Assembly (NCBI RefSeq): GCF_003611035.1
Contig: NZ_CP030033.1
Span: 3,410,001-3,474,000 of the forward strand
Length of the DNA stretch: 64,000 bases
Direction: 5' to 3'
Origin: Cryobacterium soli
Lineage (GTDB): Bacteria > Actinomycetota > Actinomycetes > Actinomycetales > Microbacteriaceae
Shown here piece after piece: positions 1-64,000 of this stretch (position 1 is its first letter; each line of letters opens with the position of its first letter). Both the position numbers and the translations under genes were made by a program. Under the pieces are notes generated by a model, which was not told where the DNA came from, did no database searches, and worked only from the letters and a program-made list of their open reading frames with translations.

Positions 1-8
1 GAGAGAAA

Positions 9-3905
<3,897 letters not shown>

Positions 3906-3924
3906 CCGAGGTTGATTCTAAGGA

Positions 3925-3953
3925 TGGCCCTCTGCTTCGGCAGGGGGCCATTC
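3925..3953 (+). terminator. Intrinsic terminator after rpoC
   Basis: An 11-bp stem (TGGCCCTCTGC with GCAGGGGGCCA, one U-G wobble) closes on a TTCG tetraloop with a C-G closing pair, the most stable RNA tetraloop. It lies 20 bases after the rpoC stop. The T-tract is short (TT then CCCC), as is common in actinobacteria. Confidence 0.85.
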
Positions 3954-4245
3954 CCCGTTAACGAGCACATGACGAACCGCCGTGCGACAGACAGTGCGGA
4001 CCAGGTCGCGCAACTAGGAGTCATGAACACACGGCGGCTCACCCCCATCATGCTCCGCGCCGAGCCCTCACGCAATCCGCGCACTCCCTTCGAACGCATC
4101 AGCCCTTCCGTGCGCCAGCCCTCACTCGCCGTACCTTCCCCGACGTCCGCGAGAGCGGTCAAACGGGTGCTGCGGCGCCCCTGACGCGACCACCTGACCG
4201 CTTTCGCGAGCTCTGGCGGGGCGCCCGGACCGGCGCAGCATCGCC
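3954..4245. other. Intergenic region without a supported gene
   Basis: About 290 bases between the rpoC terminator and the first paralogue gene. A 53-codon frame from 4023 to 4184 is open but has a low-complexity Arg/Pro/Ser product, no clear ribosome binding site and no recognisable fold, so it is not called. A TAGGCT hexamer at 4248-4253 could be a -10 element for the gene starting at 4283, without a convincing -35 box. Confidence 0.4.
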
Positions 4246-4282
4246 ACTAGGCTGGGGGAAATTCTTCGAGGGGGATCACTGC

Positions 4283-4978
4283 ATGGGTGCTGCAACGTTG
4301 CCGACCGGGTCGCCGTCCCGGCGTCCGCTCTGGTTCGCGCTGGGCGCGGTCGGTGTGCTGCTGGTGGTGGCACTCATCGTGGTGCTCGTGGTGTGGCGCG
4401 GCGGAGCGGGCACCCCCGGAGGCAGTGCCGCGGAGGAGACCCGACCCACTCCGACTACCTCGGCCGAGCCGCTTGCCGTGGCCAGCGCCACCCCCTCGCC
4501 CAGCACCCCGGCCGGCCCGCATCCCACGACCTGCGACGCGATCTACAGCCCGACCATGCTGGCCACCCTCACCCAGACGGGCGCTCTGAACCCGGACTGG
4601 ACCGAGTCCGACTCGTCAGGGGTGCTCTTCGGCACCAGCGACGCCGAGCTCAGCTCCCTCATCGACGGCGCGGAGCACCTCACCTGTGTGTGGGCGGACC
4701 CCAACGGCGGCTCCGGCAGCGGACTCACCTCCAACGTGGTCTTCGTCACCGCCGAGCAGTCGGAGACGGCGCACCAGCGGCTGCTTGCCCTCGGCGAGAA
4801 CTGTTACGAGGAACTCGGCGGCATCCGTTGTGTGGTCGAGACGGCACAGGGCGAGGAGGGCATCGCCGGCGAGTCACACTTCCTGCGCGACGGCATTTGG
4901 TTGGCTACCCGCTATGTCAACGCCGGGCCGGATGGCTACACCCTCGACATGGTCGGCACCATCTGGGCAGGCGCCTAA
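4283..4978 (+). CDS. Membrane-anchored secreted protein, copy 1 of a tandem pair
   Basis: The product has 231 aa. A short basic N-terminus leads to one hydrophobic helix (about residues 16-38), then a Pro/Thr/Ser/Ala-rich linker (about 40-80), then an extracellular domain of about 150 aa. That domain has a TCDAIYSP motif, an LTCVWADP motif, a CYEELGGIRC motif and a C-terminal GESHFLR...WLATRYVNAGPDGYT block. Four cysteines are conserved with the next gene, suggesting disulfides. A GAGGGGGA sequence precedes the ATG. I do not recognise the family. The anchor-linker-domain layout suggests a cell-surface sensor or binding protein, which is inference. Confidence 0.85.
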   Translation: MGAATLPTGSPSRRPLWFALGAVGVLLVVALIVVLVVWRGGAGTPGGSAAEETRPTPTTSAEPLAVASATPSPSTPAGPHPTTCDAIYSPTMLATLTQTGALNPDWTESDSSGVLFGTSDAELSSLIDGAEHLTCVWADPNGGSGSGLTSNVVFVTAEQSETAHQRLLALGENCYEELGGIRCVVETAQGEEGIAGESHFLRDGIWLATRYVNAGPDGYTLDMVGTIWAGA

Positions 4979-5050
4979 CCACCAGCCTCCTCTGCCCTGG
5001 CCGGGCTATGCTGTGCGCAAAATCCTCCGCGGAGCGCACAGGGAGGCCAG

Positions 5051-5731
5051 ATGCCGTCGCACGCAACGCCCACCATCACCCCGGGCCGCACCTGGGTGCT
5101 GCTCATCCTGGGCGGCATCGTCACGGTTTTCGTCGTGATCGTGGCCATCTATGTCGTCAACCTGCCGCGGCCGGCGAACTCGCCCGGGACCGACGCGGGC
5201 GCCCGGCCGGCGCCGACGGAGTCGCCCGCCCCCGAACCCGTCGCCTCTCCCACGCCGGTCGTGGCACCGGGTACCCCGCAGCCGACCTCCTGCGCCGAGA
5301 TCTACAGCCCCGCCATGAAGCAGGCGTTCGGCGATCTCGTGCTCAACCCCCAATGGACCACCGAGCCCGGCGCCGACGTGGGCGACGGCGCCGACGACCC
5401 GGAGCTGGTGGGCGTGATCACCGCGTCCCCGCACCTGACATGCCACTGGGCCAGCCCGACCGGGCCGTCCGACAGCGGTGTCGACACCAGCGTGGTGTGG
5501 CTGAGCCCAGAGCAGACCACGGCAGTCACCGACCGGCTGGCCGAGCTCGGCTACGGATGCTACGAGGAGCTCAGCGGGCTGCGCTGCCTCACCGAAAGCG
5601 ACAGCGGCGGTGCGTTGGTGGGGGAATCGCACTTCCTCCGGGGTGAGGTGTGGCTCGCCACCCGCTACACGAACGCGGGGCCCGACGGCTACACCCACGA
5701 CATCGTCAACACCCTGTGGGCCGGCAGCTAA
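5051..5731 (+). CDS. Membrane-anchored secreted protein, copy 2 of a tandem pair
   Basis: The product has 226 aa with the same architecture as the gene before it: one N-terminal transmembrane helix (about residues 15-38), a Pro/Ala-rich linker, and a domain with TSCAEIYSP, LTCHWASP, CYEELSGLRC and GESHFLR...WLATRYTNAGPDGYT. The two domains are clearly homologous, while linkers and anchors have diverged, so this is an old tandem duplication. A TATGCT hexamer at 5007-5012 may be its own -10 box, so the copies may be separately expressed. An AGGGAGG ribosome binding site precedes the ATG. Function unknown. Confidence 0.85.
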   Translation: MPSHATPTITPGRTWVLLILGGIVTVFVVIVAIYVVNLPRPANSPGTDAGARPAPTESPAPEPVASPTPVVAPGTPQPTSCAEIYSPAMKQAFGDLVLNPQWTTEPGADVGDGADDPELVGVITASPHLTCHWASPTGPSDSGVDTSVVWLSPEQTTAVTDRLAELGYGCYEELSGLRCLTESDSGGALVGESHFLRGEVWLATRYTNAGPDGYTHDIVNTLWAGS

Positions 5732-5823
5732 CCCTCCGCGACCTCTGAGCAAGGCCCACAACCCCGCCCGATTGAGGGCTCAGCTCACAGCTCGCGAATG
5801 AGGTCGGGTCATGCCCACCAGCG

Positions 5824-6066
5824 TCACTGTGGTGGATCGAGAGGTGCCAGGCCGTAGCCGAAGTACTGGCCCACCGACGTACGCGGGGACGCCGGCCGAT
5901 TCTGCTCGATGGTCTGCGGACGATGCTTCTCCATCCACTTCTGGTGATCTCGCAGGCCCCGGCTGACGGCCACGCGCACGACGCCGTAAAGCAGCAGCAG
6001 CCCTGATGTGCCGGCAATCACCCAGCCGAGAATTGCGTAGAGGCTGATCAAAGCGAAGGGATTCAT
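5824..6066 (-). CDS. Small membrane protein
   Basis: An 80-aa product with a hydrophobic stretch over about residues 3-33, followed by a basic, cytoplasm-like segment and a polar tail. Nothing in it identifies a family. It is the only minus-strand gene in the first 36 kb and is divergent from the pilus locus. Codon use is like the neighbours. No strong ribosome binding site is visible, so the call is moderate. Confidence 0.55.
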   Translation of the reverse strand: MNPFALISLYAILGWVIAGTSGLLLLYGVVRVAVSRGLRDHQKWMEKHRPQTIEQNRPASPRTSVGQYFGYGLAPLDPPQ

Positions 6067-6246
6067 GGCTCACAGCGTCACAGCGTGGGACCCTGCCGCG
6101 CGATCCCCAGTCCGGGCCGGCGAGGGGGCCCCCCTGTTGCGGGACTGTCGGGCCCAGGACGGGCGGCGATAACGTGAGCTGTCACCAGACACCTCGAGTC
6201 GTTCTGCCCGAGTTTGCCCAGCACACGCCGTCAGGGGGAGGGTCGT

Positions 6247-7917
6247 ATGCCCACTCTGACCGAGATCCTGATCCTGCAGGGCCACCTGCCGATCGAGCAG
6301 CTTGACGCCGTGATGACCGACGACTCTGCCGACGAGTCCCTGGCCAAGTCCCTCGTGGAGAACGGTGTGATCACCGCCATCCAGCTGGCCAAGGCCCGCG
6401 CCGCCCAGGTGGGCCTGCCCTTCGTGGAGCTTCTCGACTACCCCGTCGACCGCGTCGCGGTGTCCCTCGTCACCCCGGCCGTCTGCCGGCGGCACGAGGT
6501 GCTGCCCATCAACGTGGCCGACGGCCGCCTGGTGCTGGCCATGGTCGACCCCGGCAACGTCTTCGCCCTGGACGACGTGGGCGGAGCCGCCCGGATGGGC
6601 GTGAGCCCGGTGATCGTGGAACGGCAGGACCTGCTTGCCGCCATCGCCCGCTACCACCGCGCCGACGACGAGCTGAGCAACCTCACCACCACCCTCGAAG
6701 AGGAGCAGGCGCCCGCAGAGAGCAACGCCTTCGGGGTCAGCGATTCCCTCGACGACGATGCGCCGATCGTACGGTTCGTCAACCTGCTGGTCAGCCAGGC
6801 GATCCAGGACCAGGCGTCCGACATCCACATCGAACCCGGCGAGCACAGCCTGGGCGTGCGCTACCGCATCGACGGTGTGCTGCACGAGATGCAACGGGCC
6901 CCCAAGAGCATCCAGAACGGCGTGATCTCGAGGCTGAAGATCATGGCCGACATCGACATCGCCGAACGGCGCAAACCGCAGGACGGCCGCATGTCGGTCA
7001 GCCACGGCGGCCGCAAGATCGACCTGCGCGTGGCCACCCTGCCCACGGTATGGGGCGAGAAGGTCGTCATGCGGATCCTCGACAACTCGAGCACCTCCAT
7101 GAGCCTGGGCGACCTCAACCTGCTCGAGGGCAACTTCCAGGCCTACAAGCGGTCCTACTCCAAGCCCTACGGCATGATCCTGGTCACTGGACCGACCGGG
7201 TCCGGCAAGTCCACCACGCTCTACACGACCCTGCACACGGTGGCCCGGGCCGAGATCAACGTGATCACTGTCGAAGACCCCGTGGAGTACCGCATGGCGG
7301 GGATCAACCAAGTGCAGGTGAACCCCAAGGCCGGCCTCACCTTCGCCAGCGCCCTCCGGTCCATCCTGCGCAGCGACCCGGATGTGGTTCTCATCGGTGA
7401 GATCCGCGACCACGAGACCGCGCAGATCGCCATCGAAGCCTCCCTCACGGGCCACCTCGTACTGTCCACCCTGCACACCAACGACGCCCCGAGCGCCGTC
7501 ACCCGGCTCACTGAGATGGGCATCGAACCGTTCCTGGTGGGCTCCGCGCTCGATTGTGTCGTCGCGCAGCGGCTGGCCCGCCGACTCTGCGACCGGTGCA
7601 AGACCTCGGATGTGCGCGACCCCGCCGAGCTGGCGCACCTGCGCTTCAACGCAGGCCTGGACCTCCAGGCGCCGGTGCTCTACAAGCCGGTCGGCTGCTC
7701 GAGCTGCTCCAACACCGGGTATCGCGGGCGCATCGCGGTGCACGAGGTGATGACGGTTTCGGAGGAGATCGAGCGCCTCACCGTGCAGCAGGCGTCCAGC
7801 GCCGACATCGCCAAGGCGGCCCGGCACCAGGGCATGGTCTCGCTGCGCGACGACGGCTGGGCCAAGGTTCGGATGGGTTTGACCTCCATCGAAGAGATTC
7901 TGCGCGTGGTCGCGTAG
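6247..7917 (+). CDS. pilB: Type IV pilus assembly (extension) ATPase PilB
   Basis: The 556-aa product has the GspE/PilB layout: an N-terminal MshEN/GspE_N-type domain (about 1-150), then the secretion ATPase core. Walker A is GPTGSGKS at 315-322, and the Walker B glutamate is Glu385 in VVLIGEIRD. The tetracysteine zinc site of extension ATPases is present (Cys448, Cys451, Cys484, Cys487), which separates it from PilT. It powers pilin polymerisation at the inner face of the membrane. The ATG at 6247 is chosen because GGGGGAGGG precedes it. It is the first gene of the pilus locus. Confidence 0.95.
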   Translation: MPTLTEILILQGHLPIEQLDAVMTDDSADESLAKSLVENGVITAIQLAKARAAQVGLPFVELLDYPVDRVAVSLVTPAVCRRHEVLPINVADGRLVLAMVDPGNVFALDDVGGAARMGVSPVIVERQDLLAAIARYHRADDELSNLTTTLEEEQAPAESNAFGVSDSLDDDAPIVRFVNLLVSQAIQDQASDIHIEPGEHSLGVRYRIDGVLHEMQRAPKSIQNGVISRLKIMADIDIAERRKPQDGRMSVSHGGRKIDLRVATLPTVWGEKVVMRILDNSSTSMSLGDLNLLEGNFQAYKRSYSKPYGMILVTGPTGSGKSTTLYTTLHTVARAEINVITVEDPVEYRMAGINQVQVNPKAGLTFASALRSILRSDPDVVLIGEIRDHETAQIAIEASLTGHLVLSTLHTNDAPSAVTRLTEMGIEPFLVGSALDCVVAQRLARRLCDRCKTSDVRDPAELAHLRFNAGLDLQAPVLYKPVGCSSCSNTGYRGRIAVHEVMTVSEEIERLTVQQASSADIAKAARHQGMVSLRDDGWAKVRMGLTSIEEILRVVA

Positions 7918-7937
7918 CGCCGAAGGGACACATCAGC

Positions 7938-9692
7938 ATGAACCAGCCCATTTACGAGATTCCGGTGACCCCGCCCCAGCCGCCGCGGTCCACACAACCG
8001 ACCACCGACCCGCCGGTCGAGCCGGCCGTCGAGACACCCCCGGCCGCGCCCGCCACTCCGCCCTACCGGTCCATCTACGATCAGCCCGCCGAGACGCCCC
8101 CGGCGGTGCCGGCGCCGGCGCCGTACCAGTCCGTCTACGACCTGCCGACGGATGTGCTGCCGGCGTACCCGCAACCCTCCGTGCCCGCCTACCTGCTGCC
8201 GGTGGAGCCGCCCACCCAGGCCCTGCCTACGCAGGTACAGCCCGTGTACACGCCGCCGGCCTATGACCCGCCTGCCTACACACCGGCCACGCAGCCGCCG
8301 CCGGTGTACGCCGACCCGGCCTACGCCGATCCCGCCTACGACCTGCCGGCTCCCTCCGCGGCCTACGTCGACCCGGAGTACCCGACGCAGGTGCGGCCCG
8401 ACCTCACCCGCTCGGCGCTGGAAGACTCCACCAGCACCCGGGTACTGCGCCCACGGCTCACTCAGCCGGCCGCCGTGCCGCTCGCCGCGCCCGCTCCGAC
8501 CATCGCTGTGCCCGGGGGCCGGCCCCGCCGGGCCCAGCGCAGCGCCGAAGAGGCCGGCGGCCCCGACCGCGACCTCATGGACGCCCTGCAGGAGGTGCTG
8601 GACCTCGACGGGTCCGATCTGCACATCACCGTCGGCGCGCCGCCGTGCATCCGCGTGAACGGGTCGCTGCGCCCGCTCGACAACACCAGCCGCTGGATGG
8701 TCGACAAGGTCTCCTCCGCCCTGCACAGCATCCTCACCCCCGCCCAGCGCGAGGAGTTCGAGCGGGAGCTGGAACTGGACTTCGCGTTCACCGCGAACGG
8801 GGCCCGGTTCCGGGTGAACTACTACCAGCAGCGCAGCTCCATCGGCGGGGCGTTCCGTCTGATTCCCCGCGACATCAAACAGCTCAAGGACCTCGGCGTG
8901 CCCGAATCGGTGAGCCGGTTCGCCGCCATGCCTCGCGGCTTGGTACTCGTGACCGGGCCCACGGGTTCGGGCAAGTCCACCACGCTCGCCGCCCTCGTCG
9001 ACGAGGTCAACCGCACGCGCACCGACCACATCGTCACCGTTGAAGACCCCATCGAGTTCCTGCACCGGCACCAGAAGTCGCTGGTCAACCAGCGCGAGGT
9101 GGGCAGTGACACGCACAGCTTCGCCGCCGCGCTCAAGCACGTGCTGCGGCAGGACCCCGACGTGATCCTCATCGGCGAACTCCGCGACCTGGAGACCATC
9201 TCGGTGGCGCTCACCGCCGCCGAGACCGGGCACCTGGTCTTCGCCACCCTGCACACCCAGAGCGCCCCGCAGACCATCGACCGCATGATCGACGTGTTCC
9301 CGCCGCACCAGCAGGCGCAGGTGCGCTCCCAGCTCGCCGCCACCCTGCAGGGCGTGGTCTGCCAGACCCTCGTCAAACGGGTCGACGGCGGCCGGGTGGT
9401 CGCCACCGAGGTGATGTTCACCACCTCCGCCATCGCGAACCTGATCCGCGAGGGCAAGACCTACCAAATCTCCTCGGCCATGCAGGCCGGCCGCGAGCAG
9501 GGCATGCACTCCATGGACCAGCACCTCGCCGACCTGGTGAACACCGGCCTGATCACCCGGCAGTCCGCCGAAGACAAGGCGCACGACCTGGACAGCCTGG
9601 CCCAGCTCATCCGCCGCACCGAAATCGAAGAACCCATCAGCCTGGCCACCAACGGCCCTGACTACGACGCCTACTCGCCGGGAGCGTACTGA
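7938..9692 (+). CDS. pilT: Pilus retraction ATPase PilT with long Pro/Tyr-rich N-terminus
   Basis: The C-terminal ~370 aa are a standard PilT: Walker A GPTGSGKS at 340-347, Walker B DPDVILIGELRD, Asp/His boxes, no tetracysteine zinc site, and an AIANLIREGKTYQI motif close to the conserved AIRNLIRE retraction motif. The first ~210 residues are an unusual low-complexity extension rich in Pro, Tyr, Thr and Ala, with repeated YxSxYD and DPAYxxP units. The total is 584 aa, whereas ordinary PilT has about 350. The ATG at 7938 has AAGGGACA upstream and lies 20 bases after pilB; the stop overlaps the pilC start (TGATG). Confidence 0.93.
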   Translation: MNQPIYEIPVTPPQPPRSTQPTTDPPVEPAVETPPAAPATPPYRSIYDQPAETPPAVPAPAPYQSVYDLPTDVLPAYPQPSVPAYLLPVEPPTQALPTQVQPVYTPPAYDPPAYTPATQPPPVYADPAYADPAYDLPAPSAAYVDPEYPTQVRPDLTRSALEDSTSTRVLRPRLTQPAAVPLAAPAPTIAVPGGRPRRAQRSAEEAGGPDRDLMDALQEVLDLDGSDLHITVGAPPCIRVNGSLRPLDNTSRWMVDKVSSALHSILTPAQREEFERELELDFAFTANGARFRVNYYQQRSSIGGAFRLIPRDIKQLKDLGVPESVSRFAAMPRGLVLVTGPTGSGKSTTLAALVDEVNRTRTDHIVTVEDPIEFLHRHQKSLVNQREVGSDTHSFAAALKHVLRQDPDVILIGELRDLETISVALTAAETGHLVFATLHTQSAPQTIDRMIDVFPPHQQAQVRSQLAATLQGVVCQTLVKRVDGGRVVATEVMFTTSAIANLIREGKTYQISSAMQAGREQGMHSMDQHLADLVNTGLITRQSAEDKAHDLDSLAQLIRRTEIEEPISLATNGPDYDAYSPGAY

Positions 9693-10921
9693 TGGCCACC
9701 GCGCAGGCCTATAGCTACAAGGGCCGCGACGCCAACGGCAAGGTCGTCACGGGTCGAGTGGATGCGCCCTCCGAGATCGCGGTGACCTCGCGTCTGCGCA
9801 CCATGGGGCTCACTCCCGTCTCGATCACCGAGGCGGGCACGGGCACGGGGCTGCAGCGCGACATCAACATCCCGGGTTTCAGCAAGGCGCCGTCGCTGAA
9901 GGACCTCGCCGTGATGAGCCGGCAGATGGCCACCATGACGTCGTCGGGGCTCACGCTGCTGCGCACGCTGAACATCCTCACCGAGCAGACCGAGAACACC
10001 CAGCTGGCCGAGATCCTCGGCGCCATCCGAACGGATGTGGAGACCGGGTCGTCGCTGTCGTCGGCGATGGCCAAACACTCCACCGTTCTGCCACCCATCA
10101 TGATCAACCTCGTGCGGGCCGGCGAGACCGGCGGCTTTCTGGAGAAGTCCCTCAACGCCGTGGCCGGCAACTTCGAGTCCGAGGTGAAGCTGCGCGGCAC
10201 CATCAAATCGGCCCTGGCCTACCCGGTGATCGTGCTCATCATGGCCGTCGTCGCGGTGATCGGCATGCTGATCTTCATCGTTCCGGTGTTCGAGGGCATG
10301 TTCAAAGGTCTCGGCGGCGAACTGCCCATCCCCACCCAGATACTCGTGGTGCTGTCCCGCATCATGATCTGGCTCGGTCCGCTGCTCGTCGTACTCGGCG
10401 TGGCGTTCGCCTTCTGGTGGCGAAAGAACAAAAACTCCGAGGCCGTGCGCCGACGGGTCGACCCGCTCAAGCTCAAACTGCCGGTGTTCGGCCCGCTGAT
10501 GACCAAGCTGGCGATCGCCCGGTTCAGCCGCAACTTCTCCACCATGATCGGTGCCGGCGTGCCGCTGATGAACTCCCTGTCGATCGTGGGGGAGACCTCC
10601 GGCAACTGGGTAATCGAAACGGCCCTGAAGAATGTGCAGGAGTCGGTGCGGCAGGGCGAGTCGATTGCCGGCCCGCTGATGAAGGAACCGATCTTCCCCA
10701 ACATGGTCACCCAGATGATCGCAGTGGGCGAGGATTCCGGCGCTCTGGAGCAGATGCTCGACAAGGTGGCGGACTTCTACGACCAAGAGGTGCAGTCGAC
10801 CACAGAGCAGCTCACAGCGCTGATAGAGCCCCTCATGATCGCCTTCATCGGTGTGGTGATCGGCGGCATGATCGTCGCGCTGTATCTGCCCATGTTCAGC
10901 ATTTTTGATTACGTGAAGTAG
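9692..10921 (+). CDS. pilC: Type IV pilus inner-membrane platform protein PilC
   Basis: The 409-aa product has two GspF/PilC domains (about residues 70-190 and 270-395), each beginning with an LAVMSRQMATM- or IARFSRNFSTM-type motif and ending in a transmembrane segment, plus a middle membrane pair near 175-250. It couples the PilB and PilT motors to pilin insertion and extraction in the cytoplasmic membrane. Its start overlaps the pilT stop by one base, indicating translational coupling. Length and domain order are normal for the family. Confidence 0.95.
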   Translation: MATAQAYSYKGRDANGKVVTGRVDAPSEIAVTSRLRTMGLTPVSITEAGTGTGLQRDINIPGFSKAPSLKDLAVMSRQMATMTSSGLTLLRTLNILTEQTENTQLAEILGAIRTDVETGSSLSSAMAKHSTVLPPIMINLVRAGETGGFLEKSLNAVAGNFESEVKLRGTIKSALAYPVIVLIMAVVAVIGMLIFIVPVFEGMFKGLGGELPIPTQILVVLSRIMIWLGPLLVVLGVAFAFWWRKNKNSEAVRRRVDPLKLKLPVFGPLMTKLAIARFSRNFSTMIGAGVPLMNSLSIVGETSGNWVIETALKNVQESVRQGESIAGPLMKEPIFPNMVTQMIAVGEDSGALEQMLDKVADFYDQEVQSTTEQLTALIEPLMIAFIGVVIGGMIVALYLPMFSIFDYVK

Positions 10922-10942
10922 GCCCTTCGGGGGTGCCCCGCA

Positions 10943-10973
10943 CTGGGGGTGGGATTTCCCAGCAAACCCCCAG
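10943..10973. promoter_or_regulatory. Nested inverted repeats upstream of pilA
   Basis: An outer inverted repeat, CTGGGGGT (10943-10950) and ACCCCCAG (10966-10973), encloses a near-palindrome TGGGATTTCCCA (10950-10961). It sits in the 145-base gap before pilA, about 95 bases from the start codon. It could be an operator for the major pilin or a hairpin ending the pilB-T-C transcript; there is no T-tract, so an operator seems more likely. This is inference. Confidence 0.4.
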
Positions 10974-11066
10974 AATGAGGGTTATCGGCGGTCAAACCCT
11001 CAACCCTAGCCTCAAGGTGGACGGGCAACACCGCTTCCAGTCATCCCTACATGAACAGGACATGCA

Positions 11067-11513
11067 ATGATCCGCACATCAATGGAAGCGCTCTCCAAGA
11101 AGCGCGCATCGCTCGACGGAAAGCAGAAGGGCTTCACGCTCATCGAGCTTCTGGTTGTCGTCCTCATCATCGGAATCCTGGCCGCCGTGGCCATTCCGAT
11201 CTTCCTCGGCCAGCAGGACACCGCGAAAGACAATTCTGTCGCAGCGGCGATTACCAACGCGAAGACCTCTGTAGTCGCCGAACTCGTGAAGGGAACTGAC
11301 CTCGCAACCGTGGAAACGTCTCTCAACACCGGCCACCTTGCGACCTACACCCCCAGCGCGAGCATCGCCGTCAGCATGGTGGTTTCTGGCACCGCCCCGA
11401 ACCAACATTTCGTAATCAGCGGCTGGTGGAATGAGCCCACAGTTGCTTTGGCAGCGGCGACCGCGCACGTTTACACCATTAGCGACGCAGGCGCGGCGGT
11501 CAAGGTCCACTAA
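11067..11513 (+). CDS. pilA: Major type IV pilin PilA
   Basis: The 148-aa prepilin has a 22-residue basic leader ending KQKG, cleavage before Phe23, and the pilin signature FTLIELLVVVLIIGILAAVA. The mature protein has the essential Glu5 (Glu27 of the precursor) and is about 126 aa. Its globular domain is small and lacks a disulfide pair, as in several Gram-positive pilins. PilD should cleave and N-methylate it. It has its own upstream gap with inverted repeats, fitting separate, stronger expression of the major subunit. Confidence 0.93.
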   Translation: MIRTSMEALSKKRASLDGKQKGFTLIELLVVVLIIGILAAVAIPIFLGQQDTAKDNSVAAAITNAKTSVVAELVKGTDLATVETSLNTGHLATYTPSASIAVSMVVSGTAPNQHFVISGWWNEPTVALAAATAHVYTISDAGAAVKVH

Positions 11514-11622
11514 CCGCAGAACGGAACGATCGGCGGGGCTGGGCTCGGACGAACACGTCCCCTAGCCTCTCCGGTCGATTCTGAAGACAGCTCCACACGC
11601 GGATGAAAGCAATCGAGCTCCT

Positions 11623-12066
11623 ATGCCACTAGTGAAAATTAGACGTGCTTCATGCGGCGAGAACGCTGGATTCGGCATGATCGAAATCGTCATCGCGATG
11701 TTCTTGCTCGGCATTTTGGCCATGGCTCTGCTGCCGCTGTTGATCTCCTCGGCACAGCTCTCCTCCAACAATGTGACTCTGGCCACTGCTACTCAGCTGG
11801 TCAATGAGCAGATGGACGTCACCCGAAGGCTCGGCAAGAACTGTGCGGTCATCACCGCCCATGCCCACGAGACCGTCGGGCTGCTAGAAACCGACCCCCG
11901 CGGCACAAAGTTGGAGATGACCCGCATCGCCGGCTCGTGCCCGGCGACCTACCCCGGCACCATCGACTACACCGCCCAGGTACGGGTTCAGGGTTCGTCG
12001 GAGATCCTGGCTCAGGCCACCACTCGTATCTACCTCACCAGCGCAACCCTGGTCGTGGGTCCATGA
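11623..12066 (+). CDS. Minor pilin, PilV-like
   Basis: The 147-aa product has a class III leader ending at Gly16, then FGMIEIVIAMFLLGILAM, with Glu21 as Glu5 of the mature protein. Two cysteines lie in the globular part. The position between the major pilin and a PilW-like gene, and the PilV/PilI-like start, suggest it belongs to the initiation (tip) complex. The stop overlaps the next start (ATGA). Confidence 0.8.
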   Translation: MPLVKIRRASCGENAGFGMIEIVIAMFLLGILAMALLPLLISSAQLSSNNVTLATATQLVNEQMDVTRRLGKNCAVITAHAHETVGLLETDPRGTKLEMTRIAGSCPATYPGTIDYTAQVRVQGSSEILAQATTRIYLTSATLVVGP

Positions 12067-12674
12067 GAATTCGCGTTCGAGCTGTGTCGGCTGCCGAGCG
12101 AGGTGCCGACGGTTACACGCTCGTCGAACTGCTCATCTACTGCCTCTTCTCCGTCGTCATTCTCGCTGTCGTGGGGGGCATGCTCATCAGTTCGCTCACC
12201 GTGGAACACGAGGTGCGTGGTCTGACCGAGACATCCAGCCTGGGCCAGCTCATCTCCCAATCAGTGGAGGAGGGCGCGCGGAATGCGTCCGATATTCAGG
12301 CGGAGCCCACCGTTGCGGCGGGCCAGCTGCTCCGAGCCAGGGTTGCCGTGGGTACCTCTGCCGGCGTGGTCACCTGGCAATGTCAGGCCTGGTACTACGC
12401 CAGCGCCACCAAGAGTTTCTTCTGGGCCAAGAGCGGAACCGCGGCGATCCCCATTCCTCTGGCCGGTACGAACATGCACGCCGCTCCGTGGCTGTTTCTC
12501 GGAGACGGGGTCAGCCCGGACGGCGCCGGCGGCGCGTTTTTCGGCTCCGACGGCACCAACGTCATCCTTCGCTTCAAGGTCTCGTCAGACGCTGTGAACC
12601 TGGTTCTGATTCCCAACACGGTTGTTAAGCGGCAAGCCGCCGCAGGAGGAACAGGGCCCACGACATGCTTCTGA
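12063..12674 (+). CDS. Minor pilin, PilW/PilJ-like
   Basis: The 203-aa product has a class III prepilin signal with cleavage after Gly17 and the sequence YTLVELLIYCLFSVVILAVV; Glu22 is Glu5 of the mature form. The longer globular domain is typical of PilW-type minor pilins. The start at 12063 overlaps the previous stop by four bases, and its end overlaps the next gene by ten bases, so these minor-pilin genes are translationally coupled. Confidence 0.8.
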   Translation: MRIRVRAVSAAERGADGYTLVELLIYCLFSVVILAVVGGMLISSLTVEHEVRGLTETSSLGQLISQSVEEGARNASDIQAEPTVAAGQLLRARVAVGTSAGVVTWQCQAWYYASATKSFFWAKSGTAAIPIPLAGTNMHAAPWLFLGDGVSPDGAGGAFFGSDGTNVILRFKVSSDAVNLVLIPNTVVKRQAAAGGTGPTTCF

Positions 12675-14590
12675 ACCTGATCGAGGCCCGCCTCGGAGAA
12701 CGCCGGGGCACCACCGAGAATTCGGACTCGGGCTTCGCCCTGATCACTGTGATCGGCATCATGGCGGTGACCGCCATCATCGCCATCGCCATCACGAGTT
12801 CGGCGATCAGCGCGGTGTCCTTCACCACGTCCACACGGGCAACTGTGCAGGCTCGTGCCGTGGCCGACGCCGGAGTCGATACCGCCTGGGTCGCGTTGAG
12901 CGGCGGCACGTTCTTATGTGCCAGCAGCGGATCCACTCCAACTGGGTCGTACAGCACAACCATCGCCTACTTCGGTGCAACCGGAGCCGCTCTGGCGTGC
13001 AGCGGGGCCACGGTCGCCGGGGTTCCTTCCAAGGCAGTGGTCAACTCAACGGGCGTTCCGTCCAGCCCGGGCGTTGCAGGTGGATCCGCGGGCAATCAGC
13101 GCACGATCACCGCGCTGTTCGACATCGTGGTGCACCCCAGCACGGTGACTCTCGATAGAGCCGTCTTCAGTGACGGCGACCTGAACCTGACCAACAATCT
13201 GAACCTGATGGTCAACCCTGCGGTTCCTGTGCCGGCCAGCCTGTACAGCAACGGAAACGTGTCGTGCGCGGCGAACAACCCCGTGGTTCAAGGTTCGGTA
13301 TTCGCTCAAGGCGACTTCAGCGGGCCCAACCAGTGCGATATTTCAGGCACGGTGTGGGTGGGCGGAAGCGCCAGCCTCACCTCGCAGTTGAAGATTCGCG
13401 GTGACCTGTACTCGGTCGGCGGAAGCGGTTCCCCGGCCACTGGTGTGAACCTGGATACGGGCTTTGTCGGAGGGTCCGTCGTCGCCAACGGGAGCGTCTC
13501 CATTGCCGGTATGACGAATGCCCAAGCCTGCCCCCTCAGCGGTTACAACGCCAAAGTGTGCGGTTCAGTGGTGTCCATCGAAAGCGGCATCAGCCTGAGC
13601 AACGGTCCGAAGGTAGCTGGAGGTCTCTACGCCAAGGGAAACATCGCCCTCGGTACGACGAATGCAGAGCTGATCGTGGGTGGCAACGTCGTGTCCACCA
13701 TGGGCTCACTGACCGCCGATAACTTTGGTAGCTCTGGATACCGGGTGGGCGGCTATGCGGCCGTCGGAGCGGGGTCGGCATTGCCGGTGGACCGAATTGG
13801 AAACGCCGCCTCCTCCTGCTCCACCTCGTTCATCCACCCCTGTGTTCCCGCCCAGCCGGCCATCCCCATGTCGGCCATCCCAGCGCCGCTCAATTTCCCC
13901 ACCAACACCCGGGTGGTCGCTCCGCCGCGAGAGAGCCTGCCTCGCATCAACATGTATCCGGATGCGGGCCTGGCAGCGAAGTGGTCCGGCTGGAACATCC
14001 AGCACGTCGCCTGCGCAGACGTGCAGACAACGATCGCGGCCGGATGGCTGGGAAAGAAACTTCTCATCGCGGATAGCTGCACGGCTCCGATCTCCTGGAA
14101 CGGCACCGAAGTCAAGCTGACCGGGGACCTGGCCATCATGAGTCAAGCGGGGTTCGTCACAAGCAACAACGCCAAGGTCAAGTCGTCCGTGGCGGGCACC
14201 AGCCATACCCTGATGTTGATCGTGCCGTCCGACTCCAAGAAGACCGCCGGCACCGACCTGGCGACCTGGAACACGCCGATTCCATCGGTTCCGACCTATA
14301 CGCGACCTAGCTGCGCTGCCGACCCTGCCGATGTCTTCGGCGACATCCGCACGGACAACCTCACCATCACCGACACCAAGTCGTTTTTCTACACCCCCTG
14401 CGACATCGTCATGTCGAACGCGATGACCGGGTTCAACGGGCAGATGTACTCCGGAACGACCAGCATGCCCAACAACAGCACGTTCTACATGGCTGAGATC
14501 ACAGTGCCGGGGGTCACAGCGCCCGCGGGAGCCGGAGCATCCGTCACCGCCACCCAAACGGCCCGGTTTGACGCGAGGGACACACCGTGA
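12665..14590 (+). CDS. Large PilX/GspK-like pilus-tip candidate with beta-helix repeats
   Basis: The product has 641 aa. After a 23-residue leader ending SDSG comes FALITVIGIMAVTAIIAIAI, a pilin-like helix in which position +5 is Thr28, not Glu. Loss of Glu5 is characteristic of tip proteins of the GspK/PilX type. Residues about 170-400 are Gly/Val/Ser-rich with repeating G-x-V-x-x-x-G-x-x units, looking like a right-handed beta-helix of the polymer-forming/DUF342 kind. The rest is a Cys-containing region of unknown fold. At over three times ordinary PilX size, it may be the adhesive tip, which is inference. Confidence 0.75.
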   Translation: MLLNLIEARLGERRGTTENSDSGFALITVIGIMAVTAIIAIAITSSAISAVSFTTSTRATVQARAVADAGVDTAWVALSGGTFLCASSGSTPTGSYSTTIAYFGATGAALACSGATVAGVPSKAVVNSTGVPSSPGVAGGSAGNQRTITALFDIVVHPSTVTLDRAVFSDGDLNLTNNLNLMVNPAVPVPASLYSNGNVSCAANNPVVQGSVFAQGDFSGPNQCDISGTVWVGGSASLTSQLKIRGDLYSVGGSGSPATGVNLDTGFVGGSVVANGSVSIAGMTNAQACPLSGYNAKVCGSVVSIESGISLSNGPKVAGGLYAKGNIALGTTNAELIVGGNVVSTMGSLTADNFGSSGYRVGGYAAVGAGSALPVDRIGNAASSCSTSFIHPCVPAQPAIPMSAIPAPLNFPTNTRVVAPPRESLPRINMYPDAGLAAKWSGWNIQHVACADVQTTIAAGWLGKKLLIADSCTAPISWNGTEVKLTGDLAIMSQAGFVTSNNAKVKSSVAGTSHTLMLIVPSDSKKTAGTDLATWNTPIPSVPTYTRPSCAADPADVFGDIRTDNLTITDTKSFFYTPCDIVMSNAMTGFNGQMYSGTTSMPNNSTFYMAEITVPGVTAPAGAGASVTATQTARFDARDTP

Positions 14591-15420
14591 CGGCCGGTGC
14601 CGCTATCGCCATGGTCCTTCTCGCGCTCTTCGGCACACTGATCGGTTCGTTCCTCAACGTTGTGGTGTACCGGGTGCCCAAAGGCCTGTCGATCGTGTCG
14701 CCGCCGAGTGCGTGCCCGGAGTGCCGCCACGCGATCCGCCCGCGCGACAACGTGCCGGTGCTGTCCTGGCTGCTCCTGCGCGGCAAGTGCCGGGACTGCC
14801 AGGCGCCCATCTCACCGCGGTACCCACTGGTGGAACTGGGGACCGGCGTCTTTTTTGCCCTCGTAACCTGGTGGGCGCTCAGCGGAGTCGCGACCGGCGA
14901 GACCATCGTGTCGCCCGGGGTGGGGTTGCTGCTGCTGGCCTTCTTGTATCTGGCCGCGGTCAGCGTGGCCCTGGCTCTCATCGACTTGGACACCCACACC
15001 CTGCCCGACAAGATCGTGCTGCCCTCGTATCTGGTCGGCGCAGCGCTGCTGACGCTGTCGTCCGTTCTCTCCGGTGACTACGGCCGGCTGCTGACCGCCG
15101 GCATCGGCCTGGTGGCACTCTGGTCGCTCTACTTGGTGCTCGCCCTCGCGTACTCGGGCGGCATGGGGTTCGGCGATGTGAAACTCGCCGGGCTGCTGGG
15201 CCTCTACCTGGGCTGGCTCGGCTGGGGACCGCTAGCGGTCGGGGCGTTCGGCGCGTTCCTGCTCGGGGGAATCTTCGCCATCGTGCTGGTGGTCACCAAA
15301 CGGGTCAGCCGCAAAGGCGGCATTCCGTTCGGTCCCTGGATGCTTGCGGGCACCTGGGTGGGCGTGCTCGCCGGTGAGTTCATCTGGCACGCCTACCTTT
15401 CCTCGTTCGGTTTGGCCTAG
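14587..15420 (+). CDS. pilD: Prepilin peptidase / N-methyltransferase
   Basis: The 277-aa polytopic protein has the leading IGSFLNVVVYR motif of prepilin peptidases. A cytoplasmic zinc loop carries Cys43-x2-Cys46 and Cys68-x2-Cys71. The two aspartyl protease sites lie in LIDLDTHTLPD (around Asp133-Asp135) and GFGDVK (Asp197). It cleaves the leaders of the four prepilin-like genes before it and methylates the new N-terminal residue. The start is GTG, overlapping the previous stop by four bases. Confidence 0.95.
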   Translation: MTAGAAIAMVLLALFGTLIGSFLNVVVYRVPKGLSIVSPPSACPECRHAIRPRDNVPVLSWLLLRGKCRDCQAPISPRYPLVELGTGVFFALVTWWALSGVATGETIVSPGVGLLLLAFLYLAAVSVALALIDLDTHTLPDKIVLPSYLVGAALLTLSSVLSGDYGRLLTAGIGLVALWSLYLVLALAYSGGMGFGDVKLAGLLGLYLGWLGWGPLAVGAFGAFLLGGIFAIVLVVTKRVSRKGGIPFGPWMLAGTWVGVLAGEFIWHAYLSSFGLA

Positions 15421-15494
15421 TCGTGGCAGCCAGCCGGCCACGCGGCGACACCGCGCATCTCCCCGCAAGCTCCGCCAGAAAGGACGTGTGACCG

Positions 15495-16544
15495 ATGGTC
15501 GCCAGCGTCGTAGGAATTGATATCGGCAGCACGGCCGTGCGAGCCGTCGAACTGACCGGAGCCAGCCGGGCGCTGCCGACGGTATTGAAGTATCACGCGG
15601 TGCCGTTGCCGGCCGGAGCGGTGCTGCGCGGCGAGGTACAGGAGGTCAACACGGTGGCCGAGGCGCTCAAACGGCTGTGGTCCGCCGGCGGTTTCGGGAG
15701 CAAGAATGTGGTGCTCGGCATGGGCAACCACCGCGTGCTCGTGCGCGACCTGGCCGTACCCAAGGGGTCGATGGTGCGCATCCGGGAGTCGTTGCCGTTT
15801 CACGTCCAAGACATGTTGCCCGTTCCCGTGGCCGACGCGCTGTTGGATTTCTACCCGATCTCCGAAAGCGTCGATGAAAACGGCCCGCAGGTACACGGGC
15901 TGCTTGTGGCGGCGGTGAAAGACGCCGTGCAGGCGAACGTGAAAGCCGTGCAACTGGCCGGGCTCATCCCCGTGGAGGTCGACCTGATCCCGTTCGCGCT
16001 GAGCCGCGTGGTCTACCGCGGTCAGCCCGACCCCGGCGCCGTGGTGCAGATCGACGTGGGGGCCCGAACCACCAGCGTGGTCGTCACCATTCTGGGGATC
16101 CCGCAATTCGTGCGCATCATTCCCGCCGGGGGCGAGGACCTCACCCAGGCGCTCGCCGAGCGGCTGCCCACCGACGTCGATCACGCCGAGGCTCTCAAGG
16201 TCTCGCTCGGGCTGGCCCCGACCGGCGTGGCACCCGGCTACGAGAACACGGTCACGATCATTCGCGAGGTCACCACCGAACTCCTCAACAGTCTGCGCAA
16301 CACCATCACCTACTTCGTCAACACCCGGCCCAACCTGGCCATCGACCGCATTGTGCTCTCGGGCGGCGGCAGCAACCTGATCGGTTTCGGTCAGGCACTC
16401 GGCGAGCTCACCCGCCACACTGTCGTGAGACCGGAGCCTTTGGCCTCCGTCACGTTCGGCCGGGGCGTGAGCGCCGACGAGTTCCAACAGGCAGGCGGCG
16501 ACTTCTACGTGGCGCTCGGCCTGGCCCTGGGTAGTGCGGCATGA
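15495..16544 (+). CDS. pilM: Type IV pilus assembly protein PilM
   Basis: The 349-aa protein has the actin-like ATPase fold of PilM: an N-terminal GIDIGSTAVRAVEL phosphate-binding loop and a C-terminal VLSGGGSNLIG adenosine motif. PilM is cytoplasmic and binds the N-terminal INLLP motif of PilN, which is encoded next. It starts 74 bases after pilD with AGAAAGGA upstream. Its stop overlaps the next start (ATGA). Confidence 0.93.
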   Translation: MVASVVGIDIGSTAVRAVELTGASRALPTVLKYHAVPLPAGAVLRGEVQEVNTVAEALKRLWSAGGFGSKNVVLGMGNHRVLVRDLAVPKGSMVRIRESLPFHVQDMLPVPVADALLDFYPISESVDENGPQVHGLLVAAVKDAVQANVKAVQLAGLIPVEVDLIPFALSRVVYRGQPDPGAVVQIDVGARTTSVVVTILGIPQFVRIIPAGGEDLTQALAERLPTDVDHAEALKVSLGLAPTGVAPGYENTVTIIREVTTELLNSLRNTITYFVNTRPNLAIDRIVLSGGGSNLIGFGQALGELTRHTVVRPEPLASVTFGRGVSADEFQQAGGDFYVALGLALGSAA

Positions 16545-17212
16545 GCCGGGCCGAGCCCGACGACGGGCTGATCCTGGGTGGTGAACCGCGCATCAATCTG
16601 CTCCCACCCGAGGTTACCCGGCAGGCACGCACGCGAGAGCTGCGCAAGAAGCTGGTGGTGGCCACAGCCGGTGTGCTGGTCGTGGTCGTCCTCGGAATCG
16701 GCGGCGCGTTCTGGCACTCCACCATGAGTGCGGCCCGGCTGGCCTCGGCCCAGGCCCACACCGCGGAACTCCTGACCGAGCAAACGAAGTACGTCAAGGT
16801 GCGCCAGGTGCAGACCGAGGTCGACACGGCCCTCGCCGCCCGGGGTGTCGGTGGCTGGACCGAGGTGGACTGGAAGACGTACCTGCAAGCCGTGCGAGCC
16901 GTGCTCCCGCCCGATGTGGGAATCGACGCCGTGGCGATCGACTCCACCTCACCCTTCGCGGCCTTCGTGCAGCCCACCGCGGCACTGCAGTCTCCCCGGG
17001 TGGCCACCCTGTCGATCACCGTCGCGAGTCCCGGCCTGCCGTCGGTGCCGCAATGGCTCGACGCGATGCACACCCTCCCCGGCTTCGCCGACGCGGTCCC
17101 CGGATCCATCACGAAGAAAGACGACGGCAGTTATCTCGTCGTCGTCACCATGCACATCAATGCCGGAGCCTTCAGCGGGCGTTTCAGCGACATCACCGGG
17201 GGTACCAAATGA
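16541..17212 (+). CDS. pilN: PilN-like alignment-complex protein
   Basis: The 223-aa protein has a cytoplasmic N-terminus containing INLLPPEV, the PilM-docking motif, then one transmembrane helix (about residues 43-63), a short coiled-coil region and a periplasm-type ferredoxin-like domain. It links the cytoplasmic PilM ring to PilO outside the membrane. Start and stop both overlap their neighbours by four bases. Confidence 0.88.
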   Translation: MSRAEPDDGLILGGEPRINLLPPEVTRQARTRELRKKLVVATAGVLVVVVLGIGGAFWHSTMSAARLASAQAHTAELLTEQTKYVKVRQVQTEVDTALAARGVGGWTEVDWKTYLQAVRAVLPPDVGIDAVAIDSTSPFAAFVQPTAALQSPRVATLSITVASPGLPSVPQWLDAMHTLPGFADAVPGSITKKDDGSYLVVVTMHINAGAFSGRFSDITGGTK

Positions 17213-17988
17213 CCACACGACGTTGGTGGGTGATCGGCTGCGCAGTGGTGATGGCCGTGGCGCTCGGTCTGGGCTGGTTGCTCGGTGCCTCGCCCTTGCT
17301 TGAAACGGCGCGGGTGGCCGACGTGGCTCGGGAGGGCGTAGAAGCGCAGAACCTGGCCTACGACCAGGAGCTCACAACCCTCAAGGAACAGTTCGACGGG
17401 ATCGGCGAGCTCGAAATCCAGCTGGCCGGCCTCCGCACCGAACTTCCCAACGGCACAGCGCTGCCCGCCTATGTGGCCCAGCTCGCGACCAGCGCGCAGC
17501 AGCACTCGGTGACTCTCACGACCATCACGGTCGGCGATGCCGTGGCCTACACGCCGCCTGTCACAGACGGGGCAGATCCGGCCGACACCGAGGCGGCTCC
17601 GACCGACACGGCCACGGATGCGCCCCCGACCGACACGGCCACCAGCCCACCGGCCACCCCCGCACCCGACGCCGTGCCTGCCACAGCATCCGTCGGTGCA
17701 GGAACACCCGTGACAAGCCCGCTCGTCACGGGCGACAACTTCGCGGCTATCCCCATCACGATCGCCCTGGACGGCGGCTACGCCAACGCGCTGGACTTCG
17801 TGGAGAGCCTGCAGAAAGGCACCCGGCTCACCACGGTCACCGCCTTCGGCACCACCAAGGTCGACGCCCCGGCGACGGTGGCCGAGGATGAAGATGCACC
17901 TGCCCAGGCGCCGGCGCCCACCGATGCGGTCAAGGGCACCATCTCCCTCTATATCTACGTGCTTCTCGGCCCGCCGAGCGCAGGGTAG
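17209..17988 (+). CDS. pilO: PilO-like alignment-complex protein
   Basis: The 259-aa protein has one N-terminal transmembrane helix (about residues 5-26), a predicted coiled coil (about 30-80) and a domain with AIPITIALDGGYANALDFVESL, typical of PilO. A Thr/Ala/Pro/Asp-rich insert (about residues 105-165) with repeated TDTAT units splits the domain and is not usual for the family. It is the last gene of the pilus locus; no PilP or secretin follows, as expected for a single-membrane cell. Confidence 0.82.
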   Translation: MTTRRWWVIGCAVVMAVALGLGWLLGASPLLETARVADVAREGVEAQNLAYDQELTTLKEQFDGIGELEIQLAGLRTELPNGTALPAYVAQLATSAQQHSVTLTTITVGDAVAYTPPVTDGADPADTEAAPTDTATDAPPTDTATSPPATPAPDAVPATASVGAGTPVTSPLVTGDNFAAIPITIALDGGYANALDFVESLQKGTRLTTVTAFGTTKVDAPATVAEDEDAPAQAPAPTDAVKGTISLYIYVLLGPPSAG

Positions 17989-18108
17989 GTCGCGGCTGGA
18001 CCCTCAGCCGCCGCGCGCCGCGCGCCCTCGGGTTCCGTCGACTTCGCACCTCGGATTGCTACAGTTGCAGCACAGAGCTACGGCCACGAGGCTCACGAGG
18101 AGTGCAGC

Positions 18109-19137
18109 ATGACCGACACGACGCCCCCTGAGGGAAACAAGAACGACAACCCGGATGCGCCCACCACGCCCATCCACGACGACCAGACCCCAGAGCCCAC
18201 CACCGTGGCCGACCCCAGCACGAGCGTGGACGAGACCGTGAGCGAGCCCTACGTGGAGCCCGCCGCAGAGACGCCCGCGCCCGACGCCGAGACCGCCGCG
18301 TACGTTCCCGGCGAGCCGATCGACTACGAGCCGGCCGCCCCGTACACCGCCACCGAGTCCGACGCGCCGACCGAGAAGGTCGAACGCCTCACCGTTGAGC
18401 CCGAGGCCACCCCGGCCGAGCTCGCCCGCGACGAAGCCGTCGCCCAGCAGAAGGACTACACCCCGGCGTACGTGCCCACGCCCGCCGCGGCCAACCAGCC
18501 GCCCGTGCAGCAGCCGAACGCCCAGCAGCCCGGCGCGCAGCAGTACACGCCCACCCAGCAGTTCGCGCCAACCCCGGTCTACGTCACGGCCCCGACGCCG
18601 CCCAAGACCGCGGGCAACCGCGCCGCGGGCATCCTCATCGGCCTGATCGCCACCGCCGTGTTCGCCGTGGTGTACGCGGTTGTCGCGTTCGTCATCTCCG
18701 CGTCGAGCGCCCCCACGGTCGCCGAGGCCACCGCACGCTTCACCGATTTCCTGGTGCTGCCGGTGTTCTACGTTCCGGTGATCTTCTTCTTCCTCGCCTT
18801 CGCCCTGCTGGTGGCGGTGCTCAACCGCGCCGGCTGGTGGGCCTACGTGCTCGGCGGCTTCCTCGTGGCCGTCGTCGTGTACTTCTCCTACATCGGTGGC
18901 GCCCTGCTCGCCGTGCAGGCGTGGACCCTCACCCCCGCCGAGGCCGGCCGGTTCGTGACCACCCAGTGGCTGAACCCCGGCGCCATCGCCGCGGCCATCG
19001 TGGCCCGCGAGGTGCCGATCTGGTTCGGTGCCTGGATCGCCCGCCGCGGTCGCAGCGTCACCGCGAAGAATGCCGCCGCCAAGGCCGAGTACGAGCGTCA
19101 GCTCGCCGAGGGACCGCAGCTCGCACGACCGGCCTAA
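18109..19137 (+). CDS. Membrane protein with acidic Pro-rich cytoplasmic N-terminus
   Basis: The 342-aa product begins with about 165 residues of disordered sequence rich in Pro, Glu, Thr and Ala, ending in a Gln/Pro-rich run. About four transmembrane helices follow (roughly 175-300), then a basic tail. I do not recognise the family. It begins the group of genes around the FtsK/FHA ATPase, so it may be an accessory membrane component of that system; the link is by position only. Confidence 0.75.
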   Translation: MTDTTPPEGNKNDNPDAPTTPIHDDQTPEPTTVADPSTSVDETVSEPYVEPAAETPAPDAETAAYVPGEPIDYEPAAPYTATESDAPTEKVERLTVEPEATPAELARDEAVAQQKDYTPAYVPTPAAANQPPVQQPNAQQPGAQQYTPTQQFAPTPVYVTAPTPPKTAGNRAAGILIGLIATAVFAVVYAVVAFVISASSAPTVAEATARFTDFLVLPVFYVPVIFFFLAFALLVAVLNRAGWWAYVLGGFLVAVVVYFSYIGGALLAVQAWTLTPAEAGRFVTTQWLNPGAIAAAIVAREVPIWFGAWIARRGRSVTAKNAAAKAEYERQLAEGPQLARPA

Positions 19138-19161
19138 CCGCCGGCGGTGCGGGGGGAGCAC

Positions 19162-19650
19162 ATGCGCGATTATCAGAAGTACGCGACCATCGTCGCCGTT
19201 TTCGCGACGGTGCTCTACGCCGCGCTGCTGGTGGCCGCCTTCGGCCTGATCAGTCTGGCGACCAACCTCGACGTCATCGCTGACCGCTCCGCCGGCCCGC
19301 TCGTCGGCCCCACCATGGCCGCCGTCTCGGTGCTGCTGGTGCTGCTCATGCTGATCCTCCTCGGCGTCAATACCCCACCCGACAAGCAACGTGTCGTGGT
19401 GGGGTTTGCCGTTGCCACGGGCATCGCCGCCTACGGCCTGTTCATCGCCACCGGCGCCATCCTCGTGGCCGCCGGCAACGGTGACCCGTTCGGCGTGATC
19501 CTCTTCGCCGGATCCATGCTCGCCAGCCCCTTCTCGCTCAGCGTGGGGGCGCTCGCGTTCATCGTGGCCCTCAGCTATTCGATCCTGCTCGCCTCGCACT
19601 ACGGCGAACACGGCCGCCCCCTCTGGCCCTGGGAACGCCGCGGCGAGTAA
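19162..19650 (+). CDS. Four-helix membrane protein
   Basis: The 162-aa protein is almost entirely hydrophobic, with four predicted transmembrane helices and short loops. The ATG at 19162 is preferred over an upstream GTG because GGGGGGAG precedes it at a good distance. It lies between the Pro-rich membrane protein and the secretion ATPase. No domain is recognised. Confidence 0.75.
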   Translation: MRDYQKYATIVAVFATVLYAALLVAAFGLISLATNLDVIADRSAGPLVGPTMAAVSVLLVLLMLILLGVNTPPDKQRVVVGFAVATGIAAYGLFIATGAILVAAGNGDPFGVILFAGSMLASPFSLSVGALAFIVALSYSILLASHYGEHGRPLWPWERRGE

Positions 19651-19721
19651 CGCCCGGACCCCTCGGCACCCACTGCACCACGCCCCGCACAGCTCTGCCT
19701 GCAACGTGAAATAGGTTCCGA

Positions 19722-22700
19722 ATGCGCCTCAAGCTCACCCTGGTTCGCCCCAACGGCGCCGCCAGCGACATCATCGTCACCGCGGATGCCGCCGCCACGA
19801 TCAGCGAGATCGCCGGCACCATCAGCCGGGTGGATGCGCAGACCGTGCACTCGCCCGACCGGTATCTCACCCTGCGCGCCACGCTGCCCGGGCAGAGTGC
19901 ACCGCTCACCCTGCCGCCCGACGGCCCGGTGGGGGAGGCGTGGATCGGCTCCGGCGCATCCGTGAGCCTGGCCGACGCCGGCGTGCTCTACCAGGCGCCG
20001 TCCACGCTCACCCAGCCGCCCGTCGCGCAACTGCGGGTGCTCACCGGTCCGGATGCCGGCACCGACTTTCCGCTCGCGCCCGGCAGCCTGGTGCTCGGCC
20101 GCGACCCCGGCTGCGACATCGTGCTGCACGACAGCCTGGTGTCCAAGAAGCACGCTCGCCTGGAGATCGGCGAGACCGTGGAGGTCATCGACCTCGGCAG
20201 CGCCAACGGCGTGGTGGTCGACGGCGGCATCGTGGGCCGGCTGCGCATCGCCAAGACCGAACGGCTGCTGCTCGGCGACTCCGAGGTGGAGATCAGCCTC
20301 GTGGCCGGCGCCGCCCCCGAGGCCGCGCCCAAGCCCGGCCCGATCTTCTTCAACCGCTCGCCCAAGGTGGAGAAGCGCTACATCGGCCAGGAGTTCACCG
20401 CGCCGGAGGTGCCGGTGGAGAAAGAGCCGCAGCCGTTCCCGCTGCTGGCGATGATCACCCCGCTGCTGCTCGGTGGCGCCATGTTCGCGTTTACGCACAG
20501 CCCCATCAGCCTGCTCTTCTGCCTGCTCTCGCCGGTGATGCTGATCGGCAACTTCGCCACGACCAAGTCCCGCGACAAGCGCCGGCTGGCCAAGGCCGTC
20601 GCCACGTTCGAGTCGCGCCTCGAGGTACTCACCGCACGCCTGGCCACCGAACGGGTCACCGAGTTCGACCTGCGGCTCAAGGAATCCCCGTCGACGCAGG
20701 AGGCGCACGAGCACGCGATGAACCGTGGCCCGCTGCTCTGGACCCGGCGCCCCGAACACTGGTCGTTCCTCAACGTGCGGCTGGGCATCGGCACCATGAA
20801 CTCCCGCAACACCATCAAGGACTCCAGCCGCGGCGATATGCTGCCCGAGTTCCAGGAGAAGCTCACCGAGGTCGTCGACGCCAACCAGACCCTCGACGGC
20901 GTGCCGCTGATCGACAACCTCTACGACTCCGGCGCGCTCGGCATCGCCGGATCCCCCGTGCAGGCGATGGGCTCGATCAACTCGATCCTCGTGCAGCTCA
21001 CCGCCCTGCACTCCCCGGCCGAGCTCGTCGTGGCGTCGCTGCTCACCCCGCGCTGGTCGCGCGAGCTGGAATGGCTCAAGTGGATGCCGCACACCTCGTC
21101 TCCGCACAGCCCGCTCGAGGGCAGCCACCTCGCCGACAGCGCCGCGAGCGCCAGCGCTGTGCTCTCCGGCATCGAGGGCGTCGTCGAGGCCCGCCTCGCC
21201 CAGGCCAAAACCCAGCGGCGCGGCGCGATGGGACAAACGGATGCCGCGCTCGAACGCGGCGGCGAGGTCGGCAAGGGTTCCGACCAGGGCACCAAGTCGC
21301 CCATCCCCGCGATCGTGCTGCTGATCTCCGACGACGTGGCCATCGACCGGGCCCGCCTCGTGCAGCTCGCCGAGATCGCCGCCGACGCCGGCGTCTACCC
21401 CATCTGGATCGGCCCGACCGTCGCGGCCCTGCCCGCCGTCTGCCGCACCTACCTGCATCTGTCCGACGAGGCCGGTTTGGCCACGGTCGGGTTCGTGCGC
21501 CTGGGCGAGACCATCGACAACGTCCTCACCGAACAGGTGGACTCGGCCACCGCGCTCGAATTCGCCAAGCGGATGGCCCCGGTCATCGACGCCGGCGCGC
21601 TCGTGGCCGACGCCAGCGACCTGCCCCGCACGGTGTCCCTGGTGACCCTGCTCGGCCACGAGATGGTGGAGAGCAGCGCCGCGGTCATCGACCGGTGGCA
21701 GCAGAACACCTCCATCCACGACCGCACCGGAGGCACCCCCAAGCCGCGCCGGGCCGGCAAGCTGCGCGCCATCATCGGCTCCGCCGGTGTCGACGCCATG
21801 CACCTGGACCTCCGCACCCAGGGCCCGCACGCCCTCGTCGGCGGCACCACCGGCGCCGGCAAGAGCGAGTTCCTGCAGGCCTGGGTGCTCGGCATGGCCG
21901 CCGAATACAGCCCCGACCGGGTCACCTTCCTCTTCGTGGACTACAAGGGCGGCTCGGCGTTCGCCGACTGCGTCACCCTGCCGCACTGCGTGGGCCTGGT
22001 CACCGACCTCAGCCCGCACCTGGTGCGGCGGGCGCTCACCAGCCTCCGTGCCGAACTGCACCACCGCGAGCACCTGCTCAACCGCAAGAAGGCCAAGGAC
22101 CTGCTCGAGCTGGAGAAGCGCGGCGACCCCGACAGCCCGCCCGCCCTGGTGCTCGTCATCGACGAGTTCGCGGCGCTGGCCACCGAGGTGCCCGAGTTCG
22201 TCGACGGGGTCGTCGACATCGCGCAGCGCGGCCGGTCGCTGGGCATCCACCTGATCATGGCCACCCAACGCCCCGCCGGCGTGATCAAGGACAACCTGCG
22301 CGCCAACACGCCGCTCCGCATCGCCTTGCGGATGGCCGACGAGTCCGACAGCACCGACGTGATCGGCACCAAGGACTCCGCGCACTTCGACCCGTCGATC
22401 CCCGGCCGCGGCGTGGCCAAGACCGGACCCGGCCGGCTCGCCCAGTTCCAGTCCGCCTATGCGGGCGGCTGGACCAGCCGCGAACCCGAGCGCGCTGGCA
22501 TCGACGTGCACGAGCTGCGTTTCGGCGCCGAGAGCCGGTGGGAGGAGCCCCGCTCCACCGAGAACGTCGACGAAGACCGCGACCTCGGCCCCACCGATCA
22601 GCAGCGCCTGGTCACCACCATCGTCACCGCCAACGCCGGCGCCGGCATCCCCGCGCCCCGCCGCCCGTGGCTCGACGAGCTCGCCGCCGCCTACGACCTC

Positions 22701-24194
22701 AGCCTGCTGCGGCAGCGCACGGATGCCGAACTCCTGCTCGGCGTCTCCGACGTCGCCGAGCAGCAGCAACAGGTCTCCGCGTACTTCCGCCCCGACATCG
22801 ACGGCCACCTCTCCGTCTTCGGCACCGGCGGTTCGGGCAAGTCGTCGGTGCTGCGCACCTTGGCCTGCGCCGCGGCAATCACCCCTCGCGGCGGACCCGT
22901 GCACGTCTACGGGCTCGACTTCGGTGCAGGCAGCCTGCGCATGCTCGAGCAGCTGCCGCACGTGGGCTCCATCATTATGGGCGACGACACCGAACGCATC
23001 GTGCGGTTGTTCCGCACCCTGCAGGGCGAACTCGACCGCCGCAAGGCGCTCTACGCCGAGGCGAACGCGTCGAACATCAGCGAGTACCGGCAGCTGGCCG
23101 GCCAGCCGACCGAGCCGCGCATCCTGCTTCTCATCGACGGCTTCCCCAACTTCCGCAACGACTTCGAGATCACCGCGGGCCGCGCCCAGTGGTTCGACGT
23201 GTTCAAGGACATTCTTTCCGACGGCCGCCAGCTCGGTCTGCACGTGGCCCTCACCGCCGACCGGGCCGGCGCCGTGCCCGCGTCGATCTCCTCCGCCATC
23301 CAGCGGAAGGTCGTGCTCAGGCTCGCCGACGACGGCTACGGCATGCTCGACGTGCCCAGCGACATCCTCAGCGTCAAGTCGCCGGCCGGTCGCGCCATCG
23401 TGGACGGCTTCGAAACCCAGATCGCCATCCTCGGCGGGCTCTCCGCCCAGTCGGCGCAGTCCGACGCCACCCGGCGGCTGGCCGAGGCCATGCGCCGCGC
23501 GGGCGTGGCGGAGGCGCCTGTCATCGGCTCGCTGCCCAAGGAGTACCCGCAGGAGCAGCTGCCGGCGCGCGTGGGGGAGCGGGTCGTGCTCGGTCTCGGC
23601 GACGTCGACCTCGGCCCGGCCGGTTTCGAACCCAGCGGCACCCTATTGCTGGCCGGTCCACCCGCCAGCGGCCGCAGCACCGCGATCGAGTCGATCGCCC
23701 GCTCGTTCAAGCGGTTCGAACCGGATGCGCGGCTGTACTACTTCGGCAACGCCCGCTCGCCGATCTCCCGGCTGGGCCTGTGGACAGAGGCCGCCACCAC
23801 CGTGGATGCCGTCGCGGCGCTGGCCAAGGACCTCGCCGCCGCGGTGGCCGACCCCGACACCGAGGGCCGCATCGCCGTGTTCGTCGAGAGCCTGGGCGAC
23901 TTCCTGCAGTCCAGCGCCGACGGCCCGATCCTCGAACTCACCCGGGCGGTCAAGCGCAGCGACCACTTCCTGCTCGGCGAGGCCGAGACCAGCGCGTGGA
24001 GCTCCTCCTGGCCGCTGTTCGGCGAGATCAAGAACTCCCGACGGGGACTCCTGCTTCAGCCCGAGTCGGTGGAGGGCGACATCCTGCTGAAGACCGCGCT
24101 GCCCCGGTTGAACCGTTCCGAGTTCCCACCCGGCCGAGGGGTGCTCATCGCCAAGGGCAACTTCGTGCGGGTGCAGCTGCCCCTCCTCCAGTGA
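19722..24194 (+). CDS. Type VII secretion motor ATPase, FHA-FtsK/SpoIIIE (EssC/EccC-like)
   Basis: The 1490-aa protein combines an N-terminal ubiquitin-like/FHA region, a membrane hairpin and three FtsK-type ATPase domains. The FHA domain (about 105-200) has GRDPGCDI, SKKHARLE and GSANGVVVDGG. The hydrophobic pair is near 243-275. Domain 1 has an intact Walker A (GGTTGAGKS, 707-715) and Walker B (LVLVIDEFAAL). Domain 2 has GTGGSGKS (1034-1041) but a Walker B reading LLLIDGF, lacking the usual Glu. Domain 3 has a degenerate GPPASGRST (1312-1320). FHA before FtsK is the arrangement of Firmicutes EssC rather than mycobacterial EccC. Confidence 0.9.
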   Translation: MRLKLTLVRPNGAASDIIVTADAAATISEIAGTISRVDAQTVHSPDRYLTLRATLPGQSAPLTLPPDGPVGEAWIGSGASVSLADAGVLYQAPSTLTQPPVAQLRVLTGPDAGTDFPLAPGSLVLGRDPGCDIVLHDSLVSKKHARLEIGETVEVIDLGSANGVVVDGGIVGRLRIAKTERLLLGDSEVEISLVAGAAPEAAPKPGPIFFNRSPKVEKRYIGQEFTAPEVPVEKEPQPFPLLAMITPLLLGGAMFAFTHSPISLLFCLLSPVMLIGNFATTKSRDKRRLAKAVATFESRLEVLTARLATERVTEFDLRLKESPSTQEAHEHAMNRGPLLWTRRPEHWSFLNVRLGIGTMNSRNTIKDSSRGDMLPEFQEKLTEVVDANQTLDGVPLIDNLYDSGALGIAGSPVQAMGSINSILVQLTALHSPAELVVASLLTPRWSRELEWLKWMPHTSSPHSPLEGSHLADSAASASAVLSGIEGVVEARLAQAKTQRRGAMGQTDAALERGGEVGKGSDQGTKSPIPAIVLLISDDVAIDRARLVQLAEIAADAGVYPIWIGPTVAALPAVCRTYLHLSDEAGLATVGFVRLGETIDNVLTEQVDSATALEFAKRMAPVIDAGALVADASDLPRTVSLVTLLGHEMVESSAAVIDRWQQNTSIHDRTGGTPKPRRAGKLRAIIGSAGVDAMHLDLRTQGPHALVGGTTGAGKSEFLQAWVLGMAAEYSPDRVTFLFVDYKGGSAFADCVTLPHCVGLVTDLSPHLVRRALTSLRAELHHREHLLNRKKAKDLLELEKRGDPDSPPALVLVIDEFAALATEVPEFVDGVVDIAQRGRSLGIHLIMATQRPAGVIKDNLRANTPLRIALRMADESDSTDVIGTKDSAHFDPSIPGRGVAKTGPGRLAQFQSAYAGGWTSREPERAGIDVHELRFGAESRWEEPRSTENVDEDRDLGPTDQQRLVTTIVTANAGAGIPAPRRPWLDELAAAYDLSLLRQRTDAELLLGVSDVAEQQQQVSAYFRPDIDGHLSVFGTGGSGKSSVLRTLACAAAITPRGGPVHVYGLDFGAGSLRMLEQLPHVGSIIMGDDTERIVRLFRTLQGELDRRKALYAEANASNISEYRQLAGQPTEPRILLLIDGFPNFRNDFEITAGRAQWFDVFKDILSDGRQLGLHVALTADRAGAVPASISSAIQRKVVLRLADDGYGMLDVPSDILSVKSPAGRAIVDGFETQIAILGGLSAQSAQSDATRRLAEAMRRAGVAEAPVIGSLPKEYPQEQLPARVGERVVLGLGDVDLGPAGFEPSGTLLLAGPPASGRSTAIESIARSFKRFEPDARLYYFGNARSPISRLGLWTEAATTVDAVAALAKDLAAAVADPDTEGRIAVFVESLGDFLQSSADGPILELTRAVKRSDHFLLGEAETSAWSSSWPLFGEIKNSRRGLLLQPESVEGDILLKTALPRLNRSEFPPGRGVLIAKGNFVRVQLPLLQ

Positions 24195-24221
24195 CGCCGT
24201 CTGGGTCACGGCCCCGTCGTC

Positions 24222-24240
24222 GGTCGAGCTTGTCGAGACC
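24222..24240. repeat. Dispersed GAGCTTGTCGAGA repeat, single arm
   Basis: GGTCGAGCTTGTCGAGACC lies 28 bases after the secretion ATPase gene. The same core recurs at 32604, 36192 and 51539 in this window, always between genes. Confidence 0.75.
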
Positions 24241-24281
24241 TCGTGGGCCGCTCCGTCGGAGCTTCGCTGCACCACGTATGT

Positions 24282-24313
24282 CTGGATGCGCCCGCTATAG
24301 CTGGCGCATCCAG
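24282..24313. terminator. Perfect 11-bp hairpin downstream of the secretion ATPase gene
   Basis: CTGGATGCGCC (24282-24292) pairs perfectly with GGCGCATCCAG (24303-24313) around a 10-base loop. There is no T-tract. It probably insulates the ATPase gene from the separately promoted Esx-like gene, acting as terminator or RNA processing site. Confidence 0.45.
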
Positions 24314-24353
24314 CCACAGGGGGTGCACCGAACGTCAGGCACCCACGCGACGG

Positions 24354-24399
24354 ATGGGGACCGCTGCCCATCGAACCCGTTCGGCCGCTTCGGTAATGT
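24354..24399 (+). promoter_or_regulatory. Candidate promoter and 18-bp motif before the Esx-like gene
   Basis: ATGGGGACCGCTGCCCAT at 24354-24371 has inverted ends (ATGGG/CCCAT). A TAATGT hexamer, a fair actinobacterial -10 box, follows at 24394-24399. The same 18-mer with two changes occurs at the same distance from a -10-like hexamer before the WXG100 gene at 28368. Confidence 0.5.
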
Positions 24400-24474
24400 T
24401 CAGGACAGGCAGCCGACCAGCGCGCATCCGTCGCGAGTGGCCCGGCCCCGCCGCAGACCAAGGGGGAACCGATA

Positions 24475-24801
24475 GTGAGTGATCTCAACTTCGACTTACA
24501 GCTGCTTCACCAGCTGCGTGACGACCTCGACGCGGTCGTCAACGAGTTCACCAACGCCGACGAGTTCAGCAATGACGTGGCGACCGCCACCGGGCACGAT
24601 GAACTCGGCGGGCACGTTTCCGACTTCGCCTCGAAGTGGAACGACAAGCGCAAGACGATGCTCGAGTCCGTCAAGGCGCTGCAGCAGAAGATCGGCGCCA
24701 TCACCGACGGTTTCACCGAGGTCGACGACAGCCTGGCGAAGGCTCTCAACGACGCCGCAGCGTCGATGCCGCCCATGACCGCAACGAAGGTGACCCCATG
24801 A
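24475..24801 (+). CDS. Esx-like small helical protein
   Basis: The 108-aa product is predicted all-helical and acidic, the size and character of WXG100 secretion substrates. A FASKWNDKR segment occupies about residues 50-58, but no true WxG turn is present. The start is GTG with AGGGGGAA upstream. It overlaps the next gene by four bases, an arrangement typical of a small secretion partner made with a large substrate. The assignment rests on size, helix content and the adjacent secretion ATPase. Confidence 0.7.
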   Translation: MSDLNFDLQLLHQLRDDLDAVVNEFTNADEFSNDVATATGHDELGGHVSDFASKWNDKRKTMLESVKALQQKIGAITDGFTEVDDSLAKALNDAAASMPPMTATKVTP

Positions 24802-26090
24802 CCGACAGCGAATTCCGCGCCCTCGAGGGCAACCCCGACCTGGTGCGCTCCAAGGCCGACCGCTACGCCGAACTGGCCGACGCCATCACTCGCTCCGTCA
24901 CCACGCTCAACGCGATCAAGTCGACCGAGGGCATGACCTCCAAGGCCATCGACAAGGTGCGTGAAGAGGCCGGCAAGGTGGCCGATGACATCGGCAAGGC
25001 ACAGACCCGGTACTCGGGCACCGCGCAGGCCCTCATCACCTACTCGGCGCAGCTGCGCAGTGCACAGGATGCGGCGGACACCGCGATCTCGCACATCAAC
25101 GACAAGGAGACCGCGGCCGAAACCGCCTCCCGAGCCGCCACCAGCGCCGCGACTAAGGCCGAGAGCGCCACACCCGAAACCGCGACCACCGAGACTGCCG
25201 CCGCCACGCGCGCAGAGACCGCCGCCGATGCCGCCGGGCAGGCCCTCGCGGCCGCGTACCAGGAGTGGCACTCCGCGCTCGACGTGAAGAACCAGGCCGC
25301 GCAGACCGCGATCGGCGCCATCCTCAACGTGATCGACGGCAAGGCGGGCGAGGCTCTCAACGACACCTGGTGGGACGACTGGGGCAAGGCCGCCCTCGAC
25401 ATCCTCAAGACCGTGTGCGAGTGGGCCGGGGTGCTGGCCATCTTCTTCTCCTGGGTGCCGTTCCTCGGGCAGATCCTGCTCGTGCTCGCGGTGATCGGCG
25501 CCGTGATCACCCTGATCGAGGCGACCATCAAGGCCGTCAACGGCGGCAACTGGGGCGACGTTGCGTTCGCTGCCGTGGGCGTCGTGCTGTCGGTCTTCGG
25601 CGGCAACATCGCCAAGTACGCCGGCAAGCTGGTGAAGGCGAAGGGACTGACCGCCGCCATGAAGCTTCCTCGCAAGCAGTTCACCACTCTCACCGGTATT
25701 CCCCGCAGCCAGAAAGCGGCCCAGCTCAAAGACGTGCAAGCGATGCTCGGCTCGCCGAAGAAGCTGCCGAACGTGATGAAGGAGGTCTTCGGCACAAACC
25801 CGCTCAAGATCTCCGAGAAGAACCTCGGCGCGGCTTGGCAGAACTACCGACGCAACCCGCTGGGCATTCAGGGCTTCGACAACCCGGTCTTCACCGGCGC
25901 GGCTGCGGCCGGGATTCCCACCGGAGCCTCGGTGTTCCTCGGCGTGATGAACTACCGCTCGCTCGCGGGCAAGGCTGAGACCATCACCAACAACCCGTTC
26001 AACCACGATGACCGGGGAATGGCGCTCAAGCCGGAGAGCATCCTCAAGGACCTCTCGCACGGCGACCTCCCCAAACTGACCCCCGGATAG
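24798..26090 (+). CDS. Putative type VII secretion substrate with central hydrophobic domain
   Basis: The 430-aa product starts with a long helical region (about 1-190). Its beginning, EGNPDLVRSKADRYAEL, resembles secretion-signal domains of actinobacterial type VII substrates. An Ala/Thr/Glu-rich helical stretch covers about 110-160. Two or three hydrophobic segments follow (about 205-280) and a polar C-terminal domain (about 290-430) of unknown fold. The hydrophobic middle recalls pore-forming or membrane-penetrating effectors, but no toxin motif is visible. Start chosen at 24798 because ATGA overlaps the previous stop; a longer frame upstream exists but would overrun the Esx-like gene. Confidence 0.75.
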   Translation: MTDSEFRALEGNPDLVRSKADRYAELADAITRSVTTLNAIKSTEGMTSKAIDKVREEAGKVADDIGKAQTRYSGTAQALITYSAQLRSAQDAADTAISHINDKETAAETASRAATSAATKAESATPETATTETAAATRAETAADAAGQALAAAYQEWHSALDVKNQAAQTAIGAILNVIDGKAGEALNDTWWDDWGKAALDILKTVCEWAGVLAIFFSWVPFLGQILLVLAVIGAVITLIEATIKAVNGGNWGDVAFAAVGVVLSVFGGNIAKYAGKLVKAKGLTAAMKLPRKQFTTLTGIPRSQKAAQLKDVQAMLGSPKKLPNVMKEVFGTNPLKISEKNLGAAWQNYRRNPLGIQGFDNPVFTGAAAAGIPTGASVFLGVMNYRSLAGKAETITNNPFNHDDRGMALKPESILKDLSHGDLPKLTPG

Positions 26091-26099
26091 GCTGACCGT

Positions 26100-26732
26100 A
26101 TGAGTGACGCTCCACTGAACGAAATCCTCGACCTCAGAATCCAGATCTCGGACGGGTTTCATCCTGTGCGGCTCGACGATGACATCGACTCGGCGACCTG
26201 GGCCCGCGAGGTGGTGACCGAGGTGTCCAGCCAGACCGGCAGCGTGGACGACAACGATTCGGTGCTGGCGCAGCTGGAGGAATTGCGCATTCGCCTGCTC
26301 GCGCAGCTGAATCCGTTCCTCACCGCTGCCGTGCACATCCGCTCGCAGGATGTCATGAGCCTGGGTCTGCTTCTCACCTTCCAGGTGGTCGAGATGGAGC
26401 CCGAGCAGGGCCCCGACTGGTATGAGAAGACCGCGCGGGAGCTGTCTGAGGACAGTGCGCCGGATGCGTTCACGCTCAACTTCGAGACCTGGCAGGGCGA
26501 GCTGCCCGCCGGGCGATTCGTCGGCGCCCACCAGGTCACCGAGTACTTCGGTTCGGGCGACGAGATGGGCTGGGTAGAAGCACGCACCATGTTCGGGGTC
26601 TTCCCGCCCAACTCCACCGAGATGGTGCAATTCACCTTCACCACCGCAGACCTGGCCACCTTCGGCGACATGCGCGCCGAAACACAGCTCATCGTCAGCT
26701 CGCTCGAACTCGACCTGGGGGTAGCGGAATGA
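26100..26732 (+). CDS. Hypothetical soluble protein in the secretion locus
   Basis: The 210-aa acidic protein has no signal peptide or membrane segment. A middle portion with LLLTFQVVEM and a C-terminal FTFTTADLATFGDMRAETQLIVSSLEL look like alternating beta strands and a final helix. The layout is similar to the next gene, so the two may be diverged relatives. By position it could be a chaperone for, or immunity protein against, the putative substrate encoded 10 bases upstream; this is inference only. Confidence 0.75.
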   Translation: MSDAPLNEILDLRIQISDGFHPVRLDDDIDSATWAREVVTEVSSQTGSVDDNDSVLAQLEELRIRLLAQLNPFLTAAVHIRSQDVMSLGLLLTFQVVEMEPEQGPDWYEKTARELSEDSAPDAFTLNFETWQGELPAGRFVGAHQVTEYFGSGDEMGWVEARTMFGVFPPNSTEMVQFTFTTADLATFGDMRAETQLIVSSLELDLGVAE

Positions 26733-27334
26733 CCCGTCAGATGAAGTTCGCCGAGGCGAACCTGTCGATCGTGCTGCCCGGTTCCTGGCTCACCCTGCCC
26801 CTCGACGACCCCGCGGGCCTGGAGCGCCAGATCGCCTCCGTGGTCAAGCGCCGCATCGGTCGGGACGACCGGCTTGCCCGCCTCCGCCGGGACGCGAAGG
26901 AGCAGCTGCGCGGGGTGGCCGCCGCTGCTGCCGCGGCGGGCGCATTCCGGGTGGCCCTGTCACTCGAGATTCTGCCGGGGGTGCCGTTCCCTGCCGCCAT
27001 GGTTCTGGACTATTCCGAGTGGCCGCCCGCGGCGCCGGGCGCGCCCGACGGTGACCCCGAGGAGCGCCTGCGGCTGGCGTTCCCCGGAGCCGATCTCCTC
27101 ACCCTCGACAGTGGCCTGGCGGCACGCCGTGCGTTCGCCTCCACCATCCGCGCCGGCGAGGAGACCACCAGCGACGTGAAGATCCAGTACTGGCTGGTCA
27201 CGCCGGAGGCCGACACGCTGCTGCACATCGTGGTGGATGCGCCCATGGCCAGCGACACCGACCTCTACACCCAACTCTTCGACGCAATTGTGGACTCAGT
27301 GCGGTTCACCGACGTCACGGTGGCTGTGTCGTGA
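26729..27334 (+). CDS. Hypothetical soluble protein in the secretion locus, possible Mog1/PsbP-like fold
   Basis: The 201-aa protein begins AEANLSIVLPGSWLTLPLD and ends LFDAIVDSVRFTD, the pattern of an N-terminal strand with Trp and a C-terminal helix plus strand seen in Mog1/PsbP/DUF1795-like folds. An Ala-rich helix sits at about 65-85. Its start overlaps the previous stop by four bases and its stop overlaps the next GTG start. The fold suggestion comes from pattern only. Confidence 0.72.
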   Translation: MTRQMKFAEANLSIVLPGSWLTLPLDDPAGLERQIASVVKRRIGRDDRLARLRRDAKEQLRGVAAAAAAAGAFRVALSLEILPGVPFPAAMVLDYSEWPPAAPGAPDGDPEERLRLAFPGADLLTLDSGLAARRAFASTIRAGEETTSDVKIQYWLVTPEADTLLHIVVDAPMASDTDLYTQLFDAIVDSVRFTDVTVAVS

Positions 27335-28233
27335 GCGGGCCGAAAAAGAGTGCTGCCGGACGCCGCCGGGATCTCGTCGCCAGCCGCTCCAGCACCGCAT
27401 CTCCAGGCCGATACGACGGTGTGCCCACCCGATTCCGGGCGAGCACGCTGTACCTGGCCGGCGGCATCCTGGTGCTCATCGCCCTGGTGGTGCTGGGCGT
27501 CCTGATCGCCGTGACCGCCCAGGGACGCAGCCTCGGCGACTTCGTCGGCGGCGCCAGTTGGGGAACCAATCTCGTTGCGGCGCCGATCATGATCCTCATG
27601 CTCGCCGCCGCCCCCCTCTTCCTGGCCGAATTCCACCGTCGTGGCCAGTGGAGCATCCGGGAGCGCGGGTTCATCCAGGGTGGCTCCAACGTGGTCGAGC
27701 TGCGGCCGGCCCCGTTGTGGAGTCGTGCGCTCTTCATCCTGCTCAGTGTGGCGGCGTGGGTGGGGCTCATTGCGGTGCCGGTCTACCTCGACGTCACCAC
27801 GGATGCGTTCGCCGATGCCGACGACAGCCTCTGGGTGCTGCTCGTGCTGTACGGGTTCTTCGCGTCGGGGATGGCCGCTGTGCTGCTGTTCTCCCTGCTC
27901 AAGCGGCTCACCTACGAGCCCCTGGCCAACCGGTTCGGCGACCAGATCGTGCCCGGCTCGGTGAGTCAGGTGTTCTGGCGAGCAATGTCGTATCGGTTCC
28001 GGTTCGAGCTCTGGTTCGCGTTCGGGTTCGGCGCGATTCTCGGAACCATCCCGCTGGTCTACCAGTCCGCCGCCGACGACTGCTACACCCAGTCGTGCGC
28101 CGTCGTGCCCGACCCCGCCTGGCTGGCGTGGATCTTCTGGATCGCCGTGGGCACCGGGCTCTGTGCGCTGATCGGCTGCCTGAACGCGTGGCGCAGCGGC
28201 AAGTCGCTCTACAGCGGCGAATCCGTCTCCTAA
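27331..28233 (+). CDS. Polytopic membrane protein of the secretion locus
   Basis: The 300-aa protein has a basic cytoplasmic N-terminus and about six predicted transmembrane helices (roughly 40-62, 75-100, 135-155, 165-190, 225-245 and 265-285). Two cysteines lie in an outer loop near 252-258. The GTG start overlaps the preceding stop. It could form part of the membrane channel, since no EccB-, EccD- or EccE-like gene is nearby, but I see no family motif. Confidence 0.75.
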   Translation: MSGPKKSAAGRRRDLVASRSSTASPGRYDGVPTRFRASTLYLAGGILVLIALVVLGVLIAVTAQGRSLGDFVGGASWGTNLVAAPIMILMLAAAPLFLAEFHRRGQWSIRERGFIQGGSNVVELRPAPLWSRALFILLSVAAWVGLIAVPVYLDVTTDAFADADDSLWVLLVLYGFFASGMAAVLLFSLLKRLTYEPLANRFGDQIVPGSVSQVFWRAMSYRFRFELWFAFGFGAILGTIPLVYQSAADDCYTQSCAVVPDPAWLAWIFWIAVGTGLCALIGCLNAWRSGKSLYSGESVS

Positions 28234-28260
28234 CCAGCACGGGTAGCGCGTGGGGATCGC

Positions 28261-28307
28261 ATGGGGAGTGCTGCCCATTCCGCCCCCCAACCAGGGTTCG
28301 TTAGGTT
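28261..28307 (+). promoter_or_regulatory. Candidate promoter and 18-bp motif before the WXG100 gene
   Basis: ATGGGGAGTGCTGCCCAT at 28261-28278 matches the motif at 24354 in 16 of 18 positions. TAGGTT at 28302-28307 is a possible -10 box at almost the same spacing; TATACA just beyond (28307-28312) is an alternative. Confidence 0.5.
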
Positions 28308-28367
28308 ATACATAGTCGGTCGGCCTGAGGGGGTTGGCCCCGAACGAATAAACAAGGAGCTCTTCTC

Positions 28368-28664
28368 ATGGCGAATATGAACGTTACTTACAGCGAAATG
28401 CGCGACGCGTCCAAGAACCTGATCTCAGGCAAGGACGACCTCACCGCCAAGCTTTCCCAGCTGCAGAGCCTGGTCAACAACCTCGTCGCCGGCGGCTTCG
28501 TCACCGACGCCGCCTCTGGGGCCTTCCACACCTCCTACGAGCAGTTCACCAAGGGAACCACCGAGGCCGTCAACGGCCTCACCGGCATGTCGGAGTTCCT
28601 CATCCGCGCCGCGGACGCCATGGAGAACGTCGACAGCGAGCTCGCTCGCGGCATCAGCGGCTAA
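28368..28664 (+). CDS. WXG100-family type VII secretion target
   Basis: The 98-aa helical hairpin protein has the family pattern: helix, turn, helix, with GGFVTDAASGAFHTSYEQF at the turn. The signature WxG is replaced by FVT, but the following A-x-x-x-F-x-x-x-Y-x-x-F pattern is well kept. The C-terminal helix (AADAMENVDSEL) is typical. AAGGAGC precedes the ATG. Expression is from its own promoter, and a strong terminator follows, so it is a single-gene unit. Confidence 0.88.
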   Translation: MANMNVTYSEMRDASKNLISGKDDLTAKLSQLQSLVNNLVAGGFVTDAASGAFHTSYEQFTKGTTEAVNGLTGMSEFLIRAADAMENVDSELARGISG

Positions 28665-28683
28665 TTCCGCCCGTGCGACCCAA

Positions 28684-28714
28684 GGCGTGACCGGATATAC
28701 CGGTCACGCCTTTT
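28684..28714 (+). terminator. Intrinsic terminator after the WXG100 gene
   Basis: A perfect 11-bp stem (GGCGTGACCGG with CCGGTCACGCC) closes on ATATA and is followed by TTTT at 28711-28714. This is the most canonical terminator in the window. Confidence 0.93.
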
Positions 28715-28863
28715 GTCTTCCCGGTTCGTCGCGGCGGGTGCCCGCACGGCGCTCTCGCTCCGGCGGGCTCGGTCAGGCACCCGGGCCGGCGGCACTGGGC
28801 CTCCCTGGCGGCTCGATACCATGGCGTAATGACCAGTGCCGCATTCCTGCCGAAGCCGCGCGC

Positions 28864-29505
28864 GTGACGCGCACCGTACCCGCCACCATCGTCGACCCGT
28901 CCGAGGGGCCGCAGCGGGTGCCGCACAGCCGTTTCGAGAACGTGGTGGCCCTGTTCATCGGAACCTTCGCCGTCTCCTTCGGGCTCTACCTCCTCAAGGA
29001 GGTGGGTGTCGCCACCGGCGGCACCGCGGGAATCGCCCTGCTCGCCAGCTACGCCACCACCTGGTCGTTCGGCGTGTGGTTCGTGCTGGTCAACGTGCCC
29101 TTCTTCGCGCTGGCGATCTGGCGTATGGGCTGGCGCTTCACCGTGAAAACGCTCGTCGCGGTGGTACTCGTCTCGCTCTTCTCCGAGGTCCACCCGCTGC
29201 TGCTGGAAATCCGGCACATCGAGCCGATCTATGCCACCCTGCTGGGCAGCCTGTTGGCCGGCATCGGCCTCATCGTGCTGTTCCGGCACCAGGCGAGCCT
29301 GGGCGGGGTCAACATCCTCGCGCTCTATCTGCAGAAGAGCCGCGGCTGGCGCGCCGGCTACGTGCAGCTCGTCGTGGACGTGCTCATCGTGCTCGCCGCC
29401 TTCGCCACCCTGCCGGTGCCCATGGTGCTGCTCTCGGTGGTGGGCGCGGTCATCCTCAACATGATCATCGCCATGAACCATCGCCCCGACCGCTACTTCG
29501 GCTGA
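28864..29505 (+). CDS. YitT/YczE-like membrane protein
   Basis: The protein is about 213 aa with five to six transmembrane helices. The opening FENVVALFIGTFAVSFGLYLLKEVGVATGGTAGIALL is the YitT family start, with the conserved TGGTxGIALL motif, and a second copy-like LGGVNILALYL follows the fourth helix. Function of the family is poorly known. The GTG at 28864 is used as start because the frame upstream has no family sequence; no good ribosome binding site supports it, so the exact start is uncertain. Confidence 0.8.
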   Translation: MTRTVPATIVDPSEGPQRVPHSRFENVVALFIGTFAVSFGLYLLKEVGVATGGTAGIALLASYATTWSFGVWFVLVNVPFFALAIWRMGWRFTVKTLVAVVLVSLFSEVHPLLLEIRHIEPIYATLLGSLLAGIGLIVLFRHQASLGGVNILALYLQKSRGWRAGYVQLVVDVLIVLAAFATLPVPMVLLSVVGAVILNMIIAMNHRPDRYFG

Positions 29506-29588
29506 GACACCCGCTGGTCGAGCGTGCCCGCCGTGCCCTTTGCTGGCTGGGCTTGCTGAATCCTGGTGACTCCGGCGGCCGCACCGAC

Positions 29589-29594
29589 TAAACT
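29589..29594 (+). promoter_or_regulatory. Candidate -10 element for a short-leader transcript
   Basis: TAAACT lies eight bases before the ATG at 29603, with no Shine-Dalgarno sequence between. This is the layout of leaderless or very short-leader transcripts common in actinobacteria. Confidence 0.35.
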
Positions 29595-29602
29595 CGATAG
29601 CC

Positions 29603-30247
29603 ATGGATGCATCCATCGAGTCGCGGGTCGGCCGCGAGGTCGAGGCCTGGCTGCGTTGGGTTCCCAAGTGGCAGCCCGGAACGCACCGGGCACGCTCCAG
29701 ACTCTGCCAGCACTGCTTCGGCTCCCCGGTGCTGCGCGCCGCCGGCCTCGACACGGATGTGCCGCACGCGGTCCAGCATCCGCTCTCGATGCGCATCAAG
29801 ACGCTCATCGAAGACGAGGTCGACACGTACACCGCCCTGAACCTGCCGATGCTCAACCGCGAACTCGGGTTGATCGAACTGCGCCGGGAGGCGCAGGCGG
29901 CGTATCACCCGTTGGAGGGATTGGGCCCGGAGTTCGACGGCGTCGACATCGACCCGCCCGCCGACCCGAACGAGCCGTACCTGTTCATGTTCGAGGACTT
30001 CGCGCCGCCACCCAGCGCGGACGACCCCGAACTCGTGCCGCCGCCGCTGAGCGCGGAGGAGAAAGCGGCACTCCGGGTGGAGATGCGACTGGCCGACGAC
30101 CATGCTCAGCTGGTGGGTAAGCAGGTCTGCGCAGCGCTCGTGGCGCACCGGCCCGAGCTGCAGCAAGCCATCGCGCGGTTCGTGGAGCCGCAGGTGCAGG
30201 CGCTGCTCGCCGACCTGGGCAGCACGCTCGACCCGCACGGCACCTGA
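29603..30247 (+). CDS. Hypothetical protein
   Basis: The 214-aa soluble protein opens with VEAWLRWVPKWQPGTHRARSRLCQHCFG; the CxxC there might bind a metal. The middle is acidic and Pro-rich (about 110-150), and the C-terminus is helical. I do not recognise a family and its neighbours give no clue. The frame has normal high-GC codon use. Confidence 0.75.
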   Translation: MDASIESRVGREVEAWLRWVPKWQPGTHRARSRLCQHCFGSPVLRAAGLDTDVPHAVQHPLSMRIKTLIEDEVDTYTALNLPMLNRELGLIELRREAQAAYHPLEGLGPEFDGVDIDPPADPNEPYLFMFEDFAPPPSADDPELVPPPLSAEEKAALRVEMRLADDHAQLVGKQVCAALVAHRPELQQAIARFVEPQVQALLADLGSTLDPHGT

Positions 30248-30327
30248 CTGATCGGCATCCGCGACACGGACTTTGCGGGCGCAGGCTGGAGCCCTCACGC
30301 ATGATTATGAGGCAAACGGCCGATTAA

Positions 30328-30367
30328 GAGGATGCCTCCGCCGATTTCGTCCTGGGAATCTCACTTT
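30328..30367. repeat. Upstream copy of a 40-bp direct repeat flanking the DUF559 gene
   Basis: This 40-base segment, starting GAGGATGCCT and ending ATCTCACTTT, matches 31351-31390 at 35 of 40 positions in the same orientation. A second shared block, GATTATGAGG, lies just upstream of both copies (30303 and 31345), with an extra 18 bases in this copy. Confidence 0.8.
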
Positions 30368-30492
30368 CTCCTCACAATCGTGCGCCCGGGCGAGAGCCAC
30401 GGCCCGTTCTGCACACGGGGCGAGCCAAGGGGAGTTTCCACACCCGAGAACACCGCGCTAAATGAGCGGATGCCGGCCGCGACACTGGCCGC

Positions 30493-31341
30493 ATGGACCT
30501 CGGCATCTGGCTCACCAAGCACGACGGGATCGCGCACACCCACCAGGCCCTCCGCGCGGGCTTCACCCACTTTGCGATCAGGCAGAACGTTGCCGCAGGT
30601 GTGTGCACCCGCATCCGGCGCGATTGGCTGGCCCTGCCGATAGCCCCGCCGGACTTGCGCGCCGCGGCGGCGCTCGGCGGGCGGGTAGCGTGCCTCAGCG
30701 TCGCCAGGCGGCTCGAGCTGTGGCACCTTGCCGACGGGAGGAACCACGTCAGCATGCGAAAGAACGGGGCGGCTGCGGCATCCGACACCCTGCGGGTGCA
30801 TTGGAGCGCCGCACCGGTACCGGTTGCCCGGTTCGCCCTCGTGGAACCGATCGAGAACGCCCTCGTGCATATCGCGGAGTGCCAACCCTTCGAAAATGCC
30901 CTCGTCGTGTGGGACTCCGCCCTCAACAAGAACCTCGTGACCCAGCAGTCGCTAGCACGCCTGCAACTTCGCGGTACTGCGGCCCGCGCCGTGCGCGACG
31001 TCGCGTCGGGATTGTCAGATTCAGGTCTGGAGACGCTGCCGGTGGCTCGGCTGGCGTTGGCGGGCATCCGGGTCAGCCAGCAAGTGATGTTCGGCGGCCA
31101 TAAAGTGGACGGGCTCATCGGCGACCGGCTCGTTCTGCAGAGCGAAGGCTTCAGCTTCCACTCCTCGGCCGAGCAGCGTCGGGCGGACATCGCGCACGAT
31201 CGCCGGCTGGCGTTGCTGGGCTACACAGTCTTGCGCTACGACTACCGGCAGATCCTGTTCGACTGGCCCCGGATCGAGGCCGAGATCCTCCGGGCGATGG
31301 CCCAAGGTCTGCACCTGTCGCCGGCGCAAGATAGGAGATAG
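30493..31341 (+). CDS. DUF559-type (Vsr-like nuclease fold) protein with AbiEi-like N-terminus
   Basis: The 282-aa protein has an N-terminal winged-helix-like part (HDGIAHTHQALRAGFTHFAIRQNV...GVCTRIRRDWLAL), as in AbiEi-type proteins. The C-terminus is DUF559/Vsr-like: SGLETLPVARLALAG, KVDGLIGDRLVLQSEG with candidate catalytic Asp and Glu, HDRRLALLGYTVLRYDYRQILF. Such genes are common in actinobacteria and are suspected of roles in mobile-element or defence biology, without a proven function. The gene stands alone between 40-bp direct repeats; no toxin partner is adjacent. Confidence 0.82.
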   Translation: MDLGIWLTKHDGIAHTHQALRAGFTHFAIRQNVAAGVCTRIRRDWLALPIAPPDLRAAAALGGRVACLSVARRLELWHLADGRNHVSMRKNGAAAASDTLRVHWSAAPVPVARFALVEPIENALVHIAECQPFENALVVWDSALNKNLVTQQSLARLQLRGTAARAVRDVASGLSDSGLETLPVARLALAGIRVSQQVMFGGHKVDGLIGDRLVLQSEGFSFHSSAEQRRADIAHDRRLALLGYTVLRYDYRQILFDWPRIEAEILRAMAQGLHLSPAQDRR

Positions 31342-31392
31342 TGAGATTATGAGGATGCTTTCGGCGATTTCGTCCTAGCAATCTCACTTTTG
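31341..31392. repeat. Downstream copy of the 40-bp direct repeat, with terminator-like hairpin
   Basis: 31351-31390 is the second direct-repeat copy. Here GTGAGATT (31341-31348) and AATCTCAC (31380-31387) are perfectly complementary, with an inner AGGAT/GTCCT pairing, and TTTT follows. This copy can therefore form a terminator-like hairpin immediately after the DUF559 stop; the upstream copy lacks the intact left arm. Confidence 0.75.
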
Positions 31393-31457
31393 CCTCTCAA
31401 AGCAACCAGCGCCCCGGCGCAGTCCGAACGGGGGAGTAGCAGGGAAGTTGGGCGCGC

Positions 31458-31486
31458 TTGACCCGCAACCCCAGCGGGGTTAGCAT
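31458..31486 (+). promoter_or_regulatory. str operon promoter
   Basis: TTGACC (31458-31463) and TAGCAT (31481-31486) are spaced by 17 bases, close to the consensus for a housekeeping sigma factor. A leader of about 255 bases follows before rpsL. Confidence 0.7.
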
Positions 31487-31491
31487 TGACG

Positions 31492-31746
31492 GGTGTGCGC
31501 TTTGTCGTGCGCTTCAGTTATGCCGCTTCGTTGTTCCAACATCGGGTTGCACTTCAGTCGCCCCGACACTCCACGCAAACAGGGTTTGCTCTCCGAGCGG
31601 CCCCCACGGCATACCCACCAGAACGATCGAACGCGAGTTCGTGATGTCCGGAGGGTCCAGATGAACTCGATGAGCACTGTGAGGTGCGATTCGAATGCTT
31701 TGACATCAGTCAGCTGTCACCGTGCAGCAAAAACAAGGAGTTATTA
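31492..31746 (+). other. Long 5' leader of the str operon
   Basis: About 255 bases lie between the predicted transcription start and rpsL, with no convincing gene in any frame. Base composition is lower in GC than the coding flanks. The ribosome binding site AAGGAG is at 31735-31740. A leader this long may hold translational control, but no S7-binding-like structure was demonstrated by eye. Confidence 0.4.
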
Positions 31747-32121
31747 GTGCCCACCATTCAGCAGTTGGTGCGAAAGGGACGCAGCCCCAAGGTCACCAAG
31801 ACCAAGGCTCCCGCCCTGAAGTCCAACCCCCAGCAGCGCGGCGTTTGCACGCGCGTGTACACGACCACCCCGAAGAAGCCGAACTCGGCTCTCCGCAAGG
31901 TTGCTCGCGTCAAGCTGTCCAACGGTACCGAGGTCACCGCCTACATCCCCGGTGAAGGCCACAACCTGCAGGAGCACTCGATGGTGCTCGTTCGCGGCGG
32001 TCGTGTTAAGGACCTCCCCGGTGTTCGTTACAAGATCGTTCGTGGCGCCCTGGACACCCAGGCAGTCAAGAACCGCAAGCAGGCTCGTAGCCGCTACGGC
32101 GCCAAGATGGAGAAGAAGTAA
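31747..32121 (+). CDS. rpsL: Small ribosomal subunit protein uS12
   Basis: The 124-aa product has the expected length and sequence, with [11 protein letters not shown] at the start, [16 protein letters not shown] (Lys43, the main streptomycin-resistance position, is wild type) and [16 protein letters not shown]. It lies in the decoding centre. The GTG start follows AAGGAG by six bases. Its stop overlaps the rpsG start (TAATG). Confidence 0.98.
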
Positions 32122-32591
32122 TGCCTCGTAAAGGCCCAGCGCCCAAGCGTCCCGTTATCGCTGACCCGGTATACGGCGCCCCCATTGTTAGCCAGCTGGT
32201 CAACAAGATCCTCCTCGACGGCAAGAAGGGCCTCGCCGAGCGCATCGTTTACGATGCACTCGAAGGCGTTGTTGCCAAGAACGGTGCGGATGCTGTTGTC
32301 ACGCTGAAGAAGGCCCTCGACAACGTGCGCCCGACCCTCGAGGTGCGTTCGCGTCGCGTCGGTGGTTCCACCTACCAGGTGCCCGTCGAAGTCAAGCCGC
32401 ACCGTGCGAACACCCTCGCGCTGCGTTGGTTGACCAGCTACGCCAAGGCGCGTCGCGAGAAGACCATGACCGAGCGTCTCACCAACGAGATCCTCGACGC
32501 GTCCAACGGCCTCGGCGCCGCAGTGAAGCGTCGTGAGGACACTCACAAGATGGCTGAAGCGAACAAGGCTTTCGCTCACTACCGCTGGTAG
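32121..32591 (+). CDS. rpsG: Small ribosomal subunit protein uS7
   Basis: The 156-aa protein is full length, with PRKGPAPKR at the start, [21 protein letters not shown] and the [14 protein letters not shown] loop. It nucleates assembly of the 30S head and in many bacteria represses the str operon. It starts on the last base of the rpsL stop codon. Confidence 0.98.
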
Positions 32592-32603
32592 TCGCTACTC
32601 GCT

Positions 32604-32642
32604 GGCCGAGCTTGTCGAGACCTCGTCTCAACAAGCTCGGCC
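32604..32642. repeat. Dispersed repeat as an inverted pair between rpsG and fusA
   Basis: GGCCGAGCTTGTCGAGA (32604-32620) and TCTCAACAAGCTCGGCC (32626-32642) are complementary with one mismatch around CCTCG. The arms carry the same GAGCTTGTCGAGA core as 24222, 36192 and 51539. In the transcript it would be a 17-bp hairpin inside the str operon. Confidence 0.85.
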
Positions 32643-32711
32643 GGCGGTGCAGGCTGGTCCTGCAGCAAGCCTGTTCAACCTCATCTTTCACAACACTTCC
32701 GGAGGACACCC

Positions 32712-34826
32712 GTGGCACTTGACGTGCTCACCGACCTGAGCAAGGTCCGCAACATCGGCATCATGGCCCACATTGATGCTGGCAAGACCACCACGACCGA
32801 GCGCATCCTGTTCTACACGGGTGTGAACCACAAGATCGGTGAGACGCACGATGGCGCCTCCACGATGGACTGGATGGCACAGGAGCAGGAACGTGGCATC
32901 ACGATCACGTCCGCTGCAACGACGTGCTTCTGGGCCGGCAACCAGATCAACATCATCGACACCCCCGGCCACGTGGACTTCACCGTCGAGGTGGAGCGTT
33001 CGCTCCGCGTTCTCGACGGCGCTGTCGCCGTGTTCGACGGCAAGGAGGGCGTTGAGCCCCAGTCCGAGACCGTCTGGCGCCAGGCCGACAAGTACGACGT
33101 GCCCCGCATTTGCTTCGTCAACAAGATGGACAAGCTCGGCGCCGACTTCTACTACACCGTCGACACCATCATCAAGCGCCTCGGCGCGAAGCCGCTGGTC
33201 ATCCAGCTGCCGATCGGTGAAGAGTCGAACTTCGAAGGCGTCGTCGACCTCGTCGAGATGCGTGCACTGACCTGGCGCGGCGACTCCAAGGGTGACGTCG
33301 AGATGGGCTCCAAGTACGCCATCGAAGAGATCCCCGCCGACCTCGTCGAGAAGGCTGCTGAGTACCGCAAGCTGCTCCTCGAGACCGTCGCCGAGACCGA
33401 CGACGAGCTCATGGAGAAGTACTTCTCCGGCGAAGAGCTCACCGTGTCCGAGATCAAGCACGCGATCCGCAAGCTCACGGTCGCCAGCGAGATCTACCCG
33501 GTCCTCTGCGGTTCCGCGTTCAAGAACCGTGGTGTGCAGCCGATGCTGGATGCCGTTGTCGACTACCTGCCGACGCCGCTCGACGTTCCCGCCATCGAGG
33601 CGCACGACGCTCGCGACGAAGAAAAGGTCGTCATGCTGCACCCGAACGCTGACGAGCCCTTCGCGGCTCTGGCGTTCAAGGTCGCGGTGCACCCGTTCTT
33701 CGGTCGTCTCACCTACATCCGGGTGTACTCCGGTCGTATCGACTCCGGTGCCCAGATCATCAACTCCACCAAGGGCAAGAAGGAGCGCATCGGGAAGATC
33801 TTCCAGATGCACGCCAACAAGGAGAACCCGGTCGGTTTCGTTACCGCTGGTCACATCTACGCGGTCATCGGCCTCAAGGACACGACCACCGGCGACACCC
33901 TGTGCGACCCTGCTCAGCAGGTCGTACTCGAGTCGATGACGTTCCCTGACCCGGTTATCGAGGTTGCCATCGAGCCGAAGACCAAGCAGGACCAGGAAAA
34001 GCTGGGTCTCGCGATCCAGAAGCTGGCCGAAGAAGACCCCACTTTCCGTACCGAGCAGAACCAGGAAACTGGTCAGACGGTCATCAAGGGAATGGGCGAG
34101 CTTCACCTGGACATCCTCGTCGACCGCATGAAGCGTGAATTCAACGTTGAGGCGAACGTCGGCAAGCCCCAGGTTGCTTACCGCGAGACGATCAAGAAGG
34201 CCGTCGAGCGTCACGACTACACGCACAAGAAGCAGACCGGTGGATCCGGCCAGTTCGCGAAGATTCAGTTCGCGATCGAGCCGCTTGAAATCACTGCCGA
34301 CCAGTCGTACGAGTTCGTGAACAAGGTCACCGGTGGACGTATCCCGCGTGAGTACATCCCTTCGGTTGACGCCGGAATCCAGGATGCCCTCAACGTGGGT
34401 GTGCTCGCCGGGTACCCGATGGTCGGCGTGCGCGCGCTGCTGCTTGATGGCGCCGCTCACGATGTCGACTCTTCGGAGATGGCGTTCAAGATTGCCGGTT
34501 CGATGGGCTTCAAGGAAGCCGTTCGTAAGGCAAACCCCGTTCTTCTCGAGCCGTTGATGGCCGTCGAGGTGCGCACCCCTGAGGAATACATGGGTGACGT
34601 CATCGGTGACCTCAACTCTCGTCGTGGCCAGATCCAGACCATGGAGGACGCACAGGGCGTGAAGGTTATTCGCGCTCACGTTCCGCTGTCGGAGATGTTC
34701 GGTTACATCGGCGACCTGAGGTCCAAGACCTCTGGCCGCGCGGTGTACTCGATGACCTTCGAGAGCTACCAGGAGGTCCCGAAGGCTGTTGCCGACGAGA
34801 TCATCCAGAAGAACAAGGGCGAATAA
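32712..34826 (+). CDS. fusA: Translation elongation factor G
   Basis: The 704-aa GTPase drives ribosome translocation. G1 is AHIDAGKT at 19-26, DTPGH at 83-87 and NKMD at 137-140; domains II to V follow with normal length. The GTG start is preceded by CCGGAGGACA. A 120-base gap with an inverted repeat separates it from rpsG, which may tune its expression apart from the ribosomal proteins. Confidence 0.98.
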
Positions 34827-34831
34827 CCCAC

Positions 34832-34845
34832 CGGCCTTCGGGCCG
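34832..34845 (+). other. Short hairpin between fusA and tuf
   Basis: CGGCC, TTCG-containing loop and GGCCG form a small stem just after fusA. The 126-base gap also carries other short GC-rich pairings. It may attenuate or process the fusA-tuf transcript; there is no T-tract. Confidence 0.3.
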
Positions 34846-34952
34846 AATCGCTTAGGCCTCCTGGCCCGAGTAACATAAGTACACAAATCCAGCAGTTCCA
34901 CCGGGCGTAAACCAACGTCCGGTGGAGCCGAGAGTCCTGAGGAGGACCCACA

Positions 34953-36146
34953 GTGGCCAAGGCCAAGTTCGAGCGGACCAAGCCGCACGTAAACATCGGA
35001 ACGATCGGTCACGTTGACCACGGAAAGACCACGCTGACTGCAGCGATCTCCAAGGTCCTTGCCGACACGTACCCGTCCAAGACCAACGTTCAGCGCGACT
35101 TCGCGTCGATCGACTCTGCTCCGGAAGAACGCCAGCGCGGCATCACGATCAACATCTCGCATGTTGAGTACGAGACCGAGAAGCGTCACTACGCACACGT
35201 TGACGCTCCCGGCCACGCTGACTACATCAAGAACATGATCACCGGTGCTGCTCAGATGGACGGCGCGATCCTCGTGGTTGCCGCTACTGACGGCCCGATG
35301 GCTCAGACCCGTGAGCACGTTCTGCTCGCCAAGCAGGTCGGCGTGCCGTCCCTGCTCGTCGCGCTGAACAAGTCCGACGCTGTCGACGACGAAGAGATCC
35401 TTGAGCTCGTTGAGCTCGAGGTTCGCGAACTGCTCTCCAGCCAGGGCTTCGATGGCGACAACGCCCCCGTCGTTCAGGTTTCCGCCCTCAAGGCGCTCGA
35501 GGGTGACCCCAAGTGGGTTGCAAAGATCCTCGAGCTCATGCAGGCAGTGGACGACTACTTCCCGGAGCCCGTCCGCGACAAGGACAAGCCCTTCCTGATG
35601 CCGATCGAGGACGTCTTCACGATCACCGGTCGTGGAACCGTTGTCACCGGCCGCGCCGAGCGTGGAACCCTCAAGATCAACTCCGAGGTCGAGGTTGTCG
35701 GCATCCGCCCGACCATCAAGACCACGGTCACTGGTATCGAGATGTTCCACAAGCAGCTCGACGAGGCATGGGCCGGCGAGAACTGTGGTCTTCTTCTTCG
35801 TGGCACCAAGCGCGAAGACGTCGAGCGCGGCCAGGTTGTCGTCAAGCCGGGTTCGGTTACGCCGCACACCGACTTCGAGGGCACCGCGTACATCCTGTCA
35901 AAGGATGAGGGTGGGCGTCACAACCCGTTCTACGCGAACTACCGCCCGCAGTTCTACTTCCGCACCACCGACGTCACCGGCGTCATCACGCTGCCCGAGG
36001 GCACCGAGATGGTCATGCCCGGCGACACGGTTGAAATGACCGTCGCGCTGATCCAGCCGATCGCCATGGAAGAGGGCCTCGGCTTCGCTATCCGTGAAGG
36101 TGGCCGCACCGTCGGCGCCGGAACCGTCATCAAGGTTCTCAAGTAA
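34953..36146 (+). CDS. tuf: Translation elongation factor Tu
   Basis: The 397-aa GTPase delivers aminoacyl-tRNA to the ribosome. G1 is GHVDHGKT at 19-26, DAPGH at 84-88 and NKSD at 139-142. The start is GTG after GAGGAGGA. It ends the str operon, with a strong terminator 67 bases on, so the S10 operon is separately transcribed here. Confidence 0.98.
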
Positions 36147-36191
36147 TTCAGTAACACCCACGGCATCTTCGTGATCGGGCCTCAAGCCCGC

Positions 36192-36212
36192 TGATCGAGC
36201 TTGTCGAGATCA
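36192..36212. repeat. Dispersed repeat after tuf, single arm
   Basis: TGATCGAGCTTGTCGAGATCA contains the GAGCTTGTCGAGA core and ends directly at the tuf terminator stem. Confidence 0.75.
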
Positions 36213-36242
36213 CAGGGTCGGTCCTTCGGGACCGGCCCTGTT
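36213..36242 (+). terminator. Intrinsic terminator after tuf
   Basis: A 12-bp stem (CAGGGTCGGTCC with GGACCGGCCCTG, one U-G wobble) closes on a C(TTCG)G tetraloop and is followed by TTGTCGTT. It is the same design as the rpoC and adk terminators. Confidence 0.88.
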
Positions 36243-36435
36243 GTCGTTAAGCGCCCATCCTCGTTATCCGGAGCCTGGGCCTCCCGGTTCCAGAAGTAGT
36301 CATCGACTGCGCGCAGTGACGGGCCCCTCCGCGGTGAACCGCAGCGGACCCGGTGGCCACGAGTGGGGTTTCGCCGTCGGCGCGTTCCGACTATGGCGGG
36401 ACTGCATATCTTCGGCGTCGGGAGGTGGCCTTGAT

Positions 36436-37984
36436 CTACTTCGGGATCGCGAGCGCAGCGCTGGTGCGGGTGACCTTGCTGTACCCGGTCTTCTTGCCAG
36501 TCGTCGTAACGGTGAGCATGGTGCCGGCGTCTGCGGCGGACGCGGTGTAGGCCGACTGGGTCGCGCCGGCGATCGGCTTTCCATTTCGCAGCCATTGGTA
36601 GGTCAGCGTGGAGGGTTTGGGCGACCACGCGCCCGCCGTCGCCGTGATCGTCTTGCCGACCTTGGCGGTGCCGCTGATTTTAGGTTGGGGGGGCGGCGGC
36701 CCAAGCGTAGGAAGCGCTCAGCGTGTACGCCTGGCCCCAGCTGGGCCTACTGCTGTAGCCGAGAACGCGAATGAAGATGCGGCCCTTGGGAACCGTGATG
36801 GTCTGTCCTCTGAGCCAAGTTCCGTTCGCCGCACCCGCGCCATTGCCGATAAGTGTGTAGGAGTAGAGCGCACTCCCAGCAGGGCTGTAGACCTTCACCT
36901 CGTAGGCTTTCTCGCTGCCGAGGCCGGCTGGGAAGGTGAAGTTGATGACGAGGTTGGTGGCCGCGGCAACGTTGATGGCGTAGTAGTCGCTGTCGGAAGA
37001 GGAACTGCCGAGCAGTGTGGAGGCCGTGACGGTAGTGCCTAGGGGGAGGGTGTCGGCGGTTGCTGTGGAGTCGTTGAATTCGGTCTCGACGATGCCCGGG
37101 GTGGCTTTGACGGTGAGCTGGTAGGCCTTGCCCCAGGAGGGGCGGCTGCTGTATCCCTGCACCCGGACGTAGAGCAGTCCCTTGGGCGTGAACGTCGCTT
37201 GCGAGTTCAGCCAGGCGCCGTCGTTCTGGTCGCCGGCGATCTGATAGTCGTAGAGGACCTTGCCCGCGGAGGTGTATACCGTGACGTTGTAGGCGGTGTC
37301 GGCGCCGAGCCCTGACGGGAATCTGAGGTTGATGCCGAGGCGGCCATCGGACGGGACGTTGATGGCGTAGTAGTCGCCGTCCGCGGAGGTACTGCCCAGC
37401 AGTGTGGAGGCCGTGACGGTAGTGCCTAGGGGGAGGGCGTCGGCAGTTGCTGTGGAGTCGTTGAATTCGGTCTCGACGATGCCCGGGGTGGCCTTGACGG
37501 TGAGTTGGTAGGCCTTGCCCCAGGAGGGGCGGCCGCTGTATCCCTGCACCCGGACGTAGAGCAGTCCCTTGGGCGTGAACGTCGCTTGCGAGCTCAGCCA
37601 GGTGCCGTCGTTCTGGTCACCGGCGATATCGAAGTCGTACAGCACCTTGCCGCCGGAGGTATACACCGTCAGGTTGTAGGCGGTGTCGGCGCCCAGACCC
37701 GTCGGGAATCTGAGGTTGACGCCGAGGCGGCTATCGGACGGGACGTTGACGGCGTAGTAGTCGCTATCGCTCGACGAGTTGGCGACCGATGTGGACCCGG
37801 TGATGGTTGTGCCGACCGGCACCACGTCGGCACTAGCCGTTGATCCGTTGGATTCGCTCTCGGTCATGGTTGCGGCATGCGCCGACTGGGTGCCCAACGT
37901 CACCAGGAAAACCGTGAGTAGAACGGCGGAGAGCATCATCGCAACTGCGCGAGGCCTGACTGCGGTGAAGGTCTGGATGCGCAT
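36436..37984 (-). pseudogene. Exported repeat protein (PPC-like repeats plus Ig-like domain), frameshifted at a 7-G tract
   Basis: The start MRIQTF at 37984 has GGGGAAG upstream and a signal peptide ending THSAHA-like (QSAHA, about residue 37). Three PPC-type beta repeats of about 129 aa follow, each with a TESESN- or ETEFNDS-type start, SDSDYYAINV and YVRVQGYSxRPSWGKAY. The open frame stops at 36680. A +1 shift at the 7-G run 36687-36693 continues as PKISGTAKVGKT...WSPKPSTLTYQWLRNG, an Ig-like domain homologous to those of the next gene, ending at 36436. With one G fewer the gene would be whole. It is a true frameshift, a phase-variable switch or a sequencing error. Confidence 0.78.
37021..37794 (-). 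repeat. Two tandem 387-bp repeat units inside the PPC-like gene
   Basis: Copies 37021-37407 and 37408-37794 are nearly identical over long blocks at the DNA level, encoding 129-aa PPC-like units. A more diverged third unit lies at the 3' end of the gene. High DNA identity implies recent duplication or gene conversion. Confidence 0.8.
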
Positions 37985-38310
37985 GCGAGATCTTCCCCAT
38001 GTTCTCGCGCTTGCCGCGCGGTCTGTCCATGTCTGCACTGGCTATGCGCGACGGATACCCGCAAAGTAGCAGGCGCGCGTTCTCGGGTTCTGCCCCCGAA
38101 TAGGGGCGATTAGCCGCCGGAGACACAGACGGCTCTCGGGCGAAGAGCCGGGGTATCGAACTGGTACTTGTAGCTGCTCACCCACCCCCCCCGAACTGGG
38201 CAGGTCTACTCTCCCCTCCGCCGCCTAGCCTGCAATACGCTGAGGCGCACGCGTTCGGCGCGGGCGGTCCGGAGTCCGTCCGGCTTCCACACTCGTAGAA
38301 GAGGTATTCC

Positions 38311-39756
38311 GTGGGTAAGACAGATTCTCTCCGGCGTCGTCGGCGGTTGAACGTCACAGCGATCACAGCTGCAATTGCGCTCGTACTCGGGTCAGCCCTC
38401 GCTGCAGAGCCGGCTTTTGCGTCAGCGGAGACGGCGGATGTGGTGATCACCCATCCCTCCATCGAAACTGTCGGTGGCTACGCGGTGCGATTGTCCTTCG
38501 ACTACGCGCTCAACGTCGAGAGGCTGGGTGGCCCACCCGCGCAAGGATATGTCGCGCTCAGCAACGATGAATCGACCGGCTTCTACTACATTGACGTGAG
38601 CGGCAATGGCCACTTCTCGAAGGTCTTCACGTTCGCGGCGGTCCCCGGAACCTATGACGTCCTGTACTCGCCCTCTATCGACGGTGGTCCCGCCAGCGAG
38701 CACGGCATGCTGACCGGACCGTACTTTTTTGGTACGGGCAAGGTAACCCTGCCTGTGGTCTCTCCCATGGACCTCGCTCAGCCTAAGCTCGCCGGCACCG
38801 CTGCAGTGGGCAATGTGCTGATCGCATCGGCGCCCTCGAGTATCCCCGGGACGACATTGTCGTATCGGTGGATGCGCAACGGGGTCGTCATCACGCGCGC
38901 CACGCTGGCGACGTACACCCTTGTGCCGGCGGACTTGGGGGCCGCCATTACTGTGGCCGTCACCGCTTCGAAGAACGGCTACACGACGGTGACACGGACG
39001 TCCGCGAGAACCGCGGCCGTCGCGAAGGGCACCATCACCCCCGGCGCGCCCACTCTTACCGGGAAGCTGCTCGTTGGTTCCACGCTGACAGCAAATCCCG
39101 GTTCGTGGTCGCCCGTCCCTGACGGGTTCACGTTTCAATGGGCCCGCGGGGGAGTGGCTATCCCCGGCGCCGTCGGAAGGACATACGCGCTTGCCACCGG
39201 TGATCTGGCGAAGTCTCTGACGGTCACCGTCACAGGAAAGAAGTCGGGGTACGCTACGGTTGCGAAAACGTCGGCAGCATCGGCGTTGGTGAGAGGCACA
39301 TTCACGCAAACGCCGGTGCCCGCTGTGTCCGGGGCGGCAAGAGTCGGCCAGACACTGTCCGTTGCCGTGGGCACCTGGTCGCCTGGACCGACTGGGGTCA
39401 GCTACCAATGGAATCGCGCCGGTAGGGCTATTGCAGGTGCCACCGCTCGCACCTACCTGGTGCGACCTACTGACGTTGATGCGTCGCTGACCGTCAGCGT
39501 GACCGGTACGAAGCCGTCCTACGCTGCTGTCACCAAGACATCCGCCGGCACGGGCAAGATCGTCGGTGTCGCATATGCCAATTGCGCGCTGTTGAACGCC
39601 GCCTATGCGCACGGCTTGGCTAAGGCCGGTGTGACGTATGACCGCGTCGCAGGCGTGAACCGTCCGTTCAAAGGCACCCCGTATTTCTCTTCCGCGGCTT
39701 ACTTGCTGAACGTCGCTCGGGACGGCGACAAAGACGGCATCGCCTGCGAAAAGTGA
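38311..39756 (+). CDS. Secreted protein with Ig-like repeats and C-terminal excalibur domain
   Basis: The 481-aa protein begins with a basic signal peptide (RRRRR, then a hydrophobic core ending AFASA near residue 38). An N-terminal beta domain (about 40-145) is followed by three Ig-like repeats (about 150-415), each with PxLxGxxxVGxTLT, WSPxP, YQWxRxG and LTVTVTGxKxGY. The C-terminus, YANCALLNAAY...ARDGDKDGIACEK, is an excalibur domain with its Dx DxDG Ca-binding loop and two cysteines. It is probably a cell-surface or matrix protein. The GTG start has AAGAGG upstream. It is divergent from the frameshifted gene. Confidence 0.85.
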   Translation: MGKTDSLRRRRRLNVTAITAAIALVLGSALAAEPAFASAETADVVITHPSIETVGGYAVRLSFDYALNVERLGGPPAQGYVALSNDESTGFYYIDVSGNGHFSKVFTFAAVPGTYDVLYSPSIDGGPASEHGMLTGPYFFGTGKVTLPVVSPMDLAQPKLAGTAAVGNVLIASAPSSIPGTTLSYRWMRNGVVITRATLATYTLVPADLGAAITVAVTASKNGYTTVTRTSARTAAVAKGTITPGAPTLTGKLLVGSTLTANPGSWSPVPDGFTFQWARGGVAIPGAVGRTYALATGDLAKSLTVTVTGKKSGYATVAKTSAASALVRGTFTQTPVPAVSGAARVGQTLSVAVGTWSPGPTGVSYQWNRAGRAIAGATARTYLVRPTDVDASLTVSVTGTKPSYAAVTKTSAGTGKIVGVAYANCALLNAAYAHGLAKAGVTYDRVAGVNRPFKGTPYFSSAAYLLNVARDGDKDGIACEK

Positions 39757-39815
39757 ATGCTGCCGGGCCGCGAGATGTGATCGCCGCGTATCTGCACGGA
39801 TGAGAAGCCGGGCAC

Positions 39816-40022
39816 CTACCGGTCGAGCAACGGCGGAAACACGTACTGCTGGTGGTCCACCCTGTCCGGGTTCTCGGGTTCGTATACGCAGACCAGAGCC
39901 TCTGGAATCGGTAAGGGCCCGCAGATAGTCACGATCACCTCATCAGCTGCCGGCTTTTCGACGAGCGGATGTGGGACGTGGAAGAGGATCGGCGGGTAGC
40001 GGCGTCCTGATCCGACGTTCAT
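39816..40022 (-). CDS. Small hypothetical protein
   Basis: A 68-aa frame (MNVGSGRRYPPILFHVPHP...) with a plausible folded middle, VIVTICGPLPIPEALVCVYEPENPD. The start could also be an in-frame ATG at 40043. No family is recognised. It is the only candidate in the 350-base stretch 39757-40108, which otherwise shows nothing clear. Confidence 0.4.
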   Translation of the reverse strand: MNVGSGRRYPPILFHVPHPLVEKPAADEVIVTICGPLPIPEALVCVYEPENPDRVDHQQYVFPPLLDR

Positions 40023-40108
40023 CTTCGCCGGAGGCCGCGGCATTGAGCCTGCTCAACGCGCGATCTAGGCTGGGAACACGCTTTTCTTCCCCCAGAACGG
40101 AGTCGCCC

Positions 40109-40333
40109 ATGAACCTCAATGACATCACCCGCAAGGCCCAGGAGTTCCTCAAGACGGAAAAGGGCGAGAGCATCTCCGACAAGGTCCTCGACGGGGCAGC
40201 CGACGCAGCCAACAAGGTCACCGGCAACAAGCACGCCGACAAGATCCAGAGTGCCCGCGACACCGCCCACAAGCACCTGGGTCGTACCGACGGCGACGCC
40301 GGGCGCAGCACCTCGACTCCTGGCGCCAAGTAA
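40109..40333 (+). CDS. Small MT0933-antitoxin-like / stress-type protein
   Basis: The 74-aa hydrophilic helical protein (MNLNDITRKAQEFLK...SDKVLDGAADAANKVTGNKHADKIQSARDTAHKHLG) resembles the actinobacterial family named after the MT0933 antitoxin. No toxin gene lies next to it, so a role as antitoxin is doubtful. AACGGAG precedes the ATG. Confidence 0.65.
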   Translation: MNLNDITRKAQEFLKTEKGESISDKVLDGAADAANKVTGNKHADKIQSARDTAHKHLGRTDGDAGRSTSTPGAK

Positions 40334-40420
40334 CCGCGCCGGGACGACCCGCCACGGCTCGAAAGCGCATGAGGAGGTCTGCTCCGCGCGATGCCTGACC
40401 GTCACGATGATCGGACAGAC

Positions 40421-40454
40421 GAACGGCCAGGTCTCTGTGGAGACCTGGCCGTTC
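40421..40454. terminator. Perfect 15-bp hairpin between convergent genes
   Basis: GAACGGCCAGGTCTC (40421-40435) pairs perfectly with GAGACCTGGCCGTTC (40440-40454) around TGTG. Lying between a plus-strand and a minus-strand gene that converge, it is likely a bidirectional terminator, although neither side has a T-tract. Confidence 0.65.
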
Positions 40455-40475
40455 GTAGGTTGAATTGCAGATGGA

Positions 40476-41426
40476 CTATCCGGTGCGATAAACAACGCCT
40501 CCGTGCGACGCAACCTGCACATTCCAACCGAAGTCATCGAGTGAGATGAAATTCGCCGCGTTCGTCGACGACGGTGGTAGTGGCTGCTGGAAATTAGGGT
40601 TCTTCTGATTCCACAGGGTCACGATCTCGCGGTGCTTCTCATATACCTGAGCACTGCCGAATATGACGACGCCGCCGCCAAAACGACCAAGAGCACCTGT
40701 TACTGAATTTCGATAGTACTGAGCCATTTCTCCTTCTTCCTCAGTGAAACTGGGGCCAGGTGAAGGGATTTCCCCTCCAACGAATTTAAGAAAATCGACG
40801 CGAGCGCCGCCCGCGGTGAGGCCGTGGACGTGCAGGTGAGTGTCGCCGCCGTAGTCGTCACCGTTAGCGGACGCTCCTGACTTACCCAGGACCTGGCCCG
40901 AGGAGTAGTGGCCGGCGGCGGAGAAGGCAGACATGTGCTGGTAGACGACCGCCACAAGATCTCCGCTCCCTTCCGGGGGATACGGCTCTGGCGAGATGAG
41001 ACGCGCAACGGGCGTGTCCAGGCGCAGCACTGCACGGCGTCCGGCTGAGCCCACCCATCCTGCAGCGAACTCACCTGATCCACCGCTGATGCTGAGAGTT
41101 CCCGCTCCTGGAGCCGGAAGCGACGTGCCGTACGGAAGCGGGTAGTCGATCCCGCCTGCCGAGTATGACCCGTGCTGCCACCATGTGCCGTAGATCGGCC
41201 AGCCGTCGAACGGATTGTAAAGCGATCCTGCCGCGGCATTCGCCGGACTCGGCCTGAGAGCCAACGGAATCCCGGCCATCGCCATCGCCAGTGCGAACGC
41301 ACCACCAGCCATGAAATGTCGCCGTTCGATCACTGGAATCAGTGGTACGTCGTTCGATGAACGTCCGTCGAGCTCTGGCCCGGAGCCAGTGGGCCCTGAC
41401 GTTTTCGATGCATCAGCTTGTTCCAT
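40476..41426 (-). CDS. Tat-exported M23/LytM-like protein with incomplete metal site
   Basis: The 316-aa protein has a twin-arginine-like signal, ERRHFMAGGAFALAMAMAG with Arg35-Arg36, ending near ANAAA. The next domain resembles LytM endopeptidases: GGIDYPLPYGTSLPAPGAGTL matches the HxGxD...GTPVxAxxxGxV motif and HLHVH (His197, His199, His201) gives the second motif. The first metal-ligand His is Ala here, so catalysis is doubtful. The ~90-residue C-terminus is unassigned. GGGGAGG precedes the ATG. Codon use is more AT-rich than the flanking operons, suggesting transfer. Confidence 0.78.
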   Translation of the reverse strand: MEQADASKTSGPTGSGPELDGRSSNDVPLIPVIERRHFMAGGAFALAMAMAGIPLALRPSPANAAAGSLYNPFDGWPIYGTWWQHGSYSAGGIDYPLPYGTSLPAPGAGTLSISGGSGEFAAGWVGSAGRRAVLRLDTPVARLISPEPYPPEGSGDLVAVVYQHMSAFSAAGHYSSGQVLGKSGASANGDDYGGDTHLHVHGLTAGGARVDFLKFVGGEIPSPGPSFTEEEGEMAQYYRNSVTGALGRFGGGVVIFGSAQVYEKHREIVTLWNQKNPNFQQPLPPSSTNAANFISLDDFGWNVQVASHGGVVYRTG

Positions 41427-41957
41427 CTAGTGCCTCCCCCGCATCTTCTGGTTCAGTCAACATATCGGGCGAGCGACGGCGAATACAAGGGTCGGATCGC
41501 ATCTTGATCGGTTTTCCGTCGACGGTGTGCGGCGGGCTTGTCTCGCGATGCTCAGTGAGGAGATATTCCGCGGAATGACGCGGATCTCAGCGACACGCCC
41601 AACGCGACACGCCCGGGTTGCACAATGACCTATTCCTGTGGCAGACTCTTCTAGTTCAACACTTTCGGATCGCGCTGCTCGCGAGACCGGAATCACTACC
41701 AGGCAGTGCATAGCTCGCCCCTTGAGGGTCGGAGTTAGGCCGCGGGTAGCAGAACGAAGCTTAAATCAACTTCCAGGATGCGTGGGTAAAACCATGTCAT
41801 CCGTCAGGCCTGGCCTGAGGGAGTTGGGTCGAGAGAGTCGGATCCCCGGCTGGATCGAAATTGACAGATGAACAGTGGTGCGATAGCAGCAGTGCTACTA
41901 CGGCGTCCAATGCAACCCTCGGGATGTAAGAAGCCTTGACAAGAAAGAGAGTTCGAC
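41427..41957. other. 530-base gap upstream of the S10 operon
   Basis: No gene is supported here; open frames are short and lack family-like sequence. It holds a 12-bp palindrome ATTCCGCGGAAT (41565-41576), a tandem CGACACGCC pair near 41591-41612, and the likely S10 promoter. GC content is lower than in the coding flanks. Confidence 0.5.
41861..41889 (+). promoter_or_regulatory. Candidate S10 operon promoter
   Basis: TTGACA (41861-41866) is a perfect -35 box; TAGCAG (41884-41889) is a weaker -10 box at 17-base spacing. It would give a leader of about 65 bases before rpsJ. Confidence 0.5.
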
Positions 41958-42266
41958 ATGGCGGGACAGAAGATCCGCATTCGACTTAAGTCGTATGACC
42001 ACGAGGTCATCGACATCTCGGCGCGCAAGATCGTCGACACCGTGACCCGTGCGGGCGCGACCGTCGTCGGCCCCGTGCCGCTTCCGACCGAGAAGAACGT
42101 GGTGTGTGTCATCCGTTCCCCTCACAAGTACAAGGACAGCCGGGAGCACTTTGAAATGCGCACCCACAAGCGTCTGATCGACATCATTGACCCGACGCCG
42201 AAGGCCGTCGACTCGCTCATGCGTCTCGACCTCCCGGCCGACGTCAACATCGAGATCAAGCTCTAG
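41958..42266 (+). CDS. rpsJ: Small ribosomal subunit protein uS10
   Basis: The 102-aa protein is full length ([19 protein letters not shown]...[32 protein letters not shown]). It is part of the 30S head and, as NusE, of antitermination complexes. It is the first gene of the S10 operon; AGAAAGAGAG precedes the ATG. Confidence 0.98.
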
Positions 42267-42274
42267 GGCCCGCG

Positions 42275-42934
42275 ATGTCGTACGCAGATACCAAGACCAC
42301 CAAGGGCCTCCTCGGCAAGAAGCTCGGCATGACTCAGGTGTGGGACGAGAACAACAAGCTTGTTCCCGTTACCGTCATCGAGATCGCGCCGAACGTCGTC
42401 ACCCAGATCCGCACGAAGGACATCGACGGCTACGCCGGCGTCCAGATTGCTTCTGGCGCCATCGACCCCCGCAAGGTGAACAAGCCGTCCGCAGGACACT
42501 TCGAGAAGGCCGGCGTCACGCCGCGCCGTCACGTTACCGAGCTCCGCACCGCGGATGCCGCTGACTACACCCTGGGCCAGGAGCTCACCGTTGACGGTGT
42601 GTTCGTTGCTGGCACCAAGGTCGACGTCATGGGCACCTCCAAGGGCAAGGGCTTCGCCGGTGTTATGAAGCGTCACAACTTCAAGGGTGTTTCCGCTTCG
42701 CACGGTTCACACCGCAACCACCGCAAGCCCGGTTCCATCGGTGCCTCCTCGACCCCCAGCCGTGTCTTCAAGGGCATGCGCATGGCCGGTCGTATGGGTG
42801 GCGAGCGCGTGACCGTGCTGAACCTCAAGGTTCACGCGATCGACGCCGACAAGGGCCTCATCCTGGTCAAGGGTGCCGTTCCCGGCGCCAAGGGCCGCCT
42901 CGTATTCGTCCGCACCGCAGTGAAGGGAGCGTAG
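42275..42934 (+). CDS. rplC: Large ribosomal subunit protein uL3
   Basis: The 219-aa protein has the family features [16 protein letters not shown] and [17 protein letters not shown]...GSIG at the peptidyl-transferase-proximal loop. It is an early 50S assembly protein. It starts eight bases after rpsJ. Confidence 0.98.
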
Positions 42935-42939
42935 TTCTT

Positions 42940-43590
42940 ATGGCTACCGCACTCGACCTCATCGACGCCACCGGCAAGAAGGCCGGCTCCGTTGAGCTGC
43001 CCGCCGAGATCTTCGACGTCCAGACCAACATCCCGCTGATCCACCAGGTCGTTGTCGCGCAGCTCGCTGCCGCTCGTCAGGGTACGCACAAGGTCAAGGG
43101 CCGCGGCGAAGTTTCCGGCGCCGGCCGCAAGCCGTTCAAGCAGAAGGGAACCGGTCGCGCTCGTCAGGGCTCGATCCGCGCCCCTCAGATGACCGGTGGT
43201 GGCATCGTCCACGGACCGACCCCGCGCAGCTACGACCAGCGCACCCCGAAGAAGATGATTGCCGCCGCGCTCAAGGGTTCACTCTCTGACCGCGCCCGTG
43301 GCGACCGTCTGCACGTGGTGACCGCGCTGTTCTCGGCCGAGACGCCCAGCACCAAGGGCGCCATCACGCTGCTCACCCAGATCGCCAGCAGCAAGCACGT
43401 GCTGGTCGTTCTCGAGCGCACCGACGAGCTGACTCTCCGCAGCATCCGCAACCTCCCGACGGTGCACGTGCTGTCCTGGGACCAGCTGAATGCCTATGAC
43501 GTTCTCGTCTCTGACGACATCGTCTTCACCAAGGGCGCGTTTGACGCGTTCGTGGCGCACAAGACCAAGAAGGAAGAGGTGTCCGCATAA
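42940..43590 (+). CDS. rplD: Large ribosomal subunit protein uL4
   Basis: The 216-aa protein has the extended loop [25 protein letters not shown]...that lines the exit tunnel. In some bacteria L4 also represses the S10 operon. It is tightly packed after rplC, and its stop overlaps the rplW start (TAATG). Confidence 0.98.
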
Positions 43591-43892
43591 TGGCTACCCC
43601 CACTCAAAAGGACCCCCGCGACGTCATCATCGCTCCGGTCGTCTCTGAGAAGAGCTACGGCCTGATCGACGAAGGCAAGTACACCTTCATCGTGGACCCG
43701 CGTTCGAACAAGACCGAAATCAAGCTGGCGATCGAGAAGATCTTCAAGGTTGAGGTTGCTTCGATCAACACCATGAACCGCATCGGCAAGACTCGCCGTA
43801 CGAAGTTCGGTCTTGGCAAGCGCAAGGACACCAAGCGTGCGATCGTCACGCTCAAGTCCGGTTCCATCGACATCTTCACGGCCGTCGGCTAA
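43590..43892 (+). CDS. rplW: Large ribosomal subunit protein uL23
   Basis: The 100-aa protein contains [17 protein letters not shown] and [10 protein letters not shown], typical of L23, which sits at the tunnel exit and docks trigger factor and SRP. Start overlaps the rplD stop. Confidence 0.97.
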
Positions 43893-43917
43893 GCGGCCAG
43901 GACTAGAGGAATAAGAA

Positions 43918-44757
43918 ATGGCTATTCGTAAGTACAAGCCCACGACCCCCGGTCGTCGCGGTTCATCTGTTGCGGACTTCGCAGAGATCACCCGTTCGAC
44001 GCCCGAGAAGTCGCTGCTTCGTCCGCTGTCCAAGACCGGTGGTCGTAACAACCAGGGTCGCATCACGACGCGTCACATCGGTGGTGGCCACAAGCGCCAG
44101 TACCGTGTCATCGACTTCCGTCGTAACGACAAGGACGGCGTCAACGCCAAGGTCGCTCACATCGAGTACGACCCCAACCGCACGGCGCGCATCGCGCTGC
44201 TGCACTTCCTGGACGGCTCCAAGCGCTACATCATTGCGCCGAACAAGCTGAACCAGGGCGACATCGTCGAGTCGGGTGCCGGTGCTGACATCAAGCCCGG
44301 CAACAACCTGCCGCTGAAGAACATCCCCACCGGTACCATCATTCACGCCATCGAGATCCGTCCGGGTGGTGGCGCCAAGCTGGCCCGCTCCGCCGGAGTG
44401 TCGGTTCGCCTGGTCGCGAAGGATGGCATCTACGCCCAGCTGCGCCTGCCGTCCGGAGAAATCCGTAACGTCGACGCCCGCTGCCGCGCCACGATCGGTG
44501 AGGTCGGTAACGCCGAGCAGTCGAACATCAACTGGGGCAAGGCCGGCCGGATGCGCTGGAAAGGCGTTCGCCCGACCGTTCGTGGTGTTGCCATGAACCC
44601 GGTCGACCACCCGCACGGTGGTGGTGAGGGTAAGACGTCCGGTGGACGTCACCCCGTCAGCCCCTGGGGCCAGAAGGAAGGGCGCACCCGCCACCCGAAC
44701 AAGGAAAGCGACAAGCTCATTGTTCGTCGCCGTACCGTCGGCAAGAAGCGTAAGTAG
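43918..44757 (+). CDS. rplB: Large ribosomal subunit protein uL2
   Basis: The 279-aa protein is full length with [27 protein letters not shown] near the C-terminus, containing the conserved His of the peptidyl-transferase region. The tail ends [21 protein letters not shown] precedes the ATG. Confidence 0.98.
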
Positions 44758-44766
44758 GAGTAGACG

Positions 44767-45048
44767 ATGCCAAGAAGTCTTAAGAAGGGCCCCTTCGTTG
44801 ACGACCACCTGCTTCGCAAGGTTGTCAAGGCGAATGAAGCCTCAAGCAAGAACGTAATCAAGACCTGGTCGCGCCGTTCGATGATCATCCCCGACATGCT
44901 CGGGCACACCATCGCGGTTCACGACGGTCGCAAGCACATCCCGGTGTTCGTCACCGAGAGCATGGTGGGACACAAGCTCGGCGAGTTTGCCCCCACCCGC
45001 ACCTTCCGTGGTCACGTGAAGGATGACAAGAAGGGTCGTCGCCGCTAA
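44767..45048 (+). CDS. rpsS: Small ribosomal subunit protein uS19
   Basis: The 93-aa protein begins [15 protein letters not shown] and contains [28 protein letters not shown], diagnostic for S19 in the 30S head. Length is normal. Confidence 0.98.
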
Positions 45049-45071
45049 CGCGGTGACGTGAAGGAGGAGAA

Positions 45072-45437
45072 ATGGTGGAGTCGATCGCACGCGTGCGTCA
45101 CATCCGCGTTACCGCCCAGAAGGCCCGTCGCGTTGTCAACCTGATTCGTGGCAAGCAGGCGCATGAAGCGCTGGGAATTCTGAAGTTCGCGCCGCAGGGC
45201 GCGTCCGACCCCGTGTACAAGCTGGTCGAATCGGCCATCGCGAACGCCCGGGTCAAGGCAGATGCAGCGAACGAGTTCCTGGACGAACAGGATCTGTTCA
45301 TCTCCCAGGCATTCGTCGATGAGGGCACGACCCTCAAGCGTTTCCAGGCCCGCGCACAGGGTCGCGCATTCCAGATCAAGAAGCGTACGAGCCACATCAC
45401 TGTTGTGCTCGCCACTCCTGAGGAGGGTACGAAGTAA
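45072..45437 (+). CDS. rplV: Large ribosomal subunit protein uL22
   Basis: The 121-aa protein contains [23 protein letters not shown] and the beta hairpin that reaches into the exit tunnel, a macrolide-resistance site in other bacteria. AAGGAGGAG precedes the ATG. Its stop overlaps the rpsC start. Confidence 0.98.
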
Positions 45438-46200
45438 TGGGTCAGAAAGTAAACCCGTATGGCTTCCGTCTGGGAATCACGACCGACCACGTGTCGCGTT
45501 GGTTCTCTGACAGCACGAAGCCGGGCCAGCGTTACAGCGACTTCGTCGCTGAAGACGTCAAGATCCGCCGCCTGTTGAGCACCAGCCTCGACCGCGCCGG
45601 CGTGTCCCGCATCGAGATCGAGCGCACCCGCGATCGTGTCCGTGTCGACATTCACACCGCCCGTCCGGGCATCGTGATCGGTCGTCGCGGCGCGGAAGCA
45701 GAGCGCATCCGGTCCGACCTTGAAAAGCTCACCGCCAAGCAGATCCAGCTGAACATCCTCGAGGTCAAGAACCCCGAGCAGGATGCACAGCTCGTCGCGC
45801 AGGGCATCGCAGAGCAGCTCTCCGCTCGTGTGGCTTTCCGCCGCGCGATGCGCAAGGGCCTGCAGGGCGCCCAGCGCGCCGGCGCCAAGGGTGTTCGCAT
45901 CCAGGTGTCCGGTCGTCTCGGTGGCGCTGAGATGAGCCGTTCGGAGTTCTACCGCGAAGGCCGTGTGCCGCTGCACACCCTGCGCGCGAACATCGACTAC
46001 GGCTTCTACGAAGCCAAGACCACCTTCGGCCGTATCGGCGTGAAGGTCTGGATCTACAAGGGCGACATCACCAACAAGGAACTCGCTCGTGAGCAGGCCA
46101 ACGCTAAGTCGTCCCGCCCCGAGCGTCGTGACGACCGTCCCCGCCGTGCGCCTCGCGCAGAAGGCGCGGCTCCGGTTGCAGCAGGAGTTGAGGCTAAATA

Positions 46201-46201
<1 letters not shown>
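45437..46201 (+). CDS. rpsC: Small ribosomal subunit protein uS3
   Basis: The 254-aa protein starts [13 protein letters not shown] and has a type II KH domain with GRRG near residue 81. The last ~40 residues are a basic Arg/Pro/Ala-rich tail. It forms part of the mRNA entry helicase. Overlaps both neighbours by one base. Confidence 0.98.
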
Positions 46202-46619
<418 letters not shown>

Positions 46620-46620
<1 letters not shown>

Positions 46621-46958
46621 TGGCGATCGGATCCAAGGAGCTCGCCTCAGTCGAGCTCGACACCTTTGAAAACGAACGACTGTTCGACGAGCTGAAGAAG
46701 GCCAAGGAAGAGCTGTTCAACCTGCGCTTCCAGTCGGCCACCGGCCAGCTCGAAAGCCACGGCCGCCTCCGCGCGGTCAAGCGGGACATTGCACGCATCT
46801 ACACGGTTCTCCGTGAGCGCGAGCTGGGCATTCGTGCCACTCCCGTCGCAGTCGAGGCTCCGGCCAAGGCTGAGAAGAAGACGACCAAGAAGGCCAAGGC
46901 CAAGGACGCATCCACGGATGCTCCCGAGGCTGACGCCGTCGAGACGAAGGAGGCCTAA
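46620..46958 (+). CDS. rpmC: Large ribosomal subunit protein uL29 with C-terminal Lys/Ala extension
   Basis: The core of L29 occupies about residues 1-72 ([41 protein letters not shown]). A 40-residue tail follows, rich in Lys, Ala, Glu and Asp ([16 protein letters not shown]...). The total of 112 aa compares with 60-80 in most bacteria. The core sits at the exit tunnel, so the tail could project near emerging chains. Confidence 0.95.
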
Positions 46959-46960
46959 TC

Positions 46961-47254
46961 ATGGCGAAGACTGACGAAACGGTCGTCCCCGCCGAGGCTC
47001 TCGTGCGCGGCTACCGCAAGACGCTGCGTGGTTACGTGACCAGCGACAAGATGGATAAGACCATCGTTGTCGAGGTCGAAGACCGCGTGAAGCACCCCCT
47101 GTACGGCAAGGTCATCCGCCGTACGTCCAAGCTGAAGGTTCACGACGCGGAGAACACCGCCGGCGTCGGCGACCTGGTCCTGATCAGTGAAACTCGCCCG
47201 CTGAGCGCCACCAAGCGCTTCCGCCTGGTCGAGATTCTCGAGAAGGCCAAGTAA
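46961..47254 (+). CDS. rpsQ: Small ribosomal subunit protein uS17
   Basis: The 97-aa protein has [32 protein letters not shown] and [18 protein letters not shown], diagnostic of S17. It is in the usual position after rpmC. The stop lies within a perfect hairpin. Confidence 0.97.
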
Positions 47255-47270
47255 GCGCTCGCGCTTACTT
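47249..47270 (+). other. Perfect hairpin at the rpsQ-rplN junction
   Basis: AAGTAAGCG (47249-47257) pairs perfectly with CGCTTACTT (47262-47270) around CTCG, and includes the rpsQ stop codon. It lies at the boundary between the S10 and spc groups and may be an RNA processing or attenuation point; no T-run follows. Confidence 0.5.
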
Positions 47271-47288
47271 GATAGAAGGAGTTAGAAA

Positions 47289-47657
47289 GTGCTTCAGCAA
47301 GAATCACGACTCAAAGTTGCCGACAACACCGGTGCCAAGGTCCTGTTGACGATCCGTGTTCTCGGTGGCTCCGGCCGTCGTTACGCCGGACTGGGCGACG
47401 TCATCGTCGCCACCGTCAAGGACGCCATCCCGGGCGGCAACGTCAAGAAGGGTGACGTCGTCAAAGCCGTCATCGTTCGCGTCAAAAAGCAGACCCGTCG
47501 TCCAGACGGCTCGTACATCAAGTTCGATGAGAACGCCGCAGTGATCTTGAAGGCTGACGGAGACCCCCGTGGTACCCGTATCTTCGGACCGGTCGGTCGC
47601 GAACTCCGCGACAAGAAGTTCATGAAGATCATTTCGTTGGCACCGGAGGTTATCTAA
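47289..47657 (+). CDS. rplN: Large ribosomal subunit protein uL14
   Basis: The 122-aa protein is standard ([16 protein letters not shown]...[21 protein letters not shown]). It contacts 16S rRNA at bridge B8. The start is GTG after AAGGAGTT; it opens the spc group. Confidence 0.98.
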
Positions 47658-47660
47658 ATC

Positions 47661-48020
47661 ATGGCCAGAATCAAGAAGGGTGACCTCGTAGAGGTCATCA
47701 CCGGCCGCACCCAGGCTCGCGGCGGAGACCGTGGCAAGCAGGGTCGTGTGCTCGAGGTACAGGTTGAGAAGAACCGTGTTCTCGTCGAAGGCATCAACTT
47801 CGTCAAGAAGCACGTTCGTGTCGGCCAGACCCAGCGCGGCTCCAAGACCGGCGGCATCGAGACCGTGGAAGCATCGATTCACGCTTCCAACGTCGCGCTG
47901 GTCGACCCGGAGACCAAGAAGCCGACCAAGGTCGGATTCCGCCTCGAAGAGGTAACGAAGGACGGCGTCACCAAGACGGTCCGCGTTCGTTACGCCAAGA
48001 AGTCAGGTAAGGACCTCTAA
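47661..48020 (+). CDS. rplX: Large ribosomal subunit protein uL24
   Basis: The 119-aa protein has the KOW motif ([30 protein letters not shown]) and the [23 protein letters not shown] segment. It is an assembly initiator of the 50S. Stop overlaps rplE start. Confidence 0.97.
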
Positions 48021-48607
48021 TGACTGACATCGCAACCGACGCAAAGCCCGTCGTCCTGCCGCGTCTGAAGCAGAAGTACCGCGACGAGATCTCCAAGCAG
48101 CTCGCCACGGAACTCGGCTTCACCAACGTCCACCAGGTGCCCAACCTGACGAAGATCATCGTCAACATGGGTGTCGGCGAGGCAGCACGCGACGGCAAGA
48201 TCATGGATGGCGCCGTCGCCGACCTCACCAAGATCACCGGCCAGAAGCCGCAGGTCACCAAGGCACGCAAGTCCATCGCGCAGTTCAAACTGCGTGAAGG
48301 ACAGCCCATTGGCACGCACGTCACCCTTCGTGGCGACCGCATGTGGGAGTTCCTCGACCGGCTGCTCAGCCTCGCACTGCCCCGAATCCGCGACTTCCGC
48401 GGTCTCTCGGACAAGCAGTTCGACGGCGCCGGCAACTACACGTTCGGCCTCACGGAGCAGGTTATGTTCCACGAGATCGACCAGGACCGGATCGACCGTG
48501 TTCGCGGTATGGACATCACTGTTGTGACGACCGCCAAGAACAACGACGAGGGTCGCGCGCTGCTCAAGGCGCTCGGCTTCCCGTTCAAGACGGCCGAGAA
48601 CTCCTAA
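48020..48607 (+). CDS. rplE: Large ribosomal subunit protein uL5
   Basis: The 195-aa protein has [44 protein letters not shown] and the [15 protein letters not shown] motif. It binds 5S rRNA and the P-site tRNA. In most actinobacteria rpsN follows; here a 105-base gap and then rpsH follow. Confidence 0.98.
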
Positions 48608-48621
48608 AAAGTTTCACCCCC

Positions 48622-48647
48622 GGGGGCCGGACAACCGTTCGGCCCCC
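48622..48647 (+). other. GC-rich hairpin in the rplE-rpsH gap
   Basis: GGGGGCCG (48622-48629) pairs with CGGCCCCC (48640-48647), extendable by wobble pairs. It occupies the place where rpsN is usually found. Confidence 0.55.
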
Positions 48648-48712
48648 TCCACCACCACAGGTCGTCATCCGCGTAACGGGTGAACGAAACCAGGCGAGAA
48701 AGGCACCACAAA

Positions 48713-49111
48713 ATGACAATGACAGATCCGGTCGCAGATATGCTGACCAGACTGCGCAACGCTAACTCGGCGTACCACGACACAGTGTCGATGCCGCACA
48801 GCAAGCTCAAGGCGCACATCGCAGACATCCTCAAGGCACAGGGTTACATCTCTGCCTGGGATGTCAAGGATGCAGAGGTCGGAAAGACCCTCACGCTGAA
48901 CCTCAAGTTCGGCCCCAACCGCGAGCGTTCCATCGTCGGCATCAAGCGGGTTTCCAAGCCCGGCCTGCGCGTGTACGCAAAGTCGACTGAGATCCCCACG
49001 GTTCTCGGCGGCCTCGGCGTTGCCATCCTGTCCACCTCCAGCGGTCTGCTCACCGACCGCCAGGCTGAGAAGAAGGGCGTAGGCGGAGAAGTTCTCGCCT
49101 ACGTGTGGTAG
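48713..49111 (+). CDS. rpsH: Small ribosomal subunit protein uS8
   Basis: The 132-aa protein begins [25 protein letters not shown] and ends [19 protein letters not shown], typical of S8. The ATG at 48713 is chosen for the GAGAAAGG upstream and the standard length. It binds the central domain of 16S rRNA. Confidence 0.97.
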
Positions 49112-49117
49112 CCGACA

Positions 49118-49654
49118 ATGTCACGTATTGGAAGACTTCCGATCGAGATCCCCGCGGGTGTCACGGTCGAAGCTAACGGCCAGGCCGTTAGCGTCAAGGG
49201 TCCGAAGGGCGAGCTTGCGCTCACCGTCGCGAACCCGATCGAGGTTCAGATCGTCGATGGCCAGGTTCTGGTCACTCGTCCCGACGACGAGCGCGCTTCG
49301 CGTTCGCTGCACGGACTGACCCGTACCCTGATCGCCAACCAGATCATCGGCGTCACCGTGGGTTACACCAAGGGACTCGAGATCGTCGGTACCGGTTACC
49401 GCGTCGCGCAGAAGGGCACCTCCGTTGAGTTCGCCCTCGGCTTCTCGCACCCGGTCCTCATCGAGCCGCCCGTTGGTATCTCCCTGACCGTCGAGGGCGT
49501 CAACAAGCTCACGGTCAGCGGTATCGACAAGCAGGCCGTCGGCGAGGTTGCCGCAAACATCCGTAAGATTCGCAAGCCTGAGCCCTACAAGGGCAAGGGT
49601 GTGCGTTACGCCGGCGAGATTGTTCGCCGCAAGGCCGGAAAGAGTGGTAAGTAA
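49118..49654 (+). CDS. rplF: Large ribosomal subunit protein uL6
   Basis: The 178-aa protein has [36 protein letters not shown] and the C-terminal [18 protein letters not shown] motif. It lies near the factor-binding site. Six bases separate it from rpsH. Confidence 0.98.
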
Positions 49655-49656
49655 CC

Positions 49657-50028
49657 ATGGGTCTCGGAACTAGAGGAAAAAGCAAGTCGGCTGCCCGCGG
49701 ACGCAGGCACGCACGTCTTCGCAAGAAGATCGAGGGGACCGCGCTTCGTCCGCGTCTCGTCGTCACCCGTTCGGCTCGCCACGTATTCGTGCAGGTCGTT
49801 GACGACAGCAAGGGTTTCACCCTCGCGTCGGCGTCGACTCTCGAAACTGACATGCGCACCTTCGATGGTGACAAGACCGCCAAGGCCCTCAAGGTCGGCG
49901 AGCTCGTCGCAGAGCGTGCGAAGGCTGCCGGCATTGAAGCAGTCGTATTTGACCGTGGTGGCAGCAAGTACGCAGGACGCGTCGCAGCCATCGCCGAAGG
50001 AGCTCGAAAGGGAGGGTTGGACCTGTGA
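49657..50028 (+). CDS. rplR: Large ribosomal subunit protein uL18
   Basis: The 123-aa protein contains [38 protein letters not shown] and [24 protein letters not shown], typical of 5S rRNA-binding L18. The rpsE GTG overlaps its stop. Confidence 0.98.
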
Positions 50029-50738
50029 GCACTGAATCCAGCAGCACAGCAGCAGCGAAAGAAGCAGACGTCGTCACTGAAGTTCCGGTGGAGACCGCAG
50101 CTTCGACTACGCCGCCGCAGAACGAGCCCCGCGAGGCTCGTCGTGGTGGCCGTGAGCGCAGCCCGAACCGTGAGCGCGGAAGCCGTGACGCCGAGAAGAG
50201 CCAGTTCCTCGAGCGCGTCGTCACGATCAACCGTGTTTCCAAGGTGGTCAAGGGTGGTCGTCGCTTCAGCTTCACCGCTCTGGTCGTCGTCGGAGACGGT
50301 AACGGCCTGGTAGGCGTTGGTTACGGTAAGGCCCGCGAGGTCCCGACCGCAATCAGCAAGGGCGTCGAGGAAGCGAAGAAGAACTTCTTCCGCGTTCCCC
50401 GCGTCGGCCTGACCATCCCGCACCCCGTTCAGGGTGAAGCCGCTGCCGGAGTCGTTCTTCTCCGTCCGGCCGCAGCAGGTACCGGCGTTATCGCCGGTGG
50501 CCCGGTGCGCGCCGTACTCGAATGCGCCGGCATCCACGACGTGCTGAGCAAGTCGCTCGGTTCGTCGAACACCATCAACATCGTGCACGCCACGGTGGAG
50601 GCCCTGCACCAGCTCGAAGAGCCGCGTGCGGTTGCGGCTCGCCGTGGCCTTTCCTACGAAGACGTGGCTCCGGCCCGTTTTCTGCGTGCCGATGCGGCTG
50701 CAGCAGCAGCCGCCGCAAGCGCGAAGGCAGGTGCCTAA
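50025..50738 (+). CDS. rpsE: Small ribosomal subunit protein uS5 with N-terminal extension
   Basis: The 237-aa protein has the S5 core ([47 protein letters not shown]) after a ~55-residue Ser/Ala/Arg-rich extension, and ends in an Ala-rich tail. E. coli S5 is about 167 aa. It helps decoding fidelity. The start is GTG. Stop overlaps rpmD. Confidence 0.97.
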
Positions 50739-50920
50739 TGGCTCAGCTGAAGATTACGCAGATCAAGTCCAAAATTAGTGAGAAGCAGAACCAGCGCGAC
50801 ACGCTTCGCAGCCTGGGCCTGCGTCGCATTGGCGCCGTCACGATCCGCGAGGACAACTCGCAGAACCGTGGCTACGTCAACACCGTTGCTCACCTGGTGA
50901 AGGTCGAGGAGATTGACTAA
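50738..50920 (+). CDS. rpmD: Large ribosomal subunit protein uL30
   Basis: The 60-aa protein ([27 protein letters not shown]...) is a standard L30. The ATG at 50738 shares a base with the rpsE stop; longer upstream frames would run through rpsE. Confidence 0.97.
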
Positions 50921-51522
50921 TGGCTGACGAGAAGGAAGCGACCGAGAAGGTCGCAACCAAGCCCGCCGCTAAGAAGGCCGCCGCCCCCAAGGCGACGACC
51001 ACGAAGGCTGCTGCAGCCAAGGCTCCGGCCAAGACTGCTGCTGCCAAGAAGGCCGCCGCGCCGACTGAGCCCACTGAGGCCCGTCCGCAGGTGCTGAAGG
51101 TTCACCACCTTCGCCCCGCGCCCGGATCGAAGAAGGACAAGCAGCGCGTTGGCCGTGGTGAAGGATCCAAGGGTAAGACCGCGGGTCGTGGCACCAAGGG
51201 CACCAAGGCACGCTACACCGTGCGTATCGGCTTCGAGGGTGGGCAGATGCCGCTGCACATGCGCACCCCGAAGCTGCGCGGGTTCAAGAACCCGTTCCGC
51301 GTGGAGTACCAGGTTGTAAACCTGGAACGCCTGGCCGAGCTGTACCCGACCGGCGGCGATGTAACCATCGAATCGCTGGTCGCCAAGGGTGCTGTTCGTG
51401 ACAACGAGAAGGTCAAGGTTCTCGGCAATGGTGACATTGCGGTTAAGCTGACTGTTGCAGTCGATAAGGTCTCCCGCTCAGCTGAGCAGAAGATCGTCGC
51501 AGCAGGTGGCTCGATCAAGTAG
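50920..51522 (+). CDS. rplO: Large ribosomal subunit protein uL15 with N-terminal Lys/Ala extension
   Basis: The L15 core begins near residue 57 ([36 protein letters not shown]). It is preceded by about 50 residues almost wholly Lys, Ala, Thr and Pro (repeated [13 protein letters not shown] units), resembling histone H1 tails. The total is 200 aa, against about 145 in most bacteria. It overlaps the rpmD stop. Confidence 0.97.
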
Positions 51523-51538
51523 TAAGACCCGTAGACGA

Positions 51539-51597
51539 GATCGAGCTTGTCGAGCCTGCTCAGCGACTAATGCGCTGACGCTGTCTCGGCAAGCTCG
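51539..51597. repeat. Dispersed repeat as an inverted pair between rplO and secY
   Basis: CGAGCTTGTCGAG (51542-51554) and CTCGGCAAGCTCG (51585-51597) are complementary with one mismatch. An inner CAGCG/CGCTG pairing makes a long two-part hairpin about 28 bases before secY. The left arm carries the same GAGCTTGTCGAG core as three other sites. Confidence 0.8.
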
Positions 51598-51624
51598 TTC
51601 TTTGTTACTAACTGGAGGCCTTTT

Positions 51625-52943
51625 TTGTTTAGCGCCATTGCGCGGATATTCCGCACGCCGGACCTTCGTAAGAAGATCGGGTTCACCCTGGGCATCGTCG
51701 CCCTGTTCCGTCTGGGCTCGTTCATCCCCGCCCCATTCGTGGACTTCGGCAACGTGCAAGCCTGTCTTGCAGCGAACCAGGGGACGAGCGGCCTCTACGA
51801 GCTCGTGAACCTGTTCAGCGGTGGCGCCCTGCTGCAGCTGTCCGTCTTCGCACTGGGGATCATGCCGTACATCACGGCCTCCATCATCGTGCAGCTGCTG
51901 CGCGTGGTGATTCCCCACTTCGAGACCCTCTACAAGGAGGGCGCGGCGGGCCAGTCCAAGCTCACCCAGTACACGCGTTACCTCACCATCGCCCTCGGCA
52001 TCCTGCAGTCGACGACGCTGATCACCGTCGCCCGCAGCGGCGCCCTGTTCGGCACCTCGGCCTCGTCCGAGTGCTCGCAGCTGATCACCAACGACGCCTG
52101 GTACGCCATCATGCTGATGGTCATCACCATGACCGCCGGCACCGGCGTCATCATGTGGATGGGTGAGATGATCACCGAGCGCGGCATCGGCAACGGCATG
52201 TCCCTCCTCATCTTCACGTCGATCGCCGCCCGCTTCCCGAACTCGCTGTTCGCGATCGGCCAGCAGAACGGCATCGACATCCTGCTCATCGTCCTGGCCA
52301 TCGGGCTGGTCGTTGTGGCCGCCGTGGTATTCGTCGAGCAGTCGCAACGCCGCATCCCGGTGCAATACGCCAAGCGCATGGTGGGCCGCCGCACGTATGG
52401 CGGCAACAACACCTACATTCCGATCAAGGTGAACATGGCCGGCGTTGTGCCCGTCATCTTCGCGTCGTCGCTGCTGTACCTGCCGGCGCTGATCGCCCAG
52501 TTCAACCAACCCGCCGCGGGCACCGAACCGCTGGCCTGGGTCACCTGGATCACCAACAACCTCACCAAGGGCGACCACCCGCTCTACATGGCGATGTACT
52601 TCCTGCTCATCGTGGGCTTCACCTACTTCTACGTCGCGATCACCTTCAACCCCGAAGAGGTCGCCGACAACATGAAGAAGTACGGCGGGTTCATCCCCGG
52701 CATCCGCGCGGGCCGGCCCACCGCCGAGTACCTCGACTACGTGCTCACCCGCGTGACGCTGCCCGGGGCTCTGTACCTCGGCCTGATCGCGCTGATCCCG
52801 CTGATAGCTTTCTCGGCCATCGGCGCCGACCAGAACTTCCCGTTCGGTGGCGCCAGCATCCTCATCATCGTGGGTGTCGGCCTGGAGACCGTGAAGCAGA
52901 TCGACTCTCAGCTGCAGCAACGCCACTACGAAGGGCTCCTGCG

Positions 52944-52947
<4 letters not shown>
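51625..52947 (+). CDS. secY: Protein translocase channel subunit SecY
   Basis: The 440-aa protein has ten transmembrane helices. It contains [15 protein letters not shown], the plug-region and [11 protein letters not shown] motifs, and [16 protein letters not shown] in a cytoplasmic loop that contacts SecA. The start is a TTG (51625) with TGGAGG 7 bases upstream. The 102-base gap with a hairpin may lower its expression relative to ribosomal proteins. Stop overlaps adk. Confidence 0.97.
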
Positions 52948-53558
<611 letters not shown>

Positions 53559-53570
53559 ATTGCTGTGATT

Positions 53571-53599
53571 GGGCGTCGGCTTCGGTCGGCGCCCTTTCG
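53571..53599 (+). terminator. Intrinsic terminator after adk
   Basis: A 10-bp stem (GGGCGTCGGC with GTCGGCGCCC, two wobble pairs) closes on a C(TTCG)G loop and is followed by TTTCGTTTT. It ends the S10-spc-secY-adk transcript. Confidence 0.88.
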
Positions 53600-53643
53600 T
53601 TTTCCCCCGGACGCCTCCCGGCGCCCGCTTTCGCACGACGACT

Positions 53644-53649
53644 TAGTTT
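53644..53649 (+). promoter_or_regulatory. Candidate -10 box for a leaderless map transcript
   Basis: TAGTTT lies six bases before the map ATG, with no ribosome binding site, so transcription would start at or next to the A of the start codon. Confidence 0.5.
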
Positions 53650-53655
53650 GCAGGT

Positions 53656-54492
53656 ATGACCGTGGCCCTTCGCCGCTCCATCTACAAGACTCCGGCGCAG
53701 ATGCGCCTCATGCTGGCCCCCGGCCTGGCGACCGCCGCGTCGCTCGTGGCAGCCCGCGAAGCGATGCAGGTGGGCGTGACCACGCTGGCCCTGGATGCGG
53801 CCGCTGAAGCCGCCATTGTGGCCCGGGGCGGCCGGCCCAACTTCAAGCTCGAGCAGGGCTACTTCCACACCGTGTGCGCCTCGGTGAACGACGACGTGGT
53901 GCACGGCATCCCGAACGGCCGGGTTCTCGAACCCGGCGACATCGTCTCGATCGACAGCGGAGCCATCCTCGACGGCTGGAACGGCGACGCGGCGTTCACC
54001 TTCGTGCTGCCCGACCCGTCGCGGCCCGAGGTCGTGGCCGAGCGGCAGGAACTCTCCCGCGTGACCGAGCAGTCGCTCTGGCACGGCATCGCCCGGCTCG
54101 CCGAGGCACGTCACCTCAACGAGGTGGGCGAGGCCATCGAGGACTACATCGAGTCGCAGGGCAGCTACGGCATCCTCACCGACTACGTGGGCCACGGAAT
54201 CGGCAAGTCGATGCACGAGGCGCCGCCGGTGTTCAACTACCGGGTGCGCCAGAAGGGCCCGGACGTGAAGCCCGGCCTCGTCGTGGCCATCGAGCCGATG
54301 GTGGTGCTCGGTGACATCGAGACCTACACCCGCGACGACGACTGGACCGTCGCCACGAGCGACGGCAAGGCCGCCGCGCACTGGGAGCACAGCGTGGCCG
54401 TGCACAAGGATGGCATCTGGGTGCTCACCGCCGAAGACGGGGGCGCAGCGGGCCTGGCCCAGTTCGGCATCACCCCCACGCCCCTGGCCTAG
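53656..54492 (+). CDS. map: Type I methionine aminopeptidase
   Basis: The 278-aa enzyme removes the initiator Met. All five metal ligands are present: Asp100, Asp111, His180, Glu213 and Glu244. It is separated from adk by a terminator and probably has its own promoter. In many bacteria infA, rpmJ, rpsM, rpsK and rpoA follow, but not here. Confidence 0.96.
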   Translation: MTVALRRSIYKTPAQMRLMLAPGLATAASLVAAREAMQVGVTTLALDAAAEAAIVARGGRPNFKLEQGYFHTVCASVNDDVVHGIPNGRVLEPGDIVSIDSGAILDGWNGDAAFTFVLPDPSRPEVVAERQELSRVTEQSLWHGIARLAEARHLNEVGEAIEDYIESQGSYGILTDYVGHGIGKSMHEAPPVFNYRVRQKGPDVKPGLVVAIEPMVVLGDIETYTRDDDWTVATSDGKAAAHWEHSVAVHKDGIWVLTAEDGGAAGLAQFGITPTPLA

Positions 54493-54553
54493 CCCGCCCG
54501 GCTGAGCGCGCGTCTCGCCCGCTTCTGGGATCGCAGGGGAAGCGGCTGGGCGC

Positions 54554-55162
54554 CTAGGGGCGGAGGAGTGCGGCGATCAGCTGGCCCGCGATGCGCTCCG
54601 GAACGAGCCGGGCGACCGCGCTGGGGCCGTCGGCGCGCAACAGCAGCGGGGTGGTGACCAGGGCGATGGCGAGGTCCGCGGTGCCTGACACGTCGTAGCC
54701 GGCACCGATCTCTCCACGGGCGGTCGCTCGCTCCAGGATGGCCGCGACGTGCGCGGTCGTCACGTCGAGGATCTCCCGCTCGAGGATCGCCGCGATCGCC
54801 GGATCGTGCGCGGCCTGGCCCACTAGCGACTTGAGCACCACGCCGAGCAGACCGCTCAGCGCGGTGATCTTGTTTCGCACGAGCACGGTGAGGTCACCGT
54901 CGAGCGAGCCGGTGTCGTCGGGGCTGAGATAGTCGGCCACGATCGTGCGGCAGGCGGATGCGACGAGGTCTTCCTTCGACGACCAGCGGCGGTAGAGCGA
55001 CGCGGTGGACACCCCGGCCCGCCGCGCGATGGCAGCGGTGGTCAGCGCGCCGTAGCCGCGCTCGGCCAGGAGCGCCGTGGTGGCCGCGATGATGGCGTCG
55101 TCGACGCGGGCGTCCATAGGGCGGCCGCGCGCACCGGACGTGGCCTGGTCGGGGACGCTCAT
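54554..55162 (-). CDS. TetR-family transcriptional regulator
   Basis: The 202-aa protein has a TetR helix-turn-helix near residues 20-65 (AIIAATTALLAERGYGALTTAAIARRAGVSTASLYRRWSSKEDLV) and a helical ligand domain with a TetR_C-type end. The start at 55162 overlaps the stop of the DinB-like gene before it (ATGA), so the two are co-transcribed, divergent from the aldehyde dehydrogenase. It probably represses that divergent unit; the ligand is unknown. Confidence 0.92.
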   Translation of the reverse strand: MSVPDQATSGARGRPMDARVDDAIIAATTALLAERGYGALTTAAIARRAGVSTASLYRRWSSKEDLVASACRTIVADYLSPDDTGSLDGDLTVLVRNKITALSGLLGVVLKSLVGQAAHDPAIAAILEREILDVTTAHVAAILERATARGEIGAGYDVSGTADLAIALVTTPLLLRADGPSAVARLVPERIAGQLIAALLRP

Positions 55163-55707
55163 CTGGTGGGCTCGACGGTGGGGGAGCACGGTGTTGTGGC
55201 TGCCCCGGCCCGCTCGGCGCCGGGCAGGTGCTCACGCAGGTGCAGGGTCTGTAGGCTCGCGACCTGGTCCTTGGTGCAGCGCCCGTAGGTGGGGTGCGGC
55301 TGTAGGGCGCCGTCGAAGGCGACCAGGCGGTTCACCGCGTCGCGGAGCACCTGCACGGCGCTCAGGTCGGGCATGCCGGGGTCGAGTGCGGGGGCGCCGG
55401 AGACTGGGGCGGACAGGTTGTGCCGCATGGCGCCCCGGCGGAGGAAGACATGCTTGACCGCGCGCCCCACCGTGACCCGCAGGGACGCCGGCGCCAGCTT
55501 GGGGTACCCGGTCATGGAGTACCCGATGCTCTGCGCGGCGTGCTGTGCGGTCTCCGAGAAGCTGTAGCTGCCGCGCGGGCTCAGCAGCGCTGCGCCGGAG
55601 CCGTCCTGGCGCACGCGCGACTCGAGCGTGTCGACGAAGGCAACCAGCGCGGGGAGGGGAGTGGCGGCATCCGTGATGTCGGCGGGAACAGGGCGGAAGG
55701 AACTCAT
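55159..55707 (-). CDS. DinB-like / DUF1569-type protein
   Basis: The 182-aa helical protein has GSYSFSETAQHAAQSIGYSMTGYPK near residues 45-70 and ends with TKDQVASLQTLHLREHLPG, where the His pattern is typical of DinB-superfamily metal sites (DUF1569). No enzymatic role can be assigned. It is the first gene of the minus-strand pair with the TetR regulator. AAAGGAG lies upstream of the ATG. Confidence 0.75.
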   Translation of the reverse strand: MSSFRPVPADITDAATPLPALVAFVDTLESRVRQDGSGAALLSPRGSYSFSETAQHAAQSIGYSMTGYPKLAPASLRVTVGRAVKHVFLRRGAMRHNLSAPVSGAPALDPGMPDLSAVQVLRDAVNRLVAFDGALQPHPTYGRCTKDQVASLQTLHLREHLPGAERAGAATTPCSPTVEPTR

Positions 55708-55726
55708 GCTCCGAAAATACTCCTTT

Positions 55727-55759
55727 TCAGAAACGAAAGCGAACTGTTTCGTATTAGGG
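55727..55759. promoter_or_regulatory. Divergent promoter region with candidate TetR operator
   Basis: GAAAC (55730-55734) and GTTTC (55746-55750) form an interrupted inverted repeat in the 59-base divergent gap. TAGGGT (55754-55759) could be a -10 box placed for a near-leaderless aldehyde dehydrogenase transcript. Binding by the adjacent TetR protein is inferred. Confidence 0.4.
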
Positions 55760-55766
55760 TGGTGCC

Positions 55767-57209
55767 ATGATCTCTGCTCCCACCCTCACCGACGTGCCGC
55801 ACCCGAGCGTTCCCGACACTGCGCCGAGCCCCGGTGCGGCCGTGCAGCGGATGCGCGACGGCTTCGATTCCGGTCGCACCCGGCCTCTGGCCTGGCGGCG
55901 GGCCCAACTGCGGGCGTTGCGCCGGCTGCTGGTCGACAACCGGGACGACCTGCGGGAAGCGCTGTACACCGACCTGCGAAAGAGCGCGACCGAATCGGAC
56001 CTGACCGAGATCGGCATCCTGGTGCGGGAGATCGACCACACCCTGCGGCATCTCGGGCGCTGGCTTCGGCCGCGCCGGGTGCCCGTGCCGTTGGTGCTGA
56101 TGCCGTCCAGCGCCCGGATCGTGCGCGAGCCCCTGGGCGTGGTGACCGTGATCGCGCCGTGGAACTACCCGGTGCAGCTGCTACTCGCTCCATTGATCGG
56201 AGCCCTGGCCGCGGGCAACACCGTGGTGCTCAAGCCCAGCGAGTTGGCCGTCGCCACGTCGACGCTGCTGGCCCGACTGGTGCCCGCCTACCTCGACCGG
56301 GAGGCCGTGAGCGTTGTCGAGGGCGGCATCCCCGAGACCACCGAGCTGTTGGCGCAACGCGTGGACCACATCTTCTACACGGGCAACGGCGCGGTCGCCC
56401 GCATCGTGCTGCAGGCTGCCGCACTACACCTGACACCAGTGACCCTCGAACTCGGCGGCAAATCCCCGGTGTGGGTGGACGCCTCCGCCGACCTGGCCAG
56501 CGCGGCCCGCCGGATTGCCTGGGGGCGGTTCGTCAACGCCGGGCAGACCTGCGTGGCGCCGGACTACGTGCTGACCACCCCGGCGGTCGCCGCCCGGCTG
56601 GAGCCGCTCCTCGTGGGTGCCATCACCGACCTCTACGGGGCCGACCCGAAATCGAGCCCCGACTACGGCCGCATTGTGAATGAACGGCAGTTCGGCCGGC
56701 TGGCTGCCATGCTCGGCCAGGGCCGGCTCGTGGCCGGCGGGGCGACGGATGCGGCAGAGCTGTACATCGCGCCGACCGTGCTCGCCGACGTCGACCCGGC
56801 CTCGGCCGTGATGACGGAGGAGATCTTCGGGCCCATCCTGCCGATCGTGACCGTGTCGGGCCTGGACGAGGGCATCCGCTTCATCGGGGCCAGGGAGAAG
56901 CCCCTGGCGCTCTACGCGTTCACCCGCAGTCGCACGGCGGAGCAGGCCATCCTGGCCCGCACGTCGTCCGGTGCGGTGGGGCTCGGCGCTCCGATGTCGC
57001 ACCTCATGGTGCCCGGCCTGCCGTTCGGCGGGGTGGGGGCCAGCGGTATGGGCAGCTACCACGGTGAGGGCTCGGTGGCCCTGTTCAGTCACGACAGGGC
57101 GGTGCTGCGCACGCCGGCTCATCCGGATGTGCTCGGCCTTGTGGCCGCGCCCTACGCGCGACGCCGCACCCAACTGGTGCGCCGCCTGGTCTCCACCCTC
57201 CGCCGCTGA
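55767..57209 (+). CDS. Class 3 aldehyde dehydrogenase
   Basis: The 480-aa enzyme oxidises aldehydes with NAD(P). Catalytic Cys262 is in GQTCVAPDY and Glu228 in [22 protein letters not shown] and [18 protein letters not shown] are typical of the ALDH3 type (fatty or aromatic aldehydes). The C-terminus carries an extra basic segment. Divergent from the TetR/DinB pair, it is probably induced by an aldehyde stress or substrate. Confidence 0.92.
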
Positions 57210-57250
57210 CGGCGGGTATACGAGGGGCGCGGCTCGCGGATGGGGCGGGG

Positions 57251-59182
57251 CTAGGTGTCCATCACGTGGACGAGCTCGTCGATGAACGACGCGAAGTCCA
57301 CCGAGCGCTTGATCAGGCGCTGCACCTCGAGGCGGTCGGCGAAGACCTCCACGAACTGGTCGAAGACCGCCTGGAAGGTGCTGCGCCCAGCGGCGCTGAA
57401 CGCGATGAGCGCCACCACGTTCACCCGGTTGTCGCCCCAGTCCATCGGGGCGTCGTTGATCACGATCGCGATCGACGTCTGCTTGGCACTCATCGACATG
57501 GCGTGCGGCACCGCGAGGTTGTCGGTGAACGCAGTCGACGACATCAGCTCGCGTTCGATGGCGCCGTCGACGTAGCTCTGGTCGATGATGCCCTTGGCCG
57601 TCATCCGCTCGCCGAGCGCAGTGATCATGGCCACCTCGTCGCGGGCGTAGAAGTTGCGGGAGAACAACGACTCGTCGAAGAACTGCAGCAGATCGTCCTT
57701 GAGGCGGGCGCGCCGGCGCATCCGCCGCACTCGACTGGCGTGCTGACGGATGCGGTCCACATCCCCCTGGGTGAGGAACGGCTGGATCACGATGACACCG
57801 TCGGAGTGCAACTGGGGGTCGATGGTGGTGAGCACCAGATCGGCGTCCAGCGAGTCCCACGCCACATCGGACCGGGTGATCACCGCGACGACCTCGAGGT
57901 CGTCGCCGAGCACCCGTTCGATGCGTTCGCGCAGCAGCACGTGCATGTCGTAGTAGTTGGGGCACACGATCGCGCAGGTCACCAGCTCCACCCGGCGCAC
58001 CTGCTGCTCGAGGTGCGCGCCGACGTGCATGGCGATGTAGGCGATCTCGTCGTCGTTGATCACGATCTGCTCGGCCCGCTGCAGCTCGCTGGCGATGTAC
58101 ACGGCCAGCTCGTAGATCAGCGGGTAGGAGGTCTTGATCGACCGGGTGAGCGGGTTGCGGGAGTAGGACTTGTCGTGCGCCCGGTTGATCAGGTTGCGCA
58201 CGTGCAGGGTGAGCCGCACGATGAAGTCGTCGTCGTCGAGGTCGACGAGGTACTCCTGGCTGGCCCGGTCCACGATCGCGCGCATCGCGGCGAGCTCGGC
58301 CGGCTGCACGTAGCTCTCAATGAGGGTCTCGGCGGGCTGGTCGTGCCCGGGCGTGATCACCCGGGTGGTGAGCAGGAATGCCAGGTAGGCCAGGTCGCCG
58401 CTGCCCAGGCACACGTCGAAGTGCGTCATGATCAATCCCGACAGCGAGGTGGCCAGCTCCGACGGCGGCTCGGTCACGGCCGGCGCGGGGGAGAGGTTCT
58501 TGCTCACCCGGTCGATGGCGATCGCCACGTGCAGCAGCACGTTGTTGATGCCGTACTCGTTGACGAAGTAACCCTGGCCGTCGAGCAGGTCGATGAGGTC
58601 GGTCTTGAACGCGCTGAGGCTGTCGGCGCCGGCCTGCCCCGAGGTGAACTCGCGCTGGATGGTCTCCAGGTCGATCATGCCGCGGGCGCTTTCCTCCCGG
58701 AACATGCGGCTGAGCAGCTTGCGCCGGTCGGTCTCCGAACCGGTGAGGGTGACGACGCTGCCGTGCCGCACGAGGGTGAGCCCGGAGTCGGGCAGCAGCA
58801 GCCGCACCCGGGCCAGGTCGGCCTCCACGGTGGAGTCGCTGACGAAGTTCTCGGCGGCCAACTCGTACACGTCGAGGCCGTCGACCTCCTCGGTGAGCCG
58901 GCGCACCAGCTGGGAGAGACGCTGCTGCGGGGTGTCGGCTTCCGTGTCGCGGGGCCGGGAACGGTGCTCGGCGGTGAACGCGGAGAACTCGTCGCGGAGG
59001 ATGCGGTACCCGGCGGTGCCCGATTCGATCACCGTCAACGGATGCGCCGCGGCCTTCACCGCGGTGACGTAACTGCGCACACTGCGCGGGGTGACGCCCA
59101 GGCGGTCAGCGAGTTCGCCTGCCGTGATCCAGCCCGACGTCTGGGACAGATAGTCCAGCATCCGTGCCTGTTTATCACTCAT
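57251..59182 (-). CDS. mtlR: MtlR-type PRD transcriptional regulator (PTS-controlled)
   Basis: The 643-aa protein has an N-terminal helix-turn-helix (about 1-60), two PRD domains (about 180-400) with regulatory histidines, an EIIB-like domain with Cys403 and Cys407, and a C-terminal EIIA-Mtl-like domain with His560 in NLAVPHA. Phosphorylation of PRD and EII sites by HPr and EIIB couples sugar uptake to gene activation. It is divergent from the mannitol operon. The ATG at 59182 is preferred because GGAG precedes it; an upstream ATG at 59197 is possible. Confidence 0.88.
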   Translation of the reverse strand: MSDKQARMLDYLSQTSGWITAGELADRLGVTPRSVRSYVTAVKAAAHPLTVIESGTAGYRILRDEFSAFTAEHRSRPRDTEADTPQQRLSQLVRRLTEEVDGLDVYELAAENFVSDSTVEADLARVRLLLPDSGLTLVRHGSVVTLTGSETDRRKLLSRMFREESARGMIDLETIQREFTSGQAGADSLSAFKTDLIDLLDGQGYFVNEYGINNVLLHVAIAIDRVSKNLSPAPAVTEPPSELATSLSGLIMTHFDVCLGSGDLAYLAFLLTTRVITPGHDQPAETLIESYVQPAELAAMRAIVDRASQEYLVDLDDDDFIVRLTLHVRNLINRAHDKSYSRNPLTRSIKTSYPLIYELAVYIASELQRAEQIVINDDEIAYIAMHVGAHLEQQVRRVELVTCAIVCPNYYDMHVLLRERIERVLGDDLEVVAVITRSDVAWDSLDADLVLTTIDPQLHSDGVIVIQPFLTQGDVDRIRQHASRVRRMRRRARLKDDLLQFFDESLFSRNFYARDEVAMITALGERMTAKGIIDQSYVDGAIERELMSSTAFTDNLAVPHAMSMSAKQTSIAIVINDAPMDWGDNRVNVVALIAFSAAGRSTFQAVFDQFVEVFADRLEVQRLIKRSVDFASFIDELVHVMDT

Positions 59183-59253
59183 AATGCGCAACTCCATTGT
59201 CTCAAGAGTAGTCAAGCAGAGAGTAGTGCCCGCAACAGCAGGCATTTTGTTTG

Positions 59254-59272
59254 TTTCCGCAGGGTGCGGAAA
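59254..59272. promoter_or_regulatory. Palindromic operator candidate in the mtlR-EIIB gap
   Basis: TTTCCGC (59254-59260) and GCGGAAA (59266-59272) form a 7-bp inverted repeat with a 5-base spacer in the 167-base divergent gap. It is a reasonable binding site for the MtlR-type activator, though it does not match the Bacillus MtlR consensus I know. Confidence 0.45.
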
Positions 59273-59349
59273 ACCCTCTGGTGGTGCGCGAAGAGAGGAA
59301 AGAGGAAAGTAAGGGTTGCATTCAGAAGTTCGATGGAAGGAGTGAATCA

Positions 59350-59667
59350 ATGAAGATTCTCGTCGTATGTGGTGCCGGTGCGTCCAGCGCATTCGTGGCA
59401 CACCGTTTGCGTGTGACCGGCAAACAACGGGGGCTCACCCTCACCGTTGTCGCCGGAAGCGAATCTGACCTGCCGGGCTCGCTCGACACCGTCGATGTTC
59501 TTCTGGTCGGCCCGCACCTCGCTCCCCGCTTCGAGCGCCTCAGCACTCAGGCGAAGAAGCTCGGCGTGGGAGTGGCCTTGCTGCCCAAGTCGGTCTTCGC
59601 GGCCCGCGACGGCGACCTGGCACTCGACCTGGCCGTGGATGCAGAGCACGAACGGTCGTGGGTCTGA
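59350..59667 (+). CDS. PTS sugar transporter subunit IIB (lactose/galactitol-like fold)
   Basis: The 105-aa protein has the EIIB phosphocysteine loop MKILVVCGAGASSAFVAHRL with Cys7. It is a free-standing EIIB beside a complete EIICB, so it is either a second phosphate donor or a regulator of MtlR. GGAAGGAG precedes the ATG. Confidence 0.85.
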   Translation: MKILVVCGAGASSAFVAHRLRVTGKQRGLTLTVVAGSESDLPGSLDTVDVLLVGPHLAPRFERLSTQAKKLGVGVALLPKSVFAARDGDLALDLAVDAEHERSWV

Positions 59668-59796
59668 CCTGGTCACGCGCCACACCCCACCACCCCTGAT
59701 TGTTGTGCCGGCGGCTGCCGGCCGCCCGCACGGAGCCGGGACCTCGACTGAGGCCCGGTGACAATCCCGCACGTTGGAAAGGCTTAGGCGTACGAA
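59668..59796. other. Intergenic region with a hairpin before ptsH
   Basis: CCGGG, CCTC, GACT loop, GAGG and CCCGG form a bulged hairpin near 59736-59758. It may adjust the ratio of EIIB to HPr. No gene is seen. Confidence 0.35.
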
Positions 59797-60063
59797 ATGG
59801 CTGAACGCACCGTACTGATCGGATCGACCCACGGGCTGCACGCTCGCCCCGCGAAGCTCTTCACCAAGGCCGCTGCGGCCGCCGGCACCCCGGTCACCCT
59901 GCAGAAGGGCGACGGCAAGGCCGTCAATGCCGCCAGCATCCTGGGCGTCATCGCGCTCGGCATCAACCACGGCGACAGCGTCACGCTGGCCACCGACGGT
60001 GACAACGCCGAGAGCGTTCTCGACGAACTCGCCGCACTCCTCCTCACCGACCACGACGCCTAA
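59797..60063 (+). CDS. ptsH: Phosphocarrier protein HPr
   Basis: The 88-aa protein has the active His15 in STHGLHARPAKLF. Ser47 occupies the place of the regulatory Ser46. It carries phosphate from enzyme I to the EIIA subunits. TTGGAAAGG lies upstream of the ATG. Its place inside the mannitol operon suggests sugar-inducible PTS core proteins. Confidence 0.95.
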   Translation: MAERTVLIGSTHGLHARPAKLFTKAAAAAGTPVTLQKGDGKAVNAASILGVIALGINHGDSVTLATDGDNAESVLDELAALLLTDHDA

Positions 60064-60078
60064 GCGGAGTTGCTGACC

Positions 60079-61803
60079 ATGCTGGAACTGCAGGGAATCG
60101 GGATCGGCCAGGGGGTGGCCATCGGCCGCGTGCTGCGCATGCCCGAACCGCTGCCCGAACCCGTCGACACCCGCAGCACCCTCGACCCCGAGGCCGAGCT
60201 GGCCCGCGCCACCTCGTCGATGCACACCGTGGCCGAAGACCTCGAGGCTCGCGGCGAGCGTGCCGGCGGCACCGCCCAGGAGGTGCTCGAGGCCCAGGCC
60301 ATGATGGCCGAGGACCCCACCCTCGTCGACGAGGTCACCGCCCGGCTGCACAAGCACCAGACCGCCGAACGCGCCGTCTTCGAAGCCTTCTCCTCCTTCC
60401 GCGACCAGCTGCTGGCCCTCGGCGGCTACCTCGGCGAACGCGCCGCCGACCTCGACGACGTGGCCCAGCGGGTCATCGCCGACCTGGGCGGCCTGCCCGC
60501 CCCTGGCGTGCCCGACCCGGCCGAACCCTTTGTGCTCGTGGCCCGCGACCTGGCCCCGGCCGACACCGCGCTGCTGGACCTCACCAAGGTGCTCGGCCTC
60601 ATCACCATCGACGGCGGCCCCACCTCGCACACCGCGATCCTGGCCCGCGAGAAGTCGATCGTGGCGATCGTGGGCACCCACGCCGCCGCGCAGCTCGCCG
60701 ACGGCGACCAGGTCATCATCGACGCCGCCAACGGCATCGTGCTCGTGGCCCCCACCGACAAGCAGATCGCCGACGCCCGGGCCCGCATTGCCGCCCGCGC
60801 TGCGCGCGCCCTGGCCCCGATCGGCCCCGGCAAGCTCGCTGACGGCACCAGCGTGCCGCTGCTGGCCAACCTGGGCTCAGCGGATGGCGCCGAGCGCGCC
60901 GTCGCCCTCGGTGCAGAGGGTGTGGGCCTGTTCCGCACCGAGTTCCTCTTCCTCGACTCCACCTCCGCGCCCACCGTGCTGCAGCAGCAGGGTGAATACG
61001 AGCGGATGTTGCGCGCCTTCCCCGGCAAGAAGGTCGTGGTGCGGGCGCTCGACGCCGGCGCCGACAAGCCGCTCGCGTTCCTCAACGACGCCGACGAGGA
61101 GAACCCCGCCCTGGGCCTGCGCGGACTACGCGCACTCCGCGCCAGCGAGGACATCCTGCGCGAGCAGCTGACCGCCCTCGCCGAGGCCGCCGCGACCACT
61201 GAGGCCGATGTCTGGGTGATGGCGCCGATGGTGGCCACCGTGGAAGAGGCCGACTACTTCACTACCCTCGCCCACGACCTGGGCCTGAAGACCGCCGGTG
61301 TCATGGTCGAGGTGCCGTCCGCGGCGCTGATGGCCCACCGCATCCTTGCGCACACCGACTTCGCGTCGATCGGCACCAACGACCTCACCCAGTACACCCT
61401 CGCGGCCGACCGGATGCTCGGAACCGTCGCCGGGTTCCAGGACCCGTGGCACCCCGCGGTGCTGCGCCTGGTGGGCGAGGTGGGCGCCGCCGGCGCCGCG
61501 GCCGGCAAGCCCGTCGGTGTTTGCGGCGAGGCTGCGGCCGACCCGCTGCTCGCCGTGGTGCTCGTGGGTCTCGGCGCCACGACCCTGTCGATGTCGGCTG
61601 CCGCCCTCGCCGACGTTCGGGCCTCCCTGGCCGACTTCACTCTTGAGCAGGCGCGGCACCTTGCCGCGGCCGCTCTGTCCGCCGACGGCGCAGCATCCGC
61701 TCGCGCCGCGGCAACCGCAATCGCACACAGTTACACCAGCTCCGACCCCAGCAGCACGGCCCCTACCGTGCTTACCCACCCCGAGAGAGGTACACAGAAA
61801 TGA
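60079..61803 (+). CDS. ptsI: PTS enzyme I (phosphoenolpyruvate-protein phosphotransferase)
   Basis: The 574-aa enzyme takes phosphate from phosphoenolpyruvate onto His184 (GGPTSHTAILARE) and passes it to HPr. The C-terminal PEP-binding barrel has FRTEFLF, GANDLTQYT-like (GTNDLTQYTLAADR) and VCGEAA motifs. The ATG at 60079 is preferred over a TTG at 60070 because of the GCGGAG spacing. Stop overlaps mtlA start. Confidence 0.95.
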   Translation: MLELQGIGIGQGVAIGRVLRMPEPLPEPVDTRSTLDPEAELARATSSMHTVAEDLEARGERAGGTAQEVLEAQAMMAEDPTLVDEVTARLHKHQTAERAVFEAFSSFRDQLLALGGYLGERAADLDDVAQRVIADLGGLPAPGVPDPAEPFVLVARDLAPADTALLDLTKVLGLITIDGGPTSHTAILAREKSIVAIVGTHAAAQLADGDQVIIDAANGIVLVAPTDKQIADARARIAARAARALAPIGPGKLADGTSVPLLANLGSADGAERAVALGAEGVGLFRTEFLFLDSTSAPTVLQQQGEYERMLRAFPGKKVVVRALDAGADKPLAFLNDADEENPALGLRGLRALRASEDILREQLTALAEAAATTEADVWVMAPMVATVEEADYFTTLAHDLGLKTAGVMVEVPSAALMAHRILAHTDFASIGTNDLTQYTLAADRMLGTVAGFQDPWHPAVLRLVGEVGAAGAAAGKPVGVCGEAAADPLLAVVLVGLGATTLSMSAAALADVRASLADFTLEQARHLAAAALSADGAASARAAATAIAHSYTSSDPSSTAPTVLTHPERGTQK

Positions 61804-63257
61804 CAACGACGTCTGTCACCGAGAAGAAGGGCGCGAGGGTCCACGTTCAGGCCTTCGGCACCTTCCTGAGCGGCATGATCATGCCCAACATCGCGGCGTT
61901 CATCGCGTGGGGCATCATCACCGCCTTCTTCATCCCCACCGGCTGGACCCCCAACGAGACCCTGGTCACGCTCGTCGACCCGATGATCTTGTACCTACTG
62001 CCGTTGCTGATCGCCAACACCGGTGGCCGCATGGTCTACGGCACCCGCGGTGGAGTGATCGCCTCGATCGCCACCATGGGCGTCATCGTCGGCAGCTCGA
62101 TCCCGATGTTCATCGGTGCGATGATCGTCGGACCGCTCTCCGCGTGGATCCTGATGAAGGTCGACAAGATCTGGGCCGGCAAGATCCGGCCCGGCTTCGA
62201 GATGCTGGTGGACAACTTCTCCGCCGGTATCCTCGGCTTCGCCCTGGCCCTGGGTGCGTTCTTCGGAATCGCCCCGCTGGTCACCGGACTGAGCGCCTTC
62301 CTCGAGTCGGTCGTCGACTGGCTGATCGCCAACGGCCTGCTGCCGATCGCGTCGATCTTCATCGAACCGGGCAAGATCCTCTTCCTCAACAACGCCATCA
62401 ACCACGGCGTGCTCACCCCCATCGGTGTGCAGCAGGTACAGGAGAGCGGCAAGTCCATCCTGTTCCTCCTCGAGGCGAACCCCGGCCCCGGCCTGGGCAT
62501 CCTGCTCGCGTTCACGTTCTTCGGCGTGGGCCTGGCCCGTGCGAGTGCACCCGGCGCGATCATCATCCAGTTCCTCGGTGGTATCCACGAGATCTACTTC
62601 CCCTACGTACTGATGAAGCCGATGCTCGTCTTCGCCGCCATCGGTGGTGGCATGACCGGTGTTGCCGTGAACGTCGCCTTCCAGACCGGCCTCCGCGCTC
62701 CCGCCTCGCCCGGCAGCATCATCGCCGTGCTCGCACAGACGCCCGGAACCGACTACGTCGGCGTGATCCTCTCCGTGATCGCCTCCGCCGGTGTGTCCTT
62801 CGCGATCGGTGCGGTCATCCTCCGCGCCAGCCGCAAGAAGGACCTGGCCGCTGAGAACGACAACGAACTGGCCGCCGCCATCGCCAAGACCGAAGCCAAC
62901 AAGGGCAAGTCCAGCTCCGTGCTGAGCAACCTGGGCGCCTCGGCCGCCACCGGTCACGCTGTGAAGAACATCGTCTTCGCGTGCGACGCTGGTATGGGCT
63001 CGAGCGCCATGGGCGCCTCGGTGCTCCGCAACAAGATCAAGAAGGCCGGCATCGAAGGGGTCACGGTGACCAACCAGGCCATCGCGAACCTCGACGGAAC
63101 CGCCGACCTCGTGATCACCCACCAGGACCTGACGGACCGCGCCCGGGGCAAGAGCCCCAAGTCGGTGCACGTCTCGGTGGACAACTTCATGAACAGCCCG
63201 AAGTACGACGAGGTCGTGGAATCTCTCCAGGGCACAAGCGAGGAAGTGACTAAGTAA
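61800..63257 (+). CDS. mtlA: Mannitol-specific PTS EIICB
   Basis: The 485-aa permease has an EIIC domain with about eight membrane segments (residues about 20-345), including GGIHEIYFPYVLMKP, then an EIIB domain with the phosphocysteine Cys395 in FACDAGMGSSAMGASVLRNK. The fused EIIA of E. coli MtlA is absent; mtlF supplies it. Start overlaps ptsI, stop overlaps mtlF. Confidence 0.95.
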   Translation: MTTTSVTEKKGARVHVQAFGTFLSGMIMPNIAAFIAWGIITAFFIPTGWTPNETLVTLVDPMILYLLPLLIANTGGRMVYGTRGGVIASIATMGVIVGSSIPMFIGAMIVGPLSAWILMKVDKIWAGKIRPGFEMLVDNFSAGILGFALALGAFFGIAPLVTGLSAFLESVVDWLIANGLLPIASIFIEPGKILFLNNAINHGVLTPIGVQQVQESGKSILFLLEANPGPGLGILLAFTFFGVGLARASAPGAIIIQFLGGIHEIYFPYVLMKPMLVFAAIGGGMTGVAVNVAFQTGLRAPASPGSIIAVLAQTPGTDYVGVILSVIASAGVSFAIGAVILRASRKKDLAAENDNELAAAIAKTEANKGKSSSVLSNLGASAATGHAVKNIVFACDAGMGSSAMGASVLRNKIKKAGIEGVTVTNQAIANLDGTADLVITHQDLTDRARGKSPKSVHVSVDNFMNSPKYDEVVESLQGTSEEVTK

Positions 63258-63697
63258 TGACCCAGAGCATTCTGGAACCGCAGAACGTGGTGGCCGCGGG
63301 AACGGCCACCACCCGGGACGACGCAATCCGGGAGGCCGGCGCACTGCTGGTCGCCTCCGGAGCGGTCACGCAGGAGTATGTCGACTCGATGTTCGAGCGC
63401 GAGAACTCCGTCTCGACCTACATGGGTAACTTCCTGGCGATCCCGCACGGCACGAACGACGCGAAGGAGTCGATCGTGCGGTCGGCTCTCTCGCTCGTGC
63501 GCTACGCGGATCCGATCGACTGGGACGGACAGCCCGTCAAGTTTGCGGTCGGCATTGCCGGGCTGAACAACGAACACCTGGAGATCCTCTCCAAGATCGC
63601 CGTCGTCTTCTCGGACGAGGACGAAGTACAGAAATTGATCGATGCAGCAACGCAGGAAGACATTTTCGCGTTGCTCGAGGAGGTAAACGCAGAATGA
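63257..63697 (+). CDS. mtlF: Mannitol-specific PTS EIIA
   Basis: The 146-aa protein has the phosphoacceptor His64 in [16 protein letters not shown]. It relays phosphate from HPr to the EIIB domain of MtlA. Overlaps both neighbours (TAATG and ATGA). Confidence 0.95.
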
Positions 63698-64000
63698 AAG
63701 CCATTCACTTCGGCGCGGGCAACATCGGCCGCGGTTTCGTCGGGCTCCTGCTTCACGAGGCCGGTTATGAGGTCGTCTTCGCCGATGTGAATGCTCCTCT
63801 TATTGAGGCTCTGCAGGGTGCAACGTCCTACACGGTGCACGAGGCGGGGGAGACGCCCACCGACAAGGTGGTCGACAACTTCCGCGCCATCAACAGTTCC
63901 ACCCACGAGGCCGATCTCATCAACGAGATCGCCACGGCCGACGCGGTCACCACCGCCGTCGGACCGAACGTGTTGCGTTTCGTGGCTCCGGTCATCGCGG
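63694..64000 (+). CDS. mtlD: Mannitol-1-phosphate 5-dehydrogenase, partial
   Basis: The first 102 codons are present; the gene runs off the window. [20 protein letters not shown] is the NAD-binding start typical of MtlD, which makes fructose 6-phosphate from mannitol 1-phosphate. It closes the pathway set by mtlA and mtlF. Confidence 0.93.

Follow-up and report, generated by a model that had tools for sequence, protein, structure and literature searches.

The T7SSd of Actinomycetota is defined by TsdA, TsdC, TsdD, TsdH and TsdI (Garrett, Higginson and Palmer 2024, PMC11217815). As presented there, the five components lie in one cluster; TsdI is a large Ig-like protein with an N-terminal signal and a C-terminal transmembrane (TM) segment, TsdH is small and single-TM, and no YukD-like ubiquitin protein is present. 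Fibronectin, MoxR, DUF58, transglutaminase and PFNA are absent from the main text of that paper on T7SSd. The PFNA operon of Bifidobacterium comprises pkb2, fn3, aaa-atp, duf58 and tgm (PMC8430577, PMC6803598), and type VII, WXG100 and FtsK are absent from the main text of both papers. The Eag chaperones of type VI secretion systems (T6SS), EagT6 and SciW, have a Mog1/PsbP-like fold, are encoded beside their substrate and bind TM helices of a PAAR effector (PMC7773334). A PsbP/MOG1-like protein beside T6SS toxins has been described as a possible adaptor (Zhang et al. 2012, PMC3482391), and a PsbP/MOG1-like domain is called diagnostic of T6SS secretion in a 2025 paper (PMC12419801). A literature search found no paper joining Eag chaperones and type VII secretion (four mention DUF1795 and type VII secretion), and none joining MoxR, DUF58 and transglutaminase with type VII.

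The DNA analysed, here called the window, is a stretch of 64,000 nucleotides of Cryobacterium soli, positions C1:3410001-3474000 of a genome in one contig of 4.39 Mb. The earlier note read a locus in it as minimal and type VII-like, possibly a distinct, reduced secretion system equipped with channel subunits of its own. Gene content, synteny, co-occurrence and predicted fold indicate that the motor and cargo genes in the window are probably one half of a type VII secretion system (T7SS) that is spread over two loci and related to T7SSd, with a distant locus, R2, as the envelope and control half. An apparently minimal system becomes a split one, and a parts list is obtained for an actinobacterial type VII subtype. 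Window genes are named by their first position. Genes were called by an own script; starts are approximate, and on low-GC loci, where calling was poor, open frames were used.

Motor and bystander genes

Table 1. Features of the window locus (window positions) and the R2 kinase (C1 positions).
Feature	Position	Strand	Basis
Membrane protein, probable bystander	18109-19137	+	homologues beside DUF6121 in 8/12 family loci
DUF6121 membrane protein, probable bystander (19162 in the earlier note)	19147-19650	+	PF19616, 31.8 bits
T7SS motor ATPase, 1490 aa	19722-24194	+	FHA, two TM-like segments, FtsK/SpoIIIE ATPase domains
Small helical Esx-like protein, likely partner of the 24798 product	24475-24801	+	remote WXG100 likeness
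Candidate secreted substrate	24798-26090	+	Esx/PPE-like helical head 1-189; hydrophobic hairpins about 206-272; C-terminus weakly conserved
Mog1/PsbP-superfamily-like protein 1, candidate substrate chaperone	26100-26732 (start may be 26166)	+	profile match to the 26729 family
Mog1/PsbP-fold protein 2, candidate Eag-like chaperone of hydrophobic substrate	26729-27334	+	predicted fold
Six-TM cassette protein, candidate immunity protein	27331-28233	+	6 TM-like segments
WXG100 protein, TsxA-type component or co-substrate	28368-28664	+	PF06013, 59 bits
Called gene	28864-29505 (profile scan in another frame, 28836-29591)		
R2 Ser/Thr kinase	C1:4267425-4269095		Pkinase 2.6e-33; one TM-like segment

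The motor has its FHA domain at residues about 105-186 and its two TM-like segments at 239-280. EssC is the best NCBIfam model (497.6 bits, below the cut-off of 778.4); EccCa (352 bits) and EccCb (307 bits) are also below cut-off and both behind EssC. The FHA-FtsK motor with EssC-like order claimed for this actinobacterium is borne out. In the first ATPase domain Walker A and B are intact, read by eye as GGTTGAGKS and DEF. FHA residues G126, R127, S141, H144 and G163 are invariant, and N162 nearly so, in 13 motors compared; G126, R127, S141 and H144 are taken to bind phosphothreonine. Solved relatives include 4nh0 (an EccC, presumably from Thermomonospora), B. subtilis YukB 9qks and EccC5. Related loci numbered at least 559, and among the best 80 of them the closest titled motors are those of Cryobacterium zongtaii (92%) and Cryobacterium sp. 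N22 (93%), by best segment. Motors of this type also occur in other classes of Actinomycetota (G338, G411).

The N-terminal 98 residues (window 19722-20015) look ubiquitin-like by eye and possibly form a ubiquitin-like domain. Compared by profile, six EccD N-termini match them at E 0.13 and five unrelated controls at 0.20-0.27.

The earlier note named the 18109, 19162 and 27331 products as membrane partners. For the first two this is rejected. In 12 DUF6121 loci read with 1.5 kb flanks, from which motors farther off would escape, rpsL is present in 8 and a motor in 1; the DUF6121 profile matches 24 of 60 family genomes. By this comparison 18109 and 19147 are probably not part of the secretion system and appear as markers of the rpoC/pilus-rpsL neighbourhood. 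The third, 27331, does belong to the cassette, in a slot of variable content. Directly upstream, at window 9692-17988, lies a run of pilus-type genes, presumably pilin-like, prepilin peptidase-like and PilM/N/O-like.

Partner sets on the chromosome and their synteny

Canonical type VII parts were sought by profile in the complete genome. EccB and EccD gave no matches there (9 of 60 family genomes are positive for EccB and 8 of 60 exceed the cut-off for EccD), in agreement with their claimed absence. EssB, checked as the earlier note proposed and with B. subtilis as positive control, likewise gave 0 matches; EssA and EsaA were not found among the ten locus proteins scanned with Pfam and NCBIfam. 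For mycosin the claimed absence needs qualification: a mycosin-like subtilase, C1:4092972, scores 252.9 bits, below the cut-off of 278.75. It is rejected as a dedicated mycosin, being of a kind common in the family (profile matches in 55 of 60 genomes at E 0.001, none over cut-off) and situated in what is taken to be an eno-ftsB-DUF501 run.

A search with the transglutaminase (TGase) and kinase of relatives found two partner sets in the same genome, R1 and R2. R2 (C1:4265110-4286829), about 0.84 Mb from the window locus, encodes PP2C, FHA, Ser/Thr kinase, FHA7, two Ig/FN3 proteins, MoxR, DUF58, TGase and FHA. The kinase has HRD and DFG motifs. The Ig/FN3 genes form a tandem pair (C1:4270141-4280947; L147, L148) whose products, 1739 and 1746 aa as called, are 87% identical over 1680 residues; Big_9 and fn3 domains were found in the first, and by hydropathy both carry a TM-like segment at the N-terminus and none at the C-terminus. 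R1 (C1:1420646-1438201; L145, L146) is a divergent set of kinase, PP2C, Ig, MoxR, DUF58 and TGase genes, with a 990-aa FtsK-type motor of its own without FHA match. An R1-like motor with Ig, MoxR, DUF58 and TGase genes was also seen in G021 (L206). TGase matched in 18 of 18 and kinase in 10 of 10 genomes searched, including genomes without the window motor type, so that these two genes alone are non-specific.

In seven related records (L071-L074, L087, L104, L110; of these L074, L087 and L104 are MAGs) the motor and its linked genes lie between TGase and FHA near leuC. The order in L071-L074, L087 and L104 is Ig, MoxR, DUF58, TGase, motor with linked genes, FHA, leuC, and records that extend far enough continue with leuD and murA; in L087 one extra gene separates FHA from leuC. 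L110 carries these parts too; there motor and cassette are in inverted orientation between TGase and FHA, and another cassette stands ahead of leuC. R2 and G054 (L221) show the same flanks without a motor, and an FHA-bearing open frame starts immediately downstream of the TGase stop codon. The FHA gene of R2 has its called start 570 bases past that stop, and one opposite-strand gene precedes leuC there. The window motor is located before rpsL and not in the leuCD slot of R2; Agrococcus L102 carries a partner set with motor just before rpsL, the other chromosomal home. The window locus is read as the displaced half because the R2 slot lacks a motor exactly where the seven records carry one. Motor and cassette may have moved away from the leuCD site, where the partner locus lies, or may have been lost there while the rpsL site keeps them.

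Co-occurrence was scored in 149 genomes of the order. The window motor type (own reading; best match above about 880 bits) is present in 41, FHA7 in 52 and both in 35 (Fisher p 2.6e-15, uncorrected for kinship); the motor occurs without FHA7 in six (G009, G067, G116, G130, G132, G139) and FHA7 alone in 17. In 28 of these 35 genomes the two genes are no more than 20 kb from each other; in the other seven (G000, the genome analysed here, G031, G047, G054, G083, G105, G119) they lie apart, on different contigs in G054 and G105. A set of 81 loci including the window, with all genes clustered, leans to close relatives since only the best 80 of at least 559 were kept. Within the DNA retrieved, many loci ending early at contig ends, 40 loci have at least two of kinase, FHA7, TGase, DUF58, PP2C, MoxR and Ig-like genes, 7 have one and 34 have none. 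In the congener G125 the motor is broken over several frames (L218, G125:C16), and a search of that genome found neither FHA7 nor a substrate homologue; its TGase matches are weak (best 4.7e-26), but its kinase match is the strongest of ten genomes searched, so that it keeps some related set.

These data run against a self-sufficient reduced T7SS with a channel built from the window's own membrane proteins. The missing EccB, EccD and EssB matches and the six TM-like segments of the cassette protein 27331 speak for it; partner sets exist elsewhere in the genome, R2 lacks a motor at the very site used by the seven records, 18109 and 19147 look like bystanders, and the many-TM slot is variable, being empty in 27 of 66 cassettes scored. 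A self-sufficient system is judged very improbable on this comparative evidence, and both the minimal locus and the channel subunits of its own are given up. A partnership of the window motor with R1, or its working without a fixed set, the leuCD synteny in either case being a historical trace only, is improbable to a lesser degree: R1 does have kinase, Ig-like, MoxR, DUF58, TGase and PP2C genes, but it also has its own motor, and its genes are farther from those flanking the window motor type than the genes of R2 are (best matches, TGase 35% vs 53%, MoxR 66% vs 78%). Under the preferred reading, the two-locus system with R2, the Ig/FN3 proteins may span the wall, the kinase/phosphatase pair would set assembly via FHA domains, and the same half would also supply the transglutaminase-like and DUF58 membrane proteins and MoxR.

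Relation to T7SSd, T7SSb, T7SSa and PFNA

The system resembles T7SSd in its WXG100 protein (28368, compared with TsdA), its FHA-bearing EssC-like motor with conserved phosphothreonine residues (compared with TsdC), its one-TM Ser/Thr kinase (compared with TsdD), although the R2 copy is in trans. R2 also encodes very large Ig-like proteins, putatively of the envelope, to compare with TsdI; they have the N-terminal TM-like segment, and hydropathy shows no TM segment at the C-terminus, where TsdI has one. It differs in that R2 adds PP2C, further FHA proteins, MoxR, DUF58 and transglutaminase, that no TsdH was seen in R2, and that its genes lie over two loci and not in one cluster. No small single-TM TsdH-like gene was called between the R2 kinase and Ig gene, among ORFs of 40 codons or more. 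T7SSb is resembled in the motor order FHA, TM, FtsK and in the best score of the EssC model; the differences are the lack of an EssB match in the genome and an FHA domain of phosphothreonine-binding type. T7SSa/ESX is resembled in the EccC-type ATPase, the WXG100 protein and the PPE-like substrate head by predicted fold, and differs by the EccB and EccD that gave no match in the genome.

A tree of the ATPase, a check proposed earlier, was built from 53 motors with no T7SSb motor among them. The window clade stands apart from the clade that includes two loci with T7SSd gene order, which serve as proxies for TsdC (supports 0.96-0.99; some inner nodes have weak support, as low as 0.07), and both clades are far from two T7SSa EccC. 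Identity of the window motor is 32% to a T7SSd-ordered proxy and 27-28% to two EccC of family members.

That the system is simply the published T7SSd, with nothing new, is unlikely, though of appreciable probability. The common WXG100 protein, FHA motor with phosphothreonine residues, membrane kinase and large Ig-like protein favour it, as does L193, a T7SSd-ordered locus with Esx-like, Mog1-like and substrate-like genes after its motor, where the Esx-like and Mog1-like matches reach only 18 and 17 bits. It is opposed by the separate clade of the window motor relative to the T7SSd-ordered proxies, by the TsdH-like gene missing from the R2 calls, and by PP2C, MoxR, DUF58 and TGase, which stand outside the five published components as given in PMC11217815.

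R2 resembles the PFNA operon in gene content, by gene kinds only: kinase, fn3 protein, MoxR, DUF58 and transglutaminase. A wider proposal is put forward tentatively, at somewhat under even probability: the PFNA-type operon, read in bifidobacteria as host signalling, may be the module for envelope and control functions in a T7SS subtype of Actinomycetota, widespread and undescribed, that loads PPE-like, membrane-inserting toxins with paired Eag-like Mog1/PsbP chaperones. If true, the well-studied bifidobacterial operon would be tied to protein secretion.

Substrate cassette and chaperone candidates

Downstream of the motor the cassette runs in the order Esx-like partner, PPE-like protein with hydrophobic hairpins, two Mog1/PsbP-like proteins, six-TM protein, WXG100. 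At three junctions of the locus neighbouring genes share 4 bases, which suggests coupled translation. Of the Esx-like proteins noted earlier, the 28368 product stands as a WXG100 protein and the 24475 product is no more than distantly related (11.7 bits with PF06013; against the WXG family, by profile, probability 74%, E 2.7e-5). A member of the 24475 family stands ahead of the substrate gene in 67 cases out of 70, and the WXG100 family is present in 70 of 81 loci. The head of the 24798 substrate is PPE-like by predicted fold; Foldseek with its model gave no match under E 0.001. The motor would export this substrate, its partner 24475 and the WXG100 protein, presumably in physical complex with the R2 products.

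The 26729 product has a Mog1/PsbP/DcrB-like fold by structure model search. Likeness of the 26100 product is by profile (profile-profile with the 26729 family, probability 96%, E 4.5e-9), the fold being predicted for the 26729 product only; no Pfam or NCBIfam match was obtained for 26100, and neither product matched DUF1795 in Pfam up to E 1. EspG is not among the matches listed for the 26729 model. Both products are probably cytosolic, because TM-like segments are absent from 26100 and only one, borderline, is seen in 26729. The likeness to Eags lies in the predicted fold of the 26729 product and in genes that adjoin a substrate with helical head and hydrophobic segments; the differences are the lack of a DUF1795 match, two copies, the type VII context and no PAAR.

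By analogy with T6SS Eags, it is inferred that Eag-like chaperones load a membrane-active substrate: the 26100 and 26729 products would shield the hydrophobic hairpins before export. If true, this predicts a way in which hydrophobic cargo may travel through type VII systems. An immunity or regulatory role of the two proteins is doubtful but carries real weight, as Tsi3 and TplEi/Tli4, immunity proteins of T6SS, have the same fold and match the 26729 model with better Z than Eags. Those proteins are periplasmic, unlike the probably cytosolic 26100 and 26729 products, and the Mog1/PsbP-like proteins come paired while the many-TM protein varies. Under the chaperone reading, protection of the producer cell would fall to the six-TM protein 27331. 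A protein with at least 3 TM-like segments is present in 39 of the 66 cassettes scored and falls into 21 gene clusters, two of which, F31 and F37, are homologous; going by this distribution, an immunity role suits the slot better than a fixed channel.

The WXG100 protein shows GGF where W-x-G is expected, read by eye. The second and only other PF06013 match in the genome is a lone gene on the opposite strand, C1:3623745-3624035 (L149), just after what is taken to be groEL.
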